DNA of 64,000 bases from Microcaldota archaeon (GTDB lineage: Archaea; Micrarchaeota; Micrarchaeia; Anstonellales; Bilamarchaeaceae), in the NCBI GenBank assembly GCA_016212525.1, contig JACRGD010000010.1, positions 1-64,000 on the forward strand. Reading direction: 5' to 3'. The notes beneath the pieces were generated by a model. That model was given only the letters and a program-made list of their open reading frames with translations. It ran no database searches and was not told where the DNA came from. How positions within the stretch are numbered: position 1 is the stretch's first letter; each line of letters begins with the position of its first letter. A program made the translations under genes and the position numbers. Of this stretch, positions 1-64,000 are shown piece by piece.

Positions 1-81
1 CAAATCTCAACGGGCCCAAATTTCTTATTTTTGAATAAAACGAACAACAGAGAGACATAGTAAATCAATCGTCGATTACTT

Positions 82-89
82 TTTATAAA
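82..89 (+). promoter_or_regulatory. TATA box of the first gene (leaderless)
   Basis: TTTATAAA at 82-89 lies about 23-25 bp before the ATG at 109, so the expected transcription start falls almost on the start codon. No ribosome-binding site is visible, which fits a leaderless mRNA. Confidence 0.6.
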
Positions 90-108
90 CTAAAAGCACT
101 TTTTTATC

Positions 109-1011
109 ATGCAAAAACTCAAGGGATACAGAAGGGTTTTTAGTGATGTGAGTGGCGAAACTAGCGATTTTTTTGCATTTGCAATTAGACGTTGGGCAGG
201 TATTCGTCCACATCCAGAAACGATGGAGATTTTTTTCTTTGTATACGACCATGGACAAATAACACAACTATTTAGAGTTGAAGGAATCTTTGGTAATATT
301 TGGTGTTCTCCTAACAACGAAATCCACATCTTTATTCCCAATCAAATCATCAAATTCCAAAATACAGAGGGAGTCTGGACAAAGACAGTAACTCCTCAAA
401 AAGGAAACTACCTCGACATATGGGGCAAACACAAAGACGAAGCATTTGTGTGGGGACTAAAAGACATGTCATATTGGAATGGAGATAGTTGGAAGGAGAT
501 TTCCTTACCCAAACAGATATATGCAATGCATGGAGCAGAAAGGGGAACAACAACAGCAGTAGGCTACCTGGGATCAATTTTCAGATGGGACGGAGCGCAG
601 TGGCAGCAAATGCAAAGCCCCACAAGTCAGGATTTGGTCGGAGTGCAAATTATCGACAGAGACAAAATGTACATAGTCGGAAAACCGGGATATGTTTCAG
701 GATACGTAGGGTCTGTTTTTGAGCAGACAAAAGACAGATGGACAAAAATCCTTGACACGAAAGAACAGATACGTGCAATTGCAAAAATAGGCAAGAAAAT
801 TTTTGTCTTGGATGAAAAAAATAAAATTTATATAATCGAAGAAGGAAAACTAATGCAGTTTAATGACTTACGCGGTTTCAAGTTCGAGTGTCGAAAAGAT
901 CTTTTTGTGATTAGTACAGATCGCATACAGATCTCTTCGAATGGGGAAACATTCAAAACAATCCAATTGTCAGAGATACTCAACTTAGATTCCAAAAATG
1001 AACAGAAATAG
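109..1011 (+). CDS. Beta-propeller-like hypothetical protein, 300 aa
   Basis: Function unknown. The protein has no signal peptide or membrane segment and normal lysine content, so it is probably cytoplasmic. From about residue 90 it carries repeated short strands with Trp/Gly turns, such as DIWGKHKDEAFVWG, YWNGDSWKEI and FRWDGAQWQQM. This spacing of about 40-45 residues is typical of WD/kelch-like propeller blades. The start is supported by the TATA box at 82-89, which places the mRNA 5' end at the ATG. The next gene follows on the same strand after about 70 bp. The fold call rests on repeat pattern only; no family was recognised. Confidence 0.6.
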   Translation: MQKLKGYRRVFSDVSGETSDFFAFAIRRWAGIRPHPETMEIFFFVYDHGQITQLFRVEGIFGNIWCSPNNEIHIFIPNQIIKFQNTEGVWTKTVTPQKGNYLDIWGKHKDEAFVWGLKDMSYWNGDSWKEISLPKQIYAMHGAERGTTTAVGYLGSIFRWDGAQWQQMQSPTSQDLVGVQIIDRDKMYIVGKPGYVSGYVGSVFEQTKDRWTKILDTKEQIRAIAKIGKKIFVLDEKNKIYIIEEGKLMQFNDLRGFKFECRKDLFVISTDRIQISSNGETFKTIQLSEILNLDSKNEQK

Positions 1012-1079
1012 ACGCACAGGACACATGATAATCCTTGATAAATACAATGACACAAAAGAATAAGTGGAGAGGTGAAAAT

Positions 1080-1568
1080 ATGAATAGAAATAGAGTTCTA
1101 AGTTATATATTCATATTGTTAGGATTGGTAGTCGTAGTGGGTTGTGCATATATGATAGCCGCATATGCAAGCGACATGCTTAAATCGATCGTAGATTTTG
1201 TAACTACAAGCGATTATGCAAAATTAAGACAATGTGGGATAACAACGCCTCCGGAATTCGATAAGATAAAGCAGGACTTAACAACAATAATTCTGCCGTT
1301 TCTTTATGCAGGACTTCCGCTGCTCTTTTTGGCAACATCATTGATCATGTTCGTAGCAGGAACATACTACAACAAAGCCCAAGCTCAAGAAGAAACAGAA
1401 AAACGAGAAAGAATAAAACAGGACTTTGTAACAAAACTAACCCGAAAAGAGCAAATGAAGAGTCAAAATCCACAAAATTCAGGGACTGTAACAATAAAAC
1501 CAAAAGAAACAAAAGCACCGGAGATAAAAACAGTGGAAAGTAGCTCGACAGAGGAAGACGAACAATAA
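1080..1568 (+). CDS. Small two-helix membrane protein, 162 aa
   Basis: Unknown family. The ATG at 1080 is chosen over the in-frame start at 1035 because GGAGAGGTGAA sits just upstream of it. The N-terminus is a hydrophobic helix (about residues 8-30, LGLVVVVGCAYMIAAYA). A second helix lies near residues 70-95 (ILPFLYAGLPLLFLATSLIMF). The loop between them is about 40 residues. The C-terminal 65 residues are highly charged and rich in Lys and Glu, so the tail is likely cytoplasmic. The gene may be co-transcribed with the propeller-like gene upstream. Confidence 0.6.
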   Translation: MNRNRVLSYIFILLGLVVVVGCAYMIAAYASDMLKSIVDFVTTSDYAKLRQCGITTPPEFDKIKQDLTTIILPFLYAGLPLLFLATSLIMFVAGTYYNKAQAQEETEKRERIKQDFVTKLTRKEQMKSQNPQNSGTVTIKPKETKAPEIKTVESSSTEEDEQ

Positions 1569-1593
1569 TTATTTATTTTTAATTTTTATTTAT

Positions 1594-2577
1594 TTAATAA
1601 GAACCGGAAGAAAATAATTTGACCATTTGATCTATTCGATAGTTGGTTATTGGATTGCAATCGTCCAGGTTCATAGGTCCGAATTTTTTATAGAGAAGAG
1701 AACCAGCATAAGCAATCATAGCACCATTATCTCGATTGTATTCATCAGAAGCAACACCAAACCTAACAGAATCTTCCTTACACATAAGCGAAAGCATTTC
1801 CTGTAGCCGACGATTTTGAGCCACACCACCGCAAACGACAAGTTGTTTCTTTTTAGTCAAAAACAAAGCACGCTCAGTCACTTCCACAGTCATTGCAAAT
1901 GCAGTTTCCATGAGGGAGTATGCGACATCACGAGGTGCGTGGATCTGCGCCGCACGTTCGGCGGCAGTTTGCAAACCTGAAAAAACCAGATTCATGCCCT
2001 TTACAGAATAGGGAAGAGGGAAATAAGAGCCACCCGAAGCGAGCTTTGATAGTGCAGAACCATGACAGTGTTCCATCTTTATGGCACGAGCGAAACTATC
2101 GAACATGTTTCCGATCCCTATGTCGAGAGTTTCTCCAAGAACAGAATAGGAAAAATGATTTTGAACAAGAAGCTGTGTGTTCCCGCCAGAAACATAGAGA
2201 ACCAGAGGGTTGGAGAGACCAGTAAGATGTTTACTGATTTCAACGTGAGCATATGGATGATTGACTCCGATTATTTCCTTATCATGTTTTTGAGAAAGAA
2301 ATTTGGCCATTCCGACTCCGAACGAAAGAGGAGCACCAATACCAGGACCCTGCGAAAACGCGATCAGATCGACATCTTCAAAAGCAATATTGGCCTGAGA
2401 GAGAGCAGTAGCAAACACAGTAGAAAAAACAGACGAGTGATGATCGGCCAATTTTCGGGGAATCATGCCTTCGTTAGAGACATGAAACATATCTATGACG
2501 TTCGATAGGATATGACCATTTTTTTCAATGCCTATCGAAAGAGTATGAGCCGTAGATTCGATACCAAGAACGATCAT
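1594..2577 (-). CDS. kae1: Kae1/TsaD, KEOPS tRNA t6A37 synthesis subunit
   Basis: This is the catalytic subunit that transfers the threonylcarbamoyl group to A37 of ANN-decoding tRNAs. Seen in the sequence: the ASKHA-type N-terminal GIEST, the metal-binding H-x3-H motif in NHPYAHVEI near residue 105, the phosphate-binding YVSGGNTQLL and a C-terminal VVCGGVAQN. The length of 327 aa matches stand-alone Kae1; the Bud32 kinase that is often fused in archaea is absent and not in this window. The start codon overlaps the stop of the CPBP gene by 4 nt, and the gene ends the eIF5A-S24e-S27ae operon, a familiar archaeal neighbourhood. Confidence 0.96.
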   Translation of the reverse strand: MIVLGIESTAHTLSIGIEKNGHILSNVIDMFHVSNEGMIPRKLADHHSSVFSTVFATALSQANIAFEDVDLIAFSQGPGIGAPLSFGVGMAKFLSQKHDKEIIGVNHPYAHVEISKHLTGLSNPLVLYVSGGNTQLLVQNHFSYSVLGETLDIGIGNMFDSFARAIKMEHCHGSALSKLASGGSYFPLPYSVKGMNLVFSGLQTAAERAAQIHAPRDVAYSLMETAFAMTVEVTERALFLTKKKQLVVCGGVAQNRRLQEMLSLMCKEDSVRFGVASDEYNRDNGAMIAYAGSLLYKKFGPMNLDDCNPITNYRIDQMVKLFSSGSY

Positions 2578-3179
2578 GAAAGTACCCGGATAAAGACAAC
2601 TGAGAATAGATTATATAATACATGGAGCAGAAGCGGAGGAGTAAGACTCTTGGATTTCTGAAATAACCATGCGAGCAAAATACCAATAAGAGTAGCTCCC
2701 AAAACCTCAATCACAGACCCATAGCCAAAATGCAAAAGACCAAAAACAATCGATGATGGGATAATGCCAATTTTTCTAGAAAGATAACCACGAAACAAAA
2801 TCTCTTCACTTAGAGGGGCAAAGAAAACTGCAAGAGCGATAACAAGGGGGGAGAAACTTCGGATTTTGTCCTGTACTTTCGTCTGATCCGTAATGCCGAA
2901 AAAATAGGCAATAAGACCAGTTGCGATCATAAGTAGGAAAAGGAGTACAAGCCCTAATAGAACATACTTAATAGTGTTCATTATGGACCCGGGAAACCCC
3001 AGATCAGACAACGTAGATTGGAAATCAGATTTCCAAACCAAGAACATTCCAAGCGAGAAAATGGCACTGTGAATCGGAATTTGATAGAGGGAAGGATCTT
3101 TTATTATGAAAAATAGAATCGGGAATAGAATAGCAGAAAGAACAAATAGAAAAAGAAAATGATTTTTCATAAGTTTCAT
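2574..3179 (-). CDS. CPBP family intramembrane metalloprotease-like protein
   Basis: A membrane protein of about 201 aa related to the CAAX/CPBP glutamic proteases. It has about six hydrophobic segments. The SEEILFRGYLSRKI stretch gives the EExxxR motif and a later FGLLHFG gives the FxxxH motif; together these form the expected active site in the membrane. The start at 3179 is preferred because GTGAT lies a few bases upstream of that ATG. The gene sits between S27ae and Kae1, with 36 bp before it and a 4-nt overlap after it, so it is probably co-transcribed with both. The substrate cannot be inferred. Confidence 0.85.
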   Translation of the reverse strand: MKLMKNHFLFLFVLSAILFPILFFIIKDPSLYQIPIHSAIFSLGMFLVWKSDFQSTLSDLGFPGSIMNTIKYVLLGLVLLFLLMIATGLIAYFFGITDQTKVQDKIRSFSPLVIALAVFFAPLSEEILFRGYLSRKIGIIPSSIVFGLLHFGYGSVIEVLGATLIGILLAWLFQKSKSLTPPLLLHVLYNLFSVVFIRVLS

Positions 3180-3215
3180 AAATAAAATCACAAAAATAAA
3201 ATAAAACAGAAAGGA

Positions 3216-3389
3216 TTACTTCTTCTCAAAGTAACCGCATTTTCCACAGGATCTTCGATCCTTGTGATCTGCAAGAGTTACACCAGAACCGCACCGGGGG
3301 CAGCTTTTTCCTGCCTTGTAGGGTTTGGTTATTTTTTGAGCTTTTTTCTTTGCTGCTGGAGCCGGAGCTTTCTTTTTATCGTCTGCCAT
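3216..3389 (-). CDS. rps27ae: Ribosomal protein S27ae
   Basis: A small zinc-ribbon protein of the 30S subunit, 57 aa. The reading from the ATG at 3389 gives a Lys/Ala-rich N-terminal tail followed by [14 protein letters not shown] and then [11 protein letters not shown], so four cysteines in two CxxC pairs are present. The N-terminal tail lacks ubiquitin, as expected for archaea. The gene starts 6 nt after the S24e stop, and S24e-S27ae adjacency is conserved in archaea. This supports the call despite the short length. Confidence 0.95.
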
Positions 3390-3395
3390 TAGTCA

Positions 3396-3725
3396 TCACT
3401 TCTTCTTTGCTGCAGTGGCTGCCTTTTTCTTCTTCTTTTCTGGCTTTGCCATGAAACCTTCTCTAACCTTAACATAAACTGGCTCAGTAGCCATCATAGA
3501 TTCTTTTGTAGGGTAAACATGAAGCAATACAGAAACCAACTTTTTACCAAATTTGCTTGAAACTCTTCTTAGAGCAGAATTGTCGGGATTGCCTGCAACT
3601 TTCGTGCAAACACCAGACTTTAGTTCAGCTCTCTTTGGAGTAGTACCATCAAAAGAAATTTCAGCAGTAACTTCCTTTCGACCCAACAATTTATTTTCAA
3701 CAGTTGAAACAATATTAACGTTCAT
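3396..3725 (-). CDS. rps24e: Ribosomal protein S24e
   Basis: A 30S ribosomal protein, 109 aa. The core runs from NKLLGRKEVTAEISFDG through GKKLVSVLLHVYPTKESM to VYVKVREGF, which is the S24e alpha/beta fold, followed by a basic Lys/Ala tail. The ATG overlaps the eIF5A stop by 4 nt and S27ae follows directly, so translation is coupled along the operon. The family core is clear even though the loop after the first strands is divergent. Confidence 0.94.
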   Translation of the reverse strand: MNVNIVSTVENKLLGRKEVTAEISFDGTTPKRAELKSGVCTKVAGNPDNSALRRVSSKFGKKLVSVLLHVYPTKESMMATEPVYVKVREGFMAKPEKKKKKAATAAKKK

Positions 3726-4114
3726 TTAACCCTCTCCATTTTTTTTCTTCCCATAGCTTCAAGAACTTCAGCATCTTTCCCGGAATCAACGCTTCCTAAA
3801 AGATCTTCAGGAACATCCAAATCATAAGTTTCGTTGGTCTGCTTGTCCATAACCTGAACAGTCTTACCAGAAACAGACATTATCAAAACGTCTTTTCGTT
3901 CAATAATTGGAACTTCGACATCAGCGTCGGAAGGAGTAAGAAGAGTCTTCTTCTGACCATCAAAAACACCAATTGCAGTAACACGCATTTTTGCTGCACC
4001 GTGTTTACCGGGCTTAGATGATTCAATTTCTACTACTCGACAAGGGATGTCATCAACGATGACATACTTGCCTTCTCTTAGCTCTTTTGCGACTGCAAAA
4101 ACCTTTTCAACCAT
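3722..4114 (-). CDS. eif5a: Translation factor aIF5A
   Basis: This factor promotes peptide bond formation at stalled ribosomes. The 130-aa protein has the N-terminal SH3-like domain with the loop SSKPGKHGAAK; the lysine of GKHG is the hypusine site, and the usual HAK is AAK here. The C-terminal OB-fold follows, with PIIERKDVLIMSVSGKTVQVMD. An AGGTG site lies upstream of the ATG at 4114, and the TATA box at about 4153-4162 gives a short leader. It is the first gene of the leftward operon ending in Kae1. Confidence 0.97.
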   Translation of the reverse strand: MVEKVFAVAKELREGKYVIVDDIPCRVVEIESSKPGKHGAAKMRVTAIGVFDGQKKTLLTPSDADVEVPIIERKDVLIMSVSGKTVQVMDKQTNETYDLDVPEDLLGSVDSGKDAEVLEAMGRKKMERVK

Positions 4115-4152
4115 ATAAATACACCTAATGTTTTGAAATAAAACGACTATAA

Positions 4153-4162
4153 CTTATAAAAC
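4153..4162. promoter_or_regulatory. Shared divergent TATA box between eIF5A and TatD
   Basis: CTTATAAAAC reads as a TATA box on both strands. Leftward it gives a leader of about 18 nt with AGGTG before the eIF5A ATG. Rightward it lies about 25 bp before the TatD ATG, which would then be leaderless. One near-palindromic box may serve both directions. Confidence 0.5.
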
Positions 4163-4185
4163 GTTAGGTTTTTTAAATCAAGATT

Positions 4186-4932
4186 ATGGTCCTTGTAGAT
4201 ACGCATTGTCATCTTTTTGACTTAAAGGAATACAAACTACCGCCGGAAATATATCCAGTGATAGTAGGATATAATCACAATTCCAATAAAAAGGCAGTGG
4301 AACTTTCCAAGAGCGGATATCCGTTTGCGCTTGGAATCGCACCCCAAACGGCAGTTCGGGAGGGAATAGATAAACTCGATGAGTGGGAAGAATTCATCAG
4401 GGCGCACAAACCAAATGCAATTGGGGAAATTGGATTGGATTACAAATGGGCTCAAAATGCAGAGCACGTGGAAAAGCAGCGGCTGCTTTTTGATAGAATG
4501 ATACGCGTGGCAAGGGATAAGGAGCTCCCAATTGTAGTTCATTCAAGAAACAATCCAAACAAAGAGACAGACGATAATCAAGTACCTCAAAATGCAATAA
4601 ATGAAATAATAGAGCGAGTTATGGGGATGCGATTTTTGATGCACTTCTATTCTGGAAGCCCCAAACAAGCAGAGCAGATCGTAGAAATGGGGGGATATAT
4701 TTCAGTATCACATCTTCGATCAAAAGAAAGACGAGCAACAATCGAAAAGGTGCCGATAGACCGACTAGTTGTAGAGAGCGATTGTCCGTACATAGGACGA
4801 ACACCCGAAGTTGTTAAGGAAGCGGTGGCATATATTGCCGAAGTAAAAAAAGTCAGTTTAAAAGAAGTAGAGGAGATAACTACAAAAAATGCTCAGAAGT
4901 TTTTTGGATTTAAGGTGCAAGATAATGTTTGA
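4186..4932 (+). CDS. TatD-family metal-dependent hydrolase
   Basis: A TIM-barrel amidohydrolase-like enzyme of 248 aa, related to TatD deoxyribonucleases. Visible metal ligands are HCH at residues 7-9, the Glu of IGEIGLDYK near residue 85, the His of VVHSRN near 117, the His of FLMHFYSG, and the Asp of VESDCPYIG near 198. The length is slightly short for the family (about 260). The start is probably leaderless, from the TATA box at 4153-4162. Its last codons overlap the NYN gene by 8 nt, so the two are translated together. A role in nucleic-acid processing is likely but the substrate is unknown. Confidence 0.92.
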   Translation: MVLVDTHCHLFDLKEYKLPPEIYPVIVGYNHNSNKKAVELSKSGYPFALGIAPQTAVREGIDKLDEWEEFIRAHKPNAIGEIGLDYKWAQNAEHVEKQRLLFDRMIRVARDKELPIVVHSRNNPNKETDDNQVPQNAINEIIERVMGMRFLMHFYSGSPKQAEQIVEMGGYISVSHLRSKERRATIEKVPIDRLVVESDCPYIGRTPEVVKEAVAYIAEVKKVSLKEVEEITTKNAQKFFGFKVQDNV

Positions 4933-5392
4933 TTTTTTCAAAAAGAAAAGAGAGCGCGTAGTATTGCTGGTAGATGGCCCAAACATATTGAGAAAAGCAT
5001 TTAACGTCGATTTGTTTAGAATTAAAAAGGAAGTTCAGAAATATGGAGAAATAGCAGCCGCCAGAGCATACTTAGATCAATTTGCATCGGAAAAATTAAT
5101 CGAAGCCATAGTAAACCAGGGATTTGATACCGAGATAACAACAGGAGATGTCGATGTTACAATGGCGATAGATGCAATGGAATATGTCCTTGATCCCAAA
5201 ATAGATACAATAGCACTCATGACAAGAGACACTGATTATCGGCCAGTATTAGTTAAAGCAAAAAAATATGGAAAGCGGACAATAATAGTAGCTACGGACG
5301 TCGGATTTAGTGCGGCACTAAAGAACACGGCAGACCGGGTAATAATAGTAAAGGAAAATGGTGCGATCGAAACGATCGTCAATAGCGAATGA
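4925..5392 (+). CDS. NYN-domain (LabA/PIN-like) putative RNase
   Basis: A 155-aa protein of the archaeal NYN family (TIGR00288-type), predicted to be a metal-dependent RNase of PIN-like fold. Seen: LLVDGPNILRKAFNVD near the N-terminus (first catalytic Asp), DVDVTMAIDAMEYV in the middle, and ALMTRDTDYRPVLVKAKKYGK with the later acidic residues. The start at 4925 overlaps the TatD stop and is preceded by GGTG. TatD and NYN form a compact nuclease pair upstream of the Sm gene. Confidence 0.88.
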   Translation: MFDFFKKKRERVVLLVDGPNILRKAFNVDLFRIKKEVQKYGEIAAARAYLDQFASEKLIEAIVNQGFDTEITTGDVDVTMAIDAMEYVLDPKIDTIALMTRDTDYRPVLVKAKKYGKRTIIVATDVGFSAALKNTADRVIIVKENGAIETIVNSE

Positions 5393-5445
5393 ATATAAAT
5401 CCTATGTTCAGATAGTAATGTGTTTTGTTTTTTTGAGGTGAAATG

Positions 5446-5670
5446 ATGCCCGAAAGAAGACCTTTTGATGTACTTAGTATTGGATTAAATAACACGGTAA
5501 TTGTTGGAATGAAGGGTGGATACGAATTTAGAGGAGTCATGGTTGCTTACGACATTCACATGAACATCGCCTTGGAAAAAGCTGAACAACTCATAAATGG
5601 AGAAGTTAAGCGGGGAGTAGGAACAATTCTCCTTAGAGGAGATGCAGTAACCTACATATCACCTGCGTAA
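5446..5670 (+). CDS. Archaeal Sm-like (LSm/SmAP) RNA-binding protein
   Basis: A 74-aa protein forming the Sm fold, which in archaea assembles into heptameric RNA-binding rings. The Sm1 motif is seen in TVIVGMKGGYEFRGVMVAYDIHMNIALE, and the Sm2 motif in GTILLRGDAVTYISP. The GAGGTGA site suits the second ATG at 5446 better than the first at 5443. The L37e gene that often follows archaeal Sm genes is missing; a terminator-like hairpin region follows instead. Confidence 0.95.
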   Translation: MPERRPFDVLSIGLNNTVIVGMKGGYEFRGVMVAYDIHMNIALEKAEQLINGEVKRGVGTILLRGDAVTYISPA

Positions 5671-5700
5671 CGCGAGCAATTCGGAAGGATTGCGAAGCTA

Positions 5701-5766
5701 GCAAAGCTTCAGCTTTGCGACGCAAGCAGACCTGAACAGGGTGAAGGTCTGCGAAGCATTTTTTTA
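5701..5766 (+). terminator. Tandem hairpins and T-run after the Sm gene
   Basis: GCAAAGCT/AGCTTTGC (5701-5718) forms one hairpin. GCAGACCT at 5726-5733 pairs with AGGTCTGC at 5745-5752 to form a second. A T-run begins at about 5759. Together they look like a terminator between the Sm gene and the tRNA. Whether archaeal termination here needs the hairpins is uncertain. Confidence 0.55.
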
Positions 5767-5771
5767 TTTTT

Positions 5772-5843
5772 GGGCTCTTAGCTCAGCAGCAGAGCGTCCG
5801 CTTGGCGTGCGGAAGGCCGGGGGTGCGAGTCCCCCAGAGTCCA
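5772..5843 (+). tRNA. tRNA-Ala(GGC)
   Basis: A cloverleaf folds from 5772-5843. The acceptor stem GGGCTCT/AGAGTCC has G3-U70, the alanine identity pair. The D stem is GCTC/GAGC, and the anticodon stem TCCGC/GCGGA carries loop TTGGCGT (anticodon GGC). The T stem is GGGGG/CCCCC, the discriminator is A, no CCA is encoded and no intron is seen. Two oddities stand out. The D loop is only 7 nt (AGCAGCA) and lacks the usual GG. The T loop is TGCGAGT, with G where U55 is normally found. The 3' half is duplicated 82 bp downstream. Confidence 0.93.
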
Positions 5844-5845
5844 AT
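5821..5845 (+). repeat. Direct repeat copy 1, tRNA-Ala 3' end (att-like)
   Basis: This 25-bp stretch, from the 3' part of the tRNA T arm through the acceptor to just past the tRNA, recurs exactly at 5903-5927. Identity with the 3' end of a tRNA is the usual form of an attachment site used by tyrosine integrases. Confidence 0.8.
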
Positions 5846-5902
5846 CTTATTTTTTCTTACAAGATAGCCTTCGTGACCTTCATCATATTCAGGTCTCTCG
5901 GC

Positions 5903-5927
5903 GGGTGCGAGTCCCCCAGAGTCCAAT
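5903..5927 (+). repeat. Direct repeat copy 2, orphan tRNA 3' end (att-like remnant)
   Basis: This is an exact 25-bp copy of 5821-5845, starting in the T arm and running through the acceptor strand. No 5' half of a tRNA precedes it. The 57 bp between the copies hold no gene. No integrase is seen nearby, so this may be the scar of a lost or mostly deleted element. Confidence 0.75.
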
Positions 5928-5957
5928 AACAGATTCGAATAAAATCTATTTTTCACA

Positions 5958-7034
5958 TTAAATTGAATCAACAGTGGAAAGGAATTCAGAAAGCAATGAC
6001 CTGATAGTTCGTGAGATATTGAACTGATCATCAAGAGTAAGAGAACCACGGAAATACGGATAAACACTCGAAAAGTCGATTCCGGTTTGCTCTGAGAGCG
6101 CGGCCAAATAGAATGGCCCCAAAGAAGGACCCAGCGCACATGCCGCACTGGAAATAAGCTCAGTTGGAAATGAGACAGCCATCGTCAACCTTAGATTACG
6201 ATTCGGTTCGACATAAATAGAGTAGTTACTTGCATCAGTGAGAGTACCATCACAATAACGATTCTCATCCATTCTGCTTGTAGAGAGGATTGCAGAACCA
6301 TAAGCAAAGCGACGAATTACAATGGAAACTATTTTTGCATCGATTTGAGCAAGGACAACATGATCCAAAAGATCAAGCCGCTCAGATGATGGAACCAAAG
6401 GCAATTCATTCATACGAATATTTGTACCCAAAAGACCTCTAACCACCTGAGAAAGTCTAACAGACTGACCGGAAGTGATTAGATTGATTATTTGAGCAGG
6501 AAGATGGTTCGATCCCAAAGTAGGTGAAAACGGAATGCCATTTGAAGAAAGATCAGGCAAAACTGTTTCGGTATAAACTTCACGAGTAAGAAGCGCTCCC
6601 CAAATTCGCTCAGTAGCAGAAGAACGTGGACTTCTACCAGCATCAAAAGTTTGTTTTGGATCGATTAGAAGATCTATTTCAGGAGTATCTGCACCCACAC
6701 CCTTGAAATTTAGAGCGGATAAAACAGTTGAACCAACAAGAATGGGTTCATCAGTGAAGACATCAACAGTTCGACCGACAACTCGGCCAGTCAGTTTAAC
6801 TAGCTCAAAAGGAACAGATGCAGGTACGTATCTAGGATGAACAAAAATACTCTCAGTAAGAGATGGGCCTAAAGCCACACGCGCCATTTCCAGAGGCTCG
6901 CGCTGAACATGCACCAGGACACCATTTCGACGCAAGACAACCAAATCCCTAGAACGCATTGACATACAAACACTAACAAACAGAATAAGTAACAACGAAA
7001 ATATATAGGTTCGTATTTTACAATTAGAGACCAC
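5958..7034 (-). CDS. Predicted secreted or membrane-anchored orphan, 358 aa
   Basis: No family recognised. The N-terminus has Lys/Arg followed by a hydrophobic stretch (about residues 10-24, TYIFSLLLILFVSVCMS), consistent with a signal peptide or anchor. The rest is a mixed alpha/beta protein with only about four lysines in some 330 residues, unlike the lysine-rich cytoplasmic genes nearby. The start codon is a GTG; no strong ribosome-binding site is seen. A palindromic TATA box at 7067-7078 lies at a suitable distance. It lies just downstream of the orphan tRNA-end repeat, so it may belong to imported DNA. Confidence 0.6.
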   Translation of the reverse strand: MVSNCKIRTYIFSLLLILFVSVCMSMRSRDLVVLRRNGVLVHVQREPLEMARVALGPSLTESIFVHPRYVPASVPFELVKLTGRVVGRTVDVFTDEPILVGSTVLSALNFKGVGADTPEIDLLIDPKQTFDAGRSPRSSATERIWGALLTREVYTETVLPDLSSNGIPFSPTLGSNHLPAQIINLITSGQSVRLSQVVRGLLGTNIRMNELPLVPSSERLDLLDHVVLAQIDAKIVSIVIRRFAYGSAILSTSRMDENRYCDGTLTDASNYSIYVEPNRNLRLTMAVSFPTELISSAACALGPSLGPFYLAALSEQTGIDFSSVYPYFRGSLTLDDQFNISRTIRSLLSEFLSTVDSI

Positions 7035-7066
7035 AACAGTTCAGAAAGCAGAAAATAATTGAAAAC

Positions 7067-7078
7067 GATTTATAAATC
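7067..7078. promoter_or_regulatory. Palindromic TATA box between the secreted orphan and smc
   Basis: GATTTATAAATC is a perfect palindrome. Rightward it predicts an smc transcript with a leader of only a few bases (ATG at 7106). Leftward it predicts a leader of about 13 nt before the GTG at 7034. Confidence 0.5.
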
Positions 7079-7105
7079 TAATTTGAGATACCCTAACGAT
7101 ATCCA

Positions 7106-10100
7106 ATGGTATTCATATCCAAGCTTAAGCTCCGCAACTTTAAATCTTTCAAAGACGCATTTTTAACATTTCCAAAAACATACATAGCCATTGCAGGTCC
7201 AAACGGAAGTGGTAAGAGTAACATTCTCGACAGCATAAGATTTGTATTGGGCGAAACGAGCCTAAAATCACTTAGAGCCAAAAAAATCAAGGAGCTAATA
7301 CATTCGGATGCCAAAAGCGCAGAAGTAACAATCACATTTGAAGATGCAGAGGGCAAAAGCCACGAGATAAAAAGAGCAATAAGAGAAGACGGAAAAATAC
7401 TTTATAAGATCAATGGTGAAAAAGCAACCCGAAGTTCGGTCCTTGAAACACTCAAACGATACAATCTCGACGATTCGGGTAGAAATACAGTAGCACAGGG
7501 CGAAGTCCAAAGAATAATTGGAATGGGCGGAAAGGAAAGACGACTAATTATTGATAGTGTAGCTGGAATTGCCGATTTCGAAGAGAAGAAAAAAGAGGCC
7601 ATGCGGGAATTGGAAGTAGTAGATACCAGAATAAAAGATTCGAATCTGGTTCTTGGCGAAAGAAAGGCATTTGTAGATGAATTAGAGCGCGAAAAAGAAA
7701 CCGCACTCAAATACATCGAAACAAAAAAGACGCTCACAAACGCAAAGGGAACGATACTCAAAACAGAAATAGACAAAACGGAAAATGAGCTTAAACACGC
7801 AATAGAAGCAGAGGAAAAAATTACAGTGCAACAGAAAGCCATAGAAGATGAGATTGCCGAAATCGAAGTGAAAGTTAAGGCAGTCGAAGATGAGAGATAT
7901 AAGACAAGCAAGGAACTCCAATCCAAACAAGACACGCAAATCATGATTCGAAGAATAGAAGAACTGCGAGCCGGAACAACATCAAAGGATCAGGGAATAC
8001 TTGAAAAAAGACAAGTTATCGTTAAGAGTAGTGAGGAGGCAGACGTCCTGAAAAAAGAGATAGAAAAAAGTGAAAATGAAATAAAGGAACTCAAAAAAGA
8101 AGTCGAAGAATTGAGGGCCAATCACTCTAAATCAAAGGAAGAATTGGAAAAACAGGGAATTTTGATTGAAGAGGATACAGTAAGAGAAGCCCGCGAATAC
8201 GCAGAGCGAATCGAAAAAGAAGTATTCGGACTACGGGAAAAGATAGTTGCGATCAAAACCGAAATAAAGGCGAAAAAAGAACTGTTAGATGCCAAAAAGC
8301 AGGAAATGAATAGTTTACCCCAGTCAGTAACTGGAGAAGCAGGAAATGAACAGGGCGAAGAATCTGGAGCCAGCTTAGCTGCAACTGCGCAAAGACTGGG
8401 AAAAGAAATCGAGGACATGTTTAAGAGAACAAAGGAAATCAACGCAAAAATAGTCGAAATAGATCGGGAAATGCTTGAGATGAAAGAGAAGGCGGCGATA
8501 CACAAAGTCAGAAACACACCGCACATGGCAAACCCGGCACTTGGACTCATAAAAGAGCTCAAAAACAAAGGAGAGCAGGGCATTTACGGAATTGTTGCGG
8601 ATTTGATTTCATCAGAAGCCAAGTTTTCTGGAGCAGTGGAGGCAGCCGCAGGAGGACGATTGATGTACGTGGTTGTTGATCGGGTAGATACGGCAACGCG
8701 AGTCATTGAAAAGCTAAAGGCCGCACGTGCAGGAAGAGCAACATTCATACCACTAGACACCGTAAGATCTGCACCCGCAACGAAAGTAAAGGGCTTCCCT
8801 TCGGTAATTGACGTCGTGGAATTTAGCGAACAGGTAAGACCTGCAATGGAATACATATTTGCAGAAACAATACTCATAAATAGTACAGACGATGCAAAAA
8901 AAGTCGGAATCGGAACCGCGAGAATGGTAACGATAGAGGGAGAAATATTCGAACGCTCGGGAATTGTCAGTGGCGGACGAGCCGAGAGTGGGATGCTCAG
9001 CGCCAATGCATATCGAAAAATCGAAGAGGAGATTTCAAATCTAAAATCAAGCAAAGATTCATTCCTTTCAGAATTATACAGCATACGTGAAGAAGAATCA
9101 AAAATAAGAGCCGAAAAAGCTCAGGCAGAAATAAAGCTCAAAACAATGCAGATGCAGACAAAAATGAACGAAGATAAGCGAAAGGAAATGGGCTCAATGA
9201 TAAAGCGAAAAGACGAACTGGTCGGTCAGATACAGGATCTTGACCATGAGATCGCAAAGATGGCAAAGGAGGAGAAAGACCAGACACTAAAGAATCTTGA
9301 AAAAGAAGGGGAACTCGCAGGTGCAAAGGAAAATCTACTCAAAATTGAAGAAGAAGCAAGGAGTAAAACCAGAGCTAGCAGCGACACAAAGGCAAATCTA
9401 AGTGCAAAAGTTTCTTCCATAAAGGCAACTGCAGAGGGAAAAGAAAAGGAAGCAGCGATCCGGGAAAACGAACTTAGCGAGAAACAAGGCAGACTTAAGA
9501 ATATTGAAAAGACAGAAATGCAGGCCAGAAAGAGCATCGATGAACTTGAAAAAGTACTGATCGTAGAAAGGAAAGAACTTCGAGAAATAGAGCACAAATT
9601 GAGTTCGACAAGTAAAGAGATAGAAGGACTCTTTGGAAAAATGAAAGAATGCGAAGCAGAATTCGCAAGATTAGGAAAAGAGATAGGACAACGAAGAATT
9701 GCGCTCGATAAGATAAACAAGGAGATAACACAGTTGAGCATAAAGAAAGCAACTGCAAATACGCACCTCTCAGATATCCGTGCAGAATTTGTCAACTACA
9801 GCGAATTTGAAGAATTGAAGCTCGATCGGGATGAATTGCGTAAAATGGTAAGCGAAAATGAAAAGATCATCTCGAGCATGACAAATGTCAACATGACGGC
9901 AATAGAGATGTTCGACAAAAAGAAAGCGGAAATAGAAGAGGTAGGCCAAAGAATCGAGACGCTAAACAAGGAACGCGAAGCAATAATCAGCATGATAAGT
10001 GAGATAGAAGAGCGTAAGAGAGATGCATTCTTCGAGACATACAAGGCAGTAAATGAACACTTTGTAAGGATGTTCAAATATGGAGACATTGGAGAGGGTC

Positions 10101-10480
10101 ACTTATTTTTGGACAATCCCCAATCCCCATTTGAAAGCGGCTTGTTTATAAAAGTTAGGCGAAACAACAAGGAGTACTCCCTCGATGCGTTTTCGGGAGG
10201 AGAAAAAACCCTGGTCGCCATGATGTTCATATTTGCACTGCAGTTCTTCAAACCATCACCATTTTATATTCTCGATGAAGTTGATGCTGCGCTCGATAAA
10301 CAGAATAGCAGGAGGCTAGCTGAATTATTGGGCAGAATGGCAACTGACAGTCAGTTCATAGTAGTGACGCACAATGACACAGTGATGTCGCTTTCAGAGA
10401 CAGTAATAGGAGTGTCAAAGATGGGTGGGGTGTCGAAAGTAGTTGGGGTTAAACTAACCCAGAAGGTTGCATCCACATGA
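7106..10480 (+). CDS. smc: SMC chromosome-organising ATPase
   Basis: A cohesin/condensin-like ATPase, 1124 aa, that loops and segregates the chromosome. The head has Walker A GPNGSGKSN near residues 31-39. A long first coiled coil runs to about 470. The hinge lies at about 475-635 and includes the glycine-rich AAAGGRLMYVVVD and later SGIVSGGRAE. The return coil runs to about 990. The C-terminal half-head has the signature AFSGGEKTLVAMM near 1028 and Walker B FYILDEVDAALD near 1054. The length is slightly below the usual 1150-1200. It overlaps nadM by 4 nt. ScpA and ScpB are not in this window. Confidence 0.97.
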   Translation: MVFISKLKLRNFKSFKDAFLTFPKTYIAIAGPNGSGKSNILDSIRFVLGETSLKSLRAKKIKELIHSDAKSAEVTITFEDAEGKSHEIKRAIREDGKILYKINGEKATRSSVLETLKRYNLDDSGRNTVAQGEVQRIIGMGGKERRLIIDSVAGIADFEEKKKEAMRELEVVDTRIKDSNLVLGERKAFVDELEREKETALKYIETKKTLTNAKGTILKTEIDKTENELKHAIEAEEKITVQQKAIEDEIAEIEVKVKAVEDERYKTSKELQSKQDTQIMIRRIEELRAGTTSKDQGILEKRQVIVKSSEEADVLKKEIEKSENEIKELKKEVEELRANHSKSKEELEKQGILIEEDTVREAREYAERIEKEVFGLREKIVAIKTEIKAKKELLDAKKQEMNSLPQSVTGEAGNEQGEESGASLAATAQRLGKEIEDMFKRTKEINAKIVEIDREMLEMKEKAAIHKVRNTPHMANPALGLIKELKNKGEQGIYGIVADLISSEAKFSGAVEAAAGGRLMYVVVDRVDTATRVIEKLKAARAGRATFIPLDTVRSAPATKVKGFPSVIDVVEFSEQVRPAMEYIFAETILINSTDDAKKVGIGTARMVTIEGEIFERSGIVSGGRAESGMLSANAYRKIEEEISNLKSSKDSFLSELYSIREEESKIRAEKAQAEIKLKTMQMQTKMNEDKRKEMGSMIKRKDELVGQIQDLDHEIAKMAKEEKDQTLKNLEKEGELAGAKENLLKIEEEARSKTRASSDTKANLSAKVSSIKATAEGKEKEAAIRENELSEKQGRLKNIEKTEMQARKSIDELEKVLIVERKELREIEHKLSSTSKEIEGLFGKMKECEAEFARLGKEIGQRRIALDKINKEITQLSIKKATANTHLSDIRAEFVNYSEFEELKLDRDELRKMVSENEKIISSMTNVNMTAIEMFDKKKAEIEEVGQRIETLNKEREAIISMISEIEERKRDAFFETYKAVNEHFVRMFKYGDIGEGHLFLDNPQSPFESGLFIKVRRNNKEYSLDAFSGGEKTLVAMMFIFALQFFKPSPFYILDEVDAALDKQNSRRLAELLGRMATDSQFIVVTHNDTVMSLSETVIGVSKMGGVSKVVGVKLTQKVAST

Positions 10481-10980
10481 AAAAAGCATTGTTTATAGGA
10501 AGGTTTCAGCCATTTCACAATGGACATTTGAAAGCCATAAAGGATATGGTGAAAAGACATGACGAAGTCTATGTAGCAATCGGCAGTTCGCTCGAATCTT
10601 TCACAGATGAGAACCCGTTTACAACAGGAGAACGACTCGAAATGATACGAGGCTGCTTTTCCAGGAAAGACTTATCAAAAATAGTTCTAATCCCGATTCC
10701 AGACATAAACGATAATACTCGGTGGGTTGATCATGTGCTTTCGCATGTCCCGCCGGTGGATTTTGTATATTCAAACAATGGTCTTGTCAAACTACTATTC
10801 TCAAGACATGGCATCTTTGTCAAAAGCACAGGGGAATTCAAACGAGAAGAGAATGAAGGCGCAAAAATCAGACAATTAATATATGACGGAGATGCAAAAT
10901 GGGAACGCCATGTCCCAAAGGGAGTTAGCAAGATAATCAAGGAGATAGAGGGCGAAAAGAGAATAAAGAAGATCGTTTAG
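10477..10980 (+). CDS. nadM: Nicotinamide-nucleotide adenylyltransferase (archaeal NadM)
   Basis: This enzyme joins NMN and ATP to make NAD. The 167-aa protein has the nucleotidyltransferase motif GRFQPFHNGHLKAI at residues 8-21 with the HxGH-type catalytic histidines. DENPFTTGERLEM follows, and then the late STGEFKREE segment, where other family members carry the second ATP-binding motif. The length matches archaeal NadM. The ATG overlaps the smc stop by 4 nt and a P-loop kinase follows after 25 bp, so the three may share a transcript. Confidence 0.95.
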   Translation: MKKALFIGRFQPFHNGHLKAIKDMVKRHDEVYVAIGSSLESFTDENPFTTGERLEMIRGCFSRKDLSKIVLIPIPDINDNTRWVDHVLSHVPPVDFVYSNNGLVKLLFSRHGIFVKSTGEFKREENEGAKIRQLIYDGDAKWERHVPKGVSKIIKEIEGEKRIKKIV

Positions 10981-11005
10981 CCAGAGAGTAGGTAGGAGAG
11001 AGCCG

Positions 11006-11602
11006 ATGGTGGGCTACTTCATTATCATCAGAGGCCCCTTGGGAATAGGAAAGACTACAATTTCCAAGTTATTAGCCAAAAGATTGAAGGCACATTATGT
11101 ATCGATAGATCGAATCCTAGAAAAACAAAGACTGGATAAAGTAGATGAAAAGGCAAAGTCCATTCCAGCAGACAACTTCATCAAAGCAACAGAAACAGAG
11201 CTGCCAGACATAAAGGAAGCCATAAAAAAGGGAAAAATCATCGTTTTTGACGGCTGTTTTTATCATAAAGAACAGATCGAGCATCTTATTGCGAGCCTGC
11301 CTGGGACCCAGCATATTTTTTCTTTGAAAGCACCTCTAGAAATGTGCGTGGAGCGAGACTCCAAAAGAAAGCGAAACCTGGGAAAAGAAGCAACAACCGT
11401 AGTTTATCGACTGGTTTCAAAGCTCGAATACGGGATAAATATAGATGCAACTGGGATGGATACGCATGAGATAGTCGAGTGTATCTGCACTTATTTGCCA
11501 AAAATAAAGATCGAAAAAAAGAAAAGAAACAAAGGATTAATTTGCTGGACCCAAAACGACCAAAGTGTCCCCTGCAGAAACGCACCTAAGAGTAATGTTT
11601 AG
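11006..11602 (+). CDS. P-loop small-molecule kinase-like protein (AAA_33 type)
   Basis: A 198-aa P-loop protein with Walker A GPLGIGKTT at residues 10-18. It has a Walker B-like KIIVFDGCF segment near residue 75 and an Arg/Lys-rich lid region (CVERDSKRKRNLGKE), the plan of nucleotide or sugar kinases. The substrate is unknown. The last 22 codons overlap the 3' end of the convergent glycoprotein gene (11537-11602). The basic C-terminal tail encoded there may not be essential. It follows nadM by 25 bp. Confidence 0.72.
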   Translation: MVGYFIIIRGPLGIGKTTISKLLAKRLKAHYVSIDRILEKQRLDKVDEKAKSIPADNFIKATETELPDIKEAIKKGKIIVFDGCFYHKEQIEHLIASLPGTQHIFSLKAPLEMCVERDSKRKRNLGKEATTVVYRLVSKLEYGINIDATGMDTHEIVECICTYLPKIKIEKKKRNKGLICWTQNDQSVPCRNAPKSNV

Positions 11603-12616
11603 AGTCGAATTCAAATCCGAAAGAGTGGAACCTGTTCCAGAAACAGAACGAAATCCAGTTAGATGCTTAGAGTCAAATGAGTCAGGAAGAAGAACCTGGT
11701 AAGAATAGAGGGTTTTTTTATCAAATGGAACCGAAAGAGAAGACGAACCATCCAAAGTAAGAGTAGAATTGGGAAACGAGAGAGTCAGGTTTGAAAAGTC
11801 AGATGCTAAAACCGAGGTGGAAGTAGTTGGAGAAACCAATACGGACGAAGAGTCAATATATACGACATAAGGGAGAGATCGCTTTTGAAGTATTTGATCG
11901 GGACTCATAGGAGGAGAAATCAAAATAGAATCGACTTCTCGGTAGCCAGTAGTGTTCTTTGGGAAATAGGTCCGGTTTTCCCAGGGAATTTGATAAGTAG
12001 TTGAAAGAACAGAGGAATTTATGATCGTTCCAGGAATAACGACATTAACAATTGGAGCAGAAAGCCTTGAATTTATAAAACCTGAAACTTGATCTCCAAT
12101 AACTTCAAATGCAGCAGCCACAGGAACGGCTGAATCGGGTTCGAAATATGGCTCGACTTCCACAGGTACGAAATTGCCATTAAAAGTAACATTTTTGGCA
12201 GTATAATCAGAAAACGTAACAGTTAGAACAGAGGGAACGGCAACATTTGCAATTGCTGTTGGAGAAAGGCCCTTCTGACGAAGAATCTGCGCAGTAGTAA
12301 AAACATCATCTCGCGATTCGAGATATAGAATATAATATCCATTGCTTGAAACTACACTTCGAACTCCATCAATAGTTTTAAGTTCTGAAAGAGGAACAGC
12401 AAGAGTTACATTAGATGGAAGAAACAACGCGCCATTATAAGTCCGAATCGTACCGTTAAATTGTGCGATTCCGGTTCGATTAGAAGCAGAAGAGGAAACA
12501 GAATTGAAAAGATTTGAGAAAATAGCACTATTTGAACCGAATATACCAGCAAGTTCAGTTATAAAACCCAGAACGATAAGTACAGCGAGAATTTTGACAA
12601 GAGTATCTTTCTGCAT
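11537..12616 (-). CDS. Membrane-anchored, N-glycosylation-rich surface protein
   Basis: An orphan of 359 aa. The start at 12616 (MQKDTLVKIL) gives one N-terminal hydrophobic helix at about residues 7-27, followed by a Ser/Thr-rich exterior. I count about eleven N-x-S/T sequons in the roughly 330 outer residues (for example NRT, NGT, NVT, NTT, NLT, NIT). Lysines are few, about eight. This is the profile of an archaeal surface glycoprotein. No enzyme motif was found. It is followed downstream, on the other strand, by the kinase gene it overlaps; the acyltransferase-like gene lies just upstream on the same strand. Confidence 0.7.
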   Translation of the reverse strand: MQKDTLVKILAVLIVLGFITELAGIFGSNSAIFSNLFNSVSSSASNRTGIAQFNGTIRTYNGALFLPSNVTLAVPLSELKTIDGVRSVVSSNGYYILYLESRDDVFTTAQILRQKGLSPTAIANVAVPSVLTVTFSDYTAKNVTFNGNFVPVEVEPYFEPDSAVPVAAAFEVIGDQVSGFINSRLSAPIVNVVIPGTIINSSVLSTTYQIPWENRTYFPKNTTGYREVDSILISPPMSPDQILQKRSLPYVVYIDSSSVLVSPTTSTSVLASDFSNLTLSFPNSTLTLDGSSSLSVPFDKKTLYSYQVLLPDSFDSKHLTGFRSVSGTGSTLSDLNSTLNITLRCVSAGDTLVVLGPAN

Positions 12617-12634
12617 AAAAATCAAAGTAATTTC

Positions 12635-13336
12635 TCAGAATAGATTAAAAAACAGGAGCAAAAGGCCAATTAGAACAGGTTGATGAACAAGATAGATCAA
12701 AAGAGAGTTTCGGCCCAGCCATTCTAAAGGACCGAATCGAAGGGAAGAAGCATATTTGGCAGCAAGTCGAGAATTTAATGAACCCAAGTAAAGCCCCAAG
12801 GAAAAAACGCCCAACCAGGGAAGAAGAGGGTAGTGATCCAATGCAGAATACGCAGGTGAAACAATACCCAGCCAAAAAAGATTTTCAATAGAATAAGTGT
12901 TGAACCAAAGATAGGTCCCCACAAAAATACAGCCGAGCGCAAATAGAGGAAGTAAAGATCTAAAGCGCAACAGAAAAGGAGAAAGAAGAGTACAGATTGC
13001 AAGAAAATGAATAACACCAAATTTTATATAAGAATCATGAGGGTAAATGAAGGTTACGATACTTATGAGCAGGGCAATTACACAAAGAGATATTCCCCGA
13101 CCATAAAAATTCTTAAGGGCCCAGGGGAATGAAGCGCAGTAGCCGGAGATAGAAATGAACAAAAAACCAATAAAAGTGCGAAAAAGAACGATTGGAAGAT
13201 AATCCAGAGGAATAGAATAGATGCCAAAGAAATTGAGGTCAAAAATAAAGTGATAAATAACCATGAGAAAAATAGCTAAACCGCGTAAAAAATCAATAGA
13301 AGAAAAACGAGGAATTGATGTGGAGTGAATGGACAT
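12635..13336 (-). CDS. DUF1624/heparan-alpha-glucosaminide acyltransferase-like membrane protein
   Basis: A polytopic membrane protein of 233 aa with about seven hydrophobic segments. SIDFLRGLAIFLMVIYHFIFD near residue 13 resembles the conserved start of the DUF1624/HGSNAT and acyltransferase-3-like families, where the Arg and His are conserved. The C-terminal WLGRNSLLIYLVHQPVLIGL also fits this family. By family it could acetylate sugars on a surface glycan, which suits its place directly upstream of a sequon-rich surface protein. That substrate link is inference. Confidence 0.82.
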   Translation of the reverse strand: MSIHSTSIPRFSSIDFLRGLAIFLMVIYHFIFDLNFFGIYSIPLDYLPIVLFRTFIGFLFISISGYCASFPWALKNFYGRGISLCVIALLISIVTFIYPHDSYIKFGVIHFLAICTLLSPFLLRFRSLLPLFALGCIFVGTYLWFNTYSIENLFWLGIVSPAYSALDHYPLLPWLGVFSLGLYLGSLNSRLAAKYASSLRFGPLEWLGRNSLLIYLVHQPVLIGLLLLFFNLF

Positions 13337-13348
13337 GTAAAAAGAGAA

Positions 13349-14170
13349 TTATTGGAGAGAGTATTTAGCTTTTTCCAGAAGCTGCTTACAGGAGCCAAGA
13401 GGCAGAGAAGTTTTTGCAGCTAATTCAGAGGCACTTGCAGGCAGATCGAGGGTTGAAACAACACCAGACCGGAGCAATGCACTACGAGTCGATTCCTGAA
13501 GATTGATAACAGTAATTGGATAACATTTTGATTCTTCTATCATTTTTTCAAGGCCATGATCAAGAGGGTAGTGCCAACCTAAAAGAGGGATTCTCATGCC
13601 CTGAGCATAGGAAATGACATCTTGGGAAAACTTGGTGTTTGTAATGAGCCATGGGTGAGAAAAAGGAAGACATTTGCCGGATCTGGAACCCTCCTCAAGG
13701 TCCAAAAATCGTGCATAAACATATAAGATAGTCTGTATTCGGCATTTGATACCAGGCTCATTGTGGAACTTGCACTCAATAGCAAAACGTGAAGAACCTT
13801 TTATTGCAACGACATCGATTTCATGCGAAACGAATTGACCCTGGGCAACAAAACGAGTCTGACAGGAATAACCATAGTGGCTCAGTAATTTGGCCATAAA
13901 ATCTTCGAAATAGTGCCCCTCTGGACCCAGTTCAAAAAGAGCTTTTTTAAGATTGAATTTGTGAGAGACTTCGGGCTGCTCTTCATTTATGAGGGTATTG
14001 AGAATACGGTAGATTTGCTTGGTCGAAATACCTTCATAAAGATGGGTTTTTAGGGAAGTGAGTAATTCTTTTGACACGCGAATTGAAAGACCAACTCTTC
14101 GAAGAGAGTGGAGAATTTTATCATCAGAAAATGCTTCCAATTCACCATTGAGTTTTTTTACAAAAACCAT
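13349..14170 (-). CDS. ATP-cone plus Mrr-like restriction endonuclease
   Basis: A 273-aa two-domain protein. Residues 1-85 read as an ATP-cone (FVKKLNGELEAFSDDKILHSLRRVGLS), the nucleotide-sensing domain of NrdR and ribonucleotide reductases. Residues 90-200 read as a PD-(D/E)xK nuclease: GHYFEDFMAKLL, then SHEIDVVAIKGSSRFAIECKFHN with the D...E-x-K triad. The C-terminus has a possible helix-hairpin-helix or winged-helix element (ASELAAKTSLPLGSCKQLLEKA). The start at 14170 is chosen because the predicted ATP-cone begins there. It is divergent from orc1/cdc6 with only 58 bp between. Confidence 0.85.
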   Translation of the reverse strand: MVFVKKLNGELEAFSDDKILHSLRRVGLSIRVSKELLTSLKTHLYEGISTKQIYRILNTLINEEQPEVSHKFNLKKALFELGPEGHYFEDFMAKLLSHYGYSCQTRFVAQGQFVSHEIDVVAIKGSSRFAIECKFHNEPGIKCRIQTILYVYARFLDLEEGSRSGKCLPFSHPWLITNTKFSQDVISYAQGMRIPLLGWHYPLDHGLEKMIEESKCYPITVINLQESTRSALLRSGVVSTLDLPASASELAAKTSLPLGSCKQLLEKAKYSLQ

Positions 14171-14228
14171 GAATATCAAAACTACAGAGTAGTTTAGTAA
14201 TAAAAGCTTTGCCGACATTAATGAAAAT

Positions 14229-15305
14229 ATGAAAAATTACTTCTCAGCGGACACTGATACCGACAGTTACGGACAGATCATTGTCAATGAGGAGATGCTA
14301 CTTCCACAATACCTGCCAGAGGAAGTAATTGGCAGGGAAAAAGAGATGGAAATGATAGCGAGTTCGGTAAAACCATTAGTAAAGAAACGAGCAGCAGAAA
14401 ATCTGTTTGTTTTTGGATCATCCGGAATTGGAAAAACAACTTGCGTAAAAAACATACTAAGACAACTCAAAGGGCACACAAACGCAGTCATCCCAGTATA
14501 TGTAAATTGTTGGGAGAATAATACACAGTTGGCAGTCTATAATCGAATTCTAGATGAGATGAGACTCCCAATACCTCGAAGAGGCCTGGCCACAGATGAG
14601 GTTTTTGATCAAATACTCAATTTCGCCAAAAAAGAGGATAAACGGATTCTATTGATTCTTGATGATTTGGATGGATTAAAAGGCGCAGAATTATTATATG
14701 TCATCGGAAAGGCAAACGAAAAAGGAGTTGTATTTGGAGTAATAGGAATATCGAATTCCAAGGATATGCTTGCGAACATGGACAACAGGATTCGAAGTGC
14801 ACTTCATTTTGGAGAGATGGAATACCACAGATATGATGAAGAACAACTAACCCGGATTTTGAAGATGCGCTCGGAAAAGGCACTTCGAAGCGGAAGTTGT
14901 GATGAGCGAGTTTTGACTAAAATAGCCAGATCTATTGAAGACGGATCTGCAAGAGTTGCGATAGAGCGCCTCTGGAGAGCAGCCAGATCTGCAGAAAAAG
15001 CACAGCGTTCAAAAATAATGATACAGGATGTAGAAGACATAATTTTAGAAAAAAGTGAATTCAAACTTGGGGAGTTAAATCTTGCAGAGGAGGAAAAATA
15101 CATACTTGAATTACTCCAAAAGAGCAATGGGGAAGCTAGAAGCCCAGAGATTTATGAGAAATTTGAAGAGAAATATAAATTGACAAAAAGGCAGATAAGA
15201 AACTATATCGAAAGTCTTGAGAAAAAAGGACTTATTGAAAGCGCAGATTTGCCATCTGAGGGGATGTTAAAAACCAAATTGCTCAAACTAAAAACAAGAA
15301 AATAG
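14229..15305 (+). CDS. orc1/cdc6: Orc1/Cdc6 replication initiator
   Basis: The archaeal origin-binding AAA+ ATPase, 358 aa. Seen: VIGREKEMEMIA before the ATPase core, Walker A GSSGIGKTT near residues 62-70, Walker B ILLILDDLDGL near 140, a sensor-like GISNS, the sensor-2 region with SARVAIERLWRAA, and a C-terminal winged helix (about 285-358) for DNA binding. Archaeal origins often lie next to this gene. The 58-bp gap upstream is too short to hold a full set of origin boxes, and none were recognised. Confidence 0.95.
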   Translation: MKNYFSADTDTDSYGQIIVNEEMLLPQYLPEEVIGREKEMEMIASSVKPLVKKRAAENLFVFGSSGIGKTTCVKNILRQLKGHTNAVIPVYVNCWENNTQLAVYNRILDEMRLPIPRRGLATDEVFDQILNFAKKEDKRILLILDDLDGLKGAELLYVIGKANEKGVVFGVIGISNSKDMLANMDNRIRSALHFGEMEYHRYDEEQLTRILKMRSEKALRSGSCDERVLTKIARSIEDGSARVAIERLWRAARSAEKAQRSKIMIQDVEDIILEKSEFKLGELNLAEEEKYILELLQKSNGEARSPEIYEKFEEKYKLTKRQIRNYIESLEKKGLIESADLPSEGMLKTKLLKLKTRK

Positions 15306-15337
15306 CGCACCAGAGGATAAAAAGAACTCGAAAGGCG

Positions 15338-15907
15338 ATGGAAAATATGAAAACTTGGATCTTGAGACTAGGACATCGACTTCCTCGCGATGAACGAATA
15401 ACAACCCACGTTGCACTAGTTGCGCGCTCATTTGGAGCTCAGAAAATGATCTATTGTGGCCAAAAAGATCAGGGACTCGAAGAAAGCGTGCATAAAATAT
15501 GCGAAAAATGGGGCGGAAAAACCCCCAATGGAGAACAGTTTGAAATAGAATATTCCCAGAAGGATTTGGGGATAATAAAAAAACTCAAAAAAGAAGGATA
15601 TTTCATAGTGCATTTGACCATGTACGGATCGGGAGTGATGGAAAAAATGCCAGAAATAAAAAAGCAAGAGAAAATACTGATCATAGTTGGATCGGAACAG
15701 GTTGAAGGGGAGGTTTACGAACTCTCAAACGTAAACATAAGTGTTACTAATCAGCCGCACAGCGAAGTCGCAGCACTTGCAATAACATTAGACAGACTGA
15801 TCGATGGACGCGAACTCGAAACAAAAGAAGGACTCAGGCTCGAATTTGGAGGAGAGATAGAAATTGAACCCAGGGAGCGAGGAAAGAAGATAAAGAAACG
15901 GTCATGA
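15338..15907 (+). CDS. trm56: tRNA cytidine-56 2'-O-methyltransferase aTrm56
   Basis: A SPOUT methyltransferase that methylates C56 in the T loop, known only from archaea. The 189-aa protein begins WILRLGHRLPRDERITTHVALVARSFGA and carries the knot-forming C-terminal part with ILIIVGSEQVEGEVY and NQPHSEVAALAITLDRL, all strong family signatures. The start could be 15338 or the ATG nine bases later. It follows orc1/cdc6 by 32 bp on the same strand. The tRNA-Ala in this window keeps C56 despite its odd T loop, so it remains a possible substrate. Confidence 0.95.
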   Translation: MENMKTWILRLGHRLPRDERITTHVALVARSFGAQKMIYCGQKDQGLEESVHKICEKWGGKTPNGEQFEIEYSQKDLGIIKKLKKEGYFIVHLTMYGSGVMEKMPEIKKQEKILIIVGSEQVEGEVYELSNVNISVTNQPHSEVAALAITLDRLIDGRELETKEGLRLEFGGEIEIEPRERGKKIKKRS

Positions 15908-15938
15908 TCGAAGAGCAAAAAAGGAGAATAAAAAAGAT

Positions 15939-16220
15939 TTAATCTTCAGGCATTATTGGATTTCTTTCATCAGTAAGAAGCAGAAGATATGAATCAAATT
16001 TAGCCGTGTAGGCTACATACTTAACGAGCCAATCATGCATGCCTTTGTGTCTCTTTCCTAGGATTAGAATGTAGATCCACTGGACATAATTTAGAATACT
16101 TGCAATTATCATCAGAAAGAAGAACACTATGCAGGTTGGAATCATCCAGAGCAATCTTATGAAAAGTTCCAAACGACTCGCTTTTTCTACATAAGTAATT
16201 TCACACTTTACAGTCTTCAT
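15939..16220 (-). CDS. DUF4389 membrane protein
   Basis: A 93-aa membrane protein. The start at 16220 is set by GGTG a few bases upstream of the ATG. One long hydrophobic region (about residues 24-58) starts after SRLELFIRLLWMIP and is followed by GKRHKGMHDWLVKYVAYTAKFDSYLLLLTDERNP. This is the DUF4389 pattern, which usually ends in LTDEYPPF-like residues. The function of that family is not known. It is convergent with aTrm56. Confidence 0.75.
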   Translation of the reverse strand: MKTVKCEITYVEKASRLELFIRLLWMIPTCIVFFFLMIIASILNYVQWIYILILGKRHKGMHDWLVKYVAYTAKFDSYLLLLTDERNPIMPED

Positions 16221-16334
16221 CAATACACCAAGAAACCAATCTCGCAGAACACTTAAAAAGGCACTCAAAAAGAGACCGGATCATAGAACTAGTTGAAATA
16301 ATTACCAAAGAGGACATTTGAGTAATTTGACTCT

Positions 16335-17099
16335 TCAGGAGGATCGATTCATAGTTTCAAACGAGTTATCCAAACGGGCCAGATGAGCAAACGGATTTCG
16401 ATCTCTAACAACAGCCATATACACCTCGTGTCGTATTGCCGAAAGATCGGGATTGGACATAGAAAATAGATCGTTTTGAGGAACGGATCTGGTATGGAGG
16501 GCAATTCCCCGAACAAGTGCAGCTGCAGGATTACCATAAGTTTGGGCCATATAATTTTCTGCACCAGTAGCGAGTTCGCCTAAACCATTGTTACGACATC
16601 GTTCAATAAACATAGATGCAACGCGTACGACTTCCCGATTTTCTGTACGATCTCCACGGGGCATAAAACGATCTGCAAATGAATCGATTGCAACTCTAGC
16701 CTCAGTATCAATAGCAGTATGTAGAAGAGTATAGCTTTGTGTAGAGCCCATTGACATAAATGATCGGACCACATTTTGAGGAGACAAATCCGCAACGACC
16801 CTGCCATTTTCTGCATGAACCAAGCCAAGGGGAAGTAAATTTCCAAGAAATTCCTGGGCACGAAGATCTGCAGCAGTAGATCCGGGATTAGAAAGTGAAG
16901 TTTGCATTGAACCGCCAGGACGAAGAGTAATAGTCGTGTTTTCTAAAGTACGTCTAAGAGCAGCAGGATCAACACCGCCAATGCGCGCAATGTCATCAAG
17001 TTGTCGTACCTGAGGAGGAGTAAGAGTTATTCTACCTTGCGCAACCTGGGATCGTTCAGAGGGAGTCATAAGTTCAGGAGGAAGCTCGGAGATTACCAT
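16335..17099 (-). CDS. Lysine-free orphan protein, 254 aa
   Basis: No family recognised and no signal peptide or membrane helix visible. The protein reads as mostly helical. It appears to contain no lysine at all but about 24 arginines, the same composition as the giant proteins at 19-45 kb. Its promoter is the palindromic TATA element at 17120-17131, which predicts a leaderless mRNA starting at the ATG at 17099. It may be a small member of the lysine-depleted set. How it would be exported, if it is, is unknown. Confidence 0.55.
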   Translation of the reverse strand: MVISELPPELMTPSERSQVAQGRITLTPPQVRQLDDIARIGGVDPAALRRTLENTTITLRPGGSMQTSLSNPGSTAADLRAQEFLGNLLPLGLVHAENGRVVADLSPQNVVRSFMSMGSTQSYTLLHTAIDTEARVAIDSFADRFMPRGDRTENREVVRVASMFIERCRNNGLGELATGAENYMAQTYGNPAAALVRGIALHTRSVPQNDLFSMSNPDLSAIRHEVYMAVVRDRNPFAHLARLDNSFETMNRSS

Positions 17100-17119
17100 G
17101 GATAAAAAAAGTGAGGCAA

Positions 17120-17131
17120 GCTTTTTATAGC
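17120..17131. promoter_or_regulatory. Bidirectional TATA element
   Basis: AGCTTTTTATAGCT lies across this position and reads as a TATA box on both strands. Leftward it sits about 25 bp before the ATG at 17099 (leaderless). Rightward it predicts a start about 12 nt before the ATG at 17162, with a GAGG site in the leader. Confidence 0.5.
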
Positions 17132-17161
17132 TAAGCAGGGTTTATCGGATGAGGAAAAACC

Positions 17162-17605
17162 ATGTTACAGATACTTAGAATGTCACTAACAGGATGCGAA
17201 GTAAGAAGAGCGAGCGAATTATCGCCCAACAATGTACTCGCAGAAGTATTTATAGACAAAATAATTCCACAGGGAGACAACTTTGCACTAATTGATTTTA
17301 CATATTCAATAAAGTACCTGCCAAACATCGCAGTAGTCTACATATATGGAAATGCACAATGCACAGACAGTGAAGCAAACATAAAAGCAGCCATAGAAGC
17401 GCATAAGAAAAACAAGGAACTGCCAATAGGAATCGGAGCAAATTTGATAAATGCAATATCAACTGCAGCAGGCATAAATTCGATATTTATCGGAAGAGTA
17501 TTTGATCTGCCACCCCACTTTACACCACCTAGACCAATCAAAGAAACCCAAATGGTCGACGCTGGAATGAGTAGAGTAAAACCAAGTAGACCAAAAGGAA
17601 AATGA
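17162..17605 (+). CDS. Hypothetical protein, possibly SecB-fold
   Basis: 147 aa, cytoplasmic. The N-terminal half has alternating beta strands (NVLAEVFIDKIIP, FALIDFTYSIKYLP, IAVVYIYGNAQC). These are followed by helices containing LINAISTAAGINSIFIGRVFDLPPHFTPPRP. This order, four strands then a helix ending in a Pro-rich LPPxxxPPRP tail, recalls the SecB chaperone fold and its archaeal relatives. The resemblance is by eye only and weak. It is divergent from the 254-aa lysine-free protein and shares its promoter region. Confidence 0.5.
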   Translation: MLQILRMSLTGCEVRRASELSPNNVLAEVFIDKIIPQGDNFALIDFTYSIKYLPNIAVVYIYGNAQCTDSEANIKAAIEAHKKNKELPIGIGANLINAISTAAGINSIFIGRVFDLPPHFTPPRPIKETQMVDAGMSRVKPSRPKGK

Positions 17606-17642
17606 AAATAAAAATTTTAATGTTTTAACGATTTTAACTAGT

Positions 17643-18500
17643 TTAGAGAAACATCAGCAAGACACCTGCAAACATCAATAGAATCGGAGGCCAGTTGGGA
17701 GATTCCTTCAATTCACGCTGGGCCAGAAAAACAGATAAAGGCAGCGATAGCATTGCAATAGGTTCGGCAATAGAGACCTGAATTTCACCGATTGCAAAGA
17801 GCAAAAAAAGATACGAAAATCCATTTACAAAACCACTTTGGAGACAAAGAATCGGACGATGTGATACGAATTTTTGCAGGTTATGGAGTTGATTCTGAAT
17901 TACCAAAATCAATAGATAACCTGCAGAAGCTACAAGATACATAATTACAGCATAAAGGATTGGCGGTGGGGAGAGGGTTTTGAAAGACAGTGCATCGACC
18001 GACCTTAGGAGAGCAAAAAGCAGACCAGAAAGAAGAATAGCAAGAACGGGTTTGGATTTAAGAGCCTCGGAAAACGAGGGAAAGCTAGAGCGCTGAAGCA
18101 GGAAAGTCGCAATGATGACTATAATAACGCCAAGGAGTTTTGAAAACGAGAAAGAATCATGAACGAACAGAACCGAGAAGGCCAGGAGGAAAAGGAGATT
18201 GAAATTGTAAAGCGGAACGATTAGGGAAACACGTTCTTTTGAAAGAGCATAGATATAGAAAAAATCTGCAATGCAGAGCAAACTTCCGCTTAGAAGAGCA
18301 TAAGGAAAAAATGAAAGATCAGTCAATAGAAGAGAGGGAAGTTCGAATAAAAAAATAAACGGCAGCATAAAAAGTGCACCAACAAAGAAAAAAAAGAACC
18401 CTGCAACCAGCGGAGAAACTCCGGATCCCAGTTTCTTTACAAGAATTCGCTCGTATGCGAGAAAGAGAATACGGCCTAAGAGAAACAACCAGCCCAACAT
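17643..18500 (-). CDS. EamA/DMT-family transporter
   Basis: A 285-aa inner membrane protein with about ten hydrophobic helices in two similar halves, the plan of drug/metabolite transporters (EamA, two copies). The middle segment FSKLLGVIIVIIATFLLQRS, with the preceding PLYNFNLLFLLAFSVLF, matches the typical end of the first EamA repeat; the C-terminal half ends with PPILLMFAGVLLMF. The substrate is unknown. The ATG at 18500 has no ribosome-binding site. Confidence 0.85.
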   Translation of the reverse strand: MLGWLFLLGRILFLAYERILVKKLGSGVSPLVAGFFFFFVGALFMLPFIFLFELPSLLLTDLSFFPYALLSGSLLCIADFFYIYALSKERVSLIVPLYNFNLLFLLAFSVLFVHDSFSFSKLLGVIIVIIATFLLQRSSFPSFSEALKSKPVLAILLSGLLFALLRSVDALSFKTLSPPPILYAVIMYLVASAGYLLILVIQNQLHNLQKFVSHRPILCLQSGFVNGFSYLFLLFAIGEIQVSIAEPIAMLSLPLSVFLAQRELKESPNWPPILLMFAGVLLMFL

Positions 18501-18546
18501 GAAAAAATAATGGCTAAGGATGACTTAATATTTGATTAGACCATGG

Positions 18547-19188
18547 TCAAAAGAACCGTTCGATTATTTTTGACTCGGCACGTCTAAGTGAACTTAGGAG
18601 GGCAGTCTTACTTAGACCCAGAGCCTTGGCTATTTGGCGTAAATGAGTCTTTCGTGGCCAACTATAGTAACCCATCAACCTTGCAGTGATAAGAGCAGTG
18701 CGTTCGGATGAAGTAAGAAAATCCCGAAAGGTATTTTGGCGTACGAAATGAATTTTTACATCTCCGAGCTTTTTTATTGCTTCCAAAACGCGCTCGAAAT
18801 TTTGTTTTGAGGTGCTGCCTAAAGTCCAGACCTCGCAGTCGTCTTTGTAAATAAGAGGTTTAAGATAATAACACCCGTTTTTGAATATGACTTCAGAGAG
18901 AGTCTTTACATTACCGACCTGGCGGCTTATGATATTTAGATACAGATCGGAATCGGATTGCTCTAAGATATGAACCTTTTTGATAGATGGATGCGAATTT
19001 AGATAATCGAGAATGTTTTGTGCATCAGATACGGATTTTAGACGAATGTGAAAAAGATCGATAGCTTCGCCTTTTATAAACTGCATATTGAAGCACTCAA
19101 CCGCGACAGATGGAAATCGTGAATTGAAGCCATCGCTATAGCAGCCGATATGGCGAACGCTGATTTTGAGTTCGTAACTAATTACCAT
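18547..19188 (-). CDS. Bacterio-opsin-activator-type HTH regulator
   Basis: A DNA-binding protein of 213 aa. The last 55 residues hold an HTH_10 domain: SERTALITARLMGYYSWPRKTHLRQIAKALGLSKTALLSSLRRAE, common in archaeal regulators. The N-terminal part is an alpha/beta sensor-like region without clear ligand motifs. The start codon overlaps the stop of the 2848-aa giant gene by 7 nt, so the regulator is probably translated from the same mRNA. It may control that giant gene, which is inference. Confidence 0.82.
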   Translation of the reverse strand: MVISYELKISVRHIGCYSDGFNSRFPSVAVECFNMQFIKGEAIDLFHIRLKSVSDAQNILDYLNSHPSIKKVHILEQSDSDLYLNIISRQVGNVKTLSEVIFKNGCYYLKPLIYKDDCEVWTLGSTSKQNFERVLEAIKKLGDVKIHFVRQNTFRDFLTSSERTALITARLMGYYSWPRKTHLRQIAKALGLSKTALLSSLRRAESKIIERFF

Positions 19189-22100
19189 TGGTAACCTACT
19201 GAAAGACCTAATGACCAGGGAACCGCAGTAGATGTGGGACTTATATTTGTGGGGCTGGCAAGCTGTATTGGGTCAGTACCCACACCAGTTCGGGGGTAGA
19301 AGACACTGCCATAACCAACAAATGCGCCAATATTCCATCCCGAAACACGACCGCTGCCAGTACCTTGAAGGAGACTAAAGTTCAATCCCAAACGACCTAC
19401 GAACTGGTCGCTGCGATAGTTAGTCGTAAGTCCCATCGAATCAGGCGGAGATCTTGCAGTTTCTGCACCGGCTTCAGTAAAGAAGTCCAAGGTAATGGTC
19501 CGATTATCGCTAAAGCGGGTCCGAACGTAGCTGTAACCAACTCCACCAGTGTTTCGCACATACTCATTAAAGTCTTCTTCAGTACCAGCAACAAGAGTAG
19601 AGACACCTCGCTGAGTGTGCTGATAGTAGATATATAGATATCTATCGACTCTTCCCTCAGAAGTACTTTGTTCCTGTAAACGTCGGGAAAGAGTTATCTG
19701 TCCTACATCACGCTGCTCAGTTCCAAACTGACCCCTGCGAATGAAACCACTTAGAATATATTGAATATTAGGACTATTGTAAAGGCTCAGAGCCGCACCA
19801 ACAGAGATATTACGACCTGCCTCATAAGGCGCACCAGTAGAATCAAATGGAACCTGTAAACTTCCATAGAGAGAAAATCCACGGAAAAGGGAAACTCCAT
19901 CTGCACCAGAGAAGCGCAATGAGGGTTCGTTTCTTTCATGGCCATGATCATCAACCTGGGTCGATGCAAAATCCACCCGCGAGACAAATCCATCACCAAC
20001 GGAAAAGTGTTGATTTTGCCAGATACGCAAATCTTCAATATCACCAAACTGAAGAATATATCGATCACCGGAAGCAACCCTTCGAACATAGAGAGAACGT
20101 GAAGAGGGGCCAAAGCGATCGCCCGAATGAGTAAGTAGGTGCTGGGCTAATTCTACCGAGTAGCGTCGTGCAGCATCACCAGGAACTTCGGAGGGCGATT
20201 CGATAGAGGGCAAAATGCCATAAAGAACCGCACGCATATTCCCCGAGGCAAGAGCAGGAAGATCAGAGATAGTTATGCCATCACTGGTAATGCTTGCTGA
20301 ACCATGCTCGCTAAGAACCGAAGTCCGCTCGAATCTTTGAAGGGAAACTGACTCAGAAACAGGGAGCCATTGGGCATTTGGCATTGCAAATTGTCCGTAG
20401 AATTCACCATAAAGGCCGGAGGTAGTAACAAGACCACCAGAGCCCACCGGAGCTCTTGAGGTGTCAGTGAAAGCACGAAATCCCGCGGAAGCCGCAGTAT
20501 AGCCGGTAGTGCCAGGCTGACCTGAAGTAACAAGAAGAGTCGCACCACCATTGCGATCACGAGTCGTTGTTCCAACAGTAGTAACACGCAACGTCGATTG
20601 ATCCTGATAACCACCTAGAAGCGAAACCCGAGTAGTGTCTCCATCATAAGAAAGTTGGAGCGAATATCGCTGAATATCACCATTTGCAGCCTGCTGGAAG
20701 TAGTTTCCAAGATCACGGTAGACCTGATTATACGGCTCTTGATTAGTAACTCCGTTTTGCCGCAAAAGAGCGATACGTGCTTCTGCATCCGAAACAGCCC
20801 GATCTAATTGGACCAGGGATTGAGGCAGATATTGTACATCTCCTAAAAGTCCAAATCGCATTGCACGCAAGGCAACAGTAGCGGTTGCATAAGTACCATT
20901 GGTATCAGAGCTGCCAAAAGCGGCTCGAGAGAGATCTTGTAAAAGAGTCAGAGAAACATACATGCTTTGCGCTCGTGCTGCATTTCTTCTCCAATAATAT
21001 CCATTTGCAAGAAGCATATCGACATTGTGTGAAGTGTCAGGAGTTGACATTACATCCAAAAGTCGTCTTCCCACATCGATCGTGGCATATTCACCAGTAA
21101 AGCCCCAGCCCTCAGTTATGGTATCAGTAGGCCTATTTTCTCGCCGATAAGTTGCACCACCCCTAAAGCCACCAGGTGTCGAGGATACGATCGTGCGCAG
21201 TTCCCATGAAGAGGGTCGGTAATGTTCTCTTGGATTGTTTGGATTGACACCTGGAATTCCATAGCTGCCAATAACAAATTCAAGACCGATTCCCGCTCCG
21301 CCAATACCGCCTGAGCCAACACTGGTAACCGTAGTAGGGCCAGTGCGATTTACATCAAGAGCTGAAGAAGTTCTAAGTATCCCAACTACCAACATCCTAG
21401 AGCGATCCTGACCAGTTCCATCTTCCCAAGTATAACCTCCGGCAACTGCAGCGTCAAGGAACGCAGGATCAAGTGTTCGTACAGTACCAGTAGCAGGCAC
21501 ATCAGTACGTCTTGGAGTGTGTGCAGCTGCGGCAACTAAAATATCTCTAAGAGAACCATTTGGAATTGCTGCTCCAACTGCAAGACCATTAAAGCCGGCC
21601 ATTGGTGCGGAATTCGGTTCGCCAGAAGCAAAACCAGATCCCAGGAATTGAGTTGCGGCAGTAAGTCTTCCGCCTAAAGTTGAAGTTTGTGCATAGAGGT
21701 AATTTCTCATCAAAGTTGTGAAGCTCGCTCTGTCCCGTCCAACTGTCCCGGTTGCATAGTCCTGACCTAATGAAATGCGATAGATATCACCATTTCTTCG
21801 AACCCAGTATAGTTCTTCCTGAACTTCACCAGTTGTTCCGCCATGAGTCCGACCTGATGCATCTGGAGGTACAGGACGCTCGGTGTATCCGCCACCAGCA
21901 ACCGCGATTAAATCAGCACCATCAGTGGCATTAGTATTACCCCTATGAAGAACCCGAACTAAAACATCATCACCCTCACCAGCGCGAACGAAGCTGCGAA
22001 GGAATTGCTGGAAGGTGTGTGTATTTGTACCAGTTCTTTGGCCGGAAACCGAACCAACCGGAGCGTTGGGCATCGATTGATCAGTAAGGTCGGAAGTAGC

Positions 22101-25100
22101 AACAGATCCGGTTCCCGTAACATCCAATCTATGAATTTGTAAACCACGAGTAACCCTAACGCCACCACCAGTGAGTCGGGCATCGTAAGAATAGGTACCA
22201 GTTGAACTGTCATAAACCACACGATTTGGATCAGTAGGCGAATTTCGAGTTGTACCAGAACCACTACCAGTAAATGAACCTTGGGCACGAAGTGAACCAG
22301 TTGGAGTAAGATAAGAATAGATCAAGCCTCCGCCAGCAGACCAGGAAGTGGCCTCAGAAACTGCACCGGCGTCTCCAGTAGTACGTGTTCCACCAGGAGA
22401 ATTACCAAAGGCAGCAGCGTTGAAAGTGTGTGAAAGCGCAACATTTGAATATCTAGTAGGCGGACGCCCAATCAAACGAGCCAGATACGGAACAACCTGA
22501 GCAGCCGCTAGTCCCTGATTTAGTCTTGCTGAAACAGGAACATTAGGAGCACCGATAAGAGGGTGTTGCGGGTCGAGGAATCGAGAAACGTTTCGCCACC
22601 CGGTCGCAGCACCACTGGAAACTGGAATTCCTCCATAGGGAATTGAGCCGATGCTAGTAGGCATATTTGCCCCGGCCTGAGGCATAAGCAGTCCAAGAGG
22701 AGGAGTTAACTGAGGGACAAAATTACTGCGGCCTGAAAGCACAGTGTCAGAAAGATTTGGCTGCCTTAAACGAAATGCATTTGGATCAGCATCCGAACCA
22801 ACAGCTTCCTGAGGGTGAAGAGGCGAATTTTGGAGAATTCGACCAAGCAGTGCATTTTGATCAGTACCAGAAACCACGCCCGAAGAAGCAGAATCGTGAA
22901 GACGTCTAAAGACATCGATGAAATGGGCAAGCATTTCATCATTTGAGAAATTCATCTGCCCGGATTCGGCCATCTGATAATAGCTGGTCGCTGCACCAAT
23001 TAAGGTTGCAAGACCTGCTTCGAATGCCTGCGCATCCCGGGAAACAGTAATTAAACCCGGAAGTGCCTGAGTCAAAAATGGATCGAGCAGACGCGGATCA
23101 AGCCGATAGACCTGGTAAATGGCACGGAACATTGCAGAACGAACAGAAGCCTGCTCACCCAAAACATACGCAGATGCAATGCTAGTGGCAAGACCACCCA
23201 TTTCAAGACCATGGAAAGTGTTGAGAACCTGGACAAGCACCTGTGCCTGCTGATCCATACGGGAAACATCGACACCACGAGCCGATGCCTGTGTACGTTC
23301 AGTTCCAGTTAAACGATATGCAGCATCTCCAAAATCAGAATTTGCAAGATCCTGGAAATATGCATTACCCCGATCGATTAGCATTTGTGCAAATGGAGCT
23401 TCTCGCAAAATTTGCACCAATTCTTCGGCAGTAAAACTAAATGCCGCAAGAGCTTCTGGAGATCCTCTTGCAACACGAAGCCGATCAGCTATCGGAGCAG
23501 GGAATTGATCCACATTAATAGTTCCTGCATTAACAAGATCAAGCAGAGTAGTTGTGATTGCTGGAAGATTAACAACCTGTCTTAAGAGAAGATCATCATC
23601 ACCAAAGAGTCTCCGGTATCCGGCAACTGCATTAGCGAAAGCGCGTGCGACAGATTGTGCATCGGAAGCAGTTCTAAGGCTGATTGATGAACGCAAACTA
23701 TTTACTACCCCAGTAGCCCGATCTGAGACATATCTAAAACCAGTCCAGAAATTTAGTCTGCGGTTTTCGCGCGAGTTTGAAAACAGATCGGCGAGCTCGG
23801 CATTGGTTTGCGCAGAGCAGGAATCGAGTCCCTGCGAAGGAACATTTTCGAGCGGTTGTTGGTGGGATTCGACATAGGCAACAAATCGATCACCATAGAC
23901 AAATCTCAGATCTGAGAGTGCATGCTGCCGTGCGGTTTCAAATTCAGCACGCTGCTGGGCATTGGCATTTCTTGGAGGTTGAGTATTAAAAGCCTCGAGA
24001 ACTTCTGACACGGCTGCGGCAGTCCGGTCTCTTGAGATCTGAACTCTTTGCTCGGGAGCACGCTGTGCAAATGCATCGGAAAGCTGCTCATATAAAGAGG
24101 AATTGGAAGTTGCAAGAGCAGCAAATCTTTGGGGAACATCAGAAGCTCCAGAAGTTACAAATTCCAGAGATGCAAGATTCCTTCGGATAATATTGACAAA
24201 ATCTGAACCAAATCGCCCTTCTAGGACACCGATATCATGCTCACGAGCCAGGTTAAATTGAGTAACTGCAGCTTCGTTTGCACCTGCTGGAGGAGATCTC
24301 TGCAAAACTTCACAGACAGACCTAACATTAGTTACATCCAGATCGCCACGACGGGCTTGTGTGGATCGGCCCGCACGAAGAACAAAATTATAGAGCGCAG
24401 CCTGGCCAGTAGTTGGATCATGGTGAGATCTTAAAACCGCAATAATAATGTCTTCAAATAATGCAGCTTGTTGAGGATGAGGACCATTAGCCAATTGATC
24501 GTGGCGGGCCATCAGATCAGCAAGACTTAGATTCGGAAGTGGAGTAACAAATGCAAGATTGGGAGATGCACTGGTTCCAGTTGGAACTGGAGAAACAGTT
24601 GAAGAACCAGAAACACCAGAGACATCAGGCTGAACGCCACGTTCGACCAGACTGATAAATCGATATGCTGCAGAGATAGCGGCATCGACATTATCAGGTT
24701 CAAGCAAAACATCTTCAATAGAATTGAGTTGAGTATTTACTGCGGCAATAGAAGTTCCGGCAGAAACAAGACCAGTTCGAATTGATTCGCGCACGCGGGC
24801 AAGCTCTTCGCTCTGGCGCTCGACCAATCGCCTCATTCGAGCAAGACCGGGAACACTCCCGACCGTGTCTTCAAGAACATCGAATCTTCTCAGTAGTCTG
24901 CCGGCACGGTCCAAAAGACGAGTGCACCGTTGATTAAGTTCATTCTCCTGATCACTTAAATGATCCAGAACAGTAGTTGCTTCTGAAGAAGGCCTGAATC
25001 TGGTAGAAACAGAAGTGTAGAAACCAGAACCAAAAATAACCGCAGTAGCAACTCTTAGATTACGGGAATCGTTGACCATCCCATAGGCAGTAGCCATTGC

Positions 25101-27728
25101 AACAGTAAGGGCACTTGGGGAGTAGAGATATAACAGTCGCCTTAGGGCAGAGGCTTCTGATTCAGCAGCAGGACGGGCAGAGGCAGGAGTTCTTGGAGAG
25201 GGACCATGTAATCTCTGGATTATTTCTGCCTCCACTTCATCGACATTTGTAGTAACCCACCCCAAATTAGAGCCATTTGCGGCAACAAAGGCAGCAACAT
25301 TTGGAGGAACCCGGATTCCGCTATTAGATCGGGCATCGATTAGAGCCTGAGCAAGAAGCCGAGGCGAGAAACCTGTGGCTTCGCAAAGCGAATATGCGGT
25401 AGAGCGAGCTTCTGCAGAACCAAGAGTCGCAGAAATATCATCCACACTTGCAACAGCAAACTGTGCAAAATCACCCAAATGAGCATAAACAAAACCAACA
25501 AGCTGCCCTGGATCGACACTCGTTATTGGGGGAGAATTAGCAAGTAAAGACTGACGAACACCAACAATAGCCAAATCCCTTGCGGCTAAAAGTTCGCCCG
25601 CAGCGGCATAGGTCTGCGCAAAGGCAGCAGCATTTTCGGGAGTTATTCCATGTTCACGAAGCTGCTGAAGTTGATATGCATGAACAATCGGAGCAAGAGT
25701 CGAATCATTTCGTGAAACACGATTCATTATTTGTTGTTCTGTTGCAGGAATATCTTCTCCATTAACCCAACCAAGAGAACCGATATTTTCTCTTGCATAC
25801 GCAACTAGAGGAGGAGACAAACCTGCAGGAAGATCAGTACCGCTAGTCGCATTTGCACGAACTGCAGCAACTACCCGAACCAGTTCACGGGTAAGTTGAG
25901 TCGGAGACATGGCAGTAGTATGCAATTGACCAGAAGGATCAGTAAGCATATTTGTCTGGGTTTGGCTATCAAGAGCTGCAAACCAGGATAGCTGATCATG
26001 ATTTTCAGTAACAAAATCAAGTGCATCTGCAGAGGGAGCACGTGCAACGGCTGCGTGCCGTGCGAGAAGAAGGGCCCCATAAACAGTTGATACGTTTGGG
26101 AGTAGATTTGGCGAAGGAGTTTGCGGTGTTTGAGTAGTAGCACCACTGGGATGGGGATTCACTGATTGTCTTGATCCGCCAAATCGATCACGAAGCAAAG
26201 CAGCAAAAGGCACCAAATCATCCATGGCATTGAGCCGGGCCCGAGTTAAGGTAGGGACAAATAGAGGCAGTAATTGAGCATAGTTTCTCTGGACAAAATC
26301 GACCATCTCCGCACCAAAGCGTTCAGTAACCTGGGCAATATCAGTGCCGGGAGAAGAAAGAGCGATGAAAACTTGTCTTAATGCTATTGCCTGATAGCTT
26401 CGATCCAGAGCACCTACGACCGAACGGGCATCGTCGTTTTGTGCAAAAGTTGAATTGAAATGACGGGCAACTAGTTCATCGTAGTACTGGCGGGCAGTGG
26501 TTCGATCACCCGAAGCACCAACTGAAATACCATAGGGACCTTCGGCATTTCGCTCACGGTGGAAAGGCTCGGAGGTAAGTTGTTCTAAAGTCGAAAGATC
26601 AGTTTCGCCATGGGTGAAGAGACGCTCGAGTATAGAAACAGTAACACGTGCACGCGATTCGACATAAAATCGCAAAACTTGCTCGACAAAATCATTGCCA
26701 AGACCGCCCTGATCTGCTGGTCTTCTTAGATCGGATAAGGATTCTGGATCAGAACCACCACGGAAGGGAACTCCTGCAACTGCCGAAAATACGCGAGTAA
26801 TCCATCCGAGTCTAATCTGAGCAGAAACCACCGGACGAGTACCATCTTCGTTTGCAGGCCGGGACGCCACATAACGATCCACGGCTTGAAGAAGGGGAAG
26901 AAGAGCTGCATTTTGACCGGTGAGGTTAGAGCCAAACTCCGAAGAGAAAGTATTTGTAAAATCAAGATTGTCATGATTAAGTGAATATAAGTTTGTAAGA
27001 GTCCGCAGATAAGAAAAATCTCCAGTTAGAAGGAACCTGCGCGCAGTATCGATGGCAATGCGTGCCTGTTCGATCGGCCTCTCACGATGAAGATAATCTA
27101 CAAGAGCAGGAGGATATTGATTTCTTAGCGCAACCAAATCTGCATCCGGATCTGCAACTGCAGAACGAACAGCTCTAACAGTATCGATAAAATCAAAAAC
27201 AGAATTAGGAGAAAGGAATCGAAGTAGTTGATCTACAATATGTCGGGTGGCTGGCGAATCATAAGCATCAACAACCGAACGATAATGAGGATCGGTCGAA
27301 CCTGAAGAGTTGAATGCAGATAGGAAGGATGCCCGGAAATACGGATCCGTACCAAGGGTAGATGTACCAACCCGGATAGCGAGAATTCGCTGGTATTCAT
27401 TCCAACTTTCAGTACTACCAGTCGAAATATAAGTTCGAACTGCAGATGCTGCATCTCGAGCATAAGATTCTTGCTGGCTGCGATTTTCAGGTGCAAAAAG
27501 AAGTTGGCCCATAGCACTTCTAACTCCAGTGTTCTTTATATTTGTTACGTCAGGGGTTAAAACATAGGAAGCAAGGGCAACTGGAAGTGCAAGAAGAACC
27601 TTAAAAAACCGGGACTTTGAACCACGGGCAGTTTCTGCTGCAGAATGAACAGCTCGCCTAGCAGCCTCTGCGGCACGATCAATCACACGCGCATGAATCT
27701 TATTTCCATCTGGACGAATTGAGTTCAT
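19182..27728 (-). CDS. Giant membrane-anchored surface protein, 2848 aa, lysine-free outside
   Basis: No family recognised. The ATG at 27728 is preferred because GGGGGGTT lies just upstream. An in-frame ATG at 27761 is possible. Residues 1-39 are basic. A hydrophobic helix spans about 40-58 (FFKVLLALPVALASYVL). Residues 60-1700 read as helical modules with a degenerate motif (F/V-V-x-x-N-x-x-L-x-W/F-V) seen about eight times. Thr/Pro-rich linkers lie near 527 and 1047, and a coiled coil near 925-1005. The last 1000 residues are rich in alternating beta strands and end in GLSVGYQW, an aromatic end as in outer-membrane barrels. I find no lysine after residue 65. The next gene, an HTH regulator, overlaps it. 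Confidence 0.8.
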   Translation of the reverse strand: MNSIRPDGNKIHARVIDRAAEAARRAVHSAAETARGSKSRFFKVLLALPVALASYVLTPDVTNIKNTGVRSAMGQLLFAPENRSQQESYARDAASAVRTYISTGSTESWNEYQRILAIRVGTSTLGTDPYFRASFLSAFNSSGSTDPHYRSVVDAYDSPATRHIVDQLLRFLSPNSVFDFIDTVRAVRSAVADPDADLVALRNQYPPALVDYLHRERPIEQARIAIDTARRFLLTGDFSYLRTLTNLYSLNHDNLDFTNTFSSEFGSNLTGQNAALLPLLQAVDRYVASRPANEDGTRPVVSAQIRLGWITRVFSAVAGVPFRGGSDPESLSDLRRPADQGGLGNDFVEQVLRFYVESRARVTVSILERLFTHGETDLSTLEQLTSEPFHRERNAEGPYGISVGASGDRTTARQYYDELVARHFNSTFAQNDDARSVVGALDRSYQAIALRQVFIALSSPGTDIAQVTERFGAEMVDFVQRNYAQLLPLFVPTLTRARLNAMDDLVPFAALLRDRFGGSRQSVNPHPSGATTQTPQTPSPNLLPNVSTVYGALLLARHAAVARAPSADALDFVTENHDQLSWFAALDSQTQTNMLTDPSGQLHTTAMSPTQLTRELVRVVAAVRANATSGTDLPAGLSPPLVAYARENIGSLGWVNGEDIPATEQQIMNRVSRNDSTLAPIVHAYQLQQLREHGITPENAAAFAQTYAAAGELLAARDLAIVGVRQSLLANSPPITSVDPGQLVGFVYAHLGDFAQFAVASVDDISATLGSAEARSTAYSLCEATGFSPRLLAQALIDARSNSGIRVPPNVAAFVAANGSNLGWVTTNVDEVEAEIIQRLHGPSPRTPASARPAAESEASALRRLLYLYSPSALTVAMATAYGMVNDSRNLRVATAVIFGSGFYTSVSTRFRPSSEATTVLDHLSDQENELNQRCTRLLDRAGRLLRRFDVLEDTVGSVPGLARMRRLVERQSEELARVRESIRTGLVSAGTSIAAVNTQLNSIEDVLLEPDNVDAAISAAYRFISLVERGVQPDVSGVSGSSTVSPVPTGTSASPNLAFVTPLPNLSLADLMARHDQLANGPHPQQAALFEDIIIAVLRSHHDPTTGQAALYNFVLRAGRSTQARRGDLDVTNVRSVCEVLQRSPPAGANEAAVTQFNLAREHDIGVLEGRFGSDFVNIIRRNLASLEFVTSGASDVPQRFAALATSNSSLYEQLSDAFAQRAPEQRVQISRDRTAAAVSEVLEAFNTQPPRNANAQQRAEFETARQHALSDLRFVYGDRFVAYVESHQQPLENVPSQGLDSCSAQTNAELADLFSNSRENRRLNFWTGFRYVSDRATGVVNSLRSSISLRTASDAQSVARAFANAVAGYRRLFGDDDLLLRQVVNLPAITTTLLDLVNAGTINVDQFPAPIADRLRVARGSPEALAAFSFTAEELVQILREAPFAQMLIDRGNAYFQDLANSDFGDAAYRLTGTERTQASARGVDVSRMDQQAQVLVQVLNTFHGLEMGGLATSIASAYVLGEQASVRSAMFRAIYQVYRLDPRLLDPFLTQALPGLITVSRDAQAFEAGLATLIGAATSYYQMAESGQMNFSNDEMLAHFIDVFRRLHDSASSGVVSGTDQNALLGRILQNSPLHPQEAVGSDADPNAFRLRQPNLSDTVLSGRSNFVPQLTPPLGLLMPQAGANMPTSIGSIPYGGIPVSSGAATGWRNVSRFLDPQHPLIGAPNVPVSARLNQGLAAAQVVPYLARLIGRPPTRYSNVALSHTFNAAAFGNSPGGTRTTGDAGAVSEATSWSAGGGLIYSYLTPTGSLRAQGSFTGSGSGTTRNSPTDPNRVVYDSSTGTYSYDARLTGGGVRVTRGLQIHRLDVTGTGSVATSDLTDQSMPNAPVGSVSGQRTGTNTHTFQQFLRSFVRAGEGDDVLVRVLHRGNTNATDGADLIAVAGGGYTERPVPPDASGRTHGGTTGEVQEELYWVRRNGDIYRISLGQDYATGTVGRDRASFTTLMRNYLYAQTSTLGGRLTAATQFLGSGFASGEPNSAPMAGFNGLAVGAAIPNGSLRDILVAAAAHTPRRTDVPATGTVRTLDPAFLDAAVAGGYTWEDGTGQDRSRMLVVGILRTSSALDVNRTGPTTVTSVGSGGIGGAGIGLEFVIGSYGIPGVNPNNPREHYRPSSWELRTIVSSTPGGFRGGATYRRENRPTDTITEGWGFTGEYATIDVGRRLLDVMSTPDTSHNVDMLLANGYYWRRNAARAQSMYVSLTLLQDLSRAAFGSSDTNGTYATATVALRAMRFGLLGDVQYLPQSLVQLDRAVSDAEARIALLRQNGVTNQEPYNQVYRDLGNYFQQAANGDIQRYSLQLSYDGDTTRVSLLGGYQDQSTLRVTTVGTTTRDRNGGATLLVTSGQPGTTGYTAASAGFRAFTDTSRAPVGSGGLVTTSGLYGEFYGQFAMPNAQWLPVSESVSLQRFERTSVLSEHGSASITSDGITISDLPALASGNMRAVLYGILPSIESPSEVPGDAARRYSVELAQHLLTHSGDRFGPSSRSLYVRRVASGDRYILQFGDIEDLRIWQNQHFSVGDGFVSRVDFASTQVDDHGHERNEPSLRFSGADGVSLFRGFSLYGSLQVPFDSTGAPYEAGRNISVGAALSLYNSPNIQYILSGFIRRGQFGTEQRDVGQITLSRRLQEQSTSEGRVDRYLYIYYQHTQRGVSTLVAGTEEDFNEYVRNTGGVGYSYVRTRFSDNRTITLDFFTEAGAETARSPPDSMGLTTNYRSDQFVGRLGLNFSLLQGTGSGRVSGWNIGAFVGYGSVFYPRTGVGTDPIQLASPTNISPTSTAVPWSLGLSVGYQW

Positions 27729-27964
27729 AATAACCCCCCAACCGGACAATCCGGCATCCATAGTTTCGAAGCATCATTGTTAAAACAAAAATAACGCCCA
27801 CGAACCAGGAACATGCGAACCGCAAAGTAATACGGATCACAAGAGATATTGTGTTAAGAAAATTTAAAAAGAGGTGTACAGAAGTGGAAAAATGTTTTTG
27901 AATTGAGATAACTATTTAAATTTAACGAATAGTATAATTATACAAGTTGTATAAAGGTGATTAA
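27729..27964. other. Divergent promoter region, giant gene and vapBC
   Basis: This AT-rich gap separates the 2848-aa gene from the rightward toxin-antitoxin pair. A weak leftward TATA-like TTTTTAAA lies near 27863-27871. Rightward, TTTAAATTTAAC and repeated ATAATTATAC-like bases lie near 27914-27945, with GGTGATTA just before the ATG at 27965. No gene is visible. Confidence 0.4.
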
Positions 27965-28180
27965 ATGGTTGAGTTTCATACGATTGCCAGAAAAGTAGGT
28001 AATTCATGGGCAGTTTTGATCCCAAAGGAAAAGGCCGATGAGATTGGACTTACTGCAGACAATCCGAATCTTCACGTGTCTCTAGAGAAAATAGCAAAAC
28101 TCAAGGAGATCGCAGGTCTTTTAAAAACTAAAAAGACAACAGCGCAAATTATGAAGGAGATAGATGAAGGGTGGGACTAA
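27965..28180 (+). CDS. AbrB/SpoVT-type antitoxin (VapB-like)
   Basis: A 71-aa protein that begins HTIARKVGNSWAVLIPKEKADEIGL, the swapped-hairpin AbrB DNA-binding fold with the usual VGNSxxVxIPK core. Its C-terminal tail is the likely toxin-binding part. It starts after GGTGATTA and its stop overlaps the toxin ATG by one base (TAATG), so the pair is translationally coupled. It lies between the giant operon and the 2848-aa gene, on the opposite strand. Confidence 0.87.
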   Translation: MVEFHTIARKVGNSWAVLIPKEKADEIGLTADNPNLHVSLEKIAKLKEIAGLLKTKKTTAQIMKEIDEGWD

Positions 28181-28554
28181 TGTATTTTTGCGATACATAT
28201 GCCTTAATTGAATATGTTAAATCCAATCATAACTACGCAGATATAATGAATTCAAGTTCAATTACGATTTCGGATTTTCAGCTCATGGAAACATACTATT
28301 TTATTCTAAGGGACCTTGGAGAAGATGCCGCAAATAAGGTATATGAAACGTTTTCCCAGTTTCGAGTGGATATACCAGAGCAAATAATAAAAAGAGCAAT
28401 GAAACTGAGGCTGGAATTTCATAAGGAGAGAAAGAGAATTTCGTATGTTGATGCTATCGGTTACGCATATGCACTTGAGAAGAATTTACTTTTTTTAACT
28501 GGAGATCGGGAATTCAAAAATCTTCCAAACGTTAAATGGATTGCTTCTGACTAA
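28180..28554 (+). CDS. PIN-domain toxin (VapC-like RNase)
   Basis: A 124-aa PIN protein. The acidic active site is visible: Asp in FCDTYALIEY near residue 5, Glu in LMETYYF near 38, Asp in ISYVDAIGYAYA near 88, and Asp in FLTGDREF near 107. VapC toxins are RNases that cut tRNA or rRNA and are held in check by the partner antitoxin. The ATG at 28180 is used because it overlaps the antitoxin stop. Its 3' end overlaps by 4 nt the 37-aa gene at the tail of the giant operon. Confidence 0.88.
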   Translation: MYFCDTYALIEYVKSNHNYADIMNSSSITISDFQLMETYYFILRDLGEDAANKVYETFSQFRVDIPEQIIKRAMKLRLEFHKERKRISYVDAIGYAYALEKNLLFLTGDREFKNLPNVKWIASD

Positions 28555-28664
28555 AAGATGAAGAGCTCACCTGCATCCTCACCTTCTTTTAATAGTCGTT
28601 TTAGTCCATATTCACAAAGTTCAGATTCTTCTAGCGATATTCTATATTCAATCGTCTCGCTCAT
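28551..28664 (-). CDS. 37-aa small acidic protein at the end of the giant operon
   Basis: The ATG at 28664 opens a 37-codon frame (MSETIEYRISLEESELCEYG and on to AGELFIF) with GGTGTGA spaced about 7 nt upstream, as in other genes here. It lies 21 nt after the stop of the 530-aa gene, so it would be the fifth gene of that operon. The sequence is strongly acidic and predicted helical. It overlaps the vapC stop in convergent orientation. Function unknown. Confidence 0.5.
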   Translation of the reverse strand: MSETIEYRISLEESELCEYGLKRLLKEGEDAGELFIF

Positions 28665-28685
28665 GATTTCACACCGGTTATTTAT

Positions 28686-30278
28686 CTATCTCAGCGGCAT
28701 TACTAGAGTGCCACCTGAATTGGCCCAAATATTCCGGTTTGCATCTGGGTTTGCCAATCTCCAGCCAAGAACATTAAGCCCATAGGCAATGAAAGAGGTG
28801 CGAATACTTGGATCATTGAAATCAGGCGATGGAGCAACTCTAAGTCTTTGGGCGAAAAGAGCAGTAAGATCGGTTGAAAAGGTTCGCTGGGCAGGAGTAC
28901 TACTTCCCGAAACAGGAGGCAGATACGATGCAACAAACTGACGCAGAATATCGATTTTCTGTGCATCAGTAGTTGCCGTAAGATTAGAAGATTGAACAAA
29001 TCGCCTAAATGCATTTGGTAAAACGCCAGTTGTCGCAGCATTAGTCCAGGAATCATAAAGTAGAGGAAGAGCTGCGTTGATGTTTGTCTGACTTACAGTT
29101 CCTGAAGTATAATCAACAACTCTAGAAGGATTACCCGAATTGACAATGTCCATTATATTTTGAAAGCGGGGATCGATTGATGGAGCCTGAATACCCGCAA
29201 GCGCAATTGCATTTGGGATCGCACCACGAACTGAAGTCTCACGCTCGGCATGATTAAACACTGAGAGGAAAAGAGCACACGCTGCAACAAAATTGAAATC
29301 AACCGGGGCATTAAGGTTCGCAAAAGCTGGATCTGCAAAAGTTGGAATTCCAGCAGATACAAGAAGATGATTTAGAGGTTGTGAGGAGTTCCCGCCCGCA
29401 GTAACTTGGGTCAAATAACGAAGGAGCATCGCAGCCTCAGCAATCACCGGGGGAGACGCACCAGCAAGAGAGGAATGTGTATTTAGGTAAGCCGCAAGAT
29501 TAGAGAAACGATGCGTTGGATCTGCCGCTTGAGTAGTAGTTGAAGAAAGGTAGGAGAGGAAACCGGGAAGAGTAAGAAATTGATTAAAGATCGCCTGAAT
29601 AAGTGGACTTTGAGAGGTGGGAGTTAGAATTAAATTGATACTGTCTCGGCCGTTAAATAAGCGCGCTATATCTGGAACTGGATCGGAGGCAGCTGCAATA
29701 GCAGTAAGAGTTCTGGAGATGTCATCTATATTCCCAAAAGCAATACGAGTTGGAACTGCATCAGCCACAGCAGCATCACGAACCACAGAGGGATCATGCA
29801 CACCAGCATCACGAGCTGGTTGTGGTCTGGGATTTGGACGAGGAGAACCAGCTGAGCCGACTTGGGAAGCAGGAACTGGACGAGGGACAGGAGTTGGAGA
29901 AGGTACGGCCGATACAACAGAAGAAGTGCGGCCAGAACCAGTGGAACCACCAACATTAGGTCCAGCAGTGCGAAGAGAAGGATCTGCGTTTGTGATTTGA
30001 TCACGCATTCTAGTCAATTGACCAAAAGATGAACTGAGATCCCCACGAAGATTAATCATCAACGGATTAAAACCATTACGAGTAGCATTTAAGTCGAAGA
30101 AAGAGCCATTGATCCGACGGATCGCAGCGAGCAGAGAACGTTCAGTAAGAAGATCTGCAGAGGTAATTGGACCTGAAACTCCGTTCACAATTAAGGTATG
30201 CCTAGCCACATTAAACGTTATTCTAAGAGATACACTATCAGTACCAGAACCTTCAGAATGATCATAGATATTAACCAT
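28686..30278 (-). CDS. Lysine-depleted orphan protein, 530 aa
   Basis: No family recognised. The ATG at 30278 is fixed by AGGTGA, which is formed by the last codons and stop of the 3192-aa gene. An N-terminal beta-rich domain (residues 1-50, VSLRITFNVARHTLIVNGV) precedes helices. A Pro-rich linker lies near residues 125-155, followed by an alpha-helical C-terminal part of about 360 residues. I find only one lysine (in DAQKID). There is no signal peptide. The stop-start arrangement makes its translation depend on the 3192-aa gene, which suggests a joint product or complex. Confidence 0.7.
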   Translation of the reverse strand: MVNIYDHSEGSGTDSVSLRITFNVARHTLIVNGVSGPITSADLLTERSLLAAIRRINGSFFDLNATRNGFNPLMINLRGDLSSSFGQLTRMRDQITNADPSLRTAGPNVGGSTGSGRTSSVVSAVPSPTPVPRPVPASQVGSAGSPRPNPRPQPARDAGVHDPSVVRDAAVADAVPTRIAFGNIDDISRTLTAIAAASDPVPDIARLFNGRDSINLILTPTSQSPLIQAIFNQFLTLPGFLSYLSSTTTQAADPTHRFSNLAAYLNTHSSLAGASPPVIAEAAMLLRYLTQVTAGGNSSQPLNHLLVSAGIPTFADPAFANLNAPVDFNFVAACALFLSVFNHAERETSVRGAIPNAIALAGIQAPSIDPRFQNIMDIVNSGNPSRVVDYTSGTVSQTNINAALPLLYDSWTNAATTGVLPNAFRRFVQSSNLTATTDAQKIDILRQFVASYLPPVSGSSTPAQRTFSTDLTALFAQRLRVAPSPDFNDPSIRTSFIAYGLNVLGWRLANPDANRNIWANSGGTLVMPLR

Positions 30279-30283
30279 AAAAA

Positions 30284-33200
30284 TCACCTTGGAACAGGAT
30301 TAAGAATATTCCTCAGAGCTTCTCGAACAAAGGATGCAAAATTGACGTACGAGGGCTCAGTGGAATCTGCAGAGATGTTGAAAGTTATGTGGGTGGAATC
30401 ACCCTGAGCTACGCCAGTTATCCCACAGCCAGCGAAGGTAGCCATAGTGGGACGGCCTAAAGCCTGCATACGAGCTTGCTCAAATATAATCGCATAGAGA
30501 CTTCTCAACTGCTCTGCGGAAAGAGTAGTGGGATATGCATGATGCGTTGGACTGCTACCACTCACACCCACGATAAGAGTTCTGTGCGCAGGAACAAATG
30601 TTGATAGAAGACCAGACAAAGACGCAGAATTTAATTGATCACAAACCGCCTTAAATCGACCAAAATCAATTGAAGCACCTGGAACTGCAGAATCACGCAA
30701 GAACTGCTGAGTTGGCGCATCAAATCGGGAAAATATTGATCGATTTCTAACAATAAAGGAGCAGACCTGCTGCATATCCTGAGGACTAACGCTATTTGCC
30801 ACAGTAACCTGATGATTTTCAAGTGCAATTCGGACAACATCCGCGACAGTGTTACGAACGGCTGGGGGAACAGTGTGTGCAATAAAGTCATCATTAATGT
30901 GACTAGAGTAATAATCCCGAAGCAGAAGATTTTCCCGATTCGGAGGATTCGGAACACGAATCGGAGGAATACCACCGTTAACCGCAGGTAGAACTTCTAT
31001 CTGGAATGCCGGTTCTATTAAAGGCTGGCCATCAGGACCAGTAAGATTTCTTGGATCACCATGTGGAAGCAAGTCCCGATAAGGAGGACGAGTGGCATTA
31101 GCAGGAACATTTGGTGGAGTGGCGGTTTGGGCAACAGGCGCAACTGCAGTACGATTAGTCCACCATCCATTATCGATGAAGTCATATCTTAATGGATAAG
31201 AATTGAGAATATTTGGTGAATTGTTAGATCTTTGACTGGTTCCTGCATCCGGAGTTTGAGTAGGAGAAGATGGACCTGAGAAGAGCAGGTTGGGAGTTGG
31301 AAGTGCAGTGAAAGTCCTAAACTCAGAACCAAGCGAAATGGCCCGGAGCAGTCCAGCAAGAGATGCAGGAGGACGATGAGTTGCATTGTATTCTCTCATA
31401 CTGGCAGCGATAGTGGCACGATTTTCTTGGATCCATGGGATAAGACCGGCAGGAGCACCTGGAGTCAACTGGGAGAAGGTAACTGCGAAGAGAGCAAGTG
31501 CACTATCTGCATAGCTAAGTCCCATGTCAGTAAGGATAGCAGGTGCAATTACTACACGTCGGCCCATTGTATTGATAAAGTGTTGCTCAAGCGTAGTTGG
31601 AAGAGAGGAAGGAATTGGTTCTGGAGCACGAATCGAGCGGCCAAGTGCAGCTAGATCAGTAGTTGGATCTGCGATTTGCCTGGCGAGATCAGTAATCTGG
31701 GCATTGGTACCAAAGAGCCGCTCAGTAGATGCGATAGGGAAGAAATTGAGCCGGGCCATTGCGTTGGCATCATGGGAATACGTATTTAGCAGAGGAAGGA
31801 AAACTTCAGTTCGGAAAGTAGCGTCTGTACTTGCCCGCAAATCCATGGCATGAAGGAAAGTATTTGAATTGACCGGATTCGTGAGAGTTGCAACGCGTTG
31901 AGTTCGGGTAGTATCGGAAAGAACAGCGGACATCGCAGTGTTAAAAGTGGCTCTGGCTGTTGCGAGCCGGGTTTCCAGGGAATCAACAGCAGTGGCATTA
32001 GCCCGCTCAGTAACAACCGTAGCACGATACGTAGAAATGACAGGAGTGAATTCTGATTCTCGGGTTTTTATTGCATGCGCAGCATCAGAAACTGAAGAAA
32101 TTGGAAGTCTTCCATGCATAACAGAATCCCAAAGATATGCAAATGTTTCTGGCCGATATGCAAAGTGATGAGTTAGTTCGACTAATTCACGAGTGTCGGT
32201 AATACCGCAGCGCCTAAAGAAGGTTTCGACCATCATTTCGGCATGGGTGTAGAGCAAGCCATTTTGGCGCATTACAGTTTCGTGAATATTAAATACATCA
32301 ACCAGGTTTAGGGGCTGTGCACGACCATTAACAGAACCCCTAACATAATGAGAAACTGCCTGATTTGCGAATTCAATTACAGGATTGACATGATTCGTAT
32401 ATGCATCAGTGCCATGATAACCCAGAAGACGGGCTAATTGCACTCGCGCAAGATGAATAACTCGACGATCTGGAACATCAGAAGACAATGAGAGAAGTTC
32501 TCTTAGGTTTGCAATGGCCCGTCGCTCAGCCTCGGTTGGAACCGGATCGCGATGGGCAACCAAATCGACCATGTGGTTTGCTTCATAATTTGCAAGGTTC
32601 CCCAGCGCAGGGAGGAACAAACGATTAACACGATCAAGATTTCCATTGGCTAAAACAGATCTGCCGATATCCAGATATTGATTGGCGGCTTCAGATCTGC
32701 GATAGATATTGATCGTAGTATTACGCGAATCATCAGTACCACCACCTAAAATTTCTTGAACACGATCTGCTGAAGTAGGAAATAAGACCGCAGCATTTGG
32801 TCCCTCAAGAGGCAGAACATTCATGCGCCGAACCAATTCATCATAATAATTATCTACCTGAGAAGTTCTTTGCTCACGCGGACGAACGTGAACTCCACCA
32901 AAGAATCCGATCTCCGGATCTAGAACGAAGTGAGCATTGTCCCGAGATAAAACGATATCGGATAGATCACCAGGACGACCTGCAGTTTCAGCATAAGAAG
33001 CTGCGACCAGAGTATCTAAATGATTTTCTCGAAGATACGTTCGGATGTTCAATGGCACATTAGTAAAGGGAATATGAGGCGAGTAGTTAGTGGCATTCAG
33101 AACACCTAGGGACAGTGCAACGGCCTCCAAAGCAAATTGAGCCCAGAACCGACCAGTAGCCAAAGGATCAAGAGAACCGACTTCAGGATACCTCGAAACA

Positions 33201-36200
33201 CCATGACGTGCAAGCCAACCTTCACGATCACCTTCAAATCGGCCAATAAGGCGGGCAACTCCCCGACCAAGAGCACTTCGGTTCCAAACAGCAGGAACAG
33301 CATACCGAACAAGACCACGACCAACAGTCCAGGCAGCAGTATATTCTAAAGGAACACCCGGTACAACCGGGAACCAAGACCATAGACGTCCAAGGAACCC
33401 AGGGACCTGGCCAATTCTGAAAGACGAATCGCTAGTTACACTACCAGGTCGCTGGGCAAGCAATCTTAGTCGCTCCACAACAGGAGCAACTTCAGTACTG
33501 GCAGTAAGAGCATTTTGATAAGCACGAATTACATTAACCAATGGATTGTCCGGAACAGTAACATTTGAATTTCGTGCAGCTGCAGCCTCAGTAATTAAAT
33601 TAGGACGTCTTTGGAGTTCGGCTCCGAAATTTGCATCTTCAGATACAGCAACCCGGAATTCGGGGGATGAGAGAGCAGTAGCGAGTGCCGCTTCAGCAGT
33701 CTGACCCCTTCCAATTTCCCTACGAACAACGTTATTAAGGACATTAAGAACGGAAGTTTCTCGAGCAGAAGGGGTAAAGGTAGCAGTAGAAAAACCGGTT
33801 GATCCCGAGGGCGGAGTCACTAGTCGGACAACTGGAAGAAGAGGATTTGGAGGTGGAGTAGGTTGATTTCGACCAGTCGGTGTAGGTCTGCCAGATAATG
33901 CTTCAGGAAGCAAATTAGGATTTGAAGCAAATGCATCAGGATAAGCAGCACGTGCAGCATCGGCAAATTCTGGTCGGCGCATAGCAGCGGAAATAGAGCT
34001 ATTGTTTTCTCGAGCGATGGCTACGAGACGGTTCGCAAGAGTAACCTGCTCAGCAGTAAGACCCGCAGGATTAAAAGTCGTAATGGATTGACCAGAAGTT
34101 CCAGTAACGACTCCCGAGAGAACCGTTTGCAATCGGGCATTTGCAGCAGATTGTTCCGTGGTCAATACAGTCAAGCCGCCATCGGTTGGCAGCGCAGTGG
34201 CCAGATGCAACGCAAGACCAGCGCGATTTCGAGCAGCTACTGTTCGGGCATCAGGACTAGTAAGATTAAGACCAAGAACACTCTCAACACGACCAAAAAT
34301 ATCAGTACCAGCGGGAACCGATCGTGCAAGTGCAGTCAAAAGAGTCTGAAGGTGAGTATTATCAGGAGCCCATACCGGGTCGCTTTGTCTTTGTGTACGC
34401 CAGGCCTCAAAACCCCCACGCTGAGAACCTATGAAATCACGAATAGTTCGCAAGGTACCCGCATCGGCACCGTGGGAGTCAGCATTGTGAAGAAGATCAT
34501 AACCCACATTAGTAAGTGCCAATCGTTCGAGAGCAAGATAATTGGGATCAGTTGCAATGAGACCGGAAAATCGCCGTCCGGCAACGTGTGGAGACGCGGC
34601 GGTCCATCGGGCATAAAGTGCACGCATCATATCGAGTACATGAGTCTGATTTTCAGGATTAACTGTGGCGGTTCGCTCACCCAATCGAACAAGACCTTCT
34701 TCATTTAGGGCAGTCATAGCTTCAGTAGTAGGAAGAGCACCTTCACGATTTGCACCAGTAGCAGTTGCTGTGCCCTCGCGATTAAAGACACCTCGAACTC
34801 TAGCCCTCCATCCAGGACGAGGAGCACCAGTCGGATTACCTGCATTCACAGGAACAGGAGTACCACCGCTCGCATCACCAGGAACCCCAGAACCGCCGGT
34901 CGGTTCAGCCATCATAACCGGCTGGCCACCATTTAGAAGATCAACCGGGCCAAATCGAGGACCGGCAACAGTCAATGATCCGCCCTCGCCAGTACTGGTC
35001 ATTGCGAGAACCTGTTGCTGGGGCTCAGTGGATCTTGGTCCGCTCACCTGTTCCATCAAAGATCGCAGAATCGGATGAACCTGCCTCATACCCATACGAA
35101 TGTTGTGCTGTGCAAGTCCATCAGCAGCCTCGGCAACTGCACGCATAACGATCGCTGAATCAGTTGGAGAAACACCCAATTGCGCCAACATTGAAGCAGC
35201 AGTCGAACGATCGGCAGTTGCAAGAGCAGTAAATAGTTGCCTAACTCGAGGATCTAAGCCAGCCATTCTGGCTTCAATGTTGGTTCGGGATGATGCAGTA
35301 GCACCAAATAAATCGAGAACCAGGTTAAATGCATCTGCCGGAGTTGGTATAGTAAATGCAGCTGGAGCAGGACGACCACGAGGACCAGTTGGCGTTGGTT
35401 CCGGTTCAGGAATCATATTATCGTTTGCAGGAGTCGCGTTTCGTAGTGCATCAAAACTGAGTTGAAGATTTTGTTCGGTTCCAGGTTCGACAACAGGTTC
35501 AGAAACAGGAGAAGCGCCAGGGGCACGACGTGCAATTCTGCCACCTACATGAACTGCAAGTGGGAAAATTGCCATACCAAAGTCGAAAACTGCGCTGGAT
35601 CGATCTCCAGCAGCCCAGGCAGAAGCACCAGAAATAATTCCATTGCCAGACATTGCCAGTCCAAAGCCAGCCTCGGCAGTTCGTGCAAGTTGTGCAGTTC
35701 GAACTAATCTTAGTGCACGCGCGGTAAATGCAGCCTCGGAAATTGTTTCATCTGCTACAAGTACACGAAGTGCAAGAATAGAAGTTCGCGCAACGGTTGA
35801 AAGGACAGGTGGAACAAATGCCAAACCGGCCATCATAAGACCGGAAGCGGAAATTGTACCAGTTGCCCGATATTCAGTGGCCACTTGTTCAAGAGCCATT
35901 GAAGCGAACATAGTGCTGCCAACCCACATTCCCCAGATCGGAACAAATGAAATGGCAGTCGCAAGAAGCGTAGTAGTGACGGTTGAAGCGAATTGAGCAT
36001 GCTGAACATATTCAAGAGATTGATGAATCACACGATTTGCTTGGGCAACATTGCCGGCATCGATCGCAGTTAGTGCCGAGTCCTGGAATGTAAAAAGCCG
36101 TGCCTGTGCACTTGCATCAACTCTGGATCCGTAAGCATTAAGACCGAAAATTGCAGCATGCCTTAAGTTTGAGAGTTGCTCGACTCTAGAAACATTATCG

Positions 36201-39200
36201 AATCTAGTACGAAGTTCTGCGGCAGATGATGTTTGATCAGCAGGTAAACTAGCAAATATAGAACCAGTGGCCAGAGACCTAAACGCATCGATCTGTTGTT
36301 GACGATATTGTGTATGGGCAGAAGAATGGTATTCCTCATTAAGCTCAAGCTCACTAACTCGGGCAAGTGAAACGTTTGGACCTGCTTCACCATAACGGAC
36401 ACCTGGAATAGTAGTCGGACCTACACGGATCCGATGGACAATAAGCGCAGAGTCAAGGTTGTTTACTGCTTCAGCGTAGTAGTTCACTGCTAAATCAGAC
36501 ATTCGAGCGCATTCTTGTGCACTCACTGCCGGACGCGCGAGTTCATGGAATACAGTTAAGAGAGCAGCAGACGCATTTTCCAACCTACCCCTCGCGTAAG
36601 TCAAATGATCCAACGTCTGAGCAGTAACATCACCACGACCAGTTCGAACGGCTTGGATATCCTGCTCAACTTGAGCATGGAGATTATGAGTGGCCCGATA
36701 GGAAAGAAGAGCATTTCGGAAGATAGCAACCTGTGCAGTATATTGAGAAATATCATTACCTAAAGTAACAAGAGCAGATTGATCTGAGGATGGAGACACT
36801 TCGCGAAGTGCCTGCTCGATCTGGATTCTTCTGCGATCTAGAGCCAAAAAAGCTTCACCTAGTTCGCGAGGAACAGTTTCTTCGGGAATTGCAGGAACAG
36901 TAACGCGCTCATTAAGAGTTTGTGTTCGGGTTCGGGTCATCGAAGGCGGAACAATACCGCCACCGGAAGGACCACTTCCACCTGAACCGCCACCGCCAAT
37001 ACGAGATGCTACAATATAAGAGTAATCATGTCTTTCTTCTTCAGACCGATCAAGAGCTCGAGTTCGTACAAATGCAACAGGATCAGCTTCAAAGTCAGTA
37101 CGTGCAGAACCATAACTTCCAAAATGACCAGAGAGAAGTTGGCCCAGGGAATTTCTCGCAAGACCGGTAGCAGACCTATAAGCAGCATCAGCACTAGTAA
37201 ACCAGGTCCTAAAGGAATCGCGAACAGAAGCCTCGGACCGATCGGCCAAAATTCCATTTATATTAGACTGGAGTCTTTGATCCAGGGCCTGTGCAATGCG
37301 ATTGAAGTCTGCGATATCACCGGATTGCGCAGCGGCATTAAGACGAATTAATAGACCCCTGATGAAACCGTTTGAAAGATCAGTAACGCCAAAAGCAGCG
37401 GCATCAGAAGCAGAGGGAGGGTGCTGCAAATCATAGCGGAAAATATTATCTGGATGTGAATGATCGGTAGTAGTATCTGTTAGATAGAACGTCTCGGATC
37501 GAGTTGCACCCGAGCCAGTAGTCGTCTGAACGGACACAACCCCAGGAACAGAAGCACCGGCAAATGCAAGACGACCCTCGAATCTATCGATAGTTTGTCG
37601 GGCATGAAGAATCATTGCAGCAACAGCACGTGAGGATGCAAGACTCGAATCAACTGCAGAAAGTGCAGAAGACGAACCTGGAGCAAACGAAGTTGGATCA
37701 GATTGTGAAAGGACAGAAAGTGAAGCGAGCAAACGAGTGCTTACTGCAGGAGGCAGCGTAACTCGACCAGTAAGAACACCAACAGATTCCAAAGACCGGT
37801 TCAAAAGGAGTGCGACAAACATGGCACGCGAGAGCGCAGATGCGGGATCTGAAGTATCCGCAGTAATTATACGGACTCGATCCAGAACGCCATCGAAAGT
37901 CTGGCGAACCGGACCATGAAGAGATGAGACGCGCGCAGTAAGTGAGGCGGCAGACACTGCATTGAACTGATTTAGTCGGAGAGTAAGCTCGGCAGCGAAT
38001 CGATCCTGAACACTTGCCTGCGTAGCAGGGGTGGTTGCAGATGCCATTTCACCGATGATTCGGACAGCACCTGAAAGATCAATTCCATTAAGTGAGACAA
38101 TTTGACCATTTCTTTGTTGGCCATGAGTGTCAACTAAACCCAGAATAACGCTGAGCATCTGAAGAGTTTTTTCAGAGCGCAGATGATCGTTTGGGTTTGT
38201 GCTTGTGCAAAGAGTTCCAACAGTCGCAAGAACTGCAGAAACTGCCCGTCGCAAGGGAGCAAGATCACCAGAAACCCGCTCAAGCCGGGCAGCTAGTGCA
38301 TCAGCAGTTGCAGAGAGAGATCGCATTCTCAATCCGAGAGAAAATTGCTCTGGTGCACCGTTCTCGCCACGTAGTTCCATATCGAGGCCGGACTCCATCT
38401 GAGAGCGACCTGTAAAGGAACCCACGACTCCGGAAATTGCAGAGAAATAATGAAGAACCATGGACAAAAGTCGTCGTGAACCCTCAAAATCGCCATCAAG
38501 GAGGCGTTGCCGGATGGTTGCATCTGCAGTTCTGAGCCGTGCAGGCAGGGAATTGCGGGGAGATCGTGCCAACTGCCGCTCCAGAGGTGCAAGCTGATGA
38601 TCTACATAAAGAGCCTCAAGAACATAGGAAAATTGTTCGAACGTATTGCGGGAAACCCGTGCTCCCTGGGCAATCGAAATGGCCTGTCGCATTACATCGG
38701 CAGGAATTGTAACACCCTGATCAAGAAGATCAGCAACGGTAACTGCAAGACGGGCAGAGCCAAGACGAGTCGGAGAGGAGGAATGTAAGAGAGTCAAAGC
38801 AGCAGAACCGAACCAGGCAGCAGAACCTACAGAATAGTGCGAACCAGCTAAACCACTATGAGATAGAGCAGATGCAGTTATGCCAGAAGCATCATCTGAA
38901 ATCGAAAGGGCATCATGGCCAGAAATTTCTTCATAGTTTTGAACCAGAACTGCGACTTCACGCAAGTGTCGTGAGTTTGCCGGATCTTCGGTTAATGCAC
39001 GACTAAGATTCATGGCCACATCACGGATGCGCAGATATTGCTCGCGCATTGCCAGAGCAACGATATTCTGGGCAATATCAGAATCTATTCTTGCAGCAAC
39101 TGCACTAAGAAGTGAGCCACTAAAGAAAACACCTAAATCATGATTGAATGAATAAAGCGAAGCGGAAAAGTTATCTAGGCGTCTTGAATCGCCGCGCGCG

Positions 39201-39862
39201 GCGGAGGTGTCGCAAACATATGCAAATGCATCAGTTCTAAGTGCATCGGCGCGTTGTCGCAGATGAGCAGGAAGGTTAGAGGAAGCAAGAAGATCACAAT
39301 TATCAGCATAAAGACCAGCAAAACGAAGGACATTTGAAGCTGCAACAGAACTAGAGGAATTTCCTGAAGAAACTTCCTGAACAGTTCGCTCAAGTCCATC
39401 GAAAAAACGATCACGATCGGCTTGTCCAAGGTGTGCGGGAAATCCGTTTAGCAAAACACGAACCTCGATTGTGGCCACAGAACCAAGTGCAAAGGATGCA
39501 GAACCAATAGTAGTCAAGATATCCTGACGTGCTGAACCAGAAGCAGCTTCTGCGCGTACAAGCAAGTCAGTAATAGTGTGAATTTCATCAGCAAGGCGAT
39601 GGGCAATCACAGGAACGGCAGAAAGACGGGCAAATGTGTGGTTGCAGGTGGACCTAACCTCAGTCAAAGAGATGGTTCTTCCATCTACAAATGCGGCAAA
39701 AACAGACATCTCCCCAGCAGCAAGATTCACTTGGGCCAATGCAGCTTCAAGAGCACGCCGATCACCAGCAAAAATACGCGGAAGCGTCGTTTGAACTGGA
39801 GGTTGCTGACCTAAAACTTCAGTAGGATTGTTTCTTCTTTCTTGTTCGGATGGACCGACCAT
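30284..39862 (-). CDS. Giant orphan protein, 3192 aa, almost lysine-free
   Basis: One open frame of 9.6 kb, started after AAGGTGATACT. No family recognised. There is no N-terminal signal. The first 1290 residues are helical, with a Gly/Ser linker near 957-975. Hydrophobic segments cluster near 1294-1320, 1340-1365 and 1395-1440. Pro-rich linkers lie near 1490 and 1990. More hydrophobic segments occur near 2155-2190 and 2238-2262. The last 900 residues are soluble. I count three lysines in all (near residues 561, 2599 and 3070) against more than 200 arginines. It sits 9 nt after the 134-aa gene and overlaps the control region of the 530-aa gene. Confidence 0.8.
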   Translation of the reverse strand: MVGPSEQERRNNPTEVLGQQPPVQTTLPRIFAGDRRALEAALAQVNLAAGEMSVFAAFVDGRTISLTEVRSTCNHTFARLSAVPVIAHRLADEIHTITDLLVRAEAASGSARQDILTTIGSASFALGSVATIEVRVLLNGFPAHLGQADRDRFFDGLERTVQEVSSGNSSSSVAASNVLRFAGLYADNCDLLASSNLPAHLRQRADALRTDAFAYVCDTSAARGDSRRLDNFSASLYSFNHDLGVFFSGSLLSAVAARIDSDIAQNIVALAMREQYLRIRDVAMNLSRALTEDPANSRHLREVAVLVQNYEEISGHDALSISDDASGITASALSHSGLAGSHYSVGSAAWFGSAALTLLHSSSPTRLGSARLAVTVADLLDQGVTIPADVMRQAISIAQGARVSRNTFEQFSYVLEALYVDHQLAPLERQLARSPRNSLPARLRTADATIRQRLLDGDFEGSRRLLSMVLHYFSAISGVVGSFTGRSQMESGLDMELRGENGAPEQFSLGLRMRSLSATADALAARLERVSGDLAPLRRAVSAVLATVGTLCTSTNPNDHLRSEKTLQMLSVILGLVDTHGQQRNGQIVSLNGIDLSGAVRIIGEMASATTPATQASVQDRFAAELTLRLNQFNAVSAASLTARVSSLHGPVRQTFDGVLDRVRIITADTSDPASALSRAMFVALLLNRSLESVGVLTGRVTLPPAVSTRLLASLSVLSQSDPTSFAPGSSSALSAVDSSLASSRAVAAMILHARQTIDRFEGRLAFAGASVPGVVSVQTTTGSGATRSETFYLTDTTTDHSHPDNIFRYDLQHPPSASDAAAFGVTDLSNGFIRGLLIRLNAAAQSGDIADFNRIAQALDQRLQSNINGILADRSEASVRDSFRTWFTSADAAYRSATGLARNSLGQLLSGHFGSYGSARTDFEADPVAFVRTRALDRSEEERHDYSYIVASRIGGGGSGGSGPSGGGIVPPSMTRTRTQTLNERVTVPAIPEETVPRELGEAFLALDRRRIQIEQALREVSPSSDQSALVTLGNDISQYTAQVAIFRNALLSYRATHNLHAQVEQDIQAVRTGRGDVTAQTLDHLTYARGRLENASAALLTVFHELARPAVSAQECARMSDLAVNYYAEAVNNLDSALIVHRIRVGPTTIPGVRYGEAGPNVSLARVSELELNEEYHSSAHTQYRQQQIDAFRSLATGSIFASLPADQTSSAAELRTRFDNVSRVEQLSNLRHAAIFGLNAYGSRVDASAQARLFTFQDSALTAIDAGNVAQANRVIHQSLEYVQHAQFASTVTTTLLATAISFVPIWGMWVGSTMFASMALEQVATEYRATGTISASGLMMAGLAFVPPVLSTVARTSILALRVLVADETISEAAFTARALRLVRTAQLARTAEAGFGLAMSGNGIISGASAWAAGDRSSAVFDFGMAIFPLAVHVGGRIARRAPGASPVSEPVVEPGTEQNLQLSFDALRNATPANDNMIPEPEPTPTGPRGRPAPAAFTIPTPADAFNLVLDLFGATASSRTNIEARMAGLDPRVRQLFTALATADRSTAASMLAQLGVSPTDSAIVMRAVAEAADGLAQHNIRMGMRQVHPILRSLMEQVSGPRSTEPQQQVLAMTSTGEGGSLTVAGPRFGPVDLLNGGQPVMMAEPTGGSGVPGDASGGTPVPVNAGNPTGAPRPGWRARVRGVFNREGTATATGANREGALPTTEAMTALNEEGLVRLGERTATVNPENQTHVLDMMRALYARWTAASPHVAGRRFSGLIATDPNYLALERLALTNVGYDLLHNADSHGADAGTLRTIRDFIGSQRGGFEAWRTQRQSDPVWAPDNTHLQTLLTALARSVPAGTDIFGRVESVLGLNLTSPDARTVAARNRAGLALHLATALPTDGGLTVLTTEQSAANARLQTVLSGVVTGTSGQSITTFNPAGLTAEQVTLANRLVAIARENNSSISAAMRRPEFADAARAAYPDAFASNPNLLPEALSGRPTPTGRNQPTPPPNPLLPVVRLVTPPSGSTGFSTATFTPSARETSVLNVLNNVVRREIGRGQTAEAALATALSSPEFRVAVSEDANFGAELQRRPNLITEAAAARNSNVTVPDNPLVNVIRAYQNALTASTEVAPVVERLRLLAQRPGSVTSDSSFRIGQVPGFLGRLWSWFPVVPGVPLEYTAAWTVGRGLVRYAVPAVWNRSALGRGVARLIGRFEGDREGWLARHGVSRYPEVGSLDPLATGRFWAQFALEAVALSLGVLNATNYSPHIPFTNVPLNIRTYLRENHLDTLVAASYAETAGRPGDLSDIVLSRDNAHFVLDPEIGFFGGVHVRPREQRTSQVDNYYDELVRRMNVLPLEGPNAAVLFPTSADRVQEILGGGTDDSRNTTINIYRRSEAANQYLDIGRSVLANGNLDRVNRLFLPALGNLANYEANHMVDLVAHRDPVPTEAERRAIANLRELLSLSSDVPDRRVIHLARVQLARLLGYHGTDAYTNHVNPVIEFANQAVSHYVRGSVNGRAQPLNLVDVFNIHETVMRQNGLLYTHAEMMVETFFRRCGITDTRELVELTHHFAYRPETFAYLWDSVMHGRLPISSVSDAAHAIKTRESEFTPVISTYRATVVTERANATAVDSLETRLATARATFNTAMSAVLSDTTRTQRVATLTNPVNSNTFLHAMDLRASTDATFRTEVFLPLLNTYSHDANAMARLNFFPIASTERLFGTNAQITDLARQIADPTTDLAALGRSIRAPEPIPSSLPTTLEQHFINTMGRRVVIAPAILTDMGLSYADSALALFAVTFSQLTPGAPAGLIPWIQENRATIAASMREYNATHRPPASLAGLLRAISLGSEFRTFTALPTPNLLFSGPSSPTQTPDAGTSQRSNNSPNILNSYPLRYDFIDNGWWTNRTAVAPVAQTATPPNVPANATRPPYRDLLPHGDPRNLTGPDGQPLIEPAFQIEVLPAVNGGIPPIRVPNPPNRENLLLRDYYSSHINDDFIAHTVPPAVRNTVADVVRIALENHQVTVANSVSPQDMQQVCSFIVRNRSIFSRFDAPTQQFLRDSAVPGASIDFGRFKAVCDQLNSASLSGLLSTFVPAHRTLIVGVSGSSPTHHAYPTTLSAEQLRSLYAIIFEQARMQALGRPTMATFAGCGITGVAQGDSTHITFNISADSTEPSYVNFASFVREALRNILNPVPR

Positions 39863-39871
39863 AGTATCACC

Positions 39872-40276
39872 TTAGGAATATGATTTACATAAAGAAACGA
39901 AAGAACGAAGCCTCTTTTGTGAGGAAATTGGGTCTTTCTTGGCCCTGGATTTGAGGGATTCTTTTTGCCAGGACAACAAAGAAGCATAAAAGGATTTTAT
40001 TTTCTGAACCTGTGGTAAAATGGTTGGAGGTTTAACTTTTGAAGAGTCCCAGGTTGCCAGAAATTTTTCGATTGCAATGATTGTTTTATCTGCCTTCATA
40101 AGAGCCTGCTCTTCAAGGGCAAAAAAGTCAATATCTGAATTGGAAGATGAAACGGAATCTGTTTTTGAGGAGATTTTTTGAACTGGAAGTTTAACTTTTG
40201 AAGCAGGGATTTCCTTTGAGGAACTGGAACGGGAAGATCGTTTTATCGAGAAGGATGAGAGAGATTTTTTGGGCAT
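39872..40276 (-). CDS. Lysine-rich small cytoplasmic protein, 134 aa
   Basis: Unknown family. The ATG at 40276 is fixed by AGGTG six bases upstream and by the TATA box at 40309-40317. The first 48 residues are Ser/Lys-rich and look disordered. Residues 50-134 read as helices (DIDFFALEEQALMKADKTII, then IKSFYASLLSWQKESLKSR). It has about 21 lysines (16%), in sharp contrast to the giant proteins made from the same mRNA. It could be a cytoplasmic chaperone or adaptor for them; this is inference. Confidence 0.65.
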   Translation of the reverse strand: MPKKSLSSFSIKRSSRSSSSKEIPASKVKLPVQKISSKTDSVSSSNSDIDFFALEEQALMKADKTIIAIEKFLATWDSSKVKPPTILPQVQKIKSFYASLLSWQKESLKSRAKKDPISSQKRLRSFVSLCKSYS

Positions 40277-40308
40277 TAGAAACACCTGAATTGGTTATCC
40301 GGCTTAGG

Positions 40309-40317
40309 TTTATAAAG
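40309..40317 (-). promoter_or_regulatory. TATA box of the 134-3192-530-37 aa operon
   Basis: Minus-strand CTTTATAAA lies about 33-41 bp before the ATG at 40276. A start about 25 bp downstream leaves a leader of roughly 11 nt that includes the AGGTG site. This makes the 134-aa gene the first of its transcript, separate from the 1374-aa gene. Confidence 0.6.
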
Positions 40318-40431
40318 GCGATTATCAGTATCGAGATAAAAAAGACTCGATAGAAGAGGTAAAAACATCGAAAAAACAAAGGAAAAACAGAAATAAAAAT
40401 AAAGAGCCAACCCAAAAGATCAGCTACCCGC

Positions 40432-43400
40432 TTACATATTTGTCAAAAAGAATCCCACCAGAGCATTTACCTGAGCAGGAGTCGGAGCCGGAGGGAACGC
40501 TACGTGGATCTGTCCACCGCTGCTCGCAGTAAAGTTGGAACGAGCTGAGAACACGATACCGGCAGTTTCAAGTTGCCTAATACCTGGACCGGCACCAGCA
40601 CGTGTAGTTGGATTCGAGTTGAGAGAAGTGTAGACTGGAAGCATTATTGCCCTCCATGCCCCAACTCTAGAGTTATCAGTTACACGAACTGCCGCAATCT
40701 GTGCAGCGGTGGGTGTAGCAGTGGGTGAAGCAACAGCACCACGTCGTCCGGTAGCAGCTGGCCGGGTTGCAGATGCTGCAGATAAAGCCTGCACGTTCCT
40801 AAGTGCCAGATCAACAAATGCGGCTGCACCTGCAGGTCTTGAACGAACGAAAGAGGTATCAACCGCATGAGTAACTACGTCAGAAACCAGATCAGTTGGA
40901 CGTGGAGGTGGGAAGATTGCCGTGAATTCTCTTGGAGCACCTGCAACAGGAGCGCTTACCCAAGGAGTAAAGGTCGCCGCGTGAGGAGCGTTGCCAGTAC
41001 CTGCAGGCCGCTCAACCGGTTGACCAGCTTCATCCAAGGAGGACTGGGCGTGGTTGAAGTAAACATTAATAGTTACATCAGCAGCACCATGAATGCTTCC
41101 TGCCACATCAGGCCGGTGGCCATTAAGAACGCGATTAACAATCGCAGATCTTGCCGGACCAGAAGCCGAACCAACTGCCGAACTGATTTCATTAGACAAT
41201 TCAGTAACGAACCGTTCGACCGGATGATCCGCGTCATTTGATCCGACGTTCAAAGTATAGCCACCCCGAGGCTCACCCAGATACTCATCAAGGAAAGCAA
41301 CAAGTTCGGGCTGTGTTTCGAGCGTATGAAGCGTATCTGCATTATTAACTCGGAATCGTCTTTGGAAGCCAGCTCTTAACGATTCGGCGGCAGTATCTTC
41401 AACCCATTCTGAACGATAGTTCGAAGCAGGAAGGTTAACTGTTGCAGAAGTATCAGCACCCGTAGACGCAGTCATTGCACCAGCGGCAACAAGATCGGTA
41501 GTCAGATTGACATCAGTTCGATCGTTAACTCCGCGAACCGATACTGCGACAACCGCAGCCTGAACTTTAGAAGCAAAATCAGGCGCAGAAATCAGAAGAG
41601 CCTCCATTGTTCTAAGCGCAGTATTTCGTCGAGCAACTACTTCAGGAGCAGTATCGGTGTTTGCAAGATCCCGAACCAGCTGGATAAGATTGGCCGGAGT
41701 TCTCAAACCACTAACAGAAGATGGCTCAGGCATAAATGACTGGAAAACAGTCTCGAAAACAGTTGAATCCACAGGAGTCTGATCCACAGCAAGAGGTGGA
41801 GCGTCAGCTGCCCGGTTTGCATTTGCTGCTTCAGTTAATTTGGTAAGGAAGCCAGGCACCGGAGAATTACCCCCTAAACCTGCGAAAAATGCAAGACGAG
41901 CTTCTGGCCTAATAAATGCAGAAGCAGCGGCCCGATGCAGATACGGAGTAATAAAAGCAACTCGTTCATTTACCATAATAGTGTGAACGATCTTAAGTGC
42001 CCAGTTACGAACAGATGGAGTATCGAAGACTGAGACAGCTCGATTATTGAACACTGTAGTCACAGGCAAACCAAGAACTCTGAATGCGACAGCTTCGTTT
42101 GTATTCAAAACAAAACCACCAGCATGCAAAGAAGGCAATGCAGCCATAACATCATTATACGTATGGAGGTTGCGTCTTACGAGTTCAGCAACTAGTGCAT
42201 CGTTGAATTGCGGAACCGCACGATATGGAACTTCAAGCACAGAAGAGCGAACCTGCCAGGTTTCACATTCGATCTGAGTTGCACTTCGACCAACTTTACA
42301 AGCACTATCAGCCCGCAGATTATCAAGATCAGGCATTGGTCGTTCAGTAAGAGTAACTTTTCGACCCGTAGTCAAATCCTGCAATGCCTGAAGTGCACCT
42401 TCATTTTGAGGCGTTTTAAGGAAAGTAACATTTTCAGGAGTCGTAACTCCGTAGAGAGCACGGAAGGTACCTGCATGAAGAGTTTGCATAGTACGCGCTA
42501 CACGCGGATCGTAATTATTGTTAGTAACAGTTCTTCGGCGATGAGTATCGACAATGCTAACATGTACAAGTGGAGCTTCCGCATTAATTGCAAAACGAGG
42601 GTTAAATTCAACCGCATAGTTTATGTGGAAGGCAACGGCAAGCGGAATCCACCATGCCAAAGGAAGGGCTGCACTTGCGAAACCGCCAAGAGTGTAGTTT
42701 CGATCGGAAACTGCCAATCGGGCTTTGAATGCTCTCCAGGTGATTGGGAAGAAGCTCACAACTCCATTAAAGAAAGACCTGACAGTGACCTTTTCTTGAG
42801 CAGGATCGATCAGAGTAAGAACTTCCCGGCCATCTGAAAGAATCTCATAAACGCCCTTATCATTCTTTCGAACGTGATAGAGATTAAGTATCGGGAAAGC
42901 CTTAAGCATGAAAACAGATCCGATTCGGGTTGAAGCAAGATATTTAGGAAAAGTGAAAAAGACAGCATCAACAGAATCGCGCACAGAATCCCAGAAGGAA
43001 CGTGGATGAAGAGGCGCACCCAAGCGTTCTGCAAACCATTCACCGACCTTGTCCATAAAAGTATGGTCGACTTTTCCCTCGGAAACTTTTGCACTCGCAA
43101 CGCTAAGATAATGAGCCTTCATAAAGTCTCGAAGCTTGAGCGGTACAGATTGTAACACCGCGGGCAAACCTGAAAGGAGATCAGAACCGGAATCCAAAAT
43201 AGACTTATTGGCAAAATTATCTAAAACAACTCGTGCGTTGGCAGCGTGGGCATAACCGTGTTCTTTAACCACCTTTGCAACTCGTTCTTTTAGAGAAGTG
43301 AAATTGACGGGAGTTGTTTTGGAATTCTCCAATAGAGTAACAATATCAGTTAATTCAGTTGCAGCAGAACTGCCACGAGTCTTTGCGAGCTCAGTTCGAA

Positions 43401-44556
43401 GCGTAGCAATATCATCAGCAGTAACAGCAACAGTCGCACCGTGTTTTTCAAGTGCAGTATTTGAGCGGGCCTCGTACGTACCTATAACCCGGGTGAATTC
43501 TGCAGCAGCCTCAACAACAGGACTTGCTAATTCAGGAATAGAAAGAGAACCTGGGACTTCTTTTGCAAGATCACCCACACCAGGTAGCTTGGCAACAACA
43601 GCATCATCGAAAATTTGTGAAGCGGCATTCACACGACCCAAAACCCCAAGTAATTGCGTATCTTTAGTTGTACGAGAGGTAACTGCAACCCATTGGGCAA
43701 CTTGACAAGAATCGCAATTGTCAAGAGTTTTAGTTACATCGTTGCCATCTTTATCCTTGTAAGTATGATTATATGTAGATAGATCAACTCCCGATTTCTC
43801 AGATTCGGATTTAAGCGCACTAGCTTTGAATTCGTCAGAAATAAGTTTTCTTGAAAATTCTGCAACTAAATAGACATACTGTTCCAAAAGAGAGGGCTCC
43901 ATGAGTTTGGAATCTCTCACCTTGGCAGCAGTTGCTGTGCCAGACTTGGTTGTCAATTCGTGAGTTACTTCAAACAAAACTGCACCTGGATCTATAGCAC
44001 CGGATCTCGAAGAACCCTGAGCGCAGGCATACTGAAAAATCGCTGCCATAAATGCTTCAGGGGGTTTTGGAAGAGTCGAGCTTGACCAATGTGCTGCATC
44101 CTTCCAGTAGTCGGGATTTCCAACCGCAGTAAAAATAAGGACATCAAGAACCTGATCAGTCAAATCTGATTCGGTAAACTGACCGTTGGAACTAAGAATC
44201 TTAATTAGAGACCTCCGAGCAGTAGCATAGGCATCCATGTGGGAACCACTGACCTCTTCCAAAGGTGCGGGAAGTGGGAGGTTAGTTCCGGCAGGAGGAA
44301 CTGCAAGAGCTTTTGTGAACTCATCAGATGAAAAAACATCTCTAAGAACAGAATTTCCAGAAACAACACCACGAACAAATTCCTTGAAATTTACCTTGAA
44401 TTTTTGTGCTTCTTGTTCGTTAGGACGATTGGCCAGAGTATTTTGAGCTTCCAGACGACCCTTATACCGCTCAGCGTCTATACCTGCAACTGCGGCTTTC
44501 TTTTGTGCCCGACCAGACATATAATCATTATATCGCTCAGCTAGATTCAGTGCCAT
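40432..44556 (-). CDS. 1374-aa membrane protein with lysine-rich inside and lysine-poor outside
   Basis: No family recognised. The ATG at 44556 follows GAGGTG. Residues 1-620 read as a soluble helical region with about 41 lysines and a CDSC pair near residue 290. A strong hydrophobic segment lies at about 622-650 (SAALPLAWWIPLAVAFHI). Weaker ones occur before it (AVFFTFPKYLAS, VSFFPITWRAF). The remaining 725 residues have only about six lysines and read as mixed alpha/beta. The switch fits a cytoplasmic N-terminal half and an external C-terminal half. The gene has its own TATA box and precedes the operon of the 3192-aa protein on the same strand. Confidence 0.78.
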   Translation of the reverse strand: MALNLAERYNDYMSGRAQKKAAVAGIDAERYKGRLEAQNTLANRPNEQEAQKFKVNFKEFVRGVVSGNSVLRDVFSSDEFTKALAVPPAGTNLPLPAPLEEVSGSHMDAYATARRSLIKILSSNGQFTESDLTDQVLDVLIFTAVGNPDYWKDAAHWSSSTLPKPPEAFMAAIFQYACAQGSSRSGAIDPGAVLFEVTHELTTKSGTATAAKVRDSKLMEPSLLEQYVYLVAEFSRKLISDEFKASALKSESEKSGVDLSTYNHTYKDKDGNDVTKTLDNCDSCQVAQWVAVTSRTTKDTQLLGVLGRVNAASQIFDDAVVAKLPGVGDLAKEVPGSLSIPELASPVVEAAAEFTRVIGTYEARSNTALEKHGATVAVTADDIATLRTELAKTRGSSAATELTDIVTLLENSKTTPVNFTSLKERVAKVVKEHGYAHAANARVVLDNFANKSILDSGSDLLSGLPAVLQSVPLKLRDFMKAHYLSVASAKVSEGKVDHTFMDKVGEWFAERLGAPLHPRSFWDSVRDSVDAVFFTFPKYLASTRIGSVFMLKAFPILNLYHVRKNDKGVYEILSDGREVLTLIDPAQEKVTVRSFFNGVVSFFPITWRAFKARLAVSDRNYTLGGFASAALPLAWWIPLAVAFHINYAVEFNPRFAINAEAPLVHVSIVDTHRRRTVTNNNYDPRVARTMQTLHAGTFRALYGVTTPENVTFLKTPQNEGALQALQDLTTGRKVTLTERPMPDLDNLRADSACKVGRSATQIECETWQVRSSVLEVPYRAVPQFNDALVAELVRRNLHTYNDVMAALPSLHAGGFVLNTNEAVAFRVLGLPVTTVFNNRAVSVFDTPSVRNWALKIVHTIMVNERVAFITPYLHRAAASAFIRPEARLAFFAGLGGNSPVPGFLTKLTEAANANRAADAPPLAVDQTPVDSTVFETVFQSFMPEPSSVSGLRTPANLIQLVRDLANTDTAPEVVARRNTALRTMEALLISAPDFASKVQAAVVAVSVRGVNDRTDVNLTTDLVAAGAMTASTGADTSATVNLPASNYRSEWVEDTAAESLRAGFQRRFRVNNADTLHTLETQPELVAFLDEYLGEPRGGYTLNVGSNDADHPVERFVTELSNEISSAVGSASGPARSAIVNRVLNGHRPDVAGSIHGAADVTINVYFNHAQSSLDEAGQPVERPAGTGNAPHAATFTPWVSAPVAGAPREFTAIFPPPRPTDLVSDVVTHAVDTSFVRSRPAGAAAFVDLALRNVQALSAASATRPAATGRRGAVASPTATPTAAQIAAVRVTDNSRVGAWRAIMLPVYTSLNSNPTTRAGAGPGIRQLETAGIVFSARSNFTASSGGQIHVAFPPAPTPAQVNALVGFFLTNM

Positions 44557-44612
44557 AACATCCACACCTCAAAAGTCTATGAATATATAATGATAAATTG
44601 TGCTTAATTGTG

Positions 44613-44620
44613 TTTATAAA
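44613..44620 (-). promoter_or_regulatory. TATA box of the 1374-aa gene
   Basis: Minus-strand TTTATAAA lies about 57 bp before the ATG at 44556. A start near 44590 gives a leader of about 35 nt containing GAGGTG. It lies in the short gap between this gene and the downstream toxin-antitoxin pair. Confidence 0.55.
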
Positions 44621-44656
44621 GCTAGGTATCAGGAAAAAAAGAAAACGAAGAGGAAA

Positions 44657-45073
44657 CTAGAATGGATTGATTACCTTAAGCCAAGTGATTTTACCAAAGT
44701 CCTTCTCGTTTTCAGTAATTATAGTATCAATGCCACTCTCTTGCATTGTTGAAACAAGTAACGCATCGAAAAAATGAATAGAATATTGTTTTGAGATTAG
44801 GAGGGCATTAAGGACAGTTTGGGCATCATAAGAAATGATCAATGATGATTCAGATAAATCAAAGACGCATTGCCTTACGATTTCCTTATCCAAAGCAGGA
44901 ACTGCCTTTTCGCTAAGAACACGGGAAAATTCAACTAAATTCTGGATACTTAAAATAACCTCATCTGAATCTATCAATCCAGTAAGAAGAGTAGCTGCGA
45001 TGCGATGCTTCTCTTTTTCAGTCTTATTGTATGCATACACAAGAACATTTGTGTCGATTAACGATTTAGTCAT
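44657..45073 (-). CDS. PIN-domain toxin (second VapC-like RNase)
   Basis: A 138-aa PIN protein. The ATG at 45073 overlaps the antitoxin stop by 8 nt. Active-site acids are visible: Asp in SLIDTNVLVYAY, Glu in NLVEFSRVL, Asp in SIHFFDALLVSTMQ, and Asp/Glu in TENEKDF. It differs in sequence from the PIN toxin at 28180, so it is not a recent duplicate. It sits directly upstream of the giant operon region. Confidence 0.9.
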   Translation of the reverse strand: MTKSLIDTNVLVYAYNKTEKEKHRIAATLLTGLIDSDEVILSIQNLVEFSRVLSEKAVPALDKEIVRQCVFDLSESSLIISYDAQTVLNALLISKQYSIHFFDALLVSTMQESGIDTIITENEKDFGKITWLKVINPF

Positions 45074-45296
45074 AAATTTCACTTCGATTTTGATACATTT
45101 TATATTCAAATGTTAAACCATCTAAAATGCGACTTTTAAGACGTTCTTTAACTAAATCATTATCTGATTTGAGTTTGTCTAAGGCTTCCTTGACGACTTT
45201 ACTTAACGAACCCTTCTTACCCCCATACCTTTCTTGGGCAAGGTTACGTAGTAATTTTTCATCTTCTTCATCAAGAGAAATCATAATGGTTCCCAT
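45066..45296 (-). CDS. Ribbon-helix-helix-type antitoxin
   Basis: A 76-aa protein, GTIMISLDEEDEKLLRNLAQ followed by KKGSLSKVVKEALDKL, which has the strand-helix-helix pattern of archaeal CopG-like VapB antitoxins. It precedes and overlaps its PIN toxin. The start could also be the internal ATG (MISLDEE). It is of a different class from the AbrB-type antitoxin at 27965. Confidence 0.82.
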   Translation of the reverse strand: MGTIMISLDEEDEKLLRNLAQERYGGKKGSLSKVVKEALDKLKSDNDLVKERLKSRILDGLTFEYKMYQNRSEIYD

Positions 45297-45350
45297 AACA
45301 GCACCTGCAAATATGGATATATAGATATATAGATTATTTAATGATATCTA

Positions 45351-46727
45351 TTAAGACAGTATCCTAGAAACCATTTTAGAGGCGCTAAAGACCTCGAGAT
45401 CCTCGTATTTTTGACCAATTCCAATACAGAGGATAGGAACACCAGTAACTTTGTTGATCGAAAGAACGGTTCCGCCTTTTGGATCACAATCCAGTTTGGT
45501 TAGAATAACACCATCAACCCCGATTTCGCGGTTGAATGAAGAGACCTGCTCCAAGATTGCGTTTCCCGATACAGACTCACCAACGTAGAGTTTAAGATCT
45601 GGTGAGATAACGCGAACCATTTTCTTAAGTTCGTTAATGAGACTAATATTTGTGTCCTGGCGCCCGGCAGTGTCAATTAGAACAACATCATAATTATGAG
45701 CCTTGGCAAAGGTCATTGCATCATAGGCAACTGAAGTCGGATCACTGCCATAATCGCGTTTAACAATTCGAGCTCCTAGATTCTGTGCATGAACAGAGAG
45801 CTGCTCAATGGCCGCAGCACGAAAAGTATCTCCGGCAGCAAATACAACTTTCTTGCCTCGGGACTGGAGAAGATGGGCGAGTTTTGCCATGGTCGTAGTT
45901 TTTCCAGCACCATTAATTCCGATGAAAACAATTTTGACCGGTTTTGGCAAAGACTCAATCCGCTCAAGAAGATCGAATTGTTTTTCATTCCAAAGGACAT
46001 CAAGCAGAATAGTGCCAAGGATTTCGTTGATCTGAAAGTGCATTTTCGATTTTTCCAGTTTCTTTCCGCTGAGTTCTGATTTAAGAGATTCGACCAGGGA
46101 TTGGGCTACAGATAAATCGACATCGGCTTCAAGTAATTCAAGTTCAAAATCGTCTATTAGTCGCTGGATCTCGGATTCCGAAAGAGTAATTTGGGAAACG
46201 AAAAAGCTTTTGATCGAACTGATTGCACCTAATTTTACACGAGACTTGTCTGATTCGATTTCAACTGGCAGGGGGGGCTTTGAAGGGGCCAAAGGAGGAA
46301 TCGCAACGGATTCAGATCGAGTTTTGGAAACGTGAATTGGGGCAGGTTCTTGTTTGGGTTTGGAAATAGAATCCAGAAAAGTTGGCGAAACCGAAGCAGT
46401 CTTTGGAGCTTGGAGCCCAGGTGATTGGGCGATAGTTTCTTTTTTTGGATATGTAGTTTGATCAGGCTGAGCCGGAGTAGGAATGTGAACCGGAGCAGAC
46501 ACAGAAATTTGAGATTTGAAGGGAGATGGCTTTTCAGAGGAAAGAATGGAGCTGTGAGGCTCGGATTTAAGTGCAGGAGCTAGAGTATCAAGTACGATTT
46601 CTTTTTCTGGAGCAGGAATTTCCTGAACACGCGGAATTTGAGATTCTGGTTTAGGGGCAATCTCCTCTTTCTTAGGAGCAAGATTTTCTATAAAGCCGCC
46701 TATTTTTTTCTTTAGGAAATCGAACAT
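45351..46727 (-). CDS. ftsY: Signal recognition particle receptor FtsY
   Basis: The SRP receptor GTPase, 458 aa. Residues 1-165 are an acidic and Pro-rich A domain, longer than in many archaea. The N domain follows, and the G domain has GINGAGKTTTMAKLA near residue 267, AAGDTFRAAA, DTAGRQ, and TKLDCDPKGG near 410. The C-terminal GIGQKYEDLEVF is diagnostic. The ATG at 46727 is chosen over the upstream GTG. In many archaea FtsY follows prefoldin alpha directly; here an orphan gene on the other strand lies between them. Confidence 0.97.
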   Translation of the reverse strand: MFDFLKKKIGGFIENLAPKKEEIAPKPESQIPRVQEIPAPEKEIVLDTLAPALKSEPHSSILSSEKPSPFKSQISVSAPVHIPTPAQPDQTTYPKKETIAQSPGLQAPKTASVSPTFLDSISKPKQEPAPIHVSKTRSESVAIPPLAPSKPPLPVEIESDKSRVKLGAISSIKSFFVSQITLSESEIQRLIDDFELELLEADVDLSVAQSLVESLKSELSGKKLEKSKMHFQINEILGTILLDVLWNEKQFDLLERIESLPKPVKIVFIGINGAGKTTTMAKLAHLLQSRGKKVVFAAGDTFRAAAIEQLSVHAQNLGARIVKRDYGSDPTSVAYDAMTFAKAHNYDVVLIDTAGRQDTNISLINELKKMVRVISPDLKLYVGESVSGNAILEQVSSFNREIGVDGVILTKLDCDPKGGTVLSINKVTGVPILCIGIGQKYEDLEVFSASKMVSRILS

Positions 46728-46786
46728 AAGAATCACAGAAAGGAACGGGTAGAGTAGAAGAATATCATCAAGGAGATATTTATATC

Positions 46787-47449
46787 ATGCTGAGCCAGAC
46801 CAAGTCAATCGAAATGCGTAAAAACAGACCGGAACAAAAGGCAAACAGGGAAGAGACACAAGACAGCATGACTTTGTGGCAGATAGACAGGGCACTTGGA
46901 AAAAGTAGAGAAGCTCGTGAGATGTTTCTGGATTTGTTATATGACAAAGCACGACACATAGGATGGGAGATTTGTGTTTCAACAGTATTTGAAGGATTAC
47001 CAAAACTTGAGCGGGACAGATTGTTTTATAGAACAGTAGAATTTCTAAGAAGACTTGCAGACTTCAAAGATGCAGTTGTTGCAGAACCACTAACTGATGG
47101 GCCAGGCAGAGAATTTAGAGTGGCCAGAAGAGGAATTGCCGAAGCGGACATGGAATGCCTTGCAACTGCATGCGTATATTTGCTTACAAACCTCGCAGAC
47201 GATTTAGGAAAAGAGAGACATGCAGATACTTTGTTGGGAGTATTAAAACGACTCGAACGCTCGGGCGGATTAGGAGGACTTGCATTTAGGACTGCACAAG
47301 ACACCGCAAGAGACATACACATAAAGGCAATCGCAGAACGAGCACGAGCAGAAGGATTACCAGAACCGAAAATACGAACGCTAACAAGCGGAGCGAGCAG
47401 AAGAGAAATCGAAGGAATTGCAATTGGACCAAGATTAAGAAAGAGATAA
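46787..47449 (+). CDS. Orphan helical protein, 220 aa
   Basis: No family recognised. It is predicted all-helical, with LFYRTVEFLRRLADF and LATACVYLLTNLADDLG in the middle and a basic Arg/Lys C-terminus. It has no signal peptide or membrane helix. GGAGAT before the ATG at 46787 supports the start; a later in-frame ATG at codon 10 is possible. The gene lies against the direction of its neighbours, between FtsY and prefoldin alpha, and splits a gene order that is conserved in many archaea. It is probably a late insertion. Confidence 0.6.
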   Translation: MLSQTKSIEMRKNRPEQKANREETQDSMTLWQIDRALGKSREAREMFLDLLYDKARHIGWEICVSTVFEGLPKLERDRLFYRTVEFLRRLADFKDAVVAEPLTDGPGREFRVARRGIAEADMECLATACVYLLTNLADDLGKERHADTLLGVLKRLERSGGLGGLAFRTAQDTARDIHIKAIAERARAEGLPEPKIRTLTSGASRREIEGIAIGPRLRKR

Positions 47450-47478
47450 ACGAAAACTAAAAATAAGTGAAAATAAAA

Positions 47479-47934
47479 TCAGAGATAGTCGTCTCTGCTG
47501 TTAGTCTCGACCTGTTGATTCAGCTTAGATTGAGCTTCCATTTGACCAAGTTGTGAAGAAACAGAACGAAGCTTGTCGTTGAGTTTGTTGAATTCCTCAG
47601 TAAGTTTTTGAATTGCGTTATTGGTCGCATCGATTCTTTTTCGGACTTCAACAGAAGCGACATCTTTTTTCATTTCAACAAGATATCCGCCGCCAATTGG
47701 AACAAGAACATTAGTCTCAGAAAGATTGGCCTTGATAAGAGCGCCACCACCAATGGGAACAAGAGCGCGACCATTTACCAGACTTTCGATGCTCCTAAGA
47801 GCATTGTTAAGATCCAAAGCAGTGAGAGAAACACGTTCAGTCTCCCGTTTAAGCATAGACAATTGCTCTCGATAGACTGCAAGCTCATAAGATAACTGAG
47901 ATTGCATTTGTTCAGGCGATGGACTAGGTGCCAT
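47479..47934 (-). CDS. pfdA: Prefoldin alpha subunit
   Basis: A chaperone subunit of the hexameric archaeal prefoldin, which holds unfolded proteins for the thermosome. The 151-aa protein has two long coiled-coil helices flanking the beta hairpins with ALVPIGGGALIKANL and NVLVPIGGGYLVEM, the family hallmark. The ATG at 47934 is preferred over the GTG three codons upstream. It follows L18a closely, completing the translation operon order. Confidence 0.95.
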   Translation of the reverse strand: MAPSPSPEQMQSQLSYELAVYREQLSMLKRETERVSLTALDLNNALRSIESLVNGRALVPIGGGALIKANLSETNVLVPIGGGYLVEMKKDVASVEVRKRIDATNNAIQKLTEEFNKLNDKLRSVSSQLGQMEAQSKLNQQVETNSRDDYL

Positions 47935-47942
47935 AGAAACCA

Positions 47943-48119
47943 CTATGCAACCTTTTCAATTTTTGAGATCTTGATGTTTGATCTTCGAACACCATTGTGA
48001 GAACCTAGCTTAGACAATGTCCATTGCTTTGCGGTTGCTTCGCTTGGAGCTTCCAATTCGATTGCAAACTTTCTTAATCTGCCAGAAGCAGACATAGTTC
48101 CAGATACCGAGAATTTCAT
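47943..48119 (-). CDS. rpl18a: Ribosomal protein L18a (LX)
   Basis: A 58-aa 50S protein, the short archaeal form of L18a/L20a. MKFSVSGTMSASGRLRKFAIE and the later ATAKQWTLSKLGSHNGVRRSNIKI match the family, including the conserved S-x-x-G-S-x-N/H-x-x-x-R region. GGTGTGTACT before the ATG at 48119 sets the start. It lies 12 nt after the eIF6 stop. Confidence 0.93.
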   Translation of the reverse strand: MKFSVSGTMSASGRLRKFAIELEAPSEATAKQWTLSKLGSHNGVRRSNIKISKIEKVA

Positions 48120-48131
48120 AGTACACACCAA

Positions 48132-48797
48132 TTATTTAATGAGGTCAAGCGCCTCTTCAACGCGACCCAGTTCAAACGCAGAAGTGTTTTCTCCTGCGAC
48201 ATAACCATTTGCATTTATTATTATACCATAGGGAATAAAACCCACACCCATATTAACAGTTCCTTTATTGCCAAAGACTTTAAAAATCGATTTTAACTGT
48301 TCGAGTTCCACTGGGCTAGTACGAAAGTGCGATAGGAAACCAGTATTGGTAACAAGGCAGCAACTCCCAACAGTTGAATAGGTTCCGATTGACATAGGCA
48401 CAATCTCTATTCCCAAAACATCAGAAATTTTAGAGATTTCGGATCGTTCCATATAGGGATTTGCAATGCCACCCTTGTCATTGACTGCAAGATTGTTCCC
48501 AAGAGCATTGTACTTTTCAGAGGAAACGTGAACATTAAGGCCGGTTTCAGATTTGATTTTTGCTAGCTCGGACTCTTTAATGATATTTGGTAAAACAATT
48601 CCGTTTGAATTCATGACACAGTAGAGACCGATTAAATTGGAGTCGCCGATGAAAGTAGGAATTAACTTGGTTTTAAGATTGGCAGCTATCGGATCTGAAA
48701 ATTTAGGATTGGAATCTACTGGGACTAATGTTACCTGATCGTTCGATCTTGCAAACATACCAACCCAGGGATTTCCAAAATAGGTTATCTTATCCAT
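48132..48797 (-). CDS. eif6: Translation initiation factor aIF6
   Basis: The anti-association factor that binds the large subunit, 221 aa, forming a pseudo-fivefold pentein. The repeats are visible as ITYFGNPWVGMFARSND, GLYCVMNSNGIVLPNI, NLAVNDKGGIANPYM, SCCLVTNTGFLSHF, and NMGVGFIPYGIIINANGYVAG. The ATG is one base after the L31e stop. The L31e-aIF6-L18a order is widespread in archaea. Confidence 0.96.
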   Translation of the reverse strand: MDKITYFGNPWVGMFARSNDQVTLVPVDSNPKFSDPIAANLKTKLIPTFIGDSNLIGLYCVMNSNGIVLPNIIKESELAKIKSETGLNVHVSSEKYNALGNNLAVNDKGGIANPYMERSEISKISDVLGIEIVPMSIGTYSTVGSCCLVTNTGFLSHFRTSPVELEQLKSIFKVFGNKGTVNMGVGFIPYGIIINANGYVAGENTSAFELGRVEEALDLIK

Positions 48798-48798
48798 T

Positions 48799-49221
48799 TT
48801 ACTTTTTCTCCGATTTTTCTACTTTTGGCTGAGCAACGTGAGCTGGCTTTGGTTTTTCTGAAGTAGCAGAGGGTGCAGATTTAGGAACTTCTTTTGGAGC
48901 TGCTTCAGATGCAGAAGGTTTGACTTCCTTCTTAGATTCCTTGGCCTTGGTAGATTTCAAAGGAGTTTCCTCTGCCAAAGTAACCATTACGCCAGAATCG
49001 TTTTTGACCGCACGGATTTTTATTTTGCGAGGGGGTTTTTGAATACTTCTTGCCCAGAGGAAATCATTTAGAGAGGCACTAATTGATACTTTTAAACCAT
49101 CAGACTTCATATGACGAGAAATAAATGCCCTCAATACCTTTACTGCATTTGGTACTCTTTTGTGCCTAGGAGCCTCGTAAGCCACTGCAAGTGGGACCGT
49201 ATAGATTCGTTCTAAATTCAT
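48799..49221 (-). CDS. rpl31e: Ribosomal protein L31e with Lys/Pro tail
   Basis: A 50S protein. The first 82 residues are the L31e domain: ERIYTVPLAVAYEAPRHKRVPNAVKVLRAFISRHMK and later DFLWARSIQKPPRKIKIRAV. The last 55 residues are a low-complexity Lys/Ala/Pro/Glu tail not usual for L31e, which normally ends near 90 aa. The start at 49221 follows GGTGATACTT. Confidence 0.95.
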   Translation of the reverse strand: MNLERIYTVPLAVAYEAPRHKRVPNAVKVLRAFISRHMKSDGLKVSISASLNDFLWARSIQKPPRKIKIRAVKNDSGVMVTLAEETPLKSTKAKESKKEVKPSASEAAPKEVPKSAPSATSEKPKPAHVAQPKVEKSEKK

Positions 49222-49232
49222 AAGTATCACCA

Positions 49233-49394
49233 TTATTCAGAAATGCCTAATTTGTCATATCTCCAGTTGCGGTTCTTTCGATTGTACGAAACCGCACCCT
49301 TAGTTCTTCCGATGACAAATGCAGGAATTCTGCGATTTTGTCTTGTCGCTTTGACCAATTTCATTTTTTTACCATGAGATTTTATGCTACTCAT
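49233..49394 (-). CDS. rpl39e: Ribosomal protein L39e
   Basis: A 53-aa basic protein lining the 50S exit tunnel. The ATG at 49394 opens MSSIKSHGKKMKLVKATRQN, then RRIPAFVIGRT and RKNRNWRYDKLGI, the last being the universal NWRR/L-like end of L39e. GGGTG lies upstream. It comes 11 nt before L31e, its normal partner, on the same strand. Confidence 0.95.
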   Translation of the reverse strand: MSSIKSHGKKMKLVKATRQNRRIPAFVIGRTKGAVSYNRKNRNWRYDKLGISE

Positions 49395-49413
49395 TTAACA
49401 ACACCCGATTAAT

Positions 49414-49704
49414 TTATTTTGAATGAAACTTTATTGAAGTCTCCGTTTCGCTTTGGGCCTTTATGGACCGAAGGATCTCAAGAAGCTCACGTTCTGATAT
49501 TTTTCTCCCAACACGACGTGCGGCGCCTAAAACATATTTGACAGCCGCAACATAGAGAGATTTGTTGACAACGGAAATGTTCATCATGCGCGAATATCCA
49601 GATTCGTCCAAAGCTTCCCTAAGAGCAGAACGTATTTTCTTTTCTGCCTCAGCGGCTTCTTTGGATTTATCAGACGCATTAGGAGCGTTTCCCTCATCAG
49701 CCAT
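49414..49704 (-). CDS. PDCD5/TFAR19-like DNA-binding protein
   Basis: A 96-aa protein of the PDCD5 family, conserved in archaea and eukaryotes beside S19e. A charged N-terminal helix (KEAAEAEKKIRSALREALD) leads into the three-helix core with VNKSLYVAAVKYVLGAARR and the late KISERELLEILRSI and ETSIKFHSK. The ATG lies two bases after the S19e stop. The exact role in archaea is not settled. Confidence 0.88.
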   Translation of the reverse strand: MADEGNAPNASDKSKEAAEAEKKIRSALREALDESGYSRMMNISVVNKSLYVAAVKYVLGAARRVGRKISERELLEILRSIKAQSETETSIKFHSK

Positions 49705-49705
49705 A

Positions 49706-50110
49706 TCAGACGCACTCTTTAGCAGCCTGATCCAGAAGTGCTCTTCCTTTTGGAGAGAGAATTCTTCCGACCTTTTGCTTTACCAAAAAGCCTGCCTTTT
49801 CCAAACCCTGAAGGGCCTTTCTGATGGTCGAACCACCTGAAGGACAGAAATGCTCTGGCCTAACGCCCCGGCGTTTTCTTCCACCGTAGTGCATTCGGAG
49901 CTTGTTGGTACCAACGCTACCGTTGACATAAATCTGTCTAAGTATTGAAGCGCACCTAAAGAACCAAAAGTCCTCGCTGTGGGGAGGTCTTGAGGCGTGG
50001 GGGCCCGTTTTAACCAATCCAACGAATGCTGGCTTTGGTACTTTTCCTTTTAGCTTTTGCGCAGTTTTTATTATGAGCTTTCCTGGCTCAACATCTAATG
50101 CAGTTACCAT
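49706..50110 (-). CDS. rps19e: Ribosomal protein S19e
   Basis: A 30S protein, 134 aa. Conserved features are KPAFVGLVKTGPHASRPP, DFWFFRCASILRQIYVNG, the basic HYGGRKRRGVRPEHF and the late IRKALQGLEKAGFL in a winged-helix fold, ending in GRILSPKGRALLD. AGGTGAAATA before the ATG at 50110 sets the start. It heads the S19e-PDCD5-L39e-L31e-aIF6-L18a-prefoldin operon. Confidence 0.97.
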   Translation of the reverse strand: MVTALDVEPGKLIIKTAQKLKGKVPKPAFVGLVKTGPHASRPPHSEDFWFFRCASILRQIYVNGSVGTNKLRMHYGGRKRRGVRPEHFCPSGGSTIRKALQGLEKAGFLVKQKVGRILSPKGRALLDQAAKECV

Positions 50111-50213
50111 TATTTCACCTAGTGTCCAGATCCTTTTGCAACTCGGATTTAGGACTATGCAGATACAACTTGCAAGAGATAATTTCGTTTGGAATCTTAT
50201 TTAAAGGTATCGA

Positions 50214-50864
50214 TCATCTTGGCGGGAGCTGATTTTCGAACTCCCAACGATCAGGAGCAGAGGAGTTGTAAACGAAATTGGCTGAATTTGAGGTAACTGA
50301 CCGGACAGGATTCTTAAGAGCCATGATAAAATAGCCGTAGAGAAGGCCAAAAAGCAAGCCACCTAAATGACCCGCACTTGCGATGCCACTGGAGGAATCG
50401 AAACTACCCAAAAATTCCAGAACGAACCAGACCATAGCAGCAACTCGGATGTTCATGGGAATGAAGAAGAAATAGATCGTTAGTTCAGGAAGTATGATTG
50501 CAAGAGCGCCAAGAATTGCATAGATTGCACCTGAGGCGCCAAGAGCCGGGATCGGAGGTACTAGGAATAACGTAGATAAGTAGTAGGTAATTCCACCAGA
50601 AATGCCACCTAGCAGGAAGAGCATTAAATATTGTTGCTTGGTAAGACGGGATTCCAAAAGAGTACCAAAAAGCAGCAACGACCAGCAGTTGAAGAAAATA
50701 TGGGATAACCCGCCATGAAGGAAAATGCTTGTTACAAATCGCCAGGGCTCGGAAAAGGCCTTTAGAGGATCAAATACAAATGCACTCTCAAGACCAGGAA
50801 CGAGCATCTGGGCTATGAAAACCAGGCCGATAATCAAAAGTAAGACATGAGTTACTTTTACCAT
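50214..50864 (-). CDS. Rhomboid intramembrane serine protease
   Basis: A 216-aa membrane protease with about six helices. The catalytic Ser is in ALGASGAIYAILG, the His in SAGHLGGLLFGLLYG, and the conserved loop is HGGLSHIFFNCWSLLLFG. The ATG at 50864 is chosen because the TATA box at 50885-50893 places the mRNA 5' end there; a longer frame reading into the upstream gene is less likely. Rhomboids release membrane-anchored proteins, so surface proteins such as the single-helix giant protein are conceivable substrates. That is inference. Confidence 0.92.
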   Translation of the reverse strand: MVKVTHVLLLIIGLVFIAQMLVPGLESAFVFDPLKAFSEPWRFVTSIFLHGGLSHIFFNCWSLLLFGTLLESRLTKQQYLMLFLLGGISGGITYYLSTLFLVPPIPALGASGAIYAILGALAIILPELTIYFFFIPMNIRVAAMVWFVLEFLGSFDSSSGIASAGHLGGLLFGLLYGYFIMALKNPVRSVTSNSANFVYNSSAPDRWEFENQLPPR

Positions 50865-50884
50865 AGATAAAAGATAGCAAAGGA

Positions 50885-50893
50885 TATTTATAA
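50885..50893 (-). promoter_or_regulatory. TATA box of the rhomboid gene (leaderless)
   Basis: Minus-strand TTATAAATA lies 21-29 bp before the ATG at 50864, so the transcript should begin at or very near the start codon. It overlaps no other gene. Confidence 0.6.
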
Positions 50894-50913
50894 GAGCAAT
50901 AGATTCGAAAAAG

Positions 50914-51849
50914 TTAGTTTGAAGTGCGCTCGAATATGCCAACGATACACGATGGACGCGAATTAAGATCAGGACAGACAAAACCCGAAACAAAGGAAAA
51001 ATGGGAATCCGAAGCAGCACGAAGATCATCTGTGGATCTGAAGGAAAGGCCGGCAATAGGAGAAGTCAGAGCAGACATTTGAGCTAGCATAAGACTTAGC
51101 CCTGCAATTTTGAGGAGTGTGTCAGAAACATACTCAGAACAAAGCGATGCATATCGGACATAAATGAGTGCATCAATAAGATCAAGGATCACTGGATTTA
51201 ACGAATGATCTAGAGAAAGGTTGAGAAATGAAGCCTCAACAGAAGAAAGTTTGGAGATATCGGGCAAATCGGGAAATGTAGAGTAGACTTCACGAATTTG
51301 GCGTTGTGCCGCAGGGATTAGAACATTCCAATTTTCAGGAGGACAGTTTCCCAGATCTTCATAAAGACCAAAGATTACATCGCGAGCAGTTTTGTGGCCC
51401 CGGATAACGGACATGACAAAGGAATCTGCATGGTGTGAAACCCAAATCCAACGCTCGCCGGGTTTAGTAAGACGTACAAGATTTGCAGTGGCTCGCTCGC
51501 GATCCATGTATTCAAAAGAAAAAGGAGAAACGAGGGTTACTTTTCGTTTTCCCCGTGCAAGAGCAACTGCATCAGAACGAAGTGGACGCTCCAGATCAGC
51601 TTGAAGAGAAGGAACGAAAGACTGGGAAACATCCCCCAAATCGAGATTAAAACAACGTCGGCCAGAATTTTTTAGCACAGTGCCCAGATATCCACGGCCA
51701 CCACCAAAAAGAATAACATTAGACCGAACGGGAATATGATCAGAAGCCAGTTCCAGAAGAGCTGGACAGGTAGAATAGGGGAAGACTGACGTTTCTGATC
51801 GAGGAAATTTTTTCCAAGCGACCTTGGCAGTTGCGGTATTTAGATTCAT
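50914..51849 (-). CDS. SAM-dependent methyltransferase-like protein, 311 aa
   Basis: The middle of the N-terminal half has a Rossmann-type start, NVILFGGGRGYLGTVLKNSG, followed by RCFNLDL, which has the glycine-rich loop and acidic strand end of class I methyltransferases. The target and family are not recognised, and the usual later motifs are weak; it might bind SAM without methylating. The C-terminal 120 residues are helical. The ATG at 51849 precedes a long gene-free stretch. Confidence 0.6.
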   Translation of the reverse strand: MNLNTATAKVAWKKFPRSETSVFPYSTCPALLELASDHIPVRSNVILFGGGRGYLGTVLKNSGRRCFNLDLGDVSQSFVPSLQADLERPLRSDAVALARGKRKVTLVSPFSFEYMDRERATANLVRLTKPGERWIWVSHHADSFVMSVIRGHKTARDVIFGLYEDLGNCPPENWNVLIPAAQRQIREVYSTFPDLPDISKLSSVEASFLNLSLDHSLNPVILDLIDALIYVRYASLCSEYVSDTLLKIAGLSLMLAQMSALTSPIAGLSFRSTDDLRAASDSHFSFVSGFVCPDLNSRPSCIVGIFERTSN

Positions 51850-52034
51850 ATGAGTTAATTAAATACAACAATAGAGCTTAAAAATCACACTAAAACAAAA
51901 AAAGACACATCAGAAATAATAAAGACGATAAATAGAGAAAGAAAAGGGAGAATAGTGGAAGAGATAGAGTGTCTGCCACTAAGTTCATTAGAGCAAACAA
52001 TAAGCCCCACAAGAAATGAACCAATAAAAAATAG

Positions 52035-52310
52035 TTATGGGCGAAAAATACAAGAATGTTTAGCTAAGACGTACAACCGAGTAAGAATTGTGTTAATAAC
52101 TAAGGTAGAGAACTGACCAATAGTTTCATCATCAAATCCACCAGTAGCAGGACGATCAGTAAGATTAGTAGTGATGGAAAAAAGAGACAAACTGCTGCCA
52201 AAATACTACAGCAAACAGTTCTTTGTGCCTTGGCAATTGGTGAAATTAAAGGAACGTAATGCGGACTAACACCAAAGAATAGTTGCAGAACATTAAAATA
52301 AAGTTAGATA
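52035..52310 (-). pseudogene. Possible decayed coding fragment
   Basis: One minus-strand frame (ending at TAG, 52100-52102) reads as a soluble start then a strong hydrophobic stretch (ILAAVCLFFPSLLILL). An overlapping frame (ending at TAA, 52035-52037) reads TNLTDRPATGGFDDETIGQF and more. Neither has a good start codon. A single frameshift would join the hydrophobic part to the polar part, as in a broken membrane protein. T-rich reverse strands can give such hydrophobic runs by chance, so this is weak. Confidence 0.2.
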
Positions 52311-52323
52311 TTATGTTAAGATA

Positions 52324-52336
52324 TGTATATATAAAT
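52324..52336 (+). promoter_or_regulatory. TATA box of the transglutaminase-like gene
   Basis: ATATATAAATACT-type sequence lies about 45-57 bp before the ATG at 52381, giving a leader of about 25 nt that holds AAAGGAGAG. Confidence 0.55.
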
Positions 52337-52380
52337 ACTTTCAAACAATTCAGAGTATAGAGAGAAAAAAGGAGAGCCGT

Positions 52381-53838
52381 ATGATGATCAGTAGGCAGAA
52401 GAAAGGTCTTAGGGGAGAAATTTTAAGAGTTGCCATAGTCAGCGCAGCAGTAGCTTTTTCCCAGTTTCATAGTGGATGTTCAGAGCATGCAGGAGTAGGA
52501 TCATCAAAAAACCTTGATGCCGGAAAAGTAAATCGGCAAGAGTATACAGCCGCAGATGCTCGAGCGAGAATTGCGGAAACATCAATAGCCACTCAAAGAA
52601 TATTTTCAAGAGAAGATCAGACAATACTAAATTACACATCAATGCGAGAAGTAAAACAACTATTAGAACAACATACGCAAGTGAGAGACGCACTCATAGA
52701 CCTACTAGAAGTATATGATGCAAGACTAGAATATAGAGAACTTAGGAGAAGAATAGATGGAGTTCTGGGCGCCAGACCTTTTCCAGCAGATCAATTCACT
52801 CAGAATGGAACAGAGGCACATTTTCAGATTACCAAGGCATGGATAGTCAATCTTGCACATGGATTATGGGTCGAAAAGAATGGACTGGTTTCTTGGTCTT
52901 TAGAGAATTATACGCAAGCACAAATAAGATTCCTCTTTCCTACTACAGATCGTTCGGAAAATCAATATCCAATAGCCATACTAAGCAGGAACAATTTTTC
53001 TTATGAGGATAATGATCCACACAAACTATTTCGTATTGGATGGGCAATTAGGGAGACTTCGGCCATCGCAACTGCAGAAAAGACAGTAGAGTGGGTAAGT
53101 AGAAATTTTTTTCATGTTTATAGAGATGGTAATGAAGACTTTGAATACAGAACCCTCTACCCAAATGGAATACCCAGAATTGAAGAATTGTTTAGAGAGA
53201 GGGCCATATTTGGATGCTGGGATTCTAGCTCTCTTTCCGCCACAGTTCTAAGGTCAGTAAACATACCTGCAATATCAGTGCAATCAAATTACATACATCC
53301 AAATAACGGAGGTGCATATTCAGGAATGGACGAGTACCACGGAGGCCTCATGATACCCCACATCGATCGATATGCAAATGGGGACTGGTTGTTTAGCGCA
53401 GGCCAGAGAGGAAATCTGATTTTGTACCCCCACGCAGAATTTGTTCGATATATCCCGTATGTAAGAGATGAAGCCATGAGGGTGGGAGGGGACCCTGGAC
53501 CTCGGTTCTACAATCCAAATCCAGATAATTTTGGCGTTACGATTCGTAGAAGAGCAACAAGTAGTTCATTGTACATAGATGGATTGTTTGTTTTAGATGA
53601 AGAGAGGAGACGCATGGCGGGTTCTAATGCCCCGTATGTTGTAACAAATCAAGCCTTTGATAATAGAGACATAAGACAACCCAGACCAAATTTTTCACTA
53701 ATGATAAGAGACATTGGAGAATTTGATCCACAGGTGAGAGTCGATAGGACTTTTCCCTACATGGCAACGGTCAGCGGGACATCAGTAAGAATAAAAACCC
53801 TTGAACAGATCCTTGATCAGACTCCGATAAGATTTTAA
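52381..53838 (+). CDS. Transglutaminase-like lipoprotein, 485 aa
   Basis: Residues 1-18 are basic, followed by a short hydrophobic stretch and FHSGC near residue 33, which resembles a lipoprotein cleavage site. Near residues 272-300, FGCWDSSSLSATVLRSVNIPAISVQS matches the transglutaminase/cysteine-protease core with the nucleophile Cys. The His of EYHGGLMIPHID about 40 residues later and a following Asp would complete the triad. Few lysines remain in the exterior part. It likely acts on protein or peptide crosslinks outside the cell. The substrate is unknown, and peptidoglycan of a neighbour is one possibility. Confidence 0.75.
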   Translation: MMISRQKKGLRGEILRVAIVSAAVAFSQFHSGCSEHAGVGSSKNLDAGKVNRQEYTAADARARIAETSIATQRIFSREDQTILNYTSMREVKQLLEQHTQVRDALIDLLEVYDARLEYRELRRRIDGVLGARPFPADQFTQNGTEAHFQITKAWIVNLAHGLWVEKNGLVSWSLENYTQAQIRFLFPTTDRSENQYPIAILSRNNFSYEDNDPHKLFRIGWAIRETSAIATAEKTVEWVSRNFFHVYRDGNEDFEYRTLYPNGIPRIEELFRERAIFGCWDSSSLSATVLRSVNIPAISVQSNYIHPNNGGAYSGMDEYHGGLMIPHIDRYANGDWLFSAGQRGNLILYPHAEFVRYIPYVRDEAMRVGGDPGPRFYNPNPDNFGVTIRRRATSSSLYIDGLFVLDEERRRMAGSNAPYVVTNQAFDNRDIRQPRPNFSLMIRDIGEFDPQVRVDRTFPYMATVSGTSVRIKTLEQILDQTPIRF

Positions 53839-53851
53839 TGGGAAATAAAAA

Positions 53852-55033
53852 TCAAGAGAGCTTAGAAGACTCACTAACCGCAAGACAAACTACTTCAAAT
53901 GGAGCGTTGGTTTTTACACAAACATCAGAAAAATGAGTCCTAACTGCGAGATAACCTTTTTCCTGGAGATATGAAAGAACTGAAGAAAACTTAGGAACGG
54001 ATTTAAGTCCAAGAATTTTACACAGCCAGTGAACAGAATAGTAATAAGGAGGAAGACCAACTTCGGATTTGAGAGTCTGTAGAAACGAGGAAATATCGAC
54101 CTTGTTAGAATACTTTCGATTTTCATTTAGAACAAGCATTTTATCCAAAAATGAAGAATCTGAAAGATCACCTAGATACAGAGGCCCGGCAAAATCAAGT
54201 TGAGAATTGCATTTGGGACAAATGGAAAGCGGGAATTTGCCAGAGCCGCGATTGGCGCATGTTTTACAGTACCAGAGGTGGCCAAATGAATCAAGACTCG
54301 CAACTGCAGAATCAGAATTGCGTGTAAGCTTGACTATTGTTTTAAGATAGTGCTGATCTGAAAAGGACACAAGAGGAGTAGTACCAAAATTAAATTCGGA
54401 TGCAACTTGGGCAACTTTCTTGACCAAAATCCGAAGACCGACTTCATGAGTGAATTCACAATTTAGGGGTTTGGCGTGATAGTTTTTCATGCACGCATGA
54501 TAAACACCGCCGCAGAGAACAGCGACATCAGTTGCAGTAGCAGAAATATATGCTTCTTTTGCATGGCCAAAAATCTTCATAGAATCATAAAGATAGGGCG
54601 CCGGAGTCCCAAATGGATCCAGTTCGACAAAGTTCGCACGAACAGACTGAGCGACCTTGCAGAATTCGTTTTCAATAGAAACCGATTTGATTTTATTCTT
54701 TTTAGCATTGGCTTTGACAGATTTTATAGCAGCGGGATCAATATCGACGAAAGTAACCTGACTTACATTTTTGTTTTCTACCCCATAGCGAATAGATCTG
54801 ATTCCGCTGGCACTAAAGCCGTCGACAATTTCTAGGTCAGATCCGATTGCTCCCACTGCAAGCGAGGAGAGAGTTCGACAGAAAGTCATGTTGGGGTTAT
54901 AGAAGACAGAATCGGGACGACTAAAAACTACGCCCTCTTCAGTAAGTGCTTTTGACCTATGTGGATTGGGTTTTGATTTAGTAATCGATTTTGATTTTGG
55001 AAGAGTCAGGTTAATCAGCCTCCAGAAGAACAT
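53852..55033 (-). CDS. trm1: tRNA guanine-26 N2-dimethyltransferase Trm1
   Basis: This enzyme makes m2,2G26 in tRNA. The 393-aa protein has the N-terminal EEGVVFSRPDSVFYNPNM, the SAM-binding IVDGFSASGIRSIRYG and FVDIDP, and the catalytic FVELDPFGTPAPYL near residue 138. It also has a zinc-binding pair, WYCKTC and ICPKCNSQ, near 265 and 285. A C-terminal winged-helix-like domain follows. The ATG lies inside the end of truD (23-nt overlap), so the two tRNA-modification genes are coupled. The first 20 residues are unusually basic. Confidence 0.95.
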   Translation of the reverse strand: MFFWRLINLTLPKSKSITKSKPNPHRSKALTEEGVVFSRPDSVFYNPNMTFCRTLSSLAVGAIGSDLEIVDGFSASGIRSIRYGVENKNVSQVTFVDIDPAAIKSVKANAKKNKIKSVSIENEFCKVAQSVRANFVELDPFGTPAPYLYDSMKIFGHAKEAYISATATDVAVLCGGVYHACMKNYHAKPLNCEFTHEVGLRILVKKVAQVASEFNFGTTPLVSFSDQHYLKTIVKLTRNSDSAVASLDSFGHLWYCKTCANRGSGKFPLSICPKCNSQLDFAGPLYLGDLSDSSFLDKMLVLNENRKYSNKVDISSFLQTLKSEVGLPPYYYSVHWLCKILGLKSVPKFSSVLSYLQEKGYLAVRTHFSDVCVKTNAPFEVVCLAVSESSKLS

Positions 55034-56246
55034 CTGATTTTTGCAAAGATATGATCTTATGATCCATAAACTCTCTTAAAGCAGAGGTTGCATACGAGCC
55101 AGAAGGAAGAGTGAATCTAAAAACGTTTTCTGAAAACGAGAAATTAAGCAGAGGAGCGAAGAGCAAACGCCTTGCACCTTTAGATGAAATCTCCGGAAAA
55201 TCAGACATACGAAAATCGGAATGCGAAAGACCCAGAGACTCGAAGTAAGCCCGCTCACGATCGTTAAGTATGCTTTGATAACCAATGATTTTTCCAACCT
55301 GCAACCCCTGGGCTGCAGGAACGGTTAGATCAGGAAAACCCAGAGCAGAGATATCACAAAAGAATTCTCCGTCTTCTAATTCAAAGAAGGATTCAGAAAG
55401 ACGACGTGAGAGAAGATCGTTAAAGATTTTTGACTGAAATGCATGAATGAAAAGGAGCAGGATGTTTCTAGGCAGAATGCGCAGGGCAGATTTGAAGTCC
55501 TTGGGATTTTTAGATAGAGCTTCGAGCAGAGTTCGCTCAAGGCGAAGGTGTTTTGGAAAGTACCTAAGTGCGCGAGTAAAATCCATCGATGATTCGAGCT
55601 CTTTTCTGGCAAGAGTTGCTTCCTGGTTTTGTTCACCTTCGCAATTGCAAAGAAAATTCAAAACAGCCTCAGAGTATTCACGCTTCAGAATATAGAGACC
55701 CATTTGGGCAGTATTTTTCCTGCTTGAACCAAAACGCTGCTCGCCAAAATAATTGGGAAACTTGCCTTCAAGAGAAGAGTAGATATCATTCACCCGTGAG
55801 CCTGACGAATCAGTTGGATTTCGAATAGTAATGGTAAAGCGATTACCGCAGAGATCACCAAGCGAGACGCGATCAGGTGCAGAATAAATTCCATTTATCT
55901 TGAGATCTTTTATATTTAGGGAAAGGAGTCGCTCGCGTGAAATTCCGGATACGGAAAATAAGCCAGTAGTAATCGCTATTTTGTCCTTGTTTCCTGCGAA
56001 ATTGAAGTTACGGGGATTTATATGGAGACGATCTGAAATTTCAGAGATTGCAGAAGAGTTAGACCAATCTCGTTTTTGCAAGATGAAGTGGAGAAATTTA
56101 CCAGCATCAGTATCAGGGAATTCGAACGTTTTGTCGAGTTCAAAGATCGTACCGTTTTGAGAAATCTCTTCAACTAAGAAATCTTCGGGAGATTGTTTGA
56201 TTTGGCCTCCGATGCCACTGAATTTAGAAAGGTAATGAAGATGCAA
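55011..56246 (-). CDS. truD: tRNA pseudouridine-13 synthase TruD
   Basis: 411 aa, of the TruD/Pus7 family. Seen: QSPEDFLVEEI near residue 19, the catalytic-Asp motif FAGNKDKIAITTG near 84, GNRFTITIRNP, NYFGEQRFGSSRKNTAQMG, and the later HAFQSKIFNDLLS and VPAAQGLQVG of the insert and closing core. The start codon appears to be TTG at 56246, right after the stop of the XRE-CBS gene. The next gene is trm1, forming a tRNA-modification operon. Confidence 0.94.
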   Translation of the reverse strand: MHLHYLSKFSGIGGQIKQSPEDFLVEEISQNGTIFELDKTFEFPDTDAGKFLHFILQKRDWSNSSAISEISDRLHINPRNFNFAGNKDKIAITTGLFSVSGISRERLLSLNIKDLKINGIYSAPDRVSLGDLCGNRFTITIRNPTDSSGSRVNDIYSSLEGKFPNYFGEQRFGSSRKNTAQMGLYILKREYSEAVLNFLCNCEGEQNQEATLARKELESSMDFTRALRYFPKHLRLERTLLEALSKNPKDFKSALRILPRNILLLFIHAFQSKIFNDLLSRRLSESFFELEDGEFFCDISALGFPDLTVPAAQGLQVGKIIGYQSILNDRERAYFESLGLSHSDFRMSDFPEISSKGARRLLFAPLLNFSFSENVFRFTLPSGSYATSALREFMDHKIISLQKSDVLLEAD

Positions 56247-56795
56247 TCAAATCGCCTTAAATAGATCGGCTTTTGTAACAATGCCAATAATTTTTCCATT
56301 TTTTTCGATCAGTATCGCCCGATAGTGCTTAAGAAGATCTGCAAGCGCATCAGTAGATGAGTCAAAAGGAACCTGCGGAAAGCTTGGGGCCATAACTTGG
56401 GAGACACTTAGAGCATGAATGTTGCGGTTCTTGGAATCAGTAAGAAGAGAAACGATGAGGCTGTCCATAATGCTTCCGACACACTTTTCATTCTCAAAAA
56501 CAGGAATCTGTGAAAGTTCGTTTTTTTGCATAAGTTCGATTGACTTGTCCAGCGAATCCTTTGGAGATACCCAAATTACTGGAGAAGACATAATTTGCTC
56601 TGCCCGTTTTTTATCTTTGCGAGTGTAACCTTCAAGCGCAGCAAGAATTTGAGTTACTTTGGAATAGGCAGGATCGATACGCCCGGATTCGATTTTCGCA
56701 ATTAATGATTGGGAAACACCTGAAAGAGTAGCAAGCTCTTTTTGAGTTAGGCCCAGCTGGCGCCGGAGCTTTCCGATCTTTTCAATTTCTAGCAT
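56247..56795 (-). CDS. XRE HTH plus paired CBS regulator
   Basis: A 182-aa cytoplasmic regulator. Residues 5-55 are an XRE-type helix-turn-helix (KLRRQLGLTQKELATLSGVSQSLIAKIESGRIDP). Residues 65-182 are two CBS motifs (MSSPVIWVSPKDSLDKSIELM and VPFDSSTDALADLLKHYRAIL) that usually bind adenosine nucleotides. This combination is common in archaea near translation genes. It is the first gene of the truD-trm1 group and may sense energy state to regulate it; that role is inference. Confidence 0.92.
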   Translation of the reverse strand: MLEIEKIGKLRRQLGLTQKELATLSGVSQSLIAKIESGRIDPAYSKVTQILAALEGYTRKDKKRAEQIMSSPVIWVSPKDSLDKSIELMQKNELSQIPVFENEKCVGSIMDSLIVSLLTDSKNRNIHALSVSQVMAPSFPQVPFDSSTDALADLLKHYRAILIEKNGKIIGIVTKADLFKAI

Positions 56796-56961
56796 AACAG
56801 TAGTAATGATAAGTTGTCATTTTAATTATTCTTATAGGAATTTTTTAATCAAAGAATATTAAATAGAAAATCGGGCAGCAAAGAATGGAAAACGACAGCA
56901 GAACATCTGCTTAAAAACAGAAAACCGTAAGAAGATATGAAATTCAAGGAGTCGAAAAAAC

Positions 56962-59103
56962 ATGAAAAACAAAATACTCATAACTTCAGCATTACCGTAC
57001 GTAAATAATGTTCCGCATCTGGGAAATATTGTCGGCTGTGTTTTATCGGCAGACGTTTATGCGAGATATTGTCGATCAAAAGGAGAAGAATGCATCTACA
57101 TTTGCGGAACAGACGAATATGGAACGGCAACAGAAATAAAAGCACTCGAAGAAGGACTAACACCGCAGCAGATTTGTGATAAGTATCATAAGATCCACAA
57201 GGAAATTTACGAATGGTTCGGCATTAGTTTCGATTATTTTGGAAGAACCTCGACGCCGATTCATTCGGAATTAACACAAGAAATATTTTTGGATCTGAAG
57301 AAGAACGATTACATAATTGAAGAAGAAAATCTGCAATATTTCGATGAAAAAGCAGATATGTTTCTTGCAGATAGATATATAGAAGGAACGTGCCCGTTTT
57401 GCAATTATGATGGAGCGCGGGGAGATCAGTGCGACAAGTGCGGAAAATTATTAAAGCCAGAAGAACTCAAGAATCCGATTTCAAAGGTCAGTAAAACCAC
57501 CCCAACATTAAAATCGACAAAACATCTTTACATAAACCTACCGGGAATTGAAAATGAATTAGCTCCATGGATAGATAAAACATCTAAAGAAGGAAAATGG
57601 TCGCAAAATACAACAAAAATTGCGCAATCCTGGATAAAGGAAGGAATAAAGAAAAGGGCGATAACACGGGATCTTAAGTGGGGAGTGAAGATACCCGAGA
57701 CTGGATACGAAAACAAAGTATTCTACGTCTGGTTTGATGCACCTATCGGATACATTTCGATAACGGCCGGATTGACGCCCAGATGGAAAGAATGGTGGCT
57801 CGACAATTCAAACGTCAGACTATATCAATTCATGGGGAAGGACAATGTGCCATTTCATACAGTCATTTTCCCGGCAACACTTCTTGGAACAAAGAAAAAA
57901 TGGACGATGGTTCATCACATCAACACCACAGAATTCCTAAACTACGAAGGCGGAAAATTCTCCAAATCAAGAAAAACAGGAGTATTTGGTGACGATGCAG
58001 TAAGAACCGGAATTCCAGCGGACGTATGGAGATATTATCTGATGGCTAATCGACCCGAGCAGGCAGACACAATGTTTAGCTGGGAAGATTTTGCAGATAA
58101 GAACAATAACGAACTACTGGCAAATCTTGGAAATCTAGTTAATCGGACCCTCGTTTTTGTGAAGAACAATTTTGGATACAATGTTCCTAAAATTGGCGAA
58201 CTGACCGGAGAAGATAGAATATTCCTCGAAGGGCAGCAAAAATTAATTGAAGAAATAGGACAAAAACTGGAGAATGTGGAATTGAAAGACAGTCTGCACA
58301 GGACAATGAATTTTTCGAAAAATGCCAACAAATATTTCCAGGACAACAAACCATGGGAGCTGGTTAAAACAAATCGAGAGAGGGCAGAAACAGTGATGGG
58401 GATATTAAGTAATCAAATACGAATACTAGCGATATTGATCGAACCACATCTACCATTTACAAGTAGCGAGATATTTAGGCAATTAAATTTGAAAAATCAG
58501 AAATGGGACGAACTAACTGCATCAATCCCCGCAGACCATCAGATCGGCGAACCAAAGGCACTCTTTAGAAAAATCGAACAGAAGGAAGTACAAGAGTTGC
58601 GAAAGAAACATGCAGGCGGACAGACCGAAAGCGCACCAAAATTTGAGGATCTTGATTTAGAAGTCGGGGAGATAATTGAAGTGCAGAAGCACCCGAATGC
58701 CGAAAAACTTTATGTTGAAAAGATCAGACTTTCAGATGGAGTTAGACAAATCGTTTCTGGACTCGTAGATCATCACAAAGAGGAAGAGTTGATGGGCAAA
58801 AGAGTAGTTGTTCTTAGAAATCTTAAACCCGCAGCGCTCAGAGGAATAGAATCAGAAGGAATGATTCTGGCTGCAGAAAACAAAGAAGGTATAGTTGAAG
58901 CTCTAATGATTAGTGATGAAATCGGAACCAAGATAGTCAAGAGGGGCGAAGTAAGCAAACCCAAACAACTGATCGATTACAAGGAATTTTCTAAAGTGAA
59001 AATTATGGTTAAAGACCACTTAGTAGTTTGTGATGGTAAGCAGCTTGTGACAGAGAAGACAGAGGTTAGAACAAATAGAGTGAAGGAGGGCGAGGTTGCT
59101 TGA
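56962..59103 (+). CDS. metS: Methionyl-tRNA synthetase with C-terminal tRNA-binding domain
   Basis: 713 aa. The class I HIGH-like motif is PHLGNIVG near residue 18. Zinc-knuckle cysteines are CPFCNYDGARGDQCDKCG near 150. The KMSKS-like motif is GKFSKSRKTG near 330. The anticodon-binding helical region follows. Residues 590-690 form an EMAP/Trbp111-type OB domain (DLEVGEIIEVQKHPNAEKLYVEKI), which in many archaea is a separate protein. GGAG upstream of the ATG supports the start. It charges initiator and elongator tRNA-Met. Confidence 0.97.
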   Translation: MKNKILITSALPYVNNVPHLGNIVGCVLSADVYARYCRSKGEECIYICGTDEYGTATEIKALEEGLTPQQICDKYHKIHKEIYEWFGISFDYFGRTSTPIHSELTQEIFLDLKKNDYIIEEENLQYFDEKADMFLADRYIEGTCPFCNYDGARGDQCDKCGKLLKPEELKNPISKVSKTTPTLKSTKHLYINLPGIENELAPWIDKTSKEGKWSQNTTKIAQSWIKEGIKKRAITRDLKWGVKIPETGYENKVFYVWFDAPIGYISITAGLTPRWKEWWLDNSNVRLYQFMGKDNVPFHTVIFPATLLGTKKKWTMVHHINTTEFLNYEGGKFSKSRKTGVFGDDAVRTGIPADVWRYYLMANRPEQADTMFSWEDFADKNNNELLANLGNLVNRTLVFVKNNFGYNVPKIGELTGEDRIFLEGQQKLIEEIGQKLENVELKDSLHRTMNFSKNANKYFQDNKPWELVKTNRERAETVMGILSNQIRILAILIEPHLPFTSSEIFRQLNLKNQKWDELTASIPADHQIGEPKALFRKIEQKEVQELRKKHAGGQTESAPKFEDLDLEVGEIIEVQKHPNAEKLYVEKIRLSDGVRQIVSGLVDHHKEEELMGKRVVVLRNLKPAALRGIESEGMILAAENKEGIVEALMISDEIGTKIVKRGEVSKPKQLIDYKEFSKVKIMVKDHLVVCDGKQLVTEKTEVRTNRVKEGEVA

Positions 59104-59212
59104 GGAGTTCATCACGCAACTATATAAGAACTAAGATAAAAACAAAAACAGATTAAAAGCAGAAACAGATTTTGAGAAAAAATGGAGAATATAGAAATAG
59201 AAAAATATAGAT

Positions 59213-59596
59213 TTATTTAACCAAAACGCCGTTTACTACACCGTCTTGACCAACCCGATTGGTAATTTTAACTTTTCCGGATTTGGTTTCAACAACTGCG
59301 CCCTTGGTCACGATGTTCATACGAACGTATTCTGGGTTGTGGCTTTCTAGGACCTTTAAGATTGGCAAACTTTCAGTTCCCTTAGCAGTAACGACATTGA
59401 CTTTAGAAGCTTTCTTGAGTCGAATCCGTGGATTTCCACCACGAGCACGCCTGACTGCAGAAACGTTCTTATCTGAAACCTTAGTAGAGGAGAATGCGCC
59501 ACCCACATGAGCGACCTTTTTGTCTCTAAATTTCCTAGTTCTTCCGCCGGTACCGGCAACAACCTTCTTATTGGATGGTCTATGATACTGTTGCAT
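59213..59596 (-). CDS. rps8e: Ribosomal protein S8e
   Basis: A 127-aa 30S protein. Conserved features are QYHRPSNKKVVAGTGGRTRKFRDKK at the start, then RARGGNPRIRLKKASKVNV, and GAVVETKSGKVKITNRVGQDGVVNGVLV at the end. The length matches the archaeal form. It stands alone, convergent with metS and divergent from the secreted protein at 59921. Confidence 0.96.
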   Translation of the reverse strand: MQQYHRPSNKKVVAGTGGRTRKFRDKKVAHVGGAFSSTKVSDKNVSAVRRARGGNPRIRLKKASKVNVVTAKGTESLPILKVLESHNPEYVRMNIVTKGAVVETKSGKVKITNRVGQDGVVNGVLVK

Positions 59597-59920
59597 AATT
59601 AATCACGTTATATTAGTTATTAAACTAAAGAGCAAGATAACCTTGTTGGGATCTCTTTTAAAACGTTTTCATAGGAACAAGAAGGCAAATGTCATAACGA
59701 AATGAGAAAAACGAATATAAAGAGATAAGATCAATATAAATATGTAAAATACTCTTTTTCTAAATAGTTGTAAATAGTGTATAAAAGAGAAACAATTATA
59801 AATTCAAGTCGAGTAATTACAATGGTAAAAAAAGTGAAATAATTAGAAGTGTATTTAAACACTTTTAACAACAATATAATTTGAGGAAACTTAATGTTTA
59901 GCCTCAAATAGGTGCGGAAT
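59597..59920. other. 324-bp AT-rich divergent promoter region
   Basis: No gene is visible. Near 59847-59862 an inverted repeat AAGTGTATTTAAACACTT carries a TATA-like TTTAAA. It lies about 60-75 bp before the ATG at 59921. The S8e promoter should be at the left end. The remainder is low-complexity A/T-rich sequence. Confidence 0.5.
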
Positions 59921-61165
59921 ATGACAACCGATCCAAAACGAGACGGACCGAGGTTGCACGTAGAGGCGCAAAGGCAACCCCAAAGAGGAGCGCAAGAAAG
60001 AAGTAGAAGAAGTACCGCATCAAAATTCTCACAGTTTCTAGCAGCAGGCTTGACAATAACAGCACTATCAATACCATCAAGGGCAAGAGCGCAGACCCAC
60101 CATGAACACGAACAAACGACAATACATAATACAGATAATCATCCGGCAGAAACACATCAAACACCAGAATTAACGGACAATCACCATACGCGCCCTATCG
60201 AAGCGGATCACCACATAATCGAAACGCACCAAACCCACGACACGACTCATCATCAGGGAGTCGAGTCTGGATCGATTCATCAGCCAGAACATCCAGATCA
60301 TCCGATATCAAATGAAGTTGATAATGGACAGGTTCATAGCGTAGCAGAAAGAATGTATTACTCATCATTTAGAGGAGTACTGTTAGGTCATACAAGACTA
60401 GACGCAAGGAAAGAAGAATTTGAACATGCAATTCACACACGAAGAAGCTGGCGTCTAATACCACTTGGAGCAGATTTTGGAATTGACTATTCGTTGTTAA
60501 GTTCAACATACGCAGAATCGGGCAGAACGTACCATCAAAGCGGCCACGGCGCTTCACTCATAGGAGCAGGAGTTTTTGGAGTCATAGCAGCCGGAGTCCC
60601 GATACAGCTCACATTAGGAGGTTTAATCGGGCTGGCCCAGAGCGACTCGGACCCTGAGCTTCGAACAGGTCTGACTTCAGAATCAGAAACACTCAGACTT
60701 GCATATTCGATTTATGCAACCGCAGCATTTGTGCACCATGAACACAGCGCACTTCCAGTAGTCGAAAGTGTCGGATTTAGGACAATGGGGGACATATCGA
60801 ACTGGATGACTTATTTAAGAATAGGCGGTCAGGTAGCTGCATTTGGTCCTCTTCAGTGGAACTACTCGACAACACTAACTGCAGTGCACCTAGGCGAATC
60901 GTATGGAGCTGCAGGAGAACTCGAAACCTCAGTTGCAACCAGAAGATTTACAATTGGAGCAGCAATAAGAACCGAGTGTGAATTCAATGACCATGGACAT
61001 TATGAGGCCCTGCTTCTTGAACCATCAGCATTTGCAGCAGTAAGATTTGAAAATGTTGCAGTTTCAGCCAGAGTAACTTATCTGACCATCGCAGATGGAG
61101 AGTCCAGTTTATTTAGAGAGCCCTCAGTCGCAGGATTAGGAAGATTGGATTTTTGGATCAGATAA
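59921..61165 (+). CDS. Secreted His-rich protein with beta-strand-rich C-terminus, 414 aa
   Basis: No family recognised. The ATG at 59921 follows AGGTGCGG. A basic N-terminus leads to a Sec signal (FLAAGLTITALSIPSRARAQ) with a signal-peptidase-like ARA-Q site near residue 57. The next 90 residues are rich in His, Thr and Glu with many HH and HxH pairs, suggesting metal binding. From about 150 to the end, short alternating hydrophobic strands dominate (for example LIGAGVFGVIAAGVPIQLTLG, FTIGAAIRTECEF, VAVSARVTYLTIA), ending in LGRLDFWIR. This pattern resembles a transmembrane beta barrel. The mature part has about one lysine. Confidence 0.7.
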   Translation: MTTDPKRDGPRLHVEAQRQPQRGAQERSRRSTASKFSQFLAAGLTITALSIPSRARAQTHHEHEQTTIHNTDNHPAETHQTPELTDNHHTRPIEADHHIIETHQTHDTTHHQGVESGSIHQPEHPDHPISNEVDNGQVHSVAERMYYSSFRGVLLGHTRLDARKEEFEHAIHTRRSWRLIPLGADFGIDYSLLSSTYAESGRTYHQSGHGASLIGAGVFGVIAAGVPIQLTLGGLIGLAQSDSDPELRTGLTSESETLRLAYSIYATAAFVHHEHSALPVVESVGFRTMGDISNWMTYLRIGGQVAAFGPLQWNYSTTLTAVHLGESYGAAGELETSVATRRFTIGAAIRTECEFNDHGHYEALLLEPSAFAAVRFENVAVSARVTYLTIADGESSLFREPSVAGLGRLDFWIR

Positions 61166-61179
61166 GGAAATTAAAAAAA

Positions 61180-62127
61180 TTATTTTTTATTTTTAGCCCA
61201 GAAATAACCCATCATTTTGTAGGCAAGTTTTGCAGCCACAAATTCACTGACTTTTAGAGGAGGGGTTGGAGTAACCTCAACAATATCAAAACCAACAACA
61301 GCCTTCTTTTCACCAACTGCATGCAAAATAGCCATACAATCTTCCCAAGTAAGACCACCTGGCTCTGGAGTTCCAGTCCCCGGAACGATAGATGGATCGA
61401 GTCCATCAATGTCAAATGTTACAAAAACAAGATCACCAAGAGAAGAAACTATTTTCTTGACATCATCTGGATCTATTTTACCGCCTTTCTTGTTGGCATA
61501 GATTTTATGAGCATAGTGAATATTCTTTTCCTGACCACTTTCCTTTGCATATTGGGCTTCTTCCTGACACATGGAACGAATACCGACCTGAACCAGAGAG
61601 CCACCAATAAGATCTTTAACACGCTTCATTGCAGAAGCATGGCTGTTTTTTGTTCCTTCATATGAATCGCGAAGATCTGTGTGTGCGTCGATCTGAAGGA
61701 CAGAAAGTTTTGATAAGTCATATTTGGATTTAAGACCAGAGATGATTCCGGGAGTTATAGAGTGTTCACCACCAAGAACAATAGGATATTTGTTTAGCGA
61801 GACGATCTTATCTACTGCGCTTTCGACCAAGTGAACAGTTCGGGCCGGGTCACCCTTATTAACCGCAAGCTCATCAAGAGTGTGAACGGGAATTTCTTCA
61901 AAAACGTCTTTTCCGAGTTCGATATCGTAGAATTCAAGCTGCATGCTCGCTTCGATAATCGCATTTGGACCAAATCGAGTTCCAACTCCATAGGAAGTAG
62001 TCGAATCATACGGGACGGGCAATAAAAGTGCTTTGGCTTCCTTGATAGGAATTTGGATTCCCATAAAGACCTTTTTAGGACCGCTTAATCGCTCTAAATC
62101 CTGCTCGAGTTCCAAATGATTAGACAT
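61180..62127 (-). CDS. speB: Agmatinase-family ureohydrolase
   Basis: 315 aa. The binuclear manganese site is clear: GGEHSIT near residue 117, DAHTDLRDSYEG near 140, and FDIDGLDPSIVPGTGTPEPGG near 225. By family this hydrolyses agmatine to putrescine and urea in polyamine synthesis; other ureohydrolase substrates cannot be excluded. The ATG at 62127 (AAGTGA upstream) is chosen over a longer frame that would begin with a hydrophobic stretch translated from the leader. The structured RNA at 62194-62342 lies just upstream on the same strand. Confidence 0.92.
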   Translation of the reverse strand: MSNHLELEQDLERLSGPKKVFMGIQIPIKEAKALLLPVPYDSTTSYGVGTRFGPNAIIEASMQLEFYDIELGKDVFEEIPVHTLDELAVNKGDPARTVHLVESAVDKIVSLNKYPIVLGGEHSITPGIISGLKSKYDLSKLSVLQIDAHTDLRDSYEGTKNSHASAMKRVKDLIGGSLVQVGIRSMCQEEAQYAKESGQEKNIHYAHKIYANKKGGKIDPDDVKKIVSSLGDLVFVTFDIDGLDPSIVPGTGTPEPGGLTWEDCMAILHAVGEKKAVVGFDIVEVTPTPPLKVSEFVAAKLAYKMMGYFWAKNKK

Positions 62128-62193
62128 AAATTCACTTAAGAAAAATAGGAGATAAAGAAATAAAAGCATAACTAAGACTAAGAAAAATTTACT

Positions 62194-62342
62194 TGCACCC
62201 GGAATCCCAAGGAAAGATCGGTGCAATGAGCAACCGAAGTCTTATCCCATGCATGAACCCATCGCGATCAGCGGGGCGAGCCCGATAGAGGGATATGCCC
62301 ACAGACGGGACCACGAAGGTATGCTCCCAGAAACCAGGTGCA
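62194..62342 (-). ncRNA. Structured RNA or agmatinase leader of unknown family
   Basis: On the minus strand the segment is closed by a 9-bp helix: TGCACCTGG (62342-62334) pairs with CCGGGTGCA (62202-62194). Inside are a hairpin GGG/ACC-TTCGT-GGT/CCC, an AUCCC/GGGAU helix enclosing a GGG-CTCG-CCC hairpin, and CGGTTGC-TCATT-GCACCG. A TATA box (62364-62371) puts the transcription start at the first paired base. A T-run follows the last. It is far more GC-rich than its surroundings. I could not match it to 5S, SRP or RNase P RNA. It may be a separate RNA or a leader controlling speB. Confidence 0.5.
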
Positions 62343-62363
62343 CAATTACACGCTCAAGAGTTA

Positions 62364-62371
62364 CTTATATA
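62364..62371 (-). promoter_or_regulatory. TATA box of the structured RNA
   Basis: Minus-strand TATATAAG lies 22-29 bp before 62342, where the closing helix of the structured RNA begins. The match between predicted start and helix edge supports a real minus-strand transcript. Confidence 0.55.
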
Positions 62372-62372
62372 G

Positions 62373-62619
62373 ATATGCATTTGGGGACAAATGAACGACG
62401 AAGAGAAAGAAAGGAAATAAGAAAAAATAGCGTGTCAATAAATAGATAAAAGAGAAAAACACGAGAGACGGCAAGAAACCAAAATAAAAAATAGATTCGA
62501 AATCAAAAAGCAAGTAGATTTCGACTCACGCTTCATATAGAGAGTCTGTACATTTCTATGGACGATCCTATTCTTACACACTAAGTTACAATTTTCCATT
62601 CACTACTTTCGTAATGTTT
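62373..62619. other. 16S downstream spacer without tRNA-Ala or 23S
   Basis: This is an AT-rich spacer of about 250 bp on the 3' side of 16S rRNA. It holds no tRNA, and neither it nor the following 62 kb contains a 23S or 5S gene. Short inverted segments near 62515-62600 may take part in 16S processing, but the 5' partner lies outside the window. Confidence 0.6.

Positions 62620-64000
<1,381 letters not shown>

Follow-up and report, generated by a model that had tools for sequence, protein, structure and literature searches.

Protein C, a giant encoded in a 64,000-nucleotide stretch of DNA (the window) from a DPANN archaeon of the Micrarchaeota/Iainarchaeum type (G000; genome of 1.47 Mb in 10 contigs), is devoid of lysine throughout its mature part, and it is one of many proteins that are lysine-depleted in some genomes of its genus and normal in others. 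The lysine loss is the result of selection on the protein, which targets lysine itself and not positive charge. The trait is a property of the genome and has changed state at least five times within one genus; exempt from the loss are signal peptides and, in a membrane protein, the half presumed to be cytoplasmic. The best explanation, credited with slightly less than an even chance of being correct, is that lysine removal is selected for by a putative agent which is directed at lysine or amines and is encountered outside the cell, most probably on or inside a partner. A preliminary description of the window had singled out C, but did not foresee that many proteins are depleted, that the trait is on or off among congeners, or that the S-layer protein and most other exports are spared.

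The lysines of C, read on the minus strand, lie solely at residues 10, 38, 43 and 65, where the preliminary description had placed them, and the final 2783 residues contain none. At the 7.4% lysine of sampled cytoplasmic-type ORFs in the same genome approximately 205 would be expected, in line with the earlier estimate of about 200, and the binomial probability of finding no lysine in the ~2775 residues of mature C is ~1e-93 at 7.4% lysine and ~1e-59 at 4.8%. Arginine makes up 8.4% of C, and Asp plus Glu 9.5%. The frame, read from an ATG at 27728 (a longer ATG start at 27761 is possible), is uninterrupted, and in sister genomes related ORFs of 2790-3070 aa likewise run through without a break. 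AAA and AAG codons are scarce in frame only. In the depleted genes of G000 they account for 0.25% in frame versus 3.0% and 3.8% in the remaining sense frames and 3.8-6.3% in the antisense frames, and in those of the congener G011 for 0.18% versus 7.9% and 7.1% in the other frames. GC3 is lower in depleted genes (0.31) than in ordinary genes (0.37). The loss of these codons in frame only, together with the low GC3, indicates selection at the protein level; the preliminary description had remarked that base composition should favour lysine codons. Coordinates are collected in Table 1.

Table 1. Lysine-depleted and partly depleted proteins of the window, with their parts
Feature	Position	Strand	Description
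358-aa protein with N-terminal hydrophobic segment	5958..7034	-	partly depleted, K 1.4%, R 7.5%
Lysine-free 254-aa protein	16335..17099	-	0 K, R 9.8%, no signal peptide
Protein C, lysine-free giant	19182..27728	-	2848 aa; ORF read 27728..19182
C-terminal domain of C, residues ~2617-2848	19185..19880	-	predicted long-strand antiparallel beta-barrel, aromatic last residue
Mature part of C	19185..27506	-	2774 aa, zero lysine; helical repeats, then beta-rich C-terminal third
Residue 1087 of C (Gln), alignment column 1468	24468..24470	-	sole mature position with K in all nine other aligned orthologues
Signal peptide of C, residues 1-74	27507..27728	-	all four lysines; motif SAMG↓Q, cleavage site inferred by rule
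Protein B	28686..30287	-	533 aa with a single lysine; lacks a signal peptide; 9 congeners have an orthologue
Protein A	30284..39862	-	3192 aa with three lysines; lacks a signal peptide; four-base overlap with B
1377-aa protein upstream of A	40432..44565	-	K 6.5% before sole candidate membrane segment, 0.8% after
Candidate membrane segment of 1377-aa protein, residues 628-646, GFASAALPLAWWIPLAVAF	42628..42684	-	Kyte-Doolittle mean 1.59, moderate hydrophobicity only
485-aa lipobox-bearing exported protein	52381..53838	+	partly depleted, K 2.1%, R 9.9%
417-aa protein, signal peptide ending ARA↓Q	59912..61165	+	2/3 lysines inside signal peptide

The four lysines had been located around a membrane anchor. 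Their location stands, but what had been taken for an anchor has the look of a long signal peptide that is cleaved off, since the orthologues carry a cleavage-like motif and the lysines end there. Ten aligned C orthologues have in common the motif N-x-A-M-A↓Q-P after the hydrophobic stretch, reading S-A-M-G↓Q at residue 74 in C, and the conserved N-terminal hydrophobic stretch with an A-x-A↓Q motif would by rule make this a Sec-type signal peptide; signal peptides, topology and compartments were assigned throughout by simple rules and not by trained predictors. When nine depleted proteins with signal peptides from G000 and G011 are pooled with six depleted C orthologues, with rule-set cleavage sites, lysine accounts for 33 of 842 residues (3.9%) in signal peptides versus 41 of 23382 (0.175%) in mature parts (Fisher p 1e-28). 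In the 1377-aa protein upstream of A, lysine is absent past residue 1000 and residue 614 is the best change point, with a logL gain of 19.3 and a Fisher p of 1.4e-8. A cause at the level of translation, such as an attack on tRNA-Lys, was rejected, since lysine persists in signal peptides and over the N-terminal half of the 1377-aa protein.

The 1636-aa protein adjoining C in G009 (L024:183-5090) has the same N-I-K/N...M-A-Q-P signal motif, with 7.2% lysine in its first 125 residues and 0.2% thereafter. Moreover, the inferred mature N-termini of depleted signal-bearing proteins are mostly Gln after A-x-A (~11/15, by eye), examples being 19182-27728 and 59912-61165 in the window and L059:11896-12546, L061:10739-11806, L103, L107 and L092 elsewhere. 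N-terminal Gln can cyclise to pyroglutamate, which removes the alpha-amine as well. Gln after A-x-A is also seen in normal genomes, and so does not track the lysine trait.

Cytoplasmic proteins are unaffected, as had been stated for those near C, and cytoplasmic-type ORFs have a mean lysine content of 7.4% in G000 and 7.0% in G011, unlike the lysine loss of the halophile type, which involves the whole proteome. In composition statistics drawn from sampled stretches of the genomes, lysine-poor, arginine-rich ORFs of at least 200 aa number 16 of 256 in G000 (~410 kb sampled) and 9 of 119 in G011. Sampled stretches of G010, G015 and two further genera contained none, and the few lysine-poor ORFs in G013 and G014 look spurious, arising from GC-rich DNA. 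Depleted proteins include a subtilase and transglutaminase-like, SGNH-linked, beta-rich or beta-barrel and helical-repeat proteins, some of them without signal peptides. In the comparison of exported with cytoplasmic proteins that had been proposed, lysine loss across the whole secretome was rejected, as most exported proteins retain lysine. In G000 the S-layer protein (4.3% lysine), ZnuA (3.9%), a class III signal (pilin-like) protein (6.3%) and most lipoproteins are spared, which suggests that the loss marks a destination and not export as such. Two depleted signal-bearing proteins have a lipobox, and the boundary between spared and depleted exports is thus not sharp. The transglutaminase-like exported family (L061:10739-11806, relatives L091-L107), a putative enzyme found in at least ten genomes of the genus, contains invariant Cys129, His168 and Asp183 together with TPR repeats.

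C has relatives in 11 further genomes of its genus, against 0/82 tested genomes outside it. Within the genus, where the congener genomes are incomplete MAGs, C is depleted in G000, G001, G005, G006, G009, G011, G016 and a fragment from G008 (lysine 0.1-0.4%, arginine 8-11%), whereas it is normal in G007, G013, G014 and G015 (lysine 4.4-5.6%, arginine 5-7%); neighbouring A and B share the lysine state of C. Mature C contains on average 0.15% lysine in depleted versus 5.10% in normal orthologues, and 9.81% versus 5.93% arginine. The sum of the two is nearly equal (9.97% versus 11.03%), in support of the earlier remark that positive charge itself is not avoided, and other residues, Cys and His included, are similar. 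The proposal that orthologues would keep the depletion despite divergence is borne out in several lineages at ~24% identity, but not in the four genomes with normal C; where it is kept, the long lysine-free stretch is beyond chance and persists despite sequence divergence, as in lysine deserts. For the transglutaminase-like family, the depleted genomes are G000 (with three paralogues), G006, G009, G011 and G016 and the normal ones G002, G004, G007, G012, G013 and G014, and the state of the family is that of C in 8/8 genomes in which both were measured. On a species tree of one gene (SMC), at least five changes of state fall within the genus and a single depleted clade is rejected (p-AU 5.7e-5). 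The SMC gene of G006 (L115, G006:C31:14616-17972) is interrupted by a single in-frame TGA, which probably reflects either an error of assembly or a pseudogene.

Normal C orthologues share lysine positions poorly (18%, versus 34% for arginine), which would fit independent regain of lysine without proving it. The lysine of alignment column 1468, in the context PEKQ/DKQ, is kept in six depleted orthologues as well as in normal ones, and lysine has thus been purged where dispensable and retained at one site that is probably functional.

C, which is encoded together with A and B, is probably secreted and made of helical repeats, with a predicted membrane beta-barrel at its C-terminus. The motif YGxxFVxxVxxNxxxLxWL recurs along it. 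An AF2 model of the last 355 aa has a mean pLDDT of 64, with strands mostly at 70-87, and an earlier 1089-aa structure model was mostly below 50. The best 50 Foldseek matches of the C-terminus in the PDB are all beta-barrel proteins of outer membranes or organelles, or the complexes that assemble them, but with low scores (E >0.001, TM at most ~0.4). C resembles outer-membrane beta-barrels and type V autotransporters in its signal peptide, large N-terminal part, predicted C-terminal barrel and aromatic end. It differs from them in being archaeal, in an N-terminal part that is helical and not a beta-helix, and in that Omp85/BamA (PF01103) was found in none of 17 genomes although control genomes were positive; the barrel model is of moderate confidence. 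That such a barrel sits in an outer membrane, or in that of a partner, is to be taken as a lead and not a result. No Pfam match at the curated cut-off was obtained for any of 10 C orthologues, no relative was present among PDB sequences, no enzymatic domain was recognised, and a viral origin was rejected, there being no relative in viral_contigs. Searches of A, B and C against Pfam, NCBIfam and PDB sequences gave no known family except GDSL in some B, two of the congener B orthologues scanned having a GDSL/SGNH hydrolase domain. Relatives of A and B adjoin C in congeners, and B occurs in syntenic clusters with or without the inserted hydrolase domain (window 28686-30287; L029:1623-4151; L031:3210-6206).

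Under the external-agent explanation, selection would strip lysine alone from proteins bound for one particular extracytoplasmic place, where the putative agent would target the side chain of lysine, whether by conjugating to it, cleaving there or cross-linking it. Removal of lysine would hide the proteins from the agent, with arginine preserving charge, and A and B, which lack signal peptides, would meet the same agent as C on the assumption that they are exported. A partner cell is favoured as the destination on two counts: the surface proteins that the archaeon retains on its own envelope keep their lysine, and the repeated switching would follow from changes of partner. The preliminary description had raised escape both from the archaeon's own tagging and from another lysine-targeting chemistry outside the cell; the former is not upheld, and lysine-directed tagging or chemistry outside the cell, a partner cell included, would be the best reading. 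If so, lysine content alone would mark those proteins of an uncultivated symbiont that reach one outside compartment, even without a signal peptide, congeners that differ in the trait would provide a natural experiment in which to search for the agent, and an undescribed lysine-directed pressure between archaea, or between archaea and other microbes, would be indicated. A further step, possible although rather unlikely, is a reversible, destination-specific 'lysine-free secretome', in which DPANN archaea purge lysine from every protein meant for one destination and a partner there attacks lysine. Each switch would then mark the move to another partner, with lysine content serving as a readable address label of host-directed proteins.

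It is unlikely that the archaeon itself makes the lysine-directed agent, be it a tagging enzyme, a Lys-specific protease or a cross-linker, and has depleted the proteins exposed to it. Candidates are at hand, since proteasome genes are present in 17/17 genomes and a full E1/ThiF gene in 15/17, the same organisms export a transglutaminase-like family whose Cys-His-Asp triad is invariant, and some genomes have subtilases. Nevertheless, no full-length E1/ThiF was found in G005 or G011, which are depleted sister genomes, proteasome genes do not separate depleted from normal genomes, and lysines are tolerated in signal peptides, all of which argue against the archaeon's own SAMP tagging; E2 was not found in the genomes searched, by a search without a responding positive control. 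Five depleted genomes lack subtilases and four normal ones have them, with no correlation. The transglutaminase-like triad is intact in normal genomes, and the family was not found in depleted G001 and G008. None of the candidates tested (GC, E1, subtilase, transglutaminase-like family, lysA, proteasome) tracks the trait.

A preference for arginine, in which Arg-carboxylate networks or polyanion binding favour it over lysine, would suit the 7-17% arginine of depleted proteins, but is improbable given that total lysine plus arginine is nearly that of normal orthologues, that unrelated folds are affected and that the loss stops at signal peptides. Arginine is the main replacement for lysine in depleted C, but many residues take its place and arginine does so only 23-32% of the time. 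Nutrient sparing, by which a lysine auxotroph would economise on lysine in proteins lost outside, is very unlikely. No lysA, the one lysine-biosynthesis gene considered, was found in 17 genomes and the exempt signal peptides can be recycled, but lysA is equally missing from normal genomes, the S-layer protein keeps its lysine, and the replacement arginine is richer in nitrogen than lysine. An artefact or an effect of base composition or codon bias has a negligible probability, with AAR common off frame, low GC3, open frames in 12 genomes, and a gene GC that ranges from 0.40 to 0.66 where lysine is depleted but is ~0.57-0.60 in G013, where lysine is normal.

Lysine deserts have been described in ubiquitin-proteasome components and in pupylating bacteria, where they are read as protection from lysine tagging (PMC10665810, PMC10169902). 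Long conserved lysine-free stretches are common to those deserts and to the proteins described here. The known deserts are, however, mostly intracellular and near the cell's own tagging machinery, whereas here the loss follows export, involves whole mature proteins of up to 2774 aa, is archaeal and switches among congeners. Ubiquitin-type tagging by the cell itself does not fit as the cause of such a desert, E1/ThiF being missing in two depleted genomes, and a literature search for 'lysine deserts' with 'archaea' found no paper joining both in the library searched. Lysine-poor catalytic chains of toxins escape ER-associated degradation. They are similar in that lysine is removed, arginine is kept and the protein would act in or on another cell. 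In toxins, however, a single enzymatic chain is involved, in contrast to dozens of proteins of unrelated folds here, there is no sequence relationship, and the toxins are delivered into the cytosol of another cell and are active there.

Two further membrane or exported proteins were observed. An acidic exported protein of 359 aa in G011 (L065:4563-5639) contains 29% Asp plus Glu, no arginine and two lysines. In the window, an HGSNAT-type acetyltransferase membrane protein (PF07786, E 1e-53) is encoded at 12635-13336, in a DPANN archaeon.
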